NCBI GenBank assembly: GCA_937871935.1
Contig: CALMQI010000440.1
Location: 1 to 35,070, forward strand
Origin: an uncultured Burkholderiales bacterium
GTDB lineage: Bacteria > Pseudomonadota > Gammaproteobacteria > Burkholderiales > Burkholderiaceae_C
Length of the DNA: 35,070 nucleotides
Direction of reading: 5' to 3'
Part shown: in pieces, positions 1-35,070 of the stretch
Layout: each line of letters opens with the position of its first letter
Numbering within the stretch: the first letter of the stretch is position 1
Made by a program: the position numbers and the translations under genes
The notes under the pieces: generated by a model
What the model was told of the DNA's origin: nothing
The model's database searches: none
What the model saw: the letters and a program-made list of their open reading frames with translations, nothing else

Positions 1-67
1 CCGCCAGGTACGCCCCGTCCTGCCCCGTGATGCCGGTGATCAGTGCTGTCTTCTTGGCTGAATGCAT
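1..67 (-). CDS. gmd: GDP-mannose 4,6-dehydratase, N-terminal fragment (cut by window edge)
   Basis: Only the first 22 codons are in the window. Reading the minus strand from an ATG at 67, the peptide contains TALITGITGQDGAYLA, the nucleotide-binding start (GxxGxxG with the GQDG signature) typical of GDP-mannose 4,6-dehydratase. That cytoplasmic SDR enzyme makes GDP-4-keto-6-deoxymannose, the precursor of GDP-fucose, GDP-rhamnose and GDP-perosamine. The gene continues to the left of the window. It lies downstream of the epsL-like gene on the same strand, across a 142-base gap containing dyad symmetries. The family call is good despite the short length because ITGQDG is very characteristic; everything after residue 22 is unseen. 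Confidence 0.85.
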   Translation of the reverse strand, partial: MHSAKKTALITGITGQDGAYLA

Positions 68-141
68 AGTCTTCTATCATCGCGCTTTCGCACGGCGGCA
101 CTCGTCCCTAGCTGAGGGTGCTCACTCGGATCGGGGGTGTT

Positions 142-190
142 CGGCGCGACGCGCCGGCGCGCGACCTCGGCACGTCTTGCGCGAGGTCGC
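142..190 (-). terminator. GC-rich dyad symmetries after epsL (possible terminator)
   Basis: Two inverted repeats lie in the gap between the epsL stop and the gmd start. Arms 142-148 and 150-156 form a near-continuous 15-base palindrome, and arms 161-169 and 182-190 are perfect 9-base complements around a 12-base loop. Neither is followed by a T-tract on the minus strand, so intrinsic termination is uncertain. They could instead attenuate read-through into gmd or serve as a protein site. Nothing else recognisable is in 68-209. Confidence 0.3.
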
Positions 191-209
191 TGCGAACGCC
201 AGGGCTCGC

Positions 210-1445
210 CTAGATCTTGAACTGACCCAGGCAGGTGGCCACGTTGGCCGAGTACGCGTACGAGAGCGTGGAGTTGGTGCTGCGCTTCTCGTGGCTGACC
301 GAGCAACCGAACAGCAGGCTGCGCGTGGGTATCCAGGTGAGGCCCAGCTTGACCTCGCTCAGCCTGTCGGAGCCCGTGGCGGGAAGAGCGCCGCCTTGCG
401 TGTTGACGAGATCACGCTCGACATAGCGGCCACCGAGGTCGAGCTGGACCTTTGCTGTCACCTCGTACCCCACACGCAGCGCCACCGTCGTCGACAGCAG
501 GCTGTTGTTGCCGACCGACGCAGCGCCGGCCTGGGTCAGCCCGGTGAACGCCGTTTCGGCGCCGGTGTCACGGATCACCTCGGTCGTGAAGGCCAGCTTG
601 GCGGTGGGCTTGTAGTCCCAGGCGAGCGAGCCGGTGGACTGCGACACGTCGCGCGTCGCGACGGTCTCGTGCTCTTCCTTGGTGTAGCTGATGCGTGCCC
701 GCACGGTGCTCTGCCCGGTGGGGACCCACAGCGCCGTCAGATCGACGTCGTCGCGCGTGAACTCGTCGGCCTGGAAGACGCCAGGCGCCGGCTCGAGCGC
801 GAACGGGTACTCGCCCTTGGTGTGCCGACCTGCCACGCCCAGGGTGATCAGGCCACTCGGCCGGTAAAGCAGTCCCAGGCGGACGGCGTCCTGCTTGAAC
901 TCCTGGAAGGCGAAGGCCGTCGAGGAGTAGTCGAGTTGCCGATGCACCACACTGCCCTCGATCGACAGCAGCGACACCAGGCCATACTGGCCGCGGGCGA
1001 CGATCTCCTGCGATCGCTCGAGGTTCTGGCTCGTGATCGTCGGCCCCAGGTCGGCGCCGTAGCGCGCCAGGTTCTCCTTGACCGTGTAACCCAGCCGCCC
1101 CGACAGCGACTCGACCGTCTCCCAGTCGAGGCCGACATCCAGCGCGTAGCCGGTGTGGTCCAGCTGATCGTTGTCGTCGTAACGGTTGTAGCGCGCAGCG
1201 CCGTCCAGGAAGAAGCGCTGGCGGCCGAACGGCTGATTGATGCCGGCCAGCAGCGACGTGGTCGAGATCGTGTCCTTCGTCTCGGGCAGCCCTTCGGCGA
1301 CTCGAAAGACATTCGACTCCTGGGTAAATGCCTGCGAGACGCCCAGGTAGTACGGGCTCGTCTGGGCCCAGGCGCTGCCGGCGGCGCCTGCCAGACCGCA
1401 GGAAGACAGAGCTACGCAAACCCAGCGACGGGGAACATTCTTCAT
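210..1445 (-). CDS. epsL: EpsL-type outer-membrane beta-barrel of EPS export
   Basis: The 411-residue protein begins with a clear signal peptide: a basic start, a hydrophobic run and an Ala-rich AWA-Q cleavage site near residue 28. The rest is an alternating polar/aromatic beta-strand pattern with many Tyr, Arg and Asp and no cysteine-rich or catalytic motif, as in an outer-membrane barrel. This matches the EpsL family of exopolysaccharide operons (methanolan-type clusters; often annotated as XrtB/PEP-CTERM-associated EpsL), thought to help polysaccharide cross the outer membrane. It follows the sugar phosphotransferase by 43 bases on the same strand, so the two are probably co-transcribed. 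The start ATG at 1445 directly precedes the signal peptide. Channel function is inferred from family and topology. Confidence 0.75.
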   Translation of the reverse strand: MKNVPRRWVCVALSSCGLAGAAGSAWAQTSPYYLGVSQAFTQESNVFRVAEGLPETKDTISTTSLLAGINQPFGRQRFFLDGAARYNRYDDNDQLDHTGYALDVGLDWETVESLSGRLGYTVKENLARYGADLGPTITSQNLERSQEIVARGQYGLVSLLSIEGSVVHRQLDYSSTAFAFQEFKQDAVRLGLLYRPSGLITLGVAGRHTKGEYPFALEPAPGVFQADEFTRDDVDLTALWVPTGQSTVRARISYTKEEHETVATRDVSQSTGSLAWDYKPTAKLAFTTEVIRDTGAETAFTGLTQAGAASVGNNSLLSTTVALRVGYEVTAKVQLDLGGRYVERDLVNTQGGALPATGSDRLSEVKLGLTWIPTRSLLFGCSVSHEKRSTNSTLSYAYSANVATCLGQFKI

Positions 1446-1488
1446 GGCCGATTCCCGATGGTTCGTTGTGGAGACCGCAAGGAATCTA

Positions 1489-2904
1489 TCAGTATGCCTC
1501 GCGGTCGAAGAACACGACCCAGATCGTGCGAAGAATGATCCTCAAGTCCAGCCAGAGCGACCAGTTGCGCAGGTACTCGAGATCGAATTCGACCCGCTCG
1601 CGCATCTTTTCGACCGTCTGGGTCTCCCCGCGCAGGCCGTTCACCTGCGCCCAGCCGGTGATGCCCGGCCGGACCTTGTGGCGCACCATGTAGCCCTTGA
1701 TGGCTTGGCGATAGAGCTCGTTGTGGGCCACGGCATGCGGCCGCGGCCCGACCACGCTCATGCGCCCCTGCAGCACGTTGATGAACTGTGGCAGCTCGTC
1801 GAGCGAGGTGCGGCGCAGGAAGCCACCGAACGGCGTGATGCGCGGGTCGTTCTTGCAGGCCTGCACCACCACCGGCCCGTTGTCCATGGTGGTCATCGAG
1901 CGGAACTTGTAGACCGTGATCTCGGTGCCGTCCAGCCCGTTGCGCCGCTGCTTGAAGATCACCGGGCCGGGCGAGCTGAGCTTCACGCCGGCTGCGATGG
2001 CCAGCAGGATCGGCGAGATCAGCAGCAGGATGATCGTCGCCAGCACGATGTCGCTCGAGCGCTTGAGCAACTCGTTCATGCCGGTGAACGGGGTCTCGCA
2101 CAGGCCAAGCACCGGCACGCCGTTGATGTCGTGCAGCCGGCCCTGGATGATGTTGATGCCCGGGATGTCCGGCACGTAGTACACCGACGCGGTGGTGCCC
2201 TGCACGCTTTCGAGTAGCTGGGTGATGCGCGGCTGCGAACTCAAGGGCAGCGTGATGTACACCTCCTTGATGCCATGCTCGCGCACATAGGGCGCCAGGT
2301 CGTCCAGCGAGCCCAGCAGCTTGGAACCGGTCTCGCCCTGCAGGCGGTCGCCCGCCCGGTCGTCGAACCAGCCCACGAAGTCGGCGTTGCGCCCGCGCTG
2401 CTCGCGCAGCGCCCGGGCCGTCGTCATGCCCAGAGGCCCGGCGCCGACCATCACCGCCTTGCGGTTGCCCTGCGACTGGGCTTCGCGGCGGCGCAGCACG
2501 GCACGGCCGATCTGCACCGACTGCCAGTGCAGCAGCGGCGTCAGCGTGGCCCAGCCCAGCAGCACGTCGGCGTCGAAGTACTGCAGGCTGCTCGTGAGGT
2601 AGCCGCACAGGGCTAGGGTGACCATCAGCGCCAGCCAGGCCAGCGCGATGCCCCGGGCGGCGTTCCAGGGCGTACTCTCGAAGCGGTTACGGCCCGGGAA
2701 CGCGAGGATGAAGACCAGCAGGCAGAGCACGAGATCCGTTCGCTGGATCTGGCCGGTCAGGGCGAGCGCGATCAGCAGGTAGGCGGAGACGGAGAGCACG
2801 GGCTCCAGCAGCGCGGCGGCCAGCCAGGCGCCAGACGGCGTGCCGCCGCTGAAGGTCGGCCGGTGACCGCCCGGTTCCAGGATGGAGAGCAAATTTGTTC
2901 TCAT
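1489..2904 (-). CDS. Undecaprenyl-phosphate sugar-1-phosphate transferase (priming enzyme, WcaJ/EpsB type)
   Basis: This inner-membrane enzyme transfers a hexose-1-phosphate (usually glucose-1-P from UDP-Glc) to undecaprenyl phosphate, the first step of repeat-unit assembly. The 471-residue protein has four hydrophobic N-terminal segments (about 26-50, 56-69, 83-103, 114-126), a Rossmann-like CoA-binding-type central region starting VMVGAGPLG (151-159), and a further membrane segment (285-305). The C-terminal bacterial sugar transferase domain carries FKQRRNG, YKFRSM and [12 protein letters not shown] motifs and the conserved VGPRP. The ATG at 2904 was chosen over an upstream in-frame ATG at 3000 because the 32 extra residues do not resemble the family and no hydrophobic segment is lost. 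It sits upstream of epsL and 228 bases downstream of ugd. Confidence 0.9.
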
Positions 2905-3132
2905 CTCGATGCGCCATCCACCCCACGACCTGCGACCACGTTGCTTGTATCCCCATGAATTCGTGACTTCTCCGACGATTGTCACTACACGGGGCAGCAA
3001 CGCCGATCCTCCGTTTCGGGGGGATCACGTCGATGGGGGGCCTCGATATGGGCGCAGAATCAGCGACTCGGTCGATAGGCGCGCGGGGATCGGCGCGGCG
3101 CACCAGACCAAGCTCTCGGTCCTGAAGAAAGC

Positions 3133-4455
3133 CTAAGGTCGGCCGATACAAACGTAATCCAGGCCGGCCTCGCGCACGAACGCTGGATCGAAGAGGTTCC
3201 GGCCGTCGAAGATCAACGGCTGCTTGAGGCTCCGCTTCAACTCAGGGAAGTCCGGGCTTCGGAACTCTTTCCACTCGGTCACGATGACCAGGGCGTCGGC
3301 ACCCTGGATCGCCGCGGGCGCGCTCGAGGCAAAGTCGATCCCGCGCCACCCCTGCGTGTGCTTCCTGCCCTCGTCCATGGCGACGGGGTCGTAGGCGCAC
3401 ACCGTCGCGCCCCGTTCCGTCAGGTGCTTGATGACCACCAGGCTCGGCGCCTCGCGCATGTCGTCGGTGCCCGGCTTGAAGGCCAGCCCCCACAGAGCGA
3501 AGCGCCTCCCGGTCAGGTCAGGTCCGAAGCGAGACACGATCTTGTCGACGAGGGTCACCTTCTGCGATTCGTTGACCGCCTCGACCGCACCCAGCAGCTT
3601 GAGCTTCATGCCCGCGCCCTGCCCCGTGTGCAGCAACGCCTTCACATCCTTCGGAAAGCAGGAGCCGCCGTAGCCACAGCCGGGATAGAGAAACTGCGTG
3701 CCGATCCGCGGGTCGCTGCCGATGCCCTGGCGGACGAGCTCGATGTCGGCGCCCAGCCGCTCTGCCAGGTTGGCCAGTTCGTTCATGAAGCTGATGCGCG
3801 TGGCGAGCATCGCGTTGGCGGCGTATTTGGTGAGCTCGGCGCTGCGTCTGTCCATCACCAGCAGACGATCCCGGTTGCGCAGGAACGGCCCGTACAGGGC
3901 GCGCATCAGGTGAACCGCTCGCTCGTCGTTCGTGCCGATCACCACCCGATCGGGCTTCATGAAGTCCTCGATCGCGGCGCCTTCCTTCAAGAACTCGGGG
4001 TTGGACACCACCGAGAAGTCGAGCGTCATCGAACGCCCGCGCAGAGCGTCCCGCACGGCCGATTCGACCGCATCGCCGGTTCCGACCGGCACCGTGCTCT
4101 TGTCGACGATCATCTTGTAGTCGGTCATGCGCTCGCCGATCGCGCGGGCCGCTTGGACCACATAACGCAGGTCGGCCGAACCATCCTCGCCCGGCGGCGT
4201 GCCCACCGCAATGAACTGGATGGTGCCGTGCAGGACGGCCAAGTCGACGTCGGTGGTGAACTGCAGCCGACCTGCCGCCATGTTGCGGGCGATCAGCGTC
4301 TCGAGGCCGGGCTCGTGGATCGGCACACCGCCGCTTTGCAGGATCGCGATCTTGCGGGCATCGACGTCGAGCGAAACGACATGGTTGCCCATCTCCGCCA
4401 GACAGGCGCCGGTGACGAGACCCACATAACCCGAACCGCAGACGGTGATCTTCAT
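3133..4455 (-). CDS. ugd: UDP-glucose 6-dehydrogenase
   Basis: This cytoplasmic NAD-dependent enzyme oxidises UDP-glucose twice to UDP-glucuronate. The 440-residue length is normal. It has the N-terminal NAD-binding loop GSGYVGL (7-13), the STVPVGT segment near 120, SNPEFLKEG (151-159) and the catalytic cysteine Cys266 in [10 protein letters not shown]. The C-terminal UDP-binding region contains the [17 protein letters not shown] signature. It is transcribed divergently from the UDP-glucuronate 4-epimerase gene, whose substrate it makes, across 162 bases. Together they supply UDP-GlcA and UDP-GalA. The 228 bases after its stop (2905-3132) show no gene and no convincing terminator. Confidence 0.95.
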
Positions 4456-4617
4456 TGCTCGCGTGCCTTATTAGTCGTGCCGGGGCGTGCCTTCGGAAAG
4501 CGGCCCGGCATGGTGCATTCTCGATGATGCGTGCCCACCTCACGCCTGGCGGCGCCCGCCGAAGACTGCGGCGTGAGCGAATGGCCGAGAATATGCACGC
4601 CCATTGATGCGACACAC
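4456..4617. promoter_or_regulatory. Divergent promoter region between ugd and UDP-GlcA 4-epimerase
   Basis: This 162-base spacer lies between two start codons that point away from each other, so it must hold the 5' ends of both transcripts unless one is read from a distal promoter. I see no strong sigma-70 hexamers and no clear operator. The call rests on gene layout only. Confidence 0.4.
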
Positions 4618-5607
4618 ATGACAACCGACGCCATCCTCGTCACCGGCGCTGCCGGGTTCATCGGCGCCCACGTGGCTGCTCGCCTGCGAAGCCTGGGTCA
4701 TACCGTCGTCGGTTGCGACAACTTCAACGACTACTACGATCCTCGGCTGAAGGTCGCTCGGGTCGACGCCCTGCTGCGAAGCAACGGGGTCGCTTGCGAG
4801 CGCCTGGAACTCGCCGATTCGAAGGCTGTGCGCGAGCTGATCACCCGCGTGGCGCCGCGCGTGGTGATTCACCTGGCGGCGCAGGCGGGCGTGCGCTACT
4901 CGATCAGCCATCCCGAGGCCTACGTGCAGTCCAATCTGGTGGGCTTTGCCAACGTGCTCGAGTCGGCACGCCAGTGTCAGATCGAACATCTGGTCTATGC
5001 CAGCTCGAGCAGCGTGTACGGCGAGCGTACCGACGCGCCGTTCAGCGAATCGCAGCGCACCGACAGCCCGGTGTCGTTGTATGCCGCCACCAAGAAGGCC
5101 AACGAGGTGATGGCGCACGCCTACAGCCATCTGTACGGACTGCGCGCGACCGGGCTGCGGTTCTTCACCGTCTACGGGCCGTGGGGACGGCCCGACATGG
5201 CCTACTTCAGCTTCGCGGAGAAGATCCTCGCGCGCCAGCCGTTGCCGGTGTTCGGCGACGGCATCCTGCAGCGCGACTTCACCTACATCGACGACATCGT
5301 CGAGGGTGTGGTGAGGCTCGCCGTGTCTCAGGCCCCACCGGATGCCCCCAAGCACGAGGTGTTCAACATCGGCAACCACCAGCCGGTGACCGTGCTGCAG
5401 TTCATTCAACTGCTGGCCGAACACATGGGTGCCACGCCGGAACTTCAGTTCCTGCCCATGCAGGCCGGCGATGTGCCGATGACCTGTGCCGACGTCGAGA
5501 AGCTGCGCGCGCGCGTCGGATTCGAACCCTCCACGCCGCTCGGTGTCGGATTGGGGCGATTCGTCGACTGGTTCAAGTCGTGGAAGGCGACTGCCCCTTC
5601 GGCATAG
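4618..5607 (+). CDS. UDP-glucuronate 4-epimerase (SDR family)
   Basis: This cytoplasmic enzyme interconverts UDP-glucuronate and UDP-galacturonate. The 329-residue protein shows the NAD loop TGAAGFIG (9-16), the SSSSVYG active-site segment (130-135) and the catalytic pair Tyr155/Lys159 in YAATKK. The early NFNDYYDPRLK (36-45) and later FFTVYGPWGRPDMA and RDFTYIDDIVEG stretches are hallmarks of the UDP-GlcA 4-epimerase branch rather than GalE. The ATG at 4618 was chosen because the fold begins right after it; an in-frame ATG at 4531 would add 29 residues unlike the family. Its 3' end overlaps the end of the convergent wecB-like gene by 35 bases, so no conventional terminator fits between them. 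Confidence 0.9.
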   Translation: MTTDAILVTGAAGFIGAHVAARLRSLGHTVVGCDNFNDYYDPRLKVARVDALLRSNGVACERLELADSKAVRELITRVAPRVVIHLAAQAGVRYSISHPEAYVQSNLVGFANVLESARQCQIEHLVYASSSSVYGERTDAPFSESQRTDSPVSLYAATKKANEVMAHAYSHLYGLRATGLRFFTVYGPWGRPDMAYFSFAEKILARQPLPVFGDGILQRDFTYIDDIVEGVVRLAVSQAPPDAPKHEVFNIGNHQPVTVLQFIQLLAEHMGATPELQFLPMQAGDVPMTCADVEKLRARVGFEPSTPLGVGLGRFVDWFKSWKATAPSA

Positions 5608-6727
5608 GGGATCCCAGCAGTCGACCCAGCTCGTCGGCGATGCGCCCGCCCGTCCGGCCGTCCCACAACTCCGGCGTCGTGCCCTTCTTCCAAAGGCCGG
5701 CAAACAGCCGATCGAGCGTGGGCTTCAGCTTCGCCGGGTCGGTGCCGATCAGCTCGTTGGTGCCCATCGTCACGGTTTCCGGCCGCTCGGTGGAGTTGCG
5801 CATCGTCACGCAAGGAACGCCCATGACGGTCGTCTCCTCGGTGACGCCGCCGGAGTCGGTGATCACCGCCCTGGCGTGCTTGACCAAGTAGTTGAATTCG
5901 AGATACGGCTGCGGCTCGACGAACAGGATGTTCGCCGGAAGCTCACCCAGCTCGGCCAAGGTCTTGCGGGTTCTCGGATGCACGGGAAACACGACCTTCA
6001 TGCCGCGGACCGCCGCGGCGACTGCCGACAGCAGATCTCGAAACGACGCCGCCGTATCCACGTTGGCCGGCCGATGCATCGTCATCACGAAGTACTCGCC
6101 CGCGCTCAAGCCATGTTCTGCCCAGAACGCAGGCGGCCGCAGCCGCGCCATGTTGGCCAGCAGCGTATCGATCATCGTGTTGCCGACGAAGAAGATGCGC
6201 TCTTGCGGCACGCCGGCCTTTCGCAGGTTGGCGGTGGCGACTTCGCTGGTGGTGAAGAAGTAGTTGGTGATCGAATCGGTCACCATCCGGTTGATCTCTT
6301 CGGGCATTGACCAGTCACCCGATCGAATGCCCGCCTCCACATGGGCCACCGGCACGCACAGCTTCTGCGCCGTGATGGCGCAGGCCATCGTCGACGTCAC
6401 ATCGCCGACCACCAGGCACAGCTGGCTCATCCCCGACGTCAACTGCAGCTGCTCGTAGCGGACCATGATGGCCGCCGTCTGTTCGGCCTGCGTGCCGGAG
6501 CCGACCTCCAGATTGACGTCTGGCTTCGGGATGTTGAGCTGGTCGAAGAAGTCCGACGACATGCGGGCGTCGTAGTGCTGCCCCGTGTGCACCAGGCGCC
6601 ACCGCAGGGTGCTGCCCTGGCGCTGCCGCGACGCGATCGCATGGATGATCGGCGCGATCTTCATGAAGTTGGGCCGGGCACCCGCGATGATGTCGACCAG
6701 TGGACCTGTTGCTTGCCCGGCGGTCAT
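5573..6727 (-). CDS. wecB: UDP-N-acetylglucosamine 2-epimerase
   Basis: This non-hydrolysing enzyme interconverts UDP-GlcNAc and UDP-ManNAc in the cytoplasm. The 384-residue length is normal. Visible family motifs are [11 protein letters not shown] near residue 16, HTGQHYD near 47, [10 protein letters not shown] with the MPEEINR segment, and the C-terminal TDSGGVTEE substrate-binding loop followed by [10 protein letters not shown]. Its ATG overlaps the stop of the upstream tviC-like gene in an ATGA arrangement (6724-6727), implying translational coupling. The context suggests a ManNAc or ManNAcA residue in the polymer. Whether the adjacent dehydrogenase acts on UDP-ManNAc or UDP-GlcNAc is not decided by sequence alone, though that enzyme looks more like TviB. 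Confidence 0.93.
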
Positions 6728-7784
6728 GATGGCGCTTCCGGCGTCAGATGAGCGAGATACCAGGCCACGGCTTCATCCATGCCCTGGCGAACGTCGTGCG
6801 TCGGCTCGTAGCCGAGCAGCTGCCGCGCCTTGCCGATGTCGGCGAGCGAATGGCGGACGTCACCCGCGCGAAAATCGGCAAACGTGGGCGCATCGATCGT
6901 GATGCCGGGGCGCTGGGCACGCAGGGCGCTCGCCAGCATCTCATGCAATTGCAGCAATGTCGTGCGCTGGCCGGCCGCGACGTTGTAGACCTGCCCGAGC
7001 GCCTGCTCGTCTTCGACCAACGCGGCCCGCAGATTGGCCTGCACGGCGTTGGCCACGTAGCAGAAGTCGCGCGAGGTCTCACCGTCGCCGTTGATCACAC
7101 AAGGCTCACGCTGCAGCAACGCCGCCGTCCAGCGCGGAACCACCGCTGCATAGGCACCGTCCGGATCCTGCCGCGGGCCGAAGACATTGAAATAGCGCAG
7201 CCCGATGGTGGCCAACCCGTAGCACCGGCCGAAGACATCGGCATACAGCTCGTTCAAATACTTGGTGACGGCATAGGGCGACAGCGGACGTCCGATGACC
7301 GGCTCCACCTTCGGCAGCGCGGGCGAGTCCCCGTAGGTGGAGCTCGACGCCGCGTACACGAAGCGCCGTACGCCTGCATCCTTGGCGGCGACCAGGATGT
7401 TGAGAAAGCCCGTCGCATTCGCCCGATGCGTCGCCAGAGGGTCGTTGATCGAACGCGGCACCGAGCCCAATGCCGCCTGGTGCAAGACGACGTCGACACC
7501 CTGGCAGGCGCCGGCACAAACGGCCGGATCGGCGATGTCACCTTCGACAAAACGGTGCCTGGCCCAGGCGTCTTCGCCGACGCTGGCACGCACCAACTCC
7601 AAATTTCGCCGGTGGCCGGTCGCAAAGTTGTCCAGACTCACCACCGTCTGGCCCGCCGAGAGCAGCAGCTCCAGCAAGTTGGAGCCGATGAAGCCGGCAC
7701 TGCCCGTCACCAGCCAGCGCTGCTGACCTTGCAGCAGCCGATCGGCAAGCCCCGGGTCGAGCCCACCCAGCACGGTATGGCCGT

Positions 7785-7797
<13 letters not shown>
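6724..7797 (-). CDS. tviC: UDP-GlcNAc/UDP-GlcNAcA 4-epimerase (WbpP/TviC type SDR)
   Basis: This extended SDR of the WbpP/TviC/WbgU group interconverts UDP-GlcNAc with UDP-GalNAc, or the corresponding uronic acids, in the cytoplasm. The NAD loop is [13 protein letters not shown], followed by [13 protein letters not shown], which is typical of the group. ASSSTYGD, the active-site [11 protein letters not shown] (Tyr-x3-Lys) and [20 protein letters not shown] are also present. The start is uncertain. I use GTG at 7797, overlapping the tviB stop by 13 bases, which gives an N-terminal tail close to WbpP length. GTG at 7773 or ATG at 7842 are alternatives, with no Shine-Dalgarno to decide. Paired with the dehydrogenase upstream it would make UDP-GalNAcA. 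Confidence 0.88.
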
Positions 7798-9065
<1,268 letters not shown>

Positions 9066-9125
9066 GATGTGTGATTCGTTCGCAATGACTGCCGCGCAAA
9101 GGCCGGCCGAAGATCAGCTGGAAGC

Positions 9126-9139
9126 AGCACGATCGTGCT
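9126..9139. promoter_or_regulatory. Perfect 14-base palindrome upstream of tviB
   Basis: The sequence AGCACGATCGTGCT is its own reverse complement and lies 60 bases upstream of the tviB start, in the only sizeable gap of the minus-strand operon. Its symmetry and position suit a dimeric regulator operator. A short hairpin for mRNA stability is an alternative. No known regulator motif is claimed. Confidence 0.3.
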
Positions 9140-9214
9140 CCGCGGAGTTTAGCCGCGCCCAGGTGGCCAGAACGCGTGCACTACTTGAATCGGTGGTCCG
9201 AAAATCGCGCTGTG

Positions 9215-9242
9215 GCGCGCCGACACTGAACCTCAGGCGCGC
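9215..9242 (-). terminator. Hairpin after the decarboxylase gene (weak terminator candidate)
   Basis: Arms GCGCGCC (9215-9221) and GGCGCGC (9236-9242) are exact complements around a 14-base loop, just downstream of the decarboxylase stop on the minus strand. Only a short T run (GATTTTCGG) follows, several bases beyond the stem. It may partly end transcription between the exosortase A-associated set and the sugar-nucleotide set. Confidence 0.3.
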
Positions 9243-9258
9243 GAGAGCGTGACCGACC

Positions 9259-10488
9259 TCACACCAGCATCTCGGCACAAGGCGGATGGCCGAGAAACGC
9301 CTGCGGGCTCGCGCTGGCCCCGTAGGCGCCAGACTGGAACACCACGAACAGATCGCCGACGTCTGCGACCGGCAGATCGACGCGATCGGCCAGCAGGTCC
9401 AGCGGCGTGCAGAGAGGTCCGACGACCGACGCAACTTCACGCGCATGATCTGCCTTGCCGTTGATGGCCACGGGGTAGTTCTTGCGGATCACCTGGCCGA
9501 AGTTGCCACTCGCGGACAGATGGTGGTTCAAGCCACCGTCGGTGATCAGAAAGACCTGCCCACGCGAGACCTTGCGGTCGACGATGCGCGTGACGTAGAC
9601 ACCGGCTTCCCCCACGAGGTAGCGGCCCAGCTCGATGACGATGCGGGCGCCGGGCAGCTCACGCGCGCACCGCTCGCTGATGACAGCGAGGTTGTCGCCG
9701 ATGGGCTGCAGATCGAGCGCGCGGTCGCCCGGAAAGTACGGAATGCCGAATCCACCGCCCAGGTTGAGCACCTGCACCGGTGCAGGCGCGTGCACCGCAA
9801 GGCGAGTGGCCAGTGCGTAAGCCTGCCGTTGCGCCTCGCAGACCGCCTCGGCATTCAAGTTTTGCGACCCGGCGAACAAATGAAATCCCTCGAAGCGCAG
9901 CCCGAGCGCACCCACACGGGCCAGCACGCCGGGCACACGCTCTTCATCGATGCCAAACTGCTTGGGCCCGCCACCCATCTTCATGCCCGAGCCCTTGAGC
10001 TCGAAGCCGGGATTGACACGCACCGCGACACGCGGCTTCACATTCAAGCGGTCGGCGATCTTGGCCAGCAGCTCGATCTCGCGCTCGGACTCCACATTGA
10101 TCAGGATGCCCGACGCCACGGCTTGACTGAGCTCGCTTTCGGACTTGCCCGGGCCGGCGAAGCTCACCTCGGCGGTGTCGGCCCCGGCATTCAGGGCGAC
10201 CATCAGTTCGCCCGCGGAGGCCACATCGATGCCGTCGACCAGCCCTGCCATAAAGCAGACCAGCGGCACGAAGGGGTTGGCCTTCATCGCGAAGTGGAGC
10301 TTGACGCCTCGAGGCAGAACAGCACGCAGTTGCTCGACGCGCGCCTTCAGCAGGCCGCGGTCGTACGCATAGAACGGCGTTCGACCGGCACGCTCGGCCA
10401 GCCTGGAAAGCGATTCGCCCCCGATCAGCAGCTCACCACTGGCCGTGAACGGGACCAGCGGCGCGCTGTGGACCGGTAGCTTGTTCAT
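9259..10488 (-). CDS. PLP-dependent decarboxylase, exosortase A system-associated
   Basis: This is a fold-type III PLP decarboxylase of the Orn/Lys/Arg/diaminopimelate family, 409 residues. The PLP-binding lysine is Lys69 in HFAMKANPF. The Gly-rich phosphate loop LNLGGGFGIPYF, the ELGRYLVGEAG stretch and the GPLCTPLD active-site cysteine motif are all present, so the enzyme looks catalytically competent. It belongs to the group found beside exosortase A genes (the family described as pyridoxal-dependent decarboxylase, exosortase A system-associated). Its substrate is not known; an amine or amino acid product is expected. It follows the acyl ligase gene by 23 bases on the same strand, so the two probably act together. 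It is not the housekeeping lysA, judging from context and the modified N-terminus. Confidence 0.88.
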   Translation of the reverse strand: MNKLPVHSAPLVPFTASGELLIGGESLSRLAERAGRTPFYAYDRGLLKARVEQLRAVLPRGVKLHFAMKANPFVPLVCFMAGLVDGIDVASAGELMVALNAGADTAEVSFAGPGKSESELSQAVASGILINVESEREIELLAKIADRLNVKPRVAVRVNPGFELKGSGMKMGGGPKQFGIDEERVPGVLARVGALGLRFEGFHLFAGSQNLNAEAVCEAQRQAYALATRLAVHAPAPVQVLNLGGGFGIPYFPGDRALDLQPIGDNLAVISERCARELPGARIVIELGRYLVGEAGVYVTRIVDRKVSRGQVFLITDGGLNHHLSASGNFGQVIRKNYPVAINGKADHAREVASVVGPLCTPLDLLADRVDLPVADVGDLFVVFQSGAYGASASPQAFLGHPPCAEMLV

Positions 10489-10511
10489 ATCGAAGTACTC
10501 ATGCCGACAGA

Positions 10512-12137
10512 CTAGGCGCGTTCACCGCGCAACGCCGTCTCGAGCTGCGGCGAATACTGCGCGCTCAGCGCCTTGCGGTCGATCTTGCCATTGGGGTTTC
10601 GAGGCAATGGGCCTGGTACTACCCACACCTGCGACGGAACCATATACGCCGGCATCCTGGCGCGACACTCAGCCAGCAGATCACGCACATCCACGGCGCC
10701 CGCGTTGTCGGGCGCCGTGACGACCACGCAGATGGCCTGGCCCATCACTGGATGCTCGACGCCGAACGCGGCGCACTCACCGACTCGCTTGGAGGCGTAG
10801 ATCACCTCCTCCACCTCGGTCGGGCTGACGCGATAGCCCGATGTCTTCATCATCTCGTCACGCCGCCCGACGAAGTACAGGAAGCCTTCTTCGTCGCGGC
10901 GCACGGTATCGCCCGAAAACACAGCCAACTCCTGAACCTGCAGCCCCGCTTCACGCCCCGCAATGCCATTGGGCAGCGGCCGATAGCGCTCCGCTGTCTT
11001 CTCCGCATCGCCCCAGTAACCCATGCCCACCAGGGCGCCCCGATGGACCAGTTCGCCCGGCTCGTCGGGAAGACATTCGGTACCGTCTTCGCGCAGGACC
11101 AGGATCTCGGCATTGGGTATCGCCTTGCCGATCGAGTCTGGCCTGCGGTCGACCTCTTCCGGCGGCAGATAGGTCGAGCGGAACGCCTCGGTCAGACCGT
11201 ACATCAGATACGGCTTGGCCTTCGGAACGCGTTGCCGCAGCAGCGACAGCGTCTCACGCGGCATGCGACCGCCCGTGTTCGCGAAGTAGCGCAAGTGCCC
11301 ATCGATCGACGCCGGCCACTCCAGCGTCGACAGCTGAATGTACAGGGGCGGCACAGCCGTCAAGCCGGTGACCTTCTCGCGTTCCATCGCCCGCAGCACA
11401 TCGCGCGGCAACAGGTAGTTCAAGAGCACGACGCGCGCTCCGGCATGGAACGCCGTCGTCAGTTGGCTGAAGCCGGCATCGAACGACAGCGGCAGTGCGG
11501 CAAGCAGCGTGTCCGACGGCCGGTTCTCGAGGTAGCTGGCCACGCTCTTGGCGCCTGCCACCATGTTGCGGTGGCTGAGCACCACGCCCTTGGGCTTACC
11601 GGTACTGCCGCTTGTATAGAGAATGGCGACGCTGTCGGTGTCGATCCCGCGATGCCCGGCGCGGGCCGGCGCTGCCATCAACTCGTCCCAGGCGAGCAGA
11701 GTCACACCGGCCGGTAGCTCGGTCGGGCGCACGCAGGGTTCAGTAGTCACCACATGGCCAAGCGCTGGACACTGCGCCAGCGCGGGCGCGACGAGCGCCA
11801 GGCGCTCGGGCGAGGTCACGAGCACGCGCACGTCGCAGTCACGCGCGATGAAGGCCACCTGCTCGGGCTTTAGCAGCGGGTTCATCGGCACGAACACGCA
11901 GCCAGCGGCCGGGGTGCCAAAGCTCGCGACAACAGCCTCCGGTCGCTTCTCGAGATAGATGCCGACTCTGTCCGCGCGCGCCAACCGCAGACCGATCAGG
12001 CCCGACGCGAATGCGCGCACCGCTGCCTGCAATTGCGCGTACGACAGCGTCTGCCCTTGCGACGTGATCGCAGGGGCACTGCCGTCAAGGGCAGCCGAAA
12101 CCTCAACTAGTTCGTGCAGAAGATTCGCTTCGATCAT
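10512..12137 (-). CDS. AMP-forming acyl-CoA ligase, exosortase A system-associated
   Basis: This ANL-superfamily adenylating enzyme activates a carboxylic acid with ATP for transfer to CoA or an ACP thiol. The P-loop signature YTSGSTGKPKG is at about 174-184. The family also shows MYGLTEAFRSTYL, the hinge region around FVGRRDEMMKTSGYRVSP, and the C-terminal catalytic lysine motif NPNGKIDRKAL. I start it at ATG 12137, which gives the usual short N-terminus before the first helix. A GTG at 12191 overlapping the GNAT stop as GTGA would add 18 residues and couple translation. With the decarboxylase, GNAT protein and the divergent ACP it forms the conserved exosortase A accessory set. The acid substrate is unknown. 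Confidence 0.88.
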   Translation of the reverse strand: MIEANLLHELVEVSAALDGSAPAITSQGQTLSYAQLQAAVRAFASGLIGLRLARADRVGIYLEKRPEAVVASFGTPAAGCVFVPMNPLLKPEQVAFIARDCDVRVLVTSPERLALVAPALAQCPALGHVVTTEPCVRPTELPAGVTLLAWDELMAAPARAGHRGIDTDSVAILYTSGSTGKPKGVVLSHRNMVAGAKSVASYLENRPSDTLLAALPLSFDAGFSQLTTAFHAGARVVLLNYLLPRDVLRAMEREKVTGLTAVPPLYIQLSTLEWPASIDGHLRYFANTGGRMPRETLSLLRQRVPKAKPYLMYGLTEAFRSTYLPPEEVDRRPDSIGKAIPNAEILVLREDGTECLPDEPGELVHRGALVGMGYWGDAEKTAERYRPLPNGIAGREAGLQVQELAVFSGDTVRRDEEGFLYFVGRRDEMMKTSGYRVSPTEVEEVIYASKRVGECAAFGVEHPVMGQAICVVVTAPDNAGAVDVRDLLAECRARMPAYMVPSQVWVVPGPLPRNPNGKIDRKALSAQYSPQLETALRGERA

Positions 12138-12187
12138 CGCTGTCCGCGGCCGGACGAAAGGAGCGCCGGCACTGTAACCCGAGTGAA

Positions 12188-12934
12188 TCACGGCATAGAG
12201 GACTGGCCGCGTGACGAAGTCGGCGCGTTATCGGGGTCCGGCGGCGCCAGCCGGAGTGTCACGCGTTGGCTTGGGCGCCAAGTGAGCGCAACGAAGGGAG
12301 CCAGCGTGGCCAACGTGAGCTCCACGACCCCCACTTGAAGGATCCACAAAGCCCCGACCACGCGCGCGCCCAAGCGCAGGTGGGCCCGCCGCGACGCGGT
12401 GTTGTAGCGCGTCATTCGGCTGAACGACCACCGCACGCCGCGCTCCTGCAGGAAGGCGCTGCCGCCGTGCCAGACGGCCATGAAGCCGATGCCCATGCGC
12501 TGATCCGGCAGCACGTAGAAGTCGAAGTCGAACACAGACTGTGCGGGTGCTGCCAACTCGAAGGTGCACCGCGCCTCGTCTTCGCGGTAGCGTTCAAAGC
12601 CCATCCACAGGTAGCCGAGCAGCTGCTCCTTCCGGTAAGCCGCCAGGCAACGGGCACCCTGACGGAAGCGCTCGGCCTTGATATCCTCGCGCGCTGGCAT
12701 CAGCGCGACCTCAGGGTCACCTTCATGTACCTCGCGAAAGCTCAGGTTCTTCGCCAGGCCGGCCGGCAGCAAGGGCTTGACGGAGATGGGCTGCGCCATC
12801 AGCTCGAAGTACTGCAGCGCGCAGCGCAGCGGCAGGGCCTGCAGCAGGCGGTGCACCACGTACAAGGAACCCGCGAAGGCGCCGAACTCCTTGAACGGTC
12901 CGGCCACGCGGCCCCAGAAGGTCCTGTTCTTCAT
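12188..12934 (-). CDS. GNAT-like acyltransferase in exosortase A accessory set
   Basis: This 248-residue soluble protein has the C-terminal half of a GNAT fold: FDFYVLPDQRMGIGFMAVW resembles the beta4/alpha3 acyl-CoA region, and SRMTRYNTASRRAHLRLGA matches the usual late GNAT segment in which Asn and Ser lead into the helix with H.rLG. The N-terminal half is not recognisable. It is the first gene of the minus-strand run, immediately upstream of the acyl ligase (4-base GTGA overlap possible) and facing a divergent ACP gene. An acyl transfer from CoA or ACP to an amine, perhaps the decarboxylase product, is a reasonable inference. The acceptor is unknown. Confidence 0.6.
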   Translation of the reverse strand: MKNRTFWGRVAGPFKEFGAFAGSLYVVHRLLQALPLRCALQYFELMAQPISVKPLLPAGLAKNLSFREVHEGDPEVALMPAREDIKAERFRQGARCLAAYRKEQLLGYLWMGFERYREDEARCTFELAAPAQSVFDFDFYVLPDQRMGIGFMAVWHGGSAFLQERGVRWSFSRMTRYNTASRRAHLRLGARVVGALWILQVGVVELTLATLAPFVALTWRPSQRVTLRLAPPDPDNAPTSSRGQSSMP

Positions 12935-13199
12935 CTACGGCCCGCACCGGTGGAAAGTACGGGGCAAGCTGCGCAGGGCGCAGGCCCGCCGGAAATCCAG
13001 TTTGCCACATTCGTCCTCGGCTCCCAGCCAAGTTTCCTCACCCCGGCCGAGGTCCCGCCGCTCAGATCTTGGTTCGAAGGACACTGCTTCCGTGACGGGC
13101 GACCGCGCCGCAAGCGCCTCGCCTCTGCGCGAAACCTAGAATCCAATGCTTCGCTGCAACGACGCCCGGCGCCCTGACGTAAGGGGCCGAGACTCCCTG
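12935..13199. promoter_or_regulatory. Divergent promoter region splitting the exosortase A accessory set
   Basis: These 265 bases separate the GNAT start (minus) from the ACP start (plus) and contain no convincing gene. A TAGAAT hexamer at 13137-13142 could serve as a -10 for the plus-strand operon, but no matching -35 is seen at 16-18 bases. The layout implies promoters in both directions and gives a single control point for both halves of the accessory set. Confidence 0.4.
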
Positions 13200-13451
13200 A
13201 TGAACACGATCAATGACGTGAATCGCCTGCTGGACGATGTGCTGAGCCTGTCGGGCCGAACTGCCGGGTTCTCCCGCGAGACGCCACTGCTCGGCGCAAT
13301 CCCCGAGCTCGACTCGATGGCCGTGGTGTCGCTCATCACCACGATGGAAGAGCGCTTTGGCATCACCGTTGACGACGACGACGTGGACGGCGCCACATTC
13401 GCTAGCGTCGGCTCGCTGGTCGACTTCGTCGAGCGCAAGCTCGGCCGCTGA
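13200..13451 (+). CDS. Acyl carrier protein (first of three), exosortase A-associated
   Basis: This 83-residue acidic helical protein has the phosphopantetheine attachment serine Ser39 in the motif ELDSMAVVSLI, followed by EERFGI and the usual acidic third helix. ACPs carry acyl or aminoacyl groups as thioesters in the cytoplasm. The ATG at 13200 was chosen over one at 13146 because ACP homology begins there. It starts the plus-strand run (ACP, hydrolase, hydrolase, glycosyltransferase) and faces the acyl ligase and GNAT genes across the divergent promoter. It is therefore the likely partner of that ligase. Confidence 0.9.
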   Translation: MNTINDVNRLLDDVLSLSGRTAGFSRETPLLGAIPELDSMAVVSLITTMEERFGITVDDDDVDGATFASVGSLVDFVERKLGR

Positions 13452-13469
13452 GTACCGGCTCCGCGACCC

Positions 13470-14348
13470 GTGCACTACGCGCCGTACGCGGGCCAGCCGC
13501 GCGCGTTCTTCGACGGCCCTAGAGGCCGCGCGACCTGCTTCTGCCTGCACCACGTGCCGGCGTCCGCGCCACGAGGCGCGGTGCTGCACGTAGCGGCCTT
13601 CGCCGAGGAGATGAACAAGTCACGCCGCGCCACGGCGCAGGCTGCCCGCGCGCTGGCCAAGGCCGGCCACGTCGTACTACAGCTGGATCTCACTGGCACC
13701 GGCGACGCGCTTGGCGACTTTGCCGACGCGCGCTGGGAAGACTGGCTGGACGAGGTGCAGTGGGCAATCGACTGGCTGCGCCAGCGCCACGACGCGCCGC
13801 TGTGGCTGTGGGGCCACCGCCTGGGCGCGGTGCTAGCCGCGCAGGCTGCCGCGCGCGGCGGCGTTGCCTGCCACCACCTGCTCTGGCAGCCGGTGATGCA
13901 GGGCCGCCAGGTGGTACGCAATTTCCTGCGCCTGAGGGCCGCCGCCGGGTGGGCCGGACCGGGCGCCAAGACTGTGGTTGAGGCCACGCGCGCCGAGCTG
14001 GCCGCGGGCCGGCTAGTAGAGATCGCCGGCTACGGGCTGCACCCGGCGCTGGCCGCGGCACTGGAAGTCGCCGTGCTGGAACCACCGCCCCTGCACGGCG
14101 ACAGCGCGCAGCGCCTGGTGTGGCTGGAGGTGGCTGGCGACGAACCGGCGCTGATGCCGACGTCGCTAGCGGCGGTAGGGCTCTGGGCCACGGCCGGCTA
14201 CGTGGTCGATGCGAAGGCAGTTTCCGGGCCGCCGTTCTGGCAAACAGTGGAGATCGAGGACGCTCATGCGCTCGTGGACGCCACTTGCGCGGCGCTGGAA
14301 GCAGCCGCCGGCGGCTTTGCGCCATTGAATGCGAACGAGACCGCATGA
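13470..14348 (+). CDS. Alpha/beta hydrolase-like protein, exosortase A-associated (hydrolase 2 type)
   Basis: This 292-residue protein has alpha/beta-hydrolase features: HHVPASAPRGAVLHVAAFAEEMNKSRR near the N-terminus corresponds to the oxyanion strand-loop, and DLTGTGDALGDF to the following loop. Where the nucleophile elbow GxSxG is expected it reads GHRLG, with Arg in place of Ser. It matches the group described as exosortase A system-associated hydrolase 2, found with a sister hydrolase as here. The GTG start at 13470 lies 18 bases after the ACP stop, and its stop overlaps the next ATG in an ATGA. With no visible nucleophile it may be non-catalytic or bind a thioester-linked intermediate. 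That is inference. Confidence 0.8.
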   Translation: MHYAPYAGQPRAFFDGPRGRATCFCLHHVPASAPRGAVLHVAAFAEEMNKSRRATAQAARALAKAGHVVLQLDLTGTGDALGDFADARWEDWLDEVQWAIDWLRQRHDAPLWLWGHRLGAVLAAQAAARGGVACHHLLWQPVMQGRQVVRNFLRLRAAAGWAGPGAKTVVEATRAELAAGRLVEIAGYGLHPALAAALEVAVLEPPPLHGDSAQRLVWLEVAGDEPALMPTSLAAVGLWATAGYVVDAKAVSGPPFWQTVEIEDAHALVDATCAALEAAAGGFAPLNANETA

Positions 14349-15250
14349 GCGGCGCCGCAGCTTGGCAGGAGAAAGCGCTCGCCATTGCCTGCAGCGGCGA
14401 GACTCTGTTCGGCATCGTCACGCTCCCGGCAGCGCCGGCGGGCGAGGTGGGCGCACTCATCGTCGTTGGCGGCCCGCAGTACCGCGCCGGGAGCCACCGC
14501 CAGTTTGTGCTCTGGGCGCGCGCCTTCGCCGAAGCCGGCGTTCCCGCGCTACGCTTCGACGTACGCGGCATGGGCGACAGCAGCGGCGCGACGCGCCCCT
14601 TCACCGCGCTGGATGACGACCTCGGCGCGGCGGTGGATGCGCTACTTGCCGCCTGCCCGTCGTTGCGCCGCGTGGTGTTGTGCGGGCTGTGCGACGCCGC
14701 GTCGGCATCGCTGATGTACCTCGACGCCAAAGCCGACCGGCGCGTGGCCGGCCTGATACTGCTGAACCCTTGGGTCCGCAATGAGCAGTCGCAGGCGCGC
14801 ACCTATGTCCGCCACTACTACCTGGCGCGGCTGACCAGCAGCGCCTTCTGGCTCAAGGTGCTGCGCGGCGGGATCGCGATCGGCGCACTGCGCGAGCTGG
14901 CGGCCAACCTGCGCCGTGCACGCGCCGACGATGGCCCTGCGCGGAGCGACGCCAGGCGCGACTTCATTGGTCGCATGGCAGCGGGGCTGCGCGCCTTCCC
15001 CGGGCCGGTGCTGCTGGTGTTGAGCGGCGGGGACTACACGGCCAAGGAATTCCTCGAACACATTGCCGTCGACACGCGCTGGTCCGGCCTGCTCACGTGC
15101 CCACGGCTCCAGCGCCAAGACCTCGACGGTGCAGACCACACGTTTTCGGCCACAGCCGATCGCCGCGCACTCGAACGCGCCAGCATCGACTGGATGGCGT
15201 GCCAAGGCTGGGCCAACACGCCCCTGAACCGACCGGAGCCCAGCACATGA
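14345..15250 (+). CDS. Alpha/beta hydrolase, exosortase A-associated (hydrolase 1 type)
   Basis: This 301-residue alpha/beta-hydrolase fold protein starts at the ATG of an ATGA overlap with the previous gene. It has VVGGPQYRAGSHRQF, the RGMGDSSG loop, and a nucleophile-elbow position reading CGLCDAASA, so cysteine occupies the usual serine place. An Asp near LVLSGGDYTAKEF and a late His in LDGADHTFS complete a possible Cys-Asp-His triad. This suits a thioesterase or acyltransferase acting on ACP-bound material, although no activity is established for the family (exosortase A system-associated hydrolase 1). Its stop overlaps the glycosyltransferase start, again as ATGA. Confidence 0.82.
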   Translation: MSGAAAWQEKALAIACSGETLFGIVTLPAAPAGEVGALIVVGGPQYRAGSHRQFVLWARAFAEAGVPALRFDVRGMGDSSGATRPFTALDDDLGAAVDALLAACPSLRRVVLCGLCDAASASLMYLDAKADRRVAGLILLNPWVRNEQSQARTYVRHYYLARLTSSAFWLKVLRGGIAIGALRELAANLRRARADDGPARSDARRDFIGRMAAGLRAFPGPVLLVLSGGDYTAKEFLEHIAVDTRWSGLLTCPRLQRQDLDGADHTFSATADRRALERASIDWMACQGWANTPLNRPEPST

Positions 15251-16491
15251 GCCAGCAGCCGCGTCGCGTGCTGATGGTGGCCTACCACTTCCCGCCGGTG
15301 GCCGGCAGCAGCGGCATCCAGCGCACGTTGCGCCTAGTGCAGCATCTGCCGGCGCTGGGCTGGCAGCCGCTAGTGCTGACGGCTTCGGTGCGCGCCTACG
15401 AGCGCACCAGCCCTGATCTGGAGGGAGACGTGCCAAACGGCACCGTCGTGCGGCGGGCCTTCGCGCTCGACTCCGCGCGCCACCTGGCACTCCTCGGTCG
15501 CTACCCTAAGGCGCTGGCGCGACCCGACCGCTGGATGACTTGGCGCTTCGATGCCGTACGCCATGGCCTGACGATGGTGCGACAGCTCCGACCGCAGGCG
15601 ATCTGGAGCACCTATCCGATCGCCACCGCGCATGTCATCGGCGCCGAATTGCAGCGCCGCACCGGATTGCCGTGGATTGCCGACTTCCGCGACCCGATGG
15701 CGCAGGACGGCTACCCCGAGGACCCGGTCACTTGGCGTCATTTCGAGCGCATCGAGCGACGGGCCGTGCTGGCCGCAGCATGCAGCACCTTCACCACGCC
15801 GAGCGCGGCCGCCGACTACCGCGAGCGCTACCCGCAGGCCGCCGGCCGCATCCACCTACTGGAAAACGGCTATGACGACCCCAGTTTCGCCGGTGTCTGC
15901 GGCGACGAAGCGCCTCTCGTGCCCGGCGCCGTGACGCTAGTTCACAGCGGCGTGATCTATCCGTCGGAGCGCGATCCCACACAACTGATGATCGCCCTGC
16001 GCCGGCTGCACGAGGCCGGGCGCATCACGCCTGAAAGACTGCGGCTGCGCTTCCGCGCTCCGGTTTCCGTCGAACTGCTGGAGAGTCTGGCGGTCAAGCA
16101 CGACGTCGGCGCCTATATCGAACTCCTGCCCCCGGTACCCTACCGCGTTGCGCTCAAGGAGATGCAGGCAGCCGACGGTCTGCTGGTGATGCAGGCGAGC
16201 AACTGCAACGCCCAGATCCCGGCAAAGGTATACGAGTACATCCGCGCGGGCCGACCCACGCTCGGGCTGACCGATCTGGCCGGCGACACCGCGGACGTGC
16301 TGCGCCGTGCCGGATTCACGCATCTGGCCCCACTGGAGTCGGCGGACGCCATCGCGCAGATTCTAGAGCGCTTTCTCGCCGACCTCGCGGCCGGTCGCGC
16401 GCCGCTGGCCCGCGACGAGGTCGTTCGTTCGTCTTCGCGCCACGCACGTAGCGAGGCCTTTGCGCAGTTGCTCGAAAGTGTGATTCAGTAG
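15247..16491 (+). CDS. Glycosyltransferase, GT4-like (GT-B fold)
   Basis: This 414-residue protein begins with the strand RVLMVAYHFPPVAGSSGIQR, which is the standard N-terminus of GT-B enzymes that act on nucleotide sugars. The centre has WIADFRDPMAQDGY, a donor/acceptor cleft motif common in such EPS transferases. The C-terminal half shows LVHSGVIYPSERDP, QIPAKVYEYIRAGRPTLGL, the EX7E-like donor site region. It is expected to add one sugar to the lipid-linked repeat at the inner face of the membrane. Translation is coupled to the hydrolase by an ATGA overlap. Its last 7 bases overlap the tail of the decayed convergent glycosyltransferase. It is the only intact non-priming glycosyltransferase in the window. 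Confidence 0.87.
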   Translation: MSQQPRRVLMVAYHFPPVAGSSGIQRTLRLVQHLPALGWQPLVLTASVRAYERTSPDLEGDVPNGTVVRRAFALDSARHLALLGRYPKALARPDRWMTWRFDAVRHGLTMVRQLRPQAIWSTYPIATAHVIGAELQRRTGLPWIADFRDPMAQDGYPEDPVTWRHFERIERRAVLAAACSTFTTPSAAADYRERYPQAAGRIHLLENGYDDPSFAGVCGDEAPLVPGAVTLVHSGVIYPSERDPTQLMIALRRLHEAGRITPERLRLRFRAPVSVELLESLAVKHDVGAYIELLPPVPYRVALKEMQAADGLLVMQASNCNAQIPAKVYEYIRAGRPTLGLTDLAGDTADVLRRAGFTHLAPLESADAIAQILERFLADLAAGRAPLARDEVVRSSSRHARSEAFAQLLESVIQ

Positions 16492-17420
16492 CCGAAACGC
16501 GACTTTCGCGCGCTCTGCGCCAGCGAGCGCGTAGCGTAGTCAATGCCGCTGAACAAGGCGTAGTCTGCCATGCTGCGTACGCGGCCCAACCCGTAGGCGC
16601 CGAGGTTGCCGTGGCAGTCCACCAGCGCAGTCAGCCGCTCGCGCGCCTGCGCCTCCCTCTGCGCCGAGCGCACAGTACGCTGCATATCGTGCTCTGAAGA
16701 CCAGTGCATCACCCGCGGCCGGTTACCGGGAAGGGTGTAGAGGTGGAACATCGGCATACCGGGGATGTGGCAAATGTCCCAGCCGCGGGTCCACGCACGC
16801 AATGCGAAGGCCTGCTCCTCGCCGGGGAACTACAGGCGCGGGTCATAGGGCAGTTCGTCGACCAGAAGGCCGGGCGCAAACAGGCAGCCACCGGCGACAT
16901 GAAACCCCGGCACCTGTTCATCGGCCTCGACCGTGACCCCTTCGAACATCAGCACCGGGCTGTGAGGAGTGAATCCGCTTTCGCCGCGCACCACGGATGC
17001 CAATACGCTGCGGGTGACCGGCTGGCCCACGGGGTGGCAGTCGCGCAGCGTGAAGGGGTTTGGATAGTAGGTCAGGATCGTGCGCGGATTCGTTTGTGCA
17101 CACCGCCTCGCCCATCGAATGGGCCGCTCGTTTCAGCCTGCCTCGAACCACATATGCGATTCGATCTGCAGATACCACTCCCCACCTTCGTATAGCGCCA
17201 TCGCGAGCGCACGCGCCCAGCGAGGCCAACGCGACTCCAGCGCTGGCACGCGCGTGAAGCACACGTGGTGCGCGACCGCCCAGCGGCCGATAGGCGCCAC
17301 CTGGGGCCTCCTGCTCCACCATGCCCACATACACGCGCGATGGGCCGGCCGCCTGCGATCGCACGCTCGCCAGCGTGGGCGGCAGCATTACATTGACTAG
17401 GTCCAGCCCATCGCCCTTGG
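16485..17420 (-). pseudogene. Inactivated glycosyltransferase (PF11397 GlcNAc-transferase-like)
   Basis: Reading the minus strand, three pieces rebuild one glycosyltransferase: LVN..LASVRSQAA..VYVGMVEQEAP (17300-17410), then RVPALESRWPRWARALAMALYEGG and WYLQIESHMWFEAG (17133-17270), and then a C-terminal part with PNPFTLRD, GGCLFAPG, FPGEEQAFALRAWTRGWDI and LGAYGLGRVR down to a stop at 16485. Damage is visible: a frameshift within about 17270-17300, a TGA at 17133-17135 where the family has Trp, and a TAG at 16830-16832 where it usually has an aromatic residue (Tyr by one base). The N-terminal start is missing or unrecognisable. An intact relative would be about 300 residues. Sequencing error could explain one lesion but hardly three. 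Confidence 0.8.
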
Positions 17421-17547
17421 GGTTGTCTGCAGCACATCGCCGACCACCACGAGGTCGAAGGTCTCGTCCGGGTTGTCGCGCCACCACGTGGCCGCGGCTG
17501 CACACCGGCCGAACGGTGCCCGCTGGACTTGCGGGCATGATTCGGAC
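17421..17547 (-). other. Possible gene remnant upstream of the dead glycosyltransferase
   Basis: In one minus-strand frame this stretch reads ATWWRDNPDETFDLVVVGD, which looks like genuine soluble protein, possibly a Rossmann-type segment, rather than random frame. It ends at a TAG soon after and has no start codon or upstream continuation before the AAC(3)-like gene begins. It may be the frameshifted N-terminus of the dead glycosyltransferase or scrap of another lost gene. No function is assigned. Confidence 0.25.
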
Positions 17548-18423
17548 ATGAGCAAACGTGCAATGTCACTGCTCCGGAACTGGAAACAGGCGCTGAAGGC
17601 ACAGCGCTCGCAGTGGCGCGCTGCCTGGGCTCGACAGTTCGGCGGCTACGGCCCGCCGGAGCTACTAAAGGCGCTGCTGGGTATGGGCATCGGCCCCGGC
17701 AGCTGCGTGATGCTGCACAGCTCTTTCTCCAGCGCCAACGGCTTCCGCGGCACGATCCCGGAGCTGATCGACACCTTTGTCGAAGCTGTGGGTCCGCAGG
17801 GCCATCTGATGATGGTGTCACTGCCGTACCGCTCGGCATCGATCGACTGGCTGCAGAGCGGCCGCACATTCGACGTGCGCCGGACGCCATCGATGATGGG
17901 CATGGTGTCCGAGGTGTTCCGCCGTCGCGACGGCGTGCTGCGTAGCCTTCACCCCACGCACCCCATCCTGGTGCATGGACCTCGTGCGGCGGAGATCATC
18001 GCCTCCCACCCGGATTGCCTGCACCCTTGCGGGCCGGGTTCACCGTTCGCCTGGCTGCTCGAGCTCGACGGTCGCTCGGTGTTCTTCAACGTGCCGATCG
18101 ACATGTTCACGTTCTTTCACTACCTGGAGCACCACGTAAGCGCGCAACTGCCGTTCCCGTTGTACACGGATGTGCCGTTCGACGCGCCTGTCGTCGATGC
18201 CAGCGGACAGCGGCGCACCGTGCGCACCTACGCGTTCGCCCGCGATGCGATCCAGCGGCGGCGGCCTGAACGGCTGTACGACGAACTCCGCAGGCGCGGG
18301 CTGGTGGCCCAGGTGCGGGTCGGAGCATCCGAATTGCTGGCCGTCAGCGTTCGCGACGCGCTCGCTTGCACCGACGACCTGCAACGCCAGGGCCGGCTCT
18401 TCTACGACATGCCACAGGCCTGA
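17548..18423 (+). CDS. AAC(3)-fold N-acyltransferase, probable sugar acyltransferase
   Basis: This 291-residue protein of the aminoglycoside N3-acetyltransferase family (Antibiotic_NAT fold) has VMLHSSFSSANGFRGT near residue 48, the LVEAVGPQG-like stretch, SMMGMVSEVFRRR, and the conserved HPTHPILVHG containing the catalytic histidine region. Members in polysaccharide loci are thought to acylate amino groups on nucleotide sugars rather than to inactivate drugs. Given the neighbouring acyl-building genes, a role in transferring that acyl group to a sugar is plausible. The ATG at 17548 was chosen because upstream in-frame sequence belongs to the decayed region. It is followed by 106 bases without a recognisable feature. 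Confidence 0.8.
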   Translation: MSKRAMSLLRNWKQALKAQRSQWRAAWARQFGGYGPPELLKALLGMGIGPGSCVMLHSSFSSANGFRGTIPELIDTFVEAVGPQGHLMMVSLPYRSASIDWLQSGRTFDVRRTPSMMGMVSEVFRRRDGVLRSLHPTHPILVHGPRAAEIIASHPDCLHPCGPGSPFAWLLELDGRSVFFNVPIDMFTFFHYLEHHVSAQLPFPLYTDVPFDAPVVDASGQRRTVRTYAFARDAIQRRRPERLYDELRRRGLVAQVRVGASELLAVSVRDALACTDDLQRQGRLFYDMPQA

Positions 18424-18529
18424 CGGCCCGGCAACTTGTCACGGCTGCTGTGCCGGCCCCCACGAGACAGGGGATCCGCGCAACGGAATGGGGATGATGC
18501 GCCACCGGGACTTCCGCTAACCTCGTCGC

Positions 18530-19327
18530 GTGCTGCCTGCCCACCCCGACAACGCCGTCCCGCCACCGACGCCCAAGGCACCGTTTGGCGGGCGTTGGGT
18601 GCTCGTCACCGGCGCCTCGTCCGGCTTGGGGCGAGCGATCGCCATCGAACTCTCGGCACAGGGCGCACATGTCGTGTTGTGCGGGCGCGACGAGACCCGC
18701 CTTGCTGAGACCGCCACGGCACTGGGGAGCGCCACATACCGGGTACTGCCGTTGGACCTGTCCAACCACGCCGAGCTCGTGCCAGCGGTACAACGGATAC
18801 GCGCCGACGTCGGGCCGCTATACGGCCTTTGCCATGCCGCCGGTGTCGTGCAGACGCGGCCTTTGGCGTCCACCGGTGTCGACGTCGTCCGAGCCCAGAT
18901 GGACGTCAACGTCTTCGCCGGCTTGGAGTTGGCGCGCGCGGTGTGCCGGCGCGACGTGATGGATGCCAGCGGTGGCAGCCTGCTGTTCCTGTCGTCGGTC
19001 TACGGCCGCGCCGGCATGGCCGGGCTGGTGGGCTATAGCGCCACCAAGGGCGCGCTCGTCGCCGCCGTGCGGGCACTGGCGGTGGAGCTGGCCCGCCGCA
19101 ATATCCGCGCCAACTGCCTCTCGCCCGGGCTCGTGATGACCGCGATGACCGAGCAGTCGCTCGGTCTTCTGTCGGCAGCGCACGTCGAACACCTGAAGTC
19201 TGCCCACCCGCTCGGCCCTGGCCTGCCGACCGATGTGGCGCACGCCGCGGCATTCCTGCTGTCTCCGTTGTCACGCTGGATCACGGGGACCGATCTTCCC
19301 GTGGACGGCGGCTACACGGCTCAATAG
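18530..19327 (+). CDS. Beta-ketoacyl-ACP reductase-like SDR (FabG type)
   Basis: This 265-residue classical SDR has the NADP loop TGASSGLG (27-34), CHAAGV in the usual NAG position, and a catalytic triad Ser156-Tyr169-Lys173 with the normal YxxxK spacing. It ends in the LPVDGGYTAQ dimer-interface motif. FabG-type enzymes reduce 3-ketoacyl-ACP to 3-hydroxyacyl-ACP. The GTG start at 18530 leaves a 20-residue Pro-rich lead before the fold; no better start is available. It heads the cassette with an ACP, a dehydratase, an enoyl reductase and a FabH-like synthase, which is the main reason to read it as a ketoacyl reductase and not as a sugar dehydrogenase. Confidence 0.8.
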   Translation: MLPAHPDNAVPPPTPKAPFGGRWVLVTGASSGLGRAIAIELSAQGAHVVLCGRDETRLAETATALGSATYRVLPLDLSNHAELVPAVQRIRADVGPLYGLCHAAGVVQTRPLASTGVDVVRAQMDVNVFAGLELARAVCRRDVMDASGGSLLFLSSVYGRAGMAGLVGYSATKGALVAAVRALAVELARRNIRANCLSPGLVMTAMTEQSLGLLSAAHVEHLKSAHPLGPGLPTDVAHAAAFLLSPLSRWITGTDLPVDGGYTAQ

Positions 19328-19399
19328 TTTTCACCGAATCGGCCGCGATGCGCGCCTTGGAGATCAGCCCCTCCTTCACTTCACAATCCGAGGTCCCCC

Positions 19400-19642
19400 A
19401 TGAATACACAAGACGCCCTGAGCTGGATCGCCGAGGTCTTCGAAGAATCGGTCGACCGCATCAAACCCGGCACGGCTCGTCAGTCCATCGCGGGCTGGGA
19501 CTCGCTGGGAACGTTGTCGCTGATCGCGGCGCTGGACGAGCGGTTCAACATCCATCTGAGTGAAACCGAGATCGAGGCCATGGCCAAGGTCGACGACATC
19601 CTGGCCCTGCTGAAGCGCGAAGGCGCGTTGGCCGAGGCCTGA
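19400..19642 (+). CDS. Acyl carrier protein (second of three)
   Basis: This 80-residue ACP has the phosphopantetheine serine Ser35 in GWDSLGTLSLI, then DERFNIHL and an acidic helix. It is short and acidic as usual. It lies 72 bases after the FabG-like gene and 8 bases before the FabZ-like gene, within an apparent acyl-elongation cassette, and is probably the carrier for that cycle. Compared with the housekeeping AcpP motif (DSLD) the serine context DSLGT is divergent, as in dedicated secondary-pathway ACPs. Confidence 0.9.
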   Translation: MNTQDALSWIAEVFEESVDRIKPGTARQSIAGWDSLGTLSLIAALDERFNIHLSETEIEAMAKVDDILALLKREGALAEA

Positions 19643-19650
19643 GCCGCGCG

Positions 19651-20103
19651 ATGCGCTTTCTGCTGGTCGACCATATCGACGAGCTTGAGCCGGGCCGTCG
19701 TGTGCTGGCGCGCAGCACGGTGCCGCATGATCTGGAACTCTTTCGTGACCACTTCCCCGGATTCCCCGTGATGCCTGGTGTGCTGCTCACCGAAATGATG
19801 GGCCAGGCTGCGGCCAAGGCGCTGGACGCCGAACGCCTGCCGAGAGGCAAGGCGCTGTTGGCGAAGATCCTGTCAGCCAGCTTTCGTGATTGGGTGCGCC
19901 CCGGCGACCAGTGCACCCTGCGCAGCACGATCTCAGCCAACGAGGCCCGTTACGCGAACGCCGAATGCGAACTCGAGGTACGCGGCCAGGTGGTGGCACA
20001 GTGCAAGCTGATGTTCACTTTCATGCCCGTCGAGAAATTTGCGCCCGGCTTTCGCGATGAGCAGCTCGACGCCTTCCTCGCCAACAGGGGTGAACCGTCA
20101 TGA
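19651..20103 (+). CDS. 3-hydroxyacyl-ACP dehydratase (FabZ-like hotdog)
   Basis: This 150-residue hotdog-fold protein carries the FabZ active-site signature HFPGFPVMPGVLLTE, with His34 and Glu48 spaced 14 apart as in FabZ. It should convert 3-hydroxyacyl-ACP to trans-2-enoyl-ACP. Its stop overlaps the start of the enoyl-reductase-like gene as ATGA, so the two are translated together. It is unlikely to be the housekeeping fabZ, which lives in the lpx operon in this type of organism (family knowledge); here it is embedded in a polysaccharide locus with its own ACP. Confidence 0.88.
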   Translation: MRFLLVDHIDELEPGRRVLARSTVPHDLELFRDHFPGFPVMPGVLLTEMMGQAAAKALDAERLPRGKALLAKILSASFRDWVRPGDQCTLRSTISANEARYANAECELEVRGQVVAQCKLMFTFMPVEKFAPGFRDEQLDAFLANRGEPS

Positions 20104-20861
20104 GCGACAGCTTCCAACTCGGCGGCCGCACGGTGCTCGTCACCGGCGGCACGCGTGGCATCGGGCGCGCGATTTCAATCGAGCTGGCGAAGGCCGGCGC
20201 CGCGGTGGTGGCCAACTATGCCCGCAACGACGCCGCCGCGCAGTCGCTGGCCGATGCCGCAGCCGCCGAATCGCTCACACTCGAAACGCTGCGTGCTGAC
20301 CTCTCCATGCCCAAGGGCATGGAGGCCGTGCAGGAGCGGCTGGCCGCGCTGCCGGCGGGCAATCTGTCCATCGTGCACGCGGCGGCGAGCGGCGTACACC
20401 GCCCATTCGACCAACTGACCCTTCGGCACTGGGACTTCACCCTCGCCCTGAACGTGCGTGCGTTCTTCGAATTGATGCAAAAGGTGCGCCCGGCCCTGGG
20501 CCATGGCTCGGCCGTCGTTGCGGTGTCGTCGGCCGGCGCAGTGCGCGCGGTGCCCGCCTATGCTGCGATCGGCAGTTCGAAGGGAGCGCTGGAATCGTTG
20601 TGCCGCCACCTTGCTTCGGAACTGGCCCCACAGGGCATCCGCGTCAACATCGTGTCGCCCGGCAGCGTGATGACAGAAGCCTGGGACAGCTTCCCCGACA
20701 AGGGTCGCCGCGCCGCCGAGGCGGTTGCCCGCACGCCGCTGGGCCGCCTGGTGACGCCGGCCGAGGTGGCACACCTCGTGCGTTTCCTCATCAGCCCCGC
20801 GTCCGGCGGCATCGTAGGCCAGACGCTGGTTGTCGACGGCGGCGCCCGCATCGTCGATTGA
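20100..20861 (+). CDS. FabL-type enoyl-ACP reductase (SDR with Y-x6-K)
   Basis: This 253-residue SDR has the NADP loop TGGTRGIG (15-22). Its active site reads PAYAAIGSSKGALE, placing Tyr154 and Lys161 with six residues between them. That Y-x6-K spacing is the hallmark of enoyl-ACP reductases FabI/FabL, not FabG (Y-x3-K). Other stretches agree with Bacillus FabL: AAASGVHRPF, RHWDFTLALNVRA and GQTLVVDGG. It would reduce trans-2-enoyl-ACP to saturated acyl-ACP with NADPH. Its ATG overlaps the dehydratase stop. Automatic annotation would probably call it FabG. The distinction matters because it completes a full elongation cycle. Confidence 0.75.
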   Translation: MSDSFQLGGRTVLVTGGTRGIGRAISIELAKAGAAVVANYARNDAAAQSLADAAAAESLTLETLRADLSMPKGMEAVQERLAALPAGNLSIVHAAASGVHRPFDQLTLRHWDFTLALNVRAFFELMQKVRPALGHGSAVVAVSSAGAVRAVPAYAAIGSSKGALESLCRHLASELAPQGIRVNIVSPGSVMTEAWDSFPDKGRRAAEAVARTPLGRLVTPAEVAHLVRFLISPASGGIVGQTLVVDGGARIVD

Positions 20862-20889
20862 CCTGTCCGTTCCCTGCACAGAGACCGCC

Positions 20890-21936
20890 ATGAGCCGCTC
20901 TTCGATCGATGGATTTCGCGTCGCCGGCGTTGCCACCTGCCTGCCCCCACGCGCCGCCGACAACCTCGATCCGGCGCTTGGGTTCGACCCCGAAGAAGTG
21001 CGCAAGGTCGTGGCCATGGCCGGCGTGCGCCAGCGCAGGGTGGTCGACGACGGCGTCACCGCCGCCGACCTCAGCTTCGAAGCCGCCGAGGCGCTTTTGC
21101 AGCGCCTGGGCTGGGCGCGCGAGTCGGTCACCGGGCTGATCTTCGTGACGCAAAGCCCCGACTACTTCCTGCCCAGCAGCGCCTGCCTGCTGCACCGCTG
21201 GCTTGGGCTTTCCGATCAGTGCGCGGCCTTCGACGTCGGCCTCGGCTGCTCGGGCTACCCGTATGGGCTGTACCTCGCGGCCACGATGCTCAAGGCCGGC
21301 GGCCACCAGCGCATCCTGATGCTGCACGGCGAGACGCCGAGCCGCTTCGTCGACCCCTCGGACCACGCCACCACGCTGCTGTTCGGCGACTCGGGTTCCG
21401 CCACCGCTGTAGAACTCGCACCCGGCGCGCCCGGCGCGCACTTCGTGCTGCAGACCGACGGCAACGGCTACGCCGGGCTGATCATCCGCGGCGGCGCGTT
21501 CCGCGACCGGCGCCCCGCCGACCCGCGCGACCTGGCATTGCGCATGGACGGTGCCGGCGTCTTCAACTTCACGATCAAGCGCGTGCCGCCACTGGTGGCC
21601 GACACGCTGGCGCTGGCCGGCTGCGCGGTGCCCGACGTGCACGCCTACGTCTTTCATCAGTCCAACCGCTTCATGATCAAGCACCTCACCAAGAAGTGCG
21701 GAATCCCGGAAGACCGCGTGCCGATGACGCTCGACGATTGCGGCAACTGCGGCGGCCCTTCGGTGGCGGTGACGCTCACGCGCACCATGCCCGCCGAGCG
21801 TGACGCCGCGCGACGCGTGATGCTGCTCGGCTACGGCGTCGGTTTGTCGTGGGGATCGGTGCTGGTCGACCTCGAGCCCGGCGTGCCGCTGCTCGACGCC
21901 GCCTACACCGGCCAGGTGCCTCGTCAGGGCGCCTGA
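20890..21936 (+). CDS. Beta-ketoacyl-ACP synthase III-like enzyme (FabH family)
   Basis: This 348-residue thiolase-fold enzyme has the complete FabH triad: Cys120 in VGLGCSGYPYGL, His256 in YVFHQSNRFMI and Asn286 in DCGNCGGPSVAV. FabH enzymes condense an acyl-CoA starter with malonyl-ACP. The ATG at 20890 lies 28 bases after the enoyl reductase stop; an upstream in-frame ATG adds nothing family-like. Six bases separate it from the asnB-like gene. It is somewhat longer than FabH (about 320) and divergent, so the starter may not be acetyl-CoA. It provides the carbon-carbon bond-forming step for the adjacent reductase, dehydratase and enoyl reductase. Confidence 0.87.
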   Translation: MSRSSIDGFRVAGVATCLPPRAADNLDPALGFDPEEVRKVVAMAGVRQRRVVDDGVTAADLSFEAAEALLQRLGWARESVTGLIFVTQSPDYFLPSSACLLHRWLGLSDQCAAFDVGLGCSGYPYGLYLAATMLKAGGHQRILMLHGETPSRFVDPSDHATTLLFGDSGSATAVELAPGAPGAHFVLQTDGNGYAGLIIRGGAFRDRRPADPRDLALRMDGAGVFNFTIKRVPPLVADTLALAGCAVPDVHAYVFHQSNRFMIKHLTKKCGIPEDRVPMTLDDCGNCGGPSVAVTLTRTMPAERDAARRVMLLGYGVGLSWGSVLVDLEPGVPLLDAAYTGQVPRQGA

Positions 21937-21942
21937 TACCCC

Positions 21943-23889
21943 ATGTGCGGCATCGCCGGCATCTGGGCCGCCCCCGGCGCTGCGCCACCGCGCACCGAGG
22001 ATGTGGCCGCAATGATCGGCGCACTTCGCCATCGCGGGCCCGACGGTGAAGGTCTGTGGTTCGACGGCCCGATCGCGTTGGGCCATGCCCGGCTGTCGAT
22101 CATCGACCTGGCCGGCGGCGCGCAGCCGATGGGCAACGAGGACGGGCGCATCCAGGTCGTCTTCAACGGTGAGATCTTCAACTACGTGGAGCTGCGCGCC
22201 GAGCTGCTGGCACGTGGGCATGCATTTCGCACCGCATCGGACACCGAAGTGCTGGTGCACCTCTACGAAGAGCATGGTGACGACTTCCTGTCCCGGCTGA
22301 ACGGCCAGTTCGCGATCGCGCTGTGGGACGGCGGGCGCCAACGCCTGCTGCTCGCGCGCGACCCGGTCGGCATCCGCCCGCTGTTCCACACCACGGTGGC
22401 TGGGCAGCTGCTGTTCGGCTCCGAAGTCAAGGCGCTGTTCGCGCTGCCGCGCGTGCCGCGTGCGCTGTCGGCCGAAGGGCTGGCCTCGGTGTTCAGTTAC
22501 TGGTCGGTGCTGCCGCCGGGCACGGTGTTCGAGGGCGTGCGGAGCCTGCCGCCGGGCCACCGGCTGGTGATCGACGCGCAGGGCCAGCGCCTCGAGCGCT
22601 GGTGGGACTGGCCCTACGCCAACGCCGAGACGCCCGCCTGGAGCGACGAGCGCTGGGCCGACGAGTTGCACACGCTGCTGCTCGACGCCGTGCGCCTGCA
22701 GCTGCGCGCCGACGTGCCGGTGGGTGCGTACCTTTCAGGCGGGCTCGACTCGTCGATCATCACCACGCTGATCCGCCGGCGCACGAACACGCCGCTGCGC
22801 AGCTTCTCGCTCACGTTCGAAGACGCCGAGTTCGACGAACGCTCGCATCAACGCGAGCTGGTGCAGAACCTGGGCACCGAGCATTCGTCGATCGAAGCCA
22901 GCAAGGCGGCGATCGCGGCCGCCTTCCCGCGCATGATCCGGCATGCCGAGTCGCCCGTCGTGCGCACGGCGCCGGTGCCGATGATGCTGCTGGCCGACAG
23001 CGTACGTGCCGCGGGTTACAAGGTGGTGCTCACCGGCGAGGGTGCCGACGAGGCCTTCGGCGGCTACGACATCTTCAAGGAGGCGGCGATCCGCCGCTTC
23101 GTGGCGCGCCAGCCCGGCTCGCGCTGGCGCGGCGCGCTGCTGCAGCGCCTGTACCCTTATCTGGCAGCCTCGCCGGCCGCGGGTCGTGCCATGACGCAGA
23201 GCTTCTTCGGCGTCGGGCTCGGCCGCGTGGGCTCGCCCGGCTTCGCGCACATGCTGCGCGCCGCCACCACGCGGCGTGTGCTGCCGTTCTTTCACGCCGA
23301 CTTGCAGCCGGCGCTGCAGCGCTTCGACCCCGACACGGCGCTTGCGGCAACCCTGCCCGCCGACATCATGCGCTGGCCGGCCCTGGCGCGCGACCAGTAC
23401 GTGGAGGCGCACACGCTGATGTCGGGCTACCTGCTCTCCTCGCAGGGCGACCGAATGGCGATGGCGGCCTCCATCGAAGCACGCTTTCCGTTCCTGGATC
23501 CGCGCGTGCTGGCCCTCAGTTGCCGCCTGCCGGCGCGCCTGAAGCTCTGCGGCCTGCACGAGAAGGTGCTGTTGCGCCGTGCATTCGCAGCCGAGCTGCC
23601 GCCCTCGATCGGCCAGCGCACCAAGCAGCCGTATCGTGCGCCAGAGAGCGCCTGCTTCTTCGAGCCCGGCGCCGACGGTGCGCGCCTGCGCGAGCCCACG
23701 GCCGAGCTGCTCGGCCCGGTGAGCCTGCGCGACGCGGGCCTCTTCGACCCCGTTGCAGTGGGCCGCCTGGCGGAGAAATGCCGCAACGGCCGCGCCATCG
23801 GCTTCGGCGACAACCAGGCCTTCGTGGGCATCGTCTCGACGATGTGGCTGCACCGCCAGTTCGTGCAGGGGAACCATGCTGCTGCATGA
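21943..23889 (+). CDS. asnB: AsnB-like glutamine-dependent amidotransferase
   Basis: This 648-residue class II amidotransferase has the N-terminal nucleophile Cys2 (MCGIAG) and glutaminase motifs RHRGPDGEG, HARLSIIDL and FNGEIFNY. The synthetase half begins near 240 with the PP-loop SGGLDSS (265-271) and a later GEGADEAFGGY. In asparagine synthetase it amidates aspartate through an acyl-adenylate. In polysaccharide loci such homologues (for example WbpS) are thought to amidate uronic acids. Here, with tviB/tviC and ugd supplying uronates, sugar amidation is a good guess; amidation of a carrier-bound acid is the alternative. The next gene starts within its last 14 bases, indicating tight coupling. 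Confidence 0.88.
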   Translation: MCGIAGIWAAPGAAPPRTEDVAAMIGALRHRGPDGEGLWFDGPIALGHARLSIIDLAGGAQPMGNEDGRIQVVFNGEIFNYVELRAELLARGHAFRTASDTEVLVHLYEEHGDDFLSRLNGQFAIALWDGGRQRLLLARDPVGIRPLFHTTVAGQLLFGSEVKALFALPRVPRALSAEGLASVFSYWSVLPPGTVFEGVRSLPPGHRLVIDAQGQRLERWWDWPYANAETPAWSDERWADELHTLLLDAVRLQLRADVPVGAYLSGGLDSSIITTLIRRRTNTPLRSFSLTFEDAEFDERSHQRELVQNLGTEHSSIEASKAAIAAAFPRMIRHAESPVVRTAPVPMMLLADSVRAAGYKVVLTGEGADEAFGGYDIFKEAAIRRFVARQPGSRWRGALLQRLYPYLAASPAAGRAMTQSFFGVGLGRVGSPGFAHMLRAATTRRVLPFFHADLQPALQRFDPDTALAATLPADIMRWPALARDQYVEAHTLMSGYLLSSQGDRMAMAASIEARFPFLDPRVLALSCRLPARLKLCGLHEKVLLRRAFAAELPPSIGQRTKQPYRAPESACFFEPGADGARLREPTAELLGPVSLRDAGLFDPVAVGRLAEKCRNGRAIGFGDNQAFVGIVSTMWLHRQFVQGNHAAA

Positions 23890-25363
23890 AGCGTTCGAGG
23901 CCACGGCCTCCCGGGTGCCCGCGAAGACCGCCCTCGTCTGCGGCGACGAGCGGGTGAGCTATGGCGAGTTGCAGCGCCGCGTGCATGCGCTAGCCGCGCA
24001 GCTGCAGGCTGCCGGTGTGGCGCCCGGCGACCGCGTGGTGCTGCTGCTCGAAGGCGACGTGTCGTACGCCATTGCGGTGCATGCCGTGTTGTGCGCCGGC
24101 GCGGTGTTCGTGCCACTGACCGCGACCACCAAGCCCGACAAGCTGGCTTTCGTGCTGAACGACACCGAGGCGACGACGCTGCTGGCCGACGCGCGGCTGC
24201 GCGGAACATGGGCCGATCTGCCGGTGCGTTGCCCCGCACTACGCCGCGTCATCGCCACCGATGGATTCGCCGCCGATGGCGAACGCCCACCGGCACCGCG
24301 CATCGACCAGGATCTGGCGGCGATCATCTACACCTCGGGCAGCACCGGCACACCCAAGGGCGTAATGCTCACGCACCTGAACATGCTGAGTGCCTGGCGC
24401 TCGGTGCAGGCCTACCTGGGCCTGCGCACTGACGACGTGATCGGCTTGGCGCTGCCGCCGACCTTCAGCTACGGGCTCTACCACCTGCTGATGGGCCTGG
24501 GCCTCGGCGCCACCGTGGTGCTGGAGCGACAGGCGGCCTTTCCGCTGCGGCTGGCGCAGGGGCTGCAGCGCGAGCGCGCCACGGTCATACCCGGCGTGCC
24601 GACGTTGCTGGCGAGCCTGCTCGACCTACCGCAACGCGCGACGATCGACCTCTCGGCGCTGCGCCTGGTGACCAACGCCGCGGCGGCCCTGCCCACGCCG
24701 CTGGTGCCGCGCCTGCTCGAGGCCCTGCCGCGAGCCGACCTGTTGCTGATGTACGGCATGACGGAGTGCAAGCGCATCAGCTACCTGCCCGCTGAGGAGG
24801 CCGCACGCCGGCCCGGCAGCGTGGGCCGTGGCATGCCGAACCAGCAGCATTGGCTGGCCGACGAGCTAAGCCGCCCGCTGCCACATGGCTCGACCGGTGA
24901 GTTGGTGGTGCGCGGCGCCCATGTGATGCGTGGCTACTGGCGCCGCCCGCAGGAGACCGCGCAGCGCCTCCGCCCCAGCCCGATCCACGGGGAAAATGTG
25001 CTTCACACGGGCGACCTGTTCCGCACGGATGCCGAGGGTTGGCTGCACTTCGTGTCGCGTTTGGACGACATCATCAAGACGCGCGGCGAAAAGGTCGCTC
25101 CACGCGAGGTGGAAGAGGCAATCCACCGCTTGCCCGGCGTGGCCGCATGCGCCGTAATCGGCGTGCCGGACGATGCGCTCGGCCAGGCCGTCAAGGCCTA
25201 CGTCGTTCGACGGCCGGGGTCTGAACTGACCGTGCGGGAAGTCACGCGCCACTGCCTGGGTCACCTTGAGAACTACATGGCCCCCAAGCAAGTGGAATTC
25301 GTCGATACGCTGCCGACCACCGAATCCGGCAAGATCCGACATGCCACTCTGCGCGGCGGCTGA
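23876..25363 (+). CDS. AMP-forming acyl/aminoacyl ligase (ANL superfamily)
   Basis: This 495-residue adenylating enzyme has the P-loop YTSGSTGTPKG (152-162), the LMYGMTECKRISYLP substrate/ATP region, the GDLFRTDAEGWLHF hinge region with RLDDIIKTRGEKV, and the C-terminal catalytic lysine in TTESGKIRHATL. It should load an acid onto the ACP encoded 32 bases downstream. The ATG at 23876 overlaps the asnB-like stop by 14 bases. It is related to the exosortase A-associated ligase at 10512-12137 in overall plan and in the MYGLTE/MYGMTE region, so the locus holds two activation systems. The acid is unknown; an amino acid or hydroxy acid is possible. Confidence 0.88.
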   Translation: MLLHEAFEATASRVPAKTALVCGDERVSYGELQRRVHALAAQLQAAGVAPGDRVVLLLEGDVSYAIAVHAVLCAGAVFVPLTATTKPDKLAFVLNDTEATTLLADARLRGTWADLPVRCPALRRVIATDGFAADGERPPAPRIDQDLAAIIYTSGSTGTPKGVMLTHLNMLSAWRSVQAYLGLRTDDVIGLALPPTFSYGLYHLLMGLGLGATVVLERQAAFPLRLAQGLQRERATVIPGVPTLLASLLDLPQRATIDLSALRLVTNAAAALPTPLVPRLLEALPRADLLLMYGMTECKRISYLPAEEAARRPGSVGRGMPNQQHWLADELSRPLPHGSTGELVVRGAHVMRGYWRRPQETAQRLRPSPIHGENVLHTGDLFRTDAEGWLHFVSRLDDIIKTRGEKVAPREVEEAIHRLPGVAACAVIGVPDDALGQAVKAYVVRRPGSELTVREVTRHCLGHLENYMAPKQVEFVDTLPTTESGKIRHATLRGG

Positions 25364-25394
25364 CCGCCCCGGGCATACACCGAACGAGCAACCC

Positions 25395-25643
25395 ATGGAC
25401 GACATCAAGGCCGCGCTGCGCCGCTTCATCGAAGATAACTTCATGTTCGGCGCCGGTGGCGCGCCGCTTGCCGATAGCGACTCTTTTCTCGAGCGCCACG
25501 TACTCGATTCGACCGGTTTTCTCGAGCTGATCGCACACCTGGAGGAAACCTACGGCATCAAGGTCGGCGACGACGAGATGGTGCCGGAGAACCTCGACAG
25601 CATCGACGCCGCAGCAGCATACGTCACGCGCAAGCGCGGCTGA
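25395..25643 (+). CDS. Acyl carrier protein (third of three)
   Basis: This 82-residue ACP has the modified serine Ser39 in VLDSTGFLELIAHLEE, followed by TYGIKV and an acidic C-terminal helix. DSTGFLE is the pattern common in carrier proteins that pair with stand-alone AMP ligases and not with FAS, which agrees with its position right after the ligase gene. ATG 25395 gives the standard length; an upstream in-frame ATG would add an unrelated 43 residues. Confidence 0.9.
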   Translation: MDDIKAALRRFIEDNFMFGAGGAPLADSDSFLERHVLDSTGFLELIAHLEETYGIKVGDDEMVPENLDSIDAAAAYVTRKRG

Positions 25644-25666
25644 ACGCCGGCATTGGGAGCGCATTC

Positions 25667-26653
25667 GTGAGCACACCGACTTCACTCACGCCGGCGGTTC
25701 TGGACCTGGATTGCCTGGCCGAGGCTGACCGCGTGGCGGCCTGGATGCGCGAATGCCTGGCGCGCCGGCTGCATCGCCGCGGCTTCGTGGTTGCGATCTC
25801 CGGCGGCATCGACAGCTCGGTGTGCGCAGCGCTGGCCGTCCGCGCGGTCGGACCGGGCAAGGTCTTCGGCCTGCTGATGCCCGAGCGCGATTCCAGCGGC
25901 TTCAGCACCGAGCGCGGTTTGCAGCTCGCCCGCCATCTGGGTATCGAGCATCAGGTGTTCGACATTGCGCCCGCACTGCAGGCGCTGGGCTGCTATGCGC
26001 AGCGCGACGAGGCGATCCGCCGCGTCTTCCCGGCCTATGCAGAGGGCTGGCGCAACAAGATCGTGATCGCCGGAGGCCTGGACGGCGGGATCAACTACTT
26101 CAAGCTCGTGGTCGCCGACCCGGCCGGAATCTTGCACGAAGCGCGGCTGCCGGTCCGCGAATTCCTGCAGATCGTAGCGGCCACCAACTTCAAGCAGCGC
26201 GTGCGCAAGACCATGGATTACTTCCACGCCGACCGCTTGAACTACGCCGTGATCGGCACGCCGAACCGGCTCGAATACGACCAAGGCTTCTTTGTGAAGG
26301 TCGGCGATGGCGCAGCCGATCTCAAACCGATCGCGCACCTCTACAAGACCCAGGTTTACGCCATGGCGCGCGCGCTCGGACTGCCCGAGGCGATCTGCAG
26401 CGCGTTGCCGACCACCGACACCTACACGCTGTCGCAAGGGCAAGACGAGTTCTACTTCGCACTGCCCTTTGTGCAGATGGACCTTGCACTGTGGGCGGTG
26501 AATCACGGCCTTGGCGCCGCCGAGATCGCTGCCGCGCTGCAGCTCACTACAGCGCAGGCGCAGCGCGTGCACGACGATATCGCAGCCAAGCGGCGCGCAG
26601 CGGCCTACCTGCACGCCGAGCCGGCGATCATCGAGACGGTGCTGCCGCCATGA
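25667..26653 (+). CDS. NadE-like PP-loop amide ligase
   Basis: This 328-residue ATP-pyrophosphatase is related to NAD synthetase: PP-loop ISGGIDSS (44-51), ATNFKQRVRKTMDYFHADRL in the NadE RMR-type helix, VIGTPNRLEYDQGFFVKVGD and DLKPIAHLYKTQVYAMA. There is no glutaminase domain, so it uses ammonia or amide nitrogen delivered by a partner, possibly the AsnB-like protein. The nicotinate-site region is expanded by an insert (INYFKLVVADPAGILHEARL), suggesting a substrate other than deamido-NAD. The GTG start at 25667 is supported by GGGAGC seven bases upstream. Its stop overlaps the next ATG (ATGA). Housekeeping NadE is the less likely alternative because of the setting. Confidence 0.75.
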   Translation: MSTPTSLTPAVLDLDCLAEADRVAAWMRECLARRLHRRGFVVAISGGIDSSVCAALAVRAVGPGKVFGLLMPERDSSGFSTERGLQLARHLGIEHQVFDIAPALQALGCYAQRDEAIRRVFPAYAEGWRNKIVIAGGLDGGINYFKLVVADPAGILHEARLPVREFLQIVAATNFKQRVRKTMDYFHADRLNYAVIGTPNRLEYDQGFFVKVGDGAADLKPIAHLYKTQVYAMARALGLPEAICSALPTTDTYTLSQGQDEFYFALPFVQMDLALWAVNHGLGAAEIAAALQLTTAQAQRVHDDIAAKRRAAAYLHAEPAIIETVLPP

Positions 26654-27858
26654 GGACCCGGGTCCGCTGGGTATTTGGCCAGCTCACGCTCCCAGCTGCC
26701 GCCCGCAACGAGCAGCGCCACGATGCCGCGGGCCTTCCGGCGGAGGATCCCGGTAACGAACGCGTGCTCCCGGCGCTGTTTGCCTGGCTGGCCCGCGCGC
26801 AAGACCGCTCGGCGTCGCATGACGGCGGCGTGGCGCGCGACTTCAGCCTGCTCGACGGCTGGGCCACTTCATACCCCGAGACCACCGGCTACATCATCCC
26901 GACCTTGCTCGAGTGGGCGCGCCGCACAGGTGAGGCCGAGTGGCGCGAGCGCGCTCTGCGCATGGCCGACTGGCTGGTAGGCATCCAGTTCCAAGAAGGC
27001 GGATTCCAGGGCGGCAAGATTGACTCGACGCCGGTGGTGCCTGTGACCTTCAACACCGGGCAGATCCTGCTCGGCCTGGTCGCCGCCGAGACCGAGACCG
27101 GACACTACCACGAGCCGATGACGCGCGCGGCTGACTGGCTGGTTCGCACGCAGGACGAAGACGGCTGCTGGCGCCGCCACGGCTCGCCGTTTGCCGATGC
27201 CGCTGACAAGCAGTACGACACTCACGTCGCCTGGGGCTTGTTCGAGGCAGCCCGCATCGAGCCCGCGCGTGGCTGGGGCGAAGCGGGGCTGAAGAACGTA
27301 CGTTGGGCGCTATCGGGGCAGGCACCCAACGGCTGGTTCCAGAGCTGCTGCCTGTCCGACCGGGCGCAGCCGCTCACGCACACGCTGGGCTACGCGCTGC
27401 GCGGCGTGGTCGAGGCCTGGCGCTTCCAGCCCGCAAGCGACTTGCTGGCCGGTGCCGAACGCGCCGCGCTCGGCATCATGAGCGCGCTACGACCAGACGG
27501 CTTCCTGCCCGGGTGTCTTGGCCCGGACTGGTCGCCACAGGCCGATTGGGCGTGCCTGACCGGTACCGTACAGATAGCGCATAGTTGGATGTTGCTGTCC
27601 CAAATAACCGGCAGGGCTGACTACCTTGACGCCGCGCGCCGCGCCAACGCCTTCGTGCGGCGCACCGTGCGCCTGGACGGACCGCTTGATCAGCGCGGCG
27701 GCGTCAAGGGCTCGTTCCCCATCGACGGCGAGTATGGCCAATGGTCTTACTTGAACTGGGCGCCGAAGTTCACCGCCGACAGCCTGATACTCGAGTTGGA
27801 CATGACTCGCCAGAACGGCGGCGCGAAGCTCGAAAGTCCGGCGCGCGGGCGTCAATAG
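26650..27858 (+). CDS. Alpha/alpha-toroid protein, predicted polysaccharide-active
   Basis: This 402-residue soluble protein without a signal peptide is built of repeated helix-hairpin units with aromatic/glycine turns: SYPETTGYIIPTLLEWA, GGFQGG, FNTGQILLGL, WLVRTQDEDGCWR, YDTHVAWGLFEAAR, HTLGYALRGVVEA and WACLTGTVQIAHSWML. This pattern is that of the (alpha/alpha)6 barrel shared by terpene cyclases, unsaturated glucuronyl hydrolases and the C-terminal domain of glucuronyl C5-epimerases. I cannot choose among these. It is translated with the NadE-like gene through an ATGA overlap, so it may handle the modified sugar or polymer. The 168 bases after its stop hold no gene I can recognise. Confidence 0.6.
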   Translation: MRTRVRWVFGQLTLPAAARNEQRHDAAGLPAEDPGNERVLPALFAWLARAQDRSASHDGGVARDFSLLDGWATSYPETTGYIIPTLLEWARRTGEAEWRERALRMADWLVGIQFQEGGFQGGKIDSTPVVPVTFNTGQILLGLVAAETETGHYHEPMTRAADWLVRTQDEDGCWRRHGSPFADAADKQYDTHVAWGLFEAARIEPARGWGEAGLKNVRWALSGQAPNGWFQSCCLSDRAQPLTHTLGYALRGVVEAWRFQPASDLLAGAERAALGIMSALRPDGFLPGCLGPDWSPQADWACLTGTVQIAHSWMLLSQITGRADYLDAARRANAFVRRTVRLDGPLDQRGGVKGSFPIDGEYGQWSYLNWAPKFTADSLILELDMTRQNGGAKLESPARGRQ

Positions 27859-28026
27859 CTCACGGCATCACCGCACTTGCAGAAGCGGCGGAATCGGCGA
27901 AGCAGGCACTTGGAACAGAATGTTTAGGTGCCACTCTGCTGCCGCCCATGCGTTAGCCGATGCATCTGAGCGATCGGGCTTTGCTCGCGTCCCCGGCTGT
28001 CCACGCCCTCTCCACCCACCCCCCCC
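27859..28026. other. Intergenic boundary with an 8-C tract at its end
   Basis: This 168-base spacer separates the acyl/amide cassette from the NDP-sugar cassette. It lacks a recognisable promoter or terminator. Its last eight bases (28019-28026) are all C and abut the ATG of the methyltransferase gene, where a Shine-Dalgarno sequence would be expected but is absent. Confidence 0.5.
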
Positions 28027-29301
28027 ATGAGTTCGTCACCCACTCCGAACGCGATACACGACCGCAAAGCAGGCGGCTTTAGCTGCCGCTTCTGCAGCCA
28101 ACACCTGAAGACGACATTCGTCGATCTCGGCATGTCGCCTCTCTGCCAAACACATGTTGCGCCGGAGCAGCTGCACGAAGGTGAGCACTTCTACCCGCTG
28201 CACGCCTACGTCTGCGACCACTGCTTCTTGGTGCAGCTGCAAGAGTTCGTCTCGCCGCAGAACATTTTCGGCGAGTATGCTTATTTTTCTTCGTATTCCA
28301 CGAGTTGGGTCGAGCACGCGCGCCGCTACGTCGAGATGGTGATCGCGCGTTTCGGGCTGGGCAGCAGAAGCCAGGTGATGGAGATTGCCAGCAACGACGG
28401 CTACCTACTGCAACACTTCGTCGCCGAGAAGGTGCCGGTGCTAGGCATCGAGCCGGCGGCCAACGTCGCAAAGGTCGCCATCGACAAGGGCATCCCCAGC
28501 ACAGTCCGCTTCTTCGGCCGCGAGACTGCGACGGCGATAGCCGCCGAGCACGGCCAGCCTAGTCTTCTGCTGGGCAACAACGTGCTGGCGCACGTTCCGG
28601 ACCTCAACGACTTCGTCGCTGGCCTTAAGATCCTGTTGACACCTGGCGGCGTCATCACGATGGAGTTTCCGCACCTGGAACGCCTGATGGCCGACAACCA
28701 ATTCGACACCATATACCACGAGCACTTCAGCTATTTCTCGTTCATCGCCGTGGAGAGGGTCTTCGCGCACCATGAGCTGACCATGTTCGACGTTGAGGAG
28801 TTGCCCACCCACGGCGGCTCACTGCGCATCTATGCGCGTCATGCCGAGAACGCTGCACTGCCGGTTGGCTCGCGTGTGCTGGCGCTGCGCCAGCGCGAGA
28901 CCGACGACGGCTTCCTGACACTCGATCGCTATCGGGGCTTTGGCGAGCAGGTGAAGGCGACCAAGCGCAAGCTGCTTGCCTTCCTGATCGAGGCGCGAGC
29001 GGCGGGCAAGAAGGTGGTCGGCTACGGCGCTCCGGGCAAAGGCAACACGCTGCTGAACTTCTGCGGCATTCGAACCGATTTCCTTGACTTCACCGTCGAC
29101 GCAAACCCGTACAAGCAAGGCAAGTTCACGCCCGGCACGCGCATCCCGATCCTGGCGCCGACAGCGATCCGCGAGGCGCGCCCCGACTACGTGCTCATCC
29201 TGCCCTGGAACCTGAAGGACGAGATTTCGGCGGCGGCGGCCTACATCGGCGAATGGGGCGGGCGCTTCGTGGTGCCGATCCCCGAAGTCCGCGTCTTGTA
29301 G
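28027..29301 (+). CDS. NDP-sugar C-methyltransferase (NovU/TylC3-like)
   Basis: This 424-residue three-part methyltransferase has a zinc-binding N-terminus with Cys20, Cys23, Cys63 and Cys66 (CRFC and CDHC). The SAM domain carries VMEIASNDGYLLQHF (117-131) and the NNVLAHVPDLNDF segment. A C-terminal domain contains VVGYGAPGKGNTLLNFCG and the VDANPYKQGKF stretch. This layout is that of sugar C-methyltransferases acting on 4-keto-NDP-sugars in antibiotic and O-antigen pathways. A branched deoxysugar is the expected product. The start ATG follows a C tract with no Shine-Dalgarno, so initiation may be weak or unusual. The epimerase and SDR genes that follow fit such a pathway. Confidence 0.87.
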   Translation: MSSSPTPNAIHDRKAGGFSCRFCSQHLKTTFVDLGMSPLCQTHVAPEQLHEGEHFYPLHAYVCDHCFLVQLQEFVSPQNIFGEYAYFSSYSTSWVEHARRYVEMVIARFGLGSRSQVMEIASNDGYLLQHFVAEKVPVLGIEPAANVAKVAIDKGIPSTVRFFGRETATAIAAEHGQPSLLLGNNVLAHVPDLNDFVAGLKILLTPGGVITMEFPHLERLMADNQFDTIYHEHFSYFSFIAVERVFAHHELTMFDVEELPTHGGSLRIYARHAENAALPVGSRVLALRQRETDDGFLTLDRYRGFGEQVKATKRKLLAFLIEARAAGKKVVGYGAPGKGNTLLNFCGIRTDFLDFTVDANPYKQGKFTPGTRIPILAPTAIREARPDYVLILPWNLKDEISAAAAYIGEWGGRFVVPIPEVRVL

Positions 29302-29353
29302 GAGTCCCTGTGGCACACCGCCATAGCGACTATCAAGTGAGGAATCTTCGCAC

Positions 29354-30391
29354 ATGAGAATTCTCGTCACCGGGACCGAGGGCTACATCGGATCGCGTCT
29401 GGCGTCATGGCTGCTGGCCGCAGGGCACGACGCTTCGGGGCTGGACACTGGCTTCTACCGTGACGGCTGCCTGTACATGGATCCGTTGGGCGCGCCGCGC
29501 GGCGTGCCCACGATCTACAAGGACCTGCGAACCGTCACGCCGACTGATTTCGAGGGCTTCGATGCCGTCATCCACCTCGCGGAGCTGTCAAACGACCCGC
29601 TGGGCCAGAACCGGCCCGAGATCACCTTCAAGATCAATCACGAGGGCTCGCTGCGCATCGCTCGTGCAGCGCGCGATGCCGGCGTGCGCCGCTTCGTCTA
29701 TGCGTCGTCGTGCAGCGTATACGGCGTGGGCAGCGGCGACTTCCTGGATGAGACCTCGCCGACCAATCCGCAGACCGCGTACGCGCAATGCAAGGTGCTC
29801 GTCGAACGCGACGTCACACTGATGGCGAGCGCCGCCTTCTCGGTAGTGTTTCTGCGCAATGCCACCGCCTACGGCGCTTCGCCGCGCATGCGCTTCGACA
29901 TCGTGCTCAACGACCTGTGCGCGTTAGCGTGGACAAAGAAGAAGATCGCAATGGTCAGCGACGGCAGCCCATGGCGCCCAATCGTGCACGTCGAGGACAT
30001 TTGCGAGGCCATGCGCTGCGCCGCCGAGGCGCCTGCCGATGCCATCAACGGCCAAGTGTTCAACGTCGGCCGCGACGGCGAGAACTTCCGCGTACGCGAG
30101 ATCGCCCAGATTGTGGCCGAGGCCTTCCCTGGCTGCGAGGTCACCGCAGGCCCGCCGAGCCAGGACAACCGCAGCTACCGCGTTTCGTTCAGCAAGATTG
30201 CGACGAAGCTTCCGGGCTTCCAAGCGCGCTGGACTGCGCGTCGCGGTGCCGAAGAACTGCGCAAACTCTTCGAGCGCATCGAGTTCTCGCAGGACACCCA
30301 CGAGTACCGCCCCTTCACGCGACTGAAGCAGCTGAAGTACCTGCAGCGCACCAAGCAGATCGACGACGACCTGTTCTGGAGCCCGCGATGA
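29354..30391 (+). CDS. NDP-sugar epimerase/dehydratase (extended SDR)
   Basis: This 345-residue extended SDR has the NAD loop TGTEGYIGS near residue 6, VIHLAELSNDPLGQ, YASSCSVYG and the active-site TAYAQCKVLVE (Tyr-x3-Lys). The substrate region contains RNATAYGASPRMRFDIVLN and WRPIVHVEDICEA. It acts on a nucleotide sugar in the cytoplasm; members of this subgroup accompany C-methyltransferases and cytidylyltransferases. The exact reaction (dehydration, epimerisation or 4-ketoreduction) cannot be read from the motifs. GTGAGG about 12 bases upstream supports the ATG at 29354. The stop overlaps the next ATG (ATGA). Confidence 0.85.
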   Translation: MRILVTGTEGYIGSRLASWLLAAGHDASGLDTGFYRDGCLYMDPLGAPRGVPTIYKDLRTVTPTDFEGFDAVIHLAELSNDPLGQNRPEITFKINHEGSLRIARAARDAGVRRFVYASSCSVYGVGSGDFLDETSPTNPQTAYAQCKVLVERDVTLMASAAFSVVFLRNATAYGASPRMRFDIVLNDLCALAWTKKKIAMVSDGSPWRPIVHVEDICEAMRCAAEAPADAINGQVFNVGRDGENFRVREIAQIVAEAFPGCEVTAGPPSQDNRSYRVSFSKIATKLPGFQARWTARRGAEELRKLFERIEFSQDTHEYRPFTRLKQLKYLQRTKQIDDDLFWSPR

Positions 30392-30963
30392 TCTTCGAGG
30401 CATCACACGTCGAAGGCGTGTCCCTGCTGCGCCAGCAGCGCAACGAGGACGAGCGCGGCTATTTCGCCCGCACCTGGTGCGAGGAGGAGTTCGCGCGTCA
30501 GGGCATCCGGTTTCGAGCGATGCAGTGCAGTGTGTCCTACAGCCGGCGCATCGGCACCGTCCGCGGCCTGCACTTCGCGTGGCCACCGGCACGTGAGGGC
30601 AAGCTCGTGCGCTGCCAGCGCGGCCGAATCCACGACGTGATCGTCGATCTCCGTCCGCGTTCGCCGAGCTTCCTCGCGTCATACGCTGTGGAGCTGGACG
30701 CCGCGGCAGGCGACGCTTTGTACGTGCCGCCCGGCGTCGCGCACGGCTTCCAGACGCTCGCCGACGACAGCGAAGTCTTCTACATGATGTCGGAAGGCTA
30801 CCGGCCGGACATGGCCGGCGGCTACCGCCACGACGATTCGGCGTTCCCGGTTCGCTGGCCGCTAGCGGTGACCTTCATCGATGCAAGGGATGCGATGTAT
30901 TGCGATTTTGACGCTTCGGCCCATGCCGCTCGGTTCGAACGCGCGGCGCAGAGCGAAACTTGA
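30388..30963 (+). CDS. RmlC-like NDP-4-keto-sugar 3,5-epimerase
   Basis: This 191-residue cupin has the RmlC pattern: RGYFARTW near 23, RGLHFAWPP with the catalytic base His62, KLVRCQRGRIHDVIVDLR, YVPPGVAHGFQTL, and the later Tyr138 in FYMMSEGYRPDMAGGYRHDD. It would epimerise C3 and/or C5 of a 4-keto-6-deoxy nucleotide sugar. It is translationally coupled to the preceding SDR by an ATGA overlap, and the DUF4910 gene starts three bases after its stop. In a pathway with a cytidylyltransferase the substrate is probably CDP-linked, not dTDP-linked. That is inferred from context. Confidence 0.87.
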   Translation: MIFEASHVEGVSLLRQQRNEDERGYFARTWCEEEFARQGIRFRAMQCSVSYSRRIGTVRGLHFAWPPAREGKLVRCQRGRIHDVIVDLRPRSPSFLASYAVELDAAAGDALYVPPGVAHGFQTLADDSEVFYMMSEGYRPDMAGGYRHDDSAFPVRWPLAVTFIDARDAMYCDFDASAHAARFERAAQSET

Positions 30964-30966
30964 CAT

Positions 30967-32310
30967 ATGCTGTTCGAGAACCTGCGGTCGGCCCAACGGG
31001 CGGAAGACTTGGCCGTGGAGATGCGGACACTCGCGTCCGAGCTGTACCCCATCTGCCGCAGCATCACCGGCAATGGTGTGCGACATACCTTCGATCTGCT
31101 GGGCCGATGGATCCCCCTGCAGCGGCACGAAGTGCCGAGTGGCACTCGCGTGTTCGACTGGGAGGTGCCCGACGAGTGGAACATCGCAGATGCCTACATC
31201 GCCGATGCAGAGCAGCGGCGTATCGTCGATCTTCGTCGACACAGTCTGCACGTCGTGAGCTATTCCATCCCCGTGCGAGCCACCATGACGCTAGCGCAAC
31301 TGCAATCCCACCTGCACTCGCTGCCCGACCATCCGGACCGGATCCCTTATCGGACGAGCTACTACGAGCGGAGTTGGGGCTTCTGCCTTCGGCATGAAGA
31401 CCGGCTGCGGCTTGGCCCAGGGCCGTATGAGGTCGTCATCGATTCGAAACTCGAACCAGGCAACCTGACCTATGCCGAATGCATCGTGCCGGGCACGACG
31501 GGACGGCACGGGATCGTCTACACGCACAGCTGTCACCCATCGCTGGCCAACGACAACCTCAGCGGCCTCGTGGTGGCAGCCGCCCTTGCACGGGCGATGC
31601 TTCAGGAGCGTACTCGCTTAACCTGGCACTTCGTCTTCGGGCCAGGAACGATTGGGTCGCTGGCATGGCTGTCCCGCAACGAGTCGATGCTAGTACGGTT
31701 GCGTACCGGCTTAGTCCTGGGTCTGCTCGGCGATTCAGCTGCGCTCACGTACAAGCGCAGCCGCCGATCCGACTCGGTCACAGACCGCACAGCCGAACTT
31801 ATCCTGCCACAGGTGGCCCCGGACGCTCGTGTCGTCAACTTCGAGCCATATGGCTACGACGAGCGCCAGTTCTGCTCGCCCGGCTTCGACCTGCCGGTCG
31901 GGCGCTTGACGCGCTCGGCGCAGAGTGGATTCCCGGAATACCACAGTTCTGCCGACGATCTGACGCTGCTTGAAAGCGGACGACTCGGCGAGTCACTGCG
32001 GGCCGCTGCCATGCTGATGGCCGCGCTGGACGTCGACCGCGTGCCGGTCAATCAGAGCCCGAAGGGCGAGCCGCGCCTGGGCAAACGCGGCCTGTACTCC
32101 GCAGTCGGTGGTCAAGCCCCGAAGGACTTCGAGCGTGCGCTTTTGTGGGTCCTCAACCAGGGAGACGGCAGCCGCACGCTGGTTGACATCGCGCGACGCT
32201 CCGGCCTCCCTCTGGACCTGCTTGACCGAGCCGCTGCCGCGCTGGAGGCCGCGGAACTCGTGCGATGCCCGCACGACGAACCCTCGGCAACTCGGAGCGC
32301 AACGCCATGA
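30967..32310 (+). CDS. DUF4910 aminopeptidase-like protein
   Basis: This 447-residue cytoplasmic protein belongs to the DUF4910/DUF2172 group, which resembles M28 zinc aminopeptidases. Potential metal-site pieces are HSCHPSLANDNLSG, EPYGYDERQFCSPGF and the late EYHSSADD. The N-terminus ELYPICRSITGNGVR is characteristic of the family, and the C-terminus forms a small winged-helix-like domain (DGSRTLVDIARRSGLP). Members recur in polysaccharide loci next to cytidylyltransferases and sugar epimerases, but I know of no established reaction. Cleavage of an amide on a sugar intermediate is one possibility. It overlaps the cytidylyltransferase start as ATGA. Confidence 0.78.
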   Translation: MLFENLRSAQRAEDLAVEMRTLASELYPICRSITGNGVRHTFDLLGRWIPLQRHEVPSGTRVFDWEVPDEWNIADAYIADAEQRRIVDLRRHSLHVVSYSIPVRATMTLAQLQSHLHSLPDHPDRIPYRTSYYERSWGFCLRHEDRLRLGPGPYEVVIDSKLEPGNLTYAECIVPGTTGRHGIVYTHSCHPSLANDNLSGLVVAAALARAMLQERTRLTWHFVFGPGTIGSLAWLSRNESMLVRLRTGLVLGLLGDSAALTYKRSRRSDSVTDRTAELILPQVAPDARVVNFEPYGYDERQFCSPGFDLPVGRLTRSAQSGFPEYHSSADDLTLLESGRLGESLRAAAMLMAALDVDRVPVNQSPKGEPRLGKRGLYSAVGGQAPKDFERALLWVLNQGDGSRTLVDIARRSGLPLDLLDRAAAALEAAELVRCPHDEPSATRSATP

Positions 32311-33083
32311 AGGTTGTCCTTTTCTGTGGTGGTCTGGGGACACGACTGCGCGAACATTCAGACACGATCCCCAAGCCGCTGGTCAACGTGGGCTATCGCC
32401 CCATCCTGTGGCACGTAATGCGCTACTACGCGCACTACGGTCACAAGGACTTCGTCCTAGCGCTTGGCTACCGCGGCGACATGATTCGAGACTACTTCCT
32501 AAGCTATAACGAATGCATGTCGAACGACTTCGTGCTCAGCGAAGGCGGAGGAAAGGTCGAGCTACTCACCAGCGACATCGCGGATTGGCGCATCACCTTC
32601 GTCGACACTGGCATGCACTCCAACCTCGGCCAGCGCCTCCTTCGCGTGCGGCATCACCTCGAGAGCGAGCACGAGTTCCTCGCAAACTATGCGGACGGCC
32701 TTAGCGACTTGCCACTGGACGAGCACATCGCCAACTTCCGTCGCCAGCAGGCCGTCGCGTCGTTCGCGGCCGTGCGGACGGCACAGAGTTTCCACTCCGT
32801 GCAGTGTGGCAGCGATGGCTTCGTGAGCAGCTTCGGGCGCATTCGCGAGTCGGAGTTCTGGATCAACGGCGGCTTCTTCTGCCTACGCAAAGACATCTTC
32901 GATTTCATCGAGGAGGGCGACGAGTTGGTCGAGCAGCCGTTCCAGCGCCTAATCGGGCGGCGCAAGCTCACCGTCACTAGGCACCACGGCTTCTGGCAGT
33001 CGATGGACACCTTTAAAGACAAGATTGCCTTCGACCGAATGGAGGCCCGAGGAGAGTGCCCGTGGATGGTGTGGAAACGCTGA
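32307..33083 (+). CDS. Sugar-1-phosphate cytidylyltransferase (RfbF-like)
   Basis: This 258-residue nucleotidyltransferase has the N-terminal signature FCGGLGTRLRE, then PKPLVNVGYRPILWHVMRYY and HKDFVLALGYRGD, which match glucose-1-phosphate cytidylyltransferase. Further segments are FLANYADGLSD (metal-binding Asp) and FWINGGFFCLRKDIFDFIE. It makes a CDP-hexose from CTP and hexose-1-P, the entry step for CDP-3,6-dideoxy or branched sugars. The first motif reads LFCGG where relatives have LAGG. The ATG at 32307 overlaps the DUF4910 stop (ATGA). No CDP-glucose 4,6-dehydratase is obvious nearby except possibly the SDR at 29354. Confidence 0.86.
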   Translation: MKVVLFCGGLGTRLREHSDTIPKPLVNVGYRPILWHVMRYYAHYGHKDFVLALGYRGDMIRDYFLSYNECMSNDFVLSEGGGKVELLTSDIADWRITFVDTGMHSNLGQRLLRVRHHLESEHEFLANYADGLSDLPLDEHIANFRRQQAVASFAAVRTAQSFHSVQCGSDGFVSSFGRIRESEFWINGGFFCLRKDIFDFIEEGDELVEQPFQRLIGRRKLTVTRHHGFWQSMDTFKDKIAFDRMEARGECPWMVWKR

Positions 33084-33093
33084 GAGCCGGACC

Positions 33094-33744
33094 ATGTTGA
33101 GTTTGAGCCTCGCACATCGCGGTGGCCCGCTCCGGGTTCTGTGTCTGGGCGCGCATAGCGACGATATCGAGATCGGCTGCGCGGGAACGCTGCTGCGCTG
33201 GCTCGCGGAGTGTCGCCGCATCGAAGTAACCTGGGCCGTGATGAGCGCGGGCGGGCAGAGGGCCGACGAAGCGCGAGAGAGTGCGCAGGCGCTGATGGGC
33301 CGCGCCGCCGGACTAAACGTAGTGCTCGGCGATTTTGAGGATGCACTTCTGCCAGCGGACTACGCGCGCGCAAAGGCCTTTTTGCTGGATCTGCGCGCGC
33401 GCGGCGGCGCGGACGTCGTACTTACGCACCACGCGGCGGACGCCCACCAAGACCACCGGCTGGTGTCCGAACTGACCTGGCAGACCTGGCGCGACCATCT
33501 GATCCTCGAGTACGAGATCCCGAAGTACGAGGGCGACCTCGGGCGACCCAACGTCTTCGTGCCGCTGGCGGAGCAGACGGCGCAAGCCAAGGTAGACCAC
33601 CTGCACGCGCACTTCGGCAGCCAGCGCTCGAAGGACTGGTTCGATTCGCATGCCTTCTTCGGCCTGATGCGACTACGCGGACTGGAATCGAGGGCGCCCA
33701 GCGGCTTCGCGGAAGCGTTCCACGCTCGCAAGCTCGTGCTATGA
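33094..33744 (+). CDS. PIG-L family deacetylase
   Basis: This 216-residue protein of the PIG-L/LmbE fold has the zinc-site motif AHSDDIEIG (20-28, the AHPDD position) and the second metal motif AHQDHR near 117-122. It should hydrolyse an N-acetyl group from a sugar or sugar nucleotide in the cytoplasm. It follows the cytidylyltransferase by 10 bases. ATG 33094 fits the family; an upstream in-frame ATG lies inside the previous gene. An N-deacetylated amino sugar, open to re-acylation by the AAC(3)-like or GNAT-like enzymes of the locus, is an attractive but unproven link. Confidence 0.87.
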   Translation: MLSLSLAHRGGPLRVLCLGAHSDDIEIGCAGTLLRWLAECRRIEVTWAVMSAGGQRADEARESAQALMGRAAGLNVVLGDFEDALLPADYARAKAFLLDLRARGGADVVLTHHAADAHQDHRLVSELTWQTWRDHLILEYEIPKYEGDLGRPNVFVPLAEQTAQAKVDHLHAHFGSQRSKDWFDSHAFFGLMRLRGLESRAPSGFAEAFHARKLVL

Positions 33745-33778
33745 ACGCAACATCGTCGCGACAAGCACTGAACGCCCT

Positions 33779-34750
33779 ATGAGCACCAACGCCTCGAATC
33801 ACAGCATCCACTTCGACTCGTCCATGCCCGACGACGACCGTCGCAGGGCACTCCACGAAGGTCAGTTGTTCGTCTTCTCGTGCCTGCCGTCGGTGCAGCG
33901 CTTCGCGCAGTTCGCGCGAGGCATGATCGAAGCAGCGTTCGCGCCGCTTGACCCCGAGACCGCGCAGTACGCATTGCCGGTCGAACGATATGCGCAGATC
34001 CTAGGCGAGTTGAAACCGGCCTTCATTCACGCACCCGAGTCGAAGGAGCACGTGAGGAGCATCCTCGAGGCGCTCGGCTGCGACCCGCGGCAGACCTACT
34101 TCGACGTGCCGCGACTGAGAAGTTCGACCAGCGACGACTACCTGACGAGCGGTATCGCGTACGCCTGGCATCCGCACCGCGATACTTGGTACTCCGCCCC
34201 CCTGTGCCAACTCAACTTCTGGCTGCCAGTGTTCCAAATCCAGTCCGGCAACGGTATGGCCTTCCACCCGGCGTACTGGAGCCGAGCTGTGCGCAACAGC
34301 TCTTCCGACTACAACTACTACGTTTGGAACAAAGTGCATCGGGGCGTGGCGGTCGCGAGGATCATCGGCGAGGACCCTCGGCCGCTGCCCCGGGCGATCG
34401 AGCCGATGGCACTCGACCCTCAGGTGCGGCTGCTGTGCCCCGTCGGCGGTGTGATCGTGTTTTCTGGTGCGCAGATGCATTCCAGCGTGCCTAACGCCAG
34501 CGGGCGCACGCGCTTCAGCATCGACTTCCGCACCGTCCACCTCGCGGATGCGCTGCAGCGGCATGGCGCGCCGCGCACCGACGAGGCCTGCACGGGAACC
34601 ACGATGCGCGACTACCGTCGCGTCACCGACCTCGCTTCGCTGCCCGACGAAGTGGTCGCGATGTACGACGACGGCACCGCCGGCGGGGGCGAGGCCGTCT
34701 ATGCACCGCCGCCGAGTCCTGGTTCGGCGGACCGCGACATCGCGCAATGA
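33779..34750 (+). CDS. PhyH-like Fe(II)/2-oxoglutarate dioxygenase
   Basis: This 323-residue double-stranded beta-helix protein has the iron facial triad: His133-x-Asp135 in AWHPHRDTWY and His234 in SGAQMHSSVPN. The 2-oxoglutarate-binding Arg follows in SGRTRFSIDFR. The core QLNFWLPVFQ also agrees with the phytanoyl-CoA dioxygenase clan. It would hydroxylate or oxidise a small substrate; in this setting a sugar or its acyl group is likely. Its stop overlaps the aminotransferase start (ATGA), which ties it to amino-sugar formation. The substrate is unknown. Confidence 0.8.
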   Translation: MSTNASNHSIHFDSSMPDDDRRRALHEGQLFVFSCLPSVQRFAQFARGMIEAAFAPLDPETAQYALPVERYAQILGELKPAFIHAPESKEHVRSILEALGCDPRQTYFDVPRLRSSTSDDYLTSGIAYAWHPHRDTWYSAPLCQLNFWLPVFQIQSGNGMAFHPAYWSRAVRNSSSDYNYYVWNKVHRGVAVARIIGEDPRPLPRAIEPMALDPQVRLLCPVGGVIVFSGAQMHSSVPNASGRTRFSIDFRTVHLADALQRHGAPRTDEACTGTTMRDYRRVTDLASLPDEVVAMYDDGTAGGGEAVYAPPPSPGSADRDIAQ

Positions 34751-35070
34751 AACCTACGAACTCGGCCGTGCCAGAAGTGCACATGTCTCTCTCGGCGGCC
34801 GAGATTGAAGTCCTGCATGCCCGCCTGCACGCGTTGGTGCCCGGCGGTTGCCACACCTACGCCAAGGGCGACGACCAGTTCCCAGCGGATGCCCCCGCCT
34901 TCATCGTTCGCGGCATCGGGAGCCACACTTGGGACGCCGCCGGCCGCGAGTACATCGAGTACGGCATGGGGCTGCGCGCGGTGACGCTAGGCCACGCCTT
35001 TCCACCGGTCGTCGAGGCCGCTGCCGCCGCGTTGGCCGACGGGTTCGACGGCCGTCGGACCCTCGACGTG
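34747..35070 (+). CDS. Class III aminotransferase, glutamate-1-semialdehyde aminomutase-like (cut by window edge)
   Basis: The first 108 codons are present and the gene runs off the right edge. The peptide shows ALVPGGCHTYAKGDDQFP, the FIVRGIGSHTWDAAGREYIE strand pair and GMGLRAVTLGHAFPPVVEA, which are the N-terminal features of glutamate-1-semialdehyde 2,1-aminomutase relatives. In polysaccharide loci such proteins are PLP aminotransferases, or mutases, for keto-sugars or small acids. The PLP lysine is beyond the window. The ATG at 34747 overlaps the dioxygenase stop (ATGA); ATG at 34783 is an alternative. Confidence 0.8.
   Translation, partial: MKPTNSAVPEVHMSLSAAEIEVLHARLHALVPGGCHTYAKGDDQFPADAPAFIVRGIGSHTWDAAGREYIEYGMGLRAVTLGHAFPPVVEAAAAALADGFDGRRTLDV

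Follow-up and report, generated by a model that had tools for sequence, protein, structure and literature searches.

A candidate dedicated fatty-acid assembly line for a surface-polysaccharide substituent in an uncultured Burkholderiales bacterium

Why should a polysaccharide locus carry what looks like its own set of fatty-acid genes? The window, the whole stretch of 35,070 nucleotides analysed here, holds five ORFs in one row on the forward strand (18530-21936; successive gaps of 72, 8, -4 and 28 bases), whose products resemble FabG, an acyl carrier protein (ACP2), FabZ, FabL and the condensing enzyme KASIII (FabH), as a first-pass annotation of this DNA had stated. Its boundaries were drawn too narrowly, since co-conserved genes on both sides were left out. 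The block spans 17563-27858 and runs in the order AAC(3)-like, FabG, ACP2, FabZ, FabL, KASIII, AsnB, AMP-ligase, ACP3, NadE-like and toroid protein, all on the forward strand. We favour, at a probability of roughly 55%, the reading that it encodes a type II fatty-acid assembly line of a single turn, dedicated to a substituent of a surface polysaccharide.

The FabG-like 3-oxoacyl-ACP reductase (18530..19327; SDR/FabG PF13561, E 4e-51) retains S156, Y169 and K173, numbered from the GTG at 18530; its start codon may be this one or lie at 18599. ACP2, the dedicated carrier (19400..19642), has Ser35 in a DSLG motif and scores 20.3 bits against PF00550, just short of the cut-off of 20.8, its match to the acyl carrier protein family NF002148 (E 1e-6) likewise falling below the cut-off. 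The FabZ-like 3-hydroxyacyl-ACP dehydratase (19651..20103) keeps the pair H34/E48 and reaches 86.5 bits of the 113 required by NF000582 (E 1.5e-24). The enoyl-ACP reductase (20100..20861) has NF005975 as best match, at 206.6 bits below the FabL equivalog cut-off of 328, and is therefore called FabL-type rather than FabL; among 160 matching PDB sequences the enoyl-ACP reductase 3oic ranks highest (E 4e-42) as its nearest solved relative, and the protein shows the enoyl-reductase spacing Y154-x6-K161, the Y-x3-K arrangement being absent. KASIII (20890..21936; 204.8 bits vs a cut-off of 249 for NF006829) has an intact Cys-His-Asn triad, C120/H256/N286, numbered from the start at 20890. Because none of the five enzymes passes an NCBIfam cut-off among the matches listed (the best 25 for the two SDRs), they are divergent members of their families, and their substrates may differ from those that the family names imply. 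The catalytic positions quoted by the first-pass annotation proved exact, and active-site residues are conserved in aligned relatives: the KASIII triad in 28/28, the ACP2 serine in 24/24, the FabZ His/Glu pair in 9/9, the FabL Tyr/Lys in 8/8, and the FabG Tyr/Lys in 11/11 with the serine in ten of these. Measured against the nearest relative (L013), dN/dS of the five genes is 0.08-0.14, i.e. purifying selection, so that the row is not a product of chance.

Directly upstream of the FabG-like gene, 106 bases away, lies the gene of an AAC(3)/Antibiotic_NAT-family acyltransferase (17563..18423; PF02522, E 2e-44), the candidate transferase of the acyl group. It matches five NCBIfam AAC(3) families, none at the cut-off (77.1 bits vs 270 at best), and five histidines are conserved in all five aligned sequences, the window's included; the context argues for a biosynthetic acyltransferase, not a resistance enzyme. 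Downstream of KASIII follows a quartet. Its members are an AsnB-like glutamine-dependent amidotransferase (21943..23889; Cys2, SGGLDS; TIGR01536, 494 bits, above cut-off), the AMP-forming acyl ligase Lig2 (23876..25363), presumed to load ACP3 and matched best in the PDB by NRPS adenylation domains and acyl-CoA ligases, the second carrier protein ACP3 (25395..25643) and a NadE-like paralogue of ammonia-type amide synthetases (25667..26653). ACP3 has Ser39 in a DSTG motif, invariant in 39/39 aligned sequences, and lies above the PF00550 cut-off (22.8 bits), its best NCBIfam matches, NF058660 and NF052616, both being below theirs. With the PP-loop S45GGIDS (SGGxDS) and 473 bits against NF002048 (cut-off 313), the NadE-like protein has the sequence marks of an NAD(+) synthase; a separate housekeeping NadE is encoded at G000:C368, and the paralogue travels with an ACP and a ligase. 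The block closes with an alpha/alpha-toroid protein (26650..27858) of carbohydrate-enzyme-like fold, whose predicted model (pLDDT 73.9) resembles unsaturated glucuronyl hydrolase and cellobiose 2-epimerase (Z 29-31) as well as squalene-hopene cyclase (Z 27.5).

The adjacent KASIII, reductase and ACP are distinct from the housekeeping set of the same genome, which has a FabH 33% identical to the block KASIII (G000:C96), a separate FabZ (G000:C91) and PlsX. The earlier description of the row as a complete cycle holds for all steps of one elongation turn; no FabD, FabB/F or phosphopantetheinyl transferase was found in the scan of window proteins, so that genes elsewhere must provide for loading malonyl onto ACP. 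The row also includes an acyltransferase from a family that acylates sugars, and it lies in a polysaccharide locus. A sugar cassette follows (28027..33744, forward strand) with a C-methyltransferase, NAD-epimerase, RmlC-like protein, DUF4910, a cytidylyltransferase-like protein (RfbF; TIGR02623, 223 bits vs a cut-off of 300) and a PIG-L deacetylase. An exosortase-A EPS cassette precedes the block (9259..15250), comprising a PLP decarboxylase, Lig1, a GNAT-like ORF, ACP1 and two hydrolases; XrtA itself is encoded elsewhere in the genome (G000:C160). The locus further holds WecB/TviB/GalE-type genes for a uronic acid. The scan of window proteins turned up no aminotransferase for an amino sugar, a point against the favoured reading. 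The GNAT-like ORF (12188-12934), which has no Pfam or NCBIfam match, was named earlier as a possible deliverer of the acyl group but is unlikely to act as such: its neighbours are the exosortase-A genes, and no counterpart was found at the other blocks.

The block recurs in six other genomes, one copy (L013) ending at a contig edge. All seven loci carry AAC(3)-FabG-ACP2-FabZ-FabL-KASIII-AsnB-Lig2, all six that are not cut by a contig edge carry ACP3 and NadE, and six have the toroid gene, which L085 and L086 carry in reverse orientation, L013 stopping before it. Polysaccharide genes adjoin the block in 6/7 loci (the window and five of the six others), and RfbF and PIG-L lie within about 25 kb in 5/7, as expected from the first-pass annotation for PIG-L; near the blocks of L085, L086 and G197 a C-methyltransferase, an epimerase and DUF4910 accompany them. 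In the seventh locus (L020) the full block is flanked by an acetyltransferase and a suf operon, and none of the genes on this contig of 29.9 kb was recognised as a polysaccharide gene. An AAC(3)-like gene is present in 7 of the 27 KASIII loci compared, each time with FabG, FabZ and FabL, which bears out the anticipated co-occurrence for the full version; FabZ plus FabL occur in only 2 of 19 scorable KASIII loci lacking AAC(3), an association whose p of 5e-5 is optimistic because the compared loci are related. At more than 50% identity the AAC(3)-like gene is found in 2/200 genomes of the family, that of the window and G197, each of which has the block. On a Lachnospiraceae contig (L037), a distant member of the AAC(3) family (27%) lies beside FabG, KASIII (30%) and ACP-like matches and a WcaJ-like gene.

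From these data we infer a direction of flow, a starter, a product and an acceptor. KASIII would condense a starter with malonyl-ACP2, and reduction by FabG, dehydration by FabZ and a second reduction by the FabL-type enzyme would yield a saturated acyl-ACP2 of starter plus two carbons. A 3-hydroxyacyl end product, one of the earlier suggestions, is disfavoured because both a dehydratase and an enoyl reductase have been retained. From ACP2 the acyl group would then pass, by way of the AAC(3)-family enzyme, to the amine of an activated sugar, a hydroxyl being less likely; the PIG-L deacetylase encoded in the adjoining cassette could plausibly have exposed this amine. The likeliest role of the quartet is to produce the starter, or else a second acyl piece, and to load it onto a carrier of its own. 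A private turn of this kind, with a dedicated carrier, suggests one particular group that mass spectrometry could see, and a set of enzymes that could be reused to acylate sugars with groups other than acetyl. To our knowledge, from a literature search that was not exhaustive, little is on record about the acyl groups of slime polysaccharides of the exosortase-A type. In an account of activated-sludge bacteria, such EPS clusters and PEP-CTERM genes are described as needed for floc formation (PMC9850573).

The idea of a dedicated sugar acyl group fits the full block and has precedents; as first put forward it omitted the quartet, and L020 departs from it. Homologues beside polyketide genes outside polysaccharide loci, which would speak against it, do exist for the KASIII-ACP core and not for the full set. 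ACP2 adjoins KASIII in all 27 loci compared; AAC(3) is absent from 20 of these, 15 of which show none of FabG, FabZ and FabL. In L014, L015, L016 and L022 the neighbours of core and quartet are NRPS/PKS-type genes; in L018 and L019 core and quartet border on the first part of an AMP-binding protein that resembles a megasynthase, and other cores adjoin a GNAT-like gene. The core is thus not polysaccharide-specific, and product and acceptor vary. The quartet also stands alone on Sinorhizobium meliloti pSymB and a Nitratireductor plasmid, with no sugar genes listed nearby in the incomplete gene tables of these plasmids. Together with L020, these neighbourhoods would suit a block whose product is a diffusible small molecule (a short amide resembling a polyketide or peptide), its EPS location being due to chance or shared regulation. 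We regard this as doubtful given the polysaccharide genes, RfbF and PIG-L around most full blocks, the lack of RfbF or PIG-L matches in 20 KASIII-free quartet stretches (at most about 10 kb on each side), and the fact that the AAC(3) family acts on amino sugars.

In a simpler scheme the starter is acetyl-CoA, AAC(3) transfers butyryl (or 3-hydroxybutyryl), and the quartet has a task apart, for instance the formation of a uronamide. Uronic acids are known to be amidated by AsnB-like enzymes (WbpS), and of 24 fetched stretches with the quartet or its Lig2-ACP3-NadE core, 20 have no KASIII. The published descriptions of the Pseudomonas syringae and Flavobacterium psychrophilum systems also proceed without a quartet (PMC3927599, PMC6519341). 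Yet the quartet's own ACP and ligase are not needed for uronamide formation, and the NadE-like gene, found in 27/399 genomes of the family, is present in all four family genomes with KASIII at 66% identity or more, while the quartet is present in 18/21 other genomes carrying this KASIII, which makes the simpler scheme rather unlikely. Within the genus the quartet occurs in three of six members searched, each time adjoining EPS genes (the window; WcaJ in L090; TviB, Lig1 and hydrolases in L104). Since FabL-type reductases can substitute for FabI elsewhere, the row could also be a backup FabH/G/Z/enoyl reductase set for membrane lipids; the divergent ACP, the fixed linkage to AAC(3) and quartet, the housekeeping FabH, PlsX and FabZ, and a patchy presence (the own genome alone at E 1e-75 among 399 genomes of the order and 398 of the phylum) render this very improbable.

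Under the assembly-line reading, block and scattered cores may tentatively be joined in a two-carrier line, in which AsnB, the NadE-like protein and Lig2 would build an amide-bearing starter on ACP3, KASIII would pass it to malonyl-ACP2, and FabG-FabZ-FabL would saturate it. Delivery would fall to interchangeable acyltransferases, in sugar loci AAC(3) or a hexapeptide transferase and in other settings GNATs or NRPS/PKS. If so, one core would give EPS decorations in some bacteria and small metabolites in others, and the quartet, a fairly widespread module for which no assigned product was found, would represent a biosynthetic unit not described before that can also function by itself.

Dedicated sugar acyl groups are of a known kind, as published accounts of two systems indicate. 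The viosamine island of P. syringae pv. tabaci comprises vioS (KASIII), vioR (reductase), acp and vioB (transferase), with orfB-orfE as counterparts in P. aeruginosa PAK, and deletion of vioR strips modified viosamine from flagellin (PMC3927599). Like the block, it places KASIII, reductase and ACP for one sugar N-acyl group next to a transferase in a glycan locus. Its product, as described, is 3-hydroxybutyryl, in contrast to the full reduction proposed here; its seven listed ORFs include no dehydratase, enoyl reductase or AsnB/ligase/ACP3/NadE, all present in the block, and VioB is a 213-residue acetyltransferase rather than an AAC(3)-family protein. For the R-group genes wfpC-wfpG of F. psychrophilum, 3,5-dihydroxyhexanoyl on Qui2NAc4N was proposed from gene content (PMC6519341). 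Here, too, a private ACP, condensing enzymes, reductase and acyltransferase lie inside an O-antigen locus, but as described there are two condensing enzymes and the hydroxyls are kept, versus one KASIII and full reduction in the block. A KAS-ACP-KAS-FabG order also occurs in the window's own family (L042, L043, L044). With exosortase-A (XrtA/PEP-CTERM) EPS loci the window shares TIGR03098, TIGR03099, TIGR03100 and TIGR03101 genes above cut-off; Lig2 (374 bits vs 592 for TIGR03098) and AsnB (414 vs 817 for the exosortase-A amidotransferase TIGR03108) resemble that set below cut-off and belong to a second, different one. AAC(3) aminoglycoside acetyltransferases and FrbF share PF02522 with the block's transferase, which scores at best 67 bits against solved members. 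Compared with these systems, the block is new in three respects: its reductive loop is full, its transferase is of the AAC(3) type, and it includes the AsnB-ligase-ACP-NadE quartet.

The five genes that the first-pass annotation described as a contiguous elongation cycle are real and lie in one row on the plus strand: a FabG-like reductase (18530-19327), the acyl carrier protein ACP2 (19400-19642), a FabZ-like dehydratase (19651-20103), a FabL-type enoyl-ACP reductase (20100-20861) and the FabH-like condensing enzyme KASIII (20890-21936), with intergenic gaps of 72, 8, −4 and 28 bases. FabG, ACP2, FabZ and KASIII were assigned by gene call, family matches and residues; the FabL-like protein was recognized by its Tyr-x6-Lys spacing and by its closest solved structure, the enoyl-ACP reductase 3oic. 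FabL-type reductases can replace FabI elsewhere. Every catalytic residue quoted in that annotation sits at the quoted number, and these key residues are near-invariant across aligned relatives, the sole exception being the FabG serine, which differs in one of 11 sequences. When compared with L013, the closest relative (from a Burkholderiaceae MAG; KASIII 94% identical), the five genes have a dN/dS of 0.08-0.14. All five proteins score below the NCBIfam cut-offs of the families shown and, judged by this, are divergent representatives of those families.

The annotated row ended too early. Between KASIII and the right-hand sugar cassette follow an AsnB-like protein, the AMP-ligase Lig2, a further carrier protein (ACP3) and a NadE-like protein, termed here the quartet (21943-26653), and then a toroid protein (26650-27858), all of which the five-gene description omitted. 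The toroid protein is co-conserved with the block and gave one weak Pfam match (PF13243, 27.7 bits), being otherwise without clear family; its predicted fold is close to that of sugar 2-epimerases and of unsaturated glucuronyl hydrolases, and would fit kinship with either these or the terpene cyclases. The left flank carries exosortase-A EPS genes (TIGR03098-TIGR03101, above cut-offs), UDP-sugar genes and a WcaJ-type transferase, with XrtA encoded on the separate contig C160. Part of this cassette (9259-13451), a PLP decarboxylase, an ACP and an AMP-ligase with the amino-acid-type motif FDAG, looks like a system for decarboxylation of an ACP-bound amino acid. On the right are found a C-methyltransferase, an epimerase, an RmlC-like protein, a DUF4910 protein, a cytidylyltransferase-like protein (RfbF) and a PIG-L deacetylase. 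Just before the block lies a glycosyltransferase gene of the GlcNAc type (PF11397; 16488-17388, minus strand) that is intact in L013 but has decayed here, being interrupted by stops and a frame break; remnants of the adjoining methyltransferase gene follow at 17406-17630.

That the row is a spare copy of the housekeeping fatty acid synthesis genes was considered and rejected. It has a divergent ACP of its own, is firmly linked to AAC(3) and the quartet and occurs patchily, and the own genome (6.57 Mb, 463 contigs) holds such functions separately: a second FabH beside PlsX on contig C96, where FabD-, FabG-, ACP- and FabF-like ORFs were also read by eye from translations, a second FabZ on C91 and a second NadE on C368. 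The window takes up the entire contig C440, whose end is at 35070. Order-wide and phylum-wide searches with KASIII (E 1e-75; 399 and 398 genomes) returned the own genome alone. Spread of KASIII by plasmids was likewise dismissed: at E 1e-60, 72,556 plasmid records yielded a single distant match (36.6%). Aminoglycoside resistance as the role of the AAC(3)-like gene was discarded on scores far under the cut-offs; relatives above 50% identity occur in 2 of 200 family genomes, the own and G197, both of which carry the block, and relatives of 27-35% in seven further genomes of the 200.

For comparison, 27 KASIII loci were compiled. In addition to the window, these are L013-L033, the nearest 21 among the 26 loci that a single seeded scan of the species collection gave, and L039, L085, L086, L095 and L096; the more distant L034-L038 (27-36% identity) had been left out beforehand. 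Because short, exactly matching peptide patterns serve as seeds in the scan, some relatives will have been missed. Genes in the relatives were called by codon usage trained on the window genes, and the loci were then scored by tblastn. ACP2 adjoins KASIII in all 27. The AAC(3)-like gene is found in seven, each of which has FabG, FabZ and FabL. Among the 20 loci lacking it, FabZ and FabL occur together in L022, with FabG and an adjacent PKS gene, and in L033 (Verrucomicrobiales), next to a hexapeptide transferase; L023 and L024 have FabG alone of the three, L032 is cut off by its contig end past FabZ, and in the remaining 15 none was seen. With L032 excluded, AAC(3) and the FabZ-FabL pair coincide in 7/7 against 2/19 loci (Fisher p 5e-5, a value that overstates independence, since loci with the same label group together on the KASIII tree: three changes suffice overall, and AAC(3) takes two). 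The parts of the block, their integrity and their conservation together are directly observed.

The loci without AAC(3) have other partners. A GNAT-like gene of the c7 type (PF00583 match, in L028) adjoins ACP2 in 13 of the 20. A megasynthase with AMP-binding and PKS module adjoins in L014, and one with condensation and AMP-binding domains in L015 and L016 (Pfam on L016; L015 is 78-81% identical); in L018 and L019 a similar AMP-binding protein starts at the contig end. The c12 ORF of L014-L019 and the d6 ORF of L087 look GNAT-like, with no Pfam match for either. L014-L019 share a pyk-fba neighbourhood, which is an exchange site for the two cassettes: L014-L016 hold the NRPS/PKS-type version there and L018 and L019 its start, while L017 has the full AAC(3) block. 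Outside the compiled set, a row from Lachnospiraceae (L037) unites ACP-like matches, FabG, an AAC(3)-family protein (27%), KASIII (30%), an AMP-ligase and a WcaJ-like gene, apparently a separate instance of the same AAC(3)/KASIII partnership.

Polysaccharide genes adjoin six of the seven full blocks. Besides the window, these are L013 (a PF11397 glycosyltransferase, along with kin of the exosortase hydrolase and the GT4 found in the window), L017 (a Wzx-type PF13440 protein and a pyruvyl transferase, further on RfbF and PIG-L), L039 in G197 (EpsD, exosortase genes, TviB, C-methyltransferase, RfbF, PIG-L and DUF4910 within ~30 kb), and L085 and L086 (C-methyltransferase, epimerase, RfbF, PIG-L and DUF4910, in L085 also Wzx-type PF13440). 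The exception, L020, is flanked by suf genes and an acetyltransferase. RfbF and PIG-L lie within ~25 kb of the block in 5/7; of the other two, L020 lacks them on a contig of 29.9 kb, and the contig of L013 measures 10.3 kb. In 20 stretches with the NadE-like gene but without KASIII (up to ~10 kb per side), neither RfbF nor PIG-L was matched. In L085, L086 and G197, the DUF4910/DUF2172 aminopeptidase-like protein (30967-32310 in the window) again stands beside the C-methyltransferase, RfbF and PIG-L.

The quartet is a fairly widespread module. Its NadE-like protein scores above the NF002048 cut-off, with orthologues in 27 of 399 family genomes, in all four family genomes with KASIII of at least 66% (the own genome G000, G197, G005 and G033) and in 18 of the 21 genomes of named KASIII loci, those of L013, L029 and L030 giving no match (the L013 contig stops before the gene position). 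For the joint occurrence of KASIII and NadE among 200 family genomes, Fisher's test gives p 1.7e-4; this value presupposes that the 200 lie within the 399 and is not relied on. Lig2, ACP3 and the NadE-like gene stand together in all 24 stretches inspected (27 positive genomes minus the own, G197 and G005, covered via other loci; L103, counted among the 20 without KASIII, comes from G033, which has KASIII elsewhere); 19 of the stretches also hold AsnB, and 16 a PrmC-like methyltransferase. In contrast, tblastn gave no AsnB in L092, L097, L098, L099 and L101, where the quartet is thus a trio. NadE-like relatives occur in 116 plasmid records, 76 of these Sinorhizobium. On a Sinorhizobium pSymB they are accompanied by ligase and ACP, with fragments of AsnB by tblastn, and on a Nitratireductor plasmid by ligase, ACP and AsnB. 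Three of six genomes searched in the window's genus have the NadE-like gene, each time beside window-like EPS genes (window, L090, L104); the quartet of L104, beside the exosortase cassette, contains a tandem NadE-like pair (9264-11245; 54% and 49% against the gene of the window). At one adenylation-motif position, 18 of 39 Lig2 proteins have Asp, as amino-acid domains do, in stretches with the PrmC-like gene, whereas 14, including the window's, have Ser with no PrmC-like gene in view, and 7 have other residues; this suggests that the two sub-types load two different acids. AsnB-like amidation of uronic acids is exemplified by WbpS. In the literature searched, with limited coverage and terms, no assigned product or description of the quartet was found; for exosortase loci with an ACP, one paper came up, on stieleriacines.

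For the direction of flow, the chemistry and the acceptor, we infer the following. KASIII would condense on ACP2, opening one elongation turn; reduction, dehydration and a second reduction would follow on ACP2 to yield a saturated acyl-ACP2, and the quartet probably supplies either the starter or another acyl unit. Since FabZ and the enoyl reductase are retained in all seven AAC(3) blocks, a 3-hydroxyacyl product, which had been considered, is less likely. For delivering the acyl group, the strongest candidate is the AAC(3)-like enzyme. The alternative transferase proposed with it, a GNAT-like ORF (12188-12934), was abandoned: it has no Pfam or NCBIfam match and no counterpart in other block loci or in the fetched flanks of G197, G1155, G1158, G1140 and G1019.

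A dedicated sugar-acyl pathway has precedents. The viosamine island of P. syringae comprises a KASIII, a reductase, an ACP and a transferase, and deletion of vioR led to loss of the modified viosamine (PMC3927599). An O-antigen counterpart is wfpC-wfpG of F. psychrophilum, a proposal that draws on gene content together with structure (PMC6519341), and KAS-ACP-KAS-FabG rows resembling it occur in the window's own family (L042-L044). In an Aquincola strain, floc formation depends on PEP-CTERM genes as well as on a cluster of EPS genes; the word 'acyl' is absent from that text (PMC9850573). The P. syringae and F. psychrophilum systems show that the kind is already known, and the proposal of a locus-encoded acyl substituent, which the present results support in part, is in line with them. 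In the partly covered literature, no description was found of a full reductive loop that is combined with the quartet and with delivery by an AAC(3)-type enzyme; as far as found, these three features are new.
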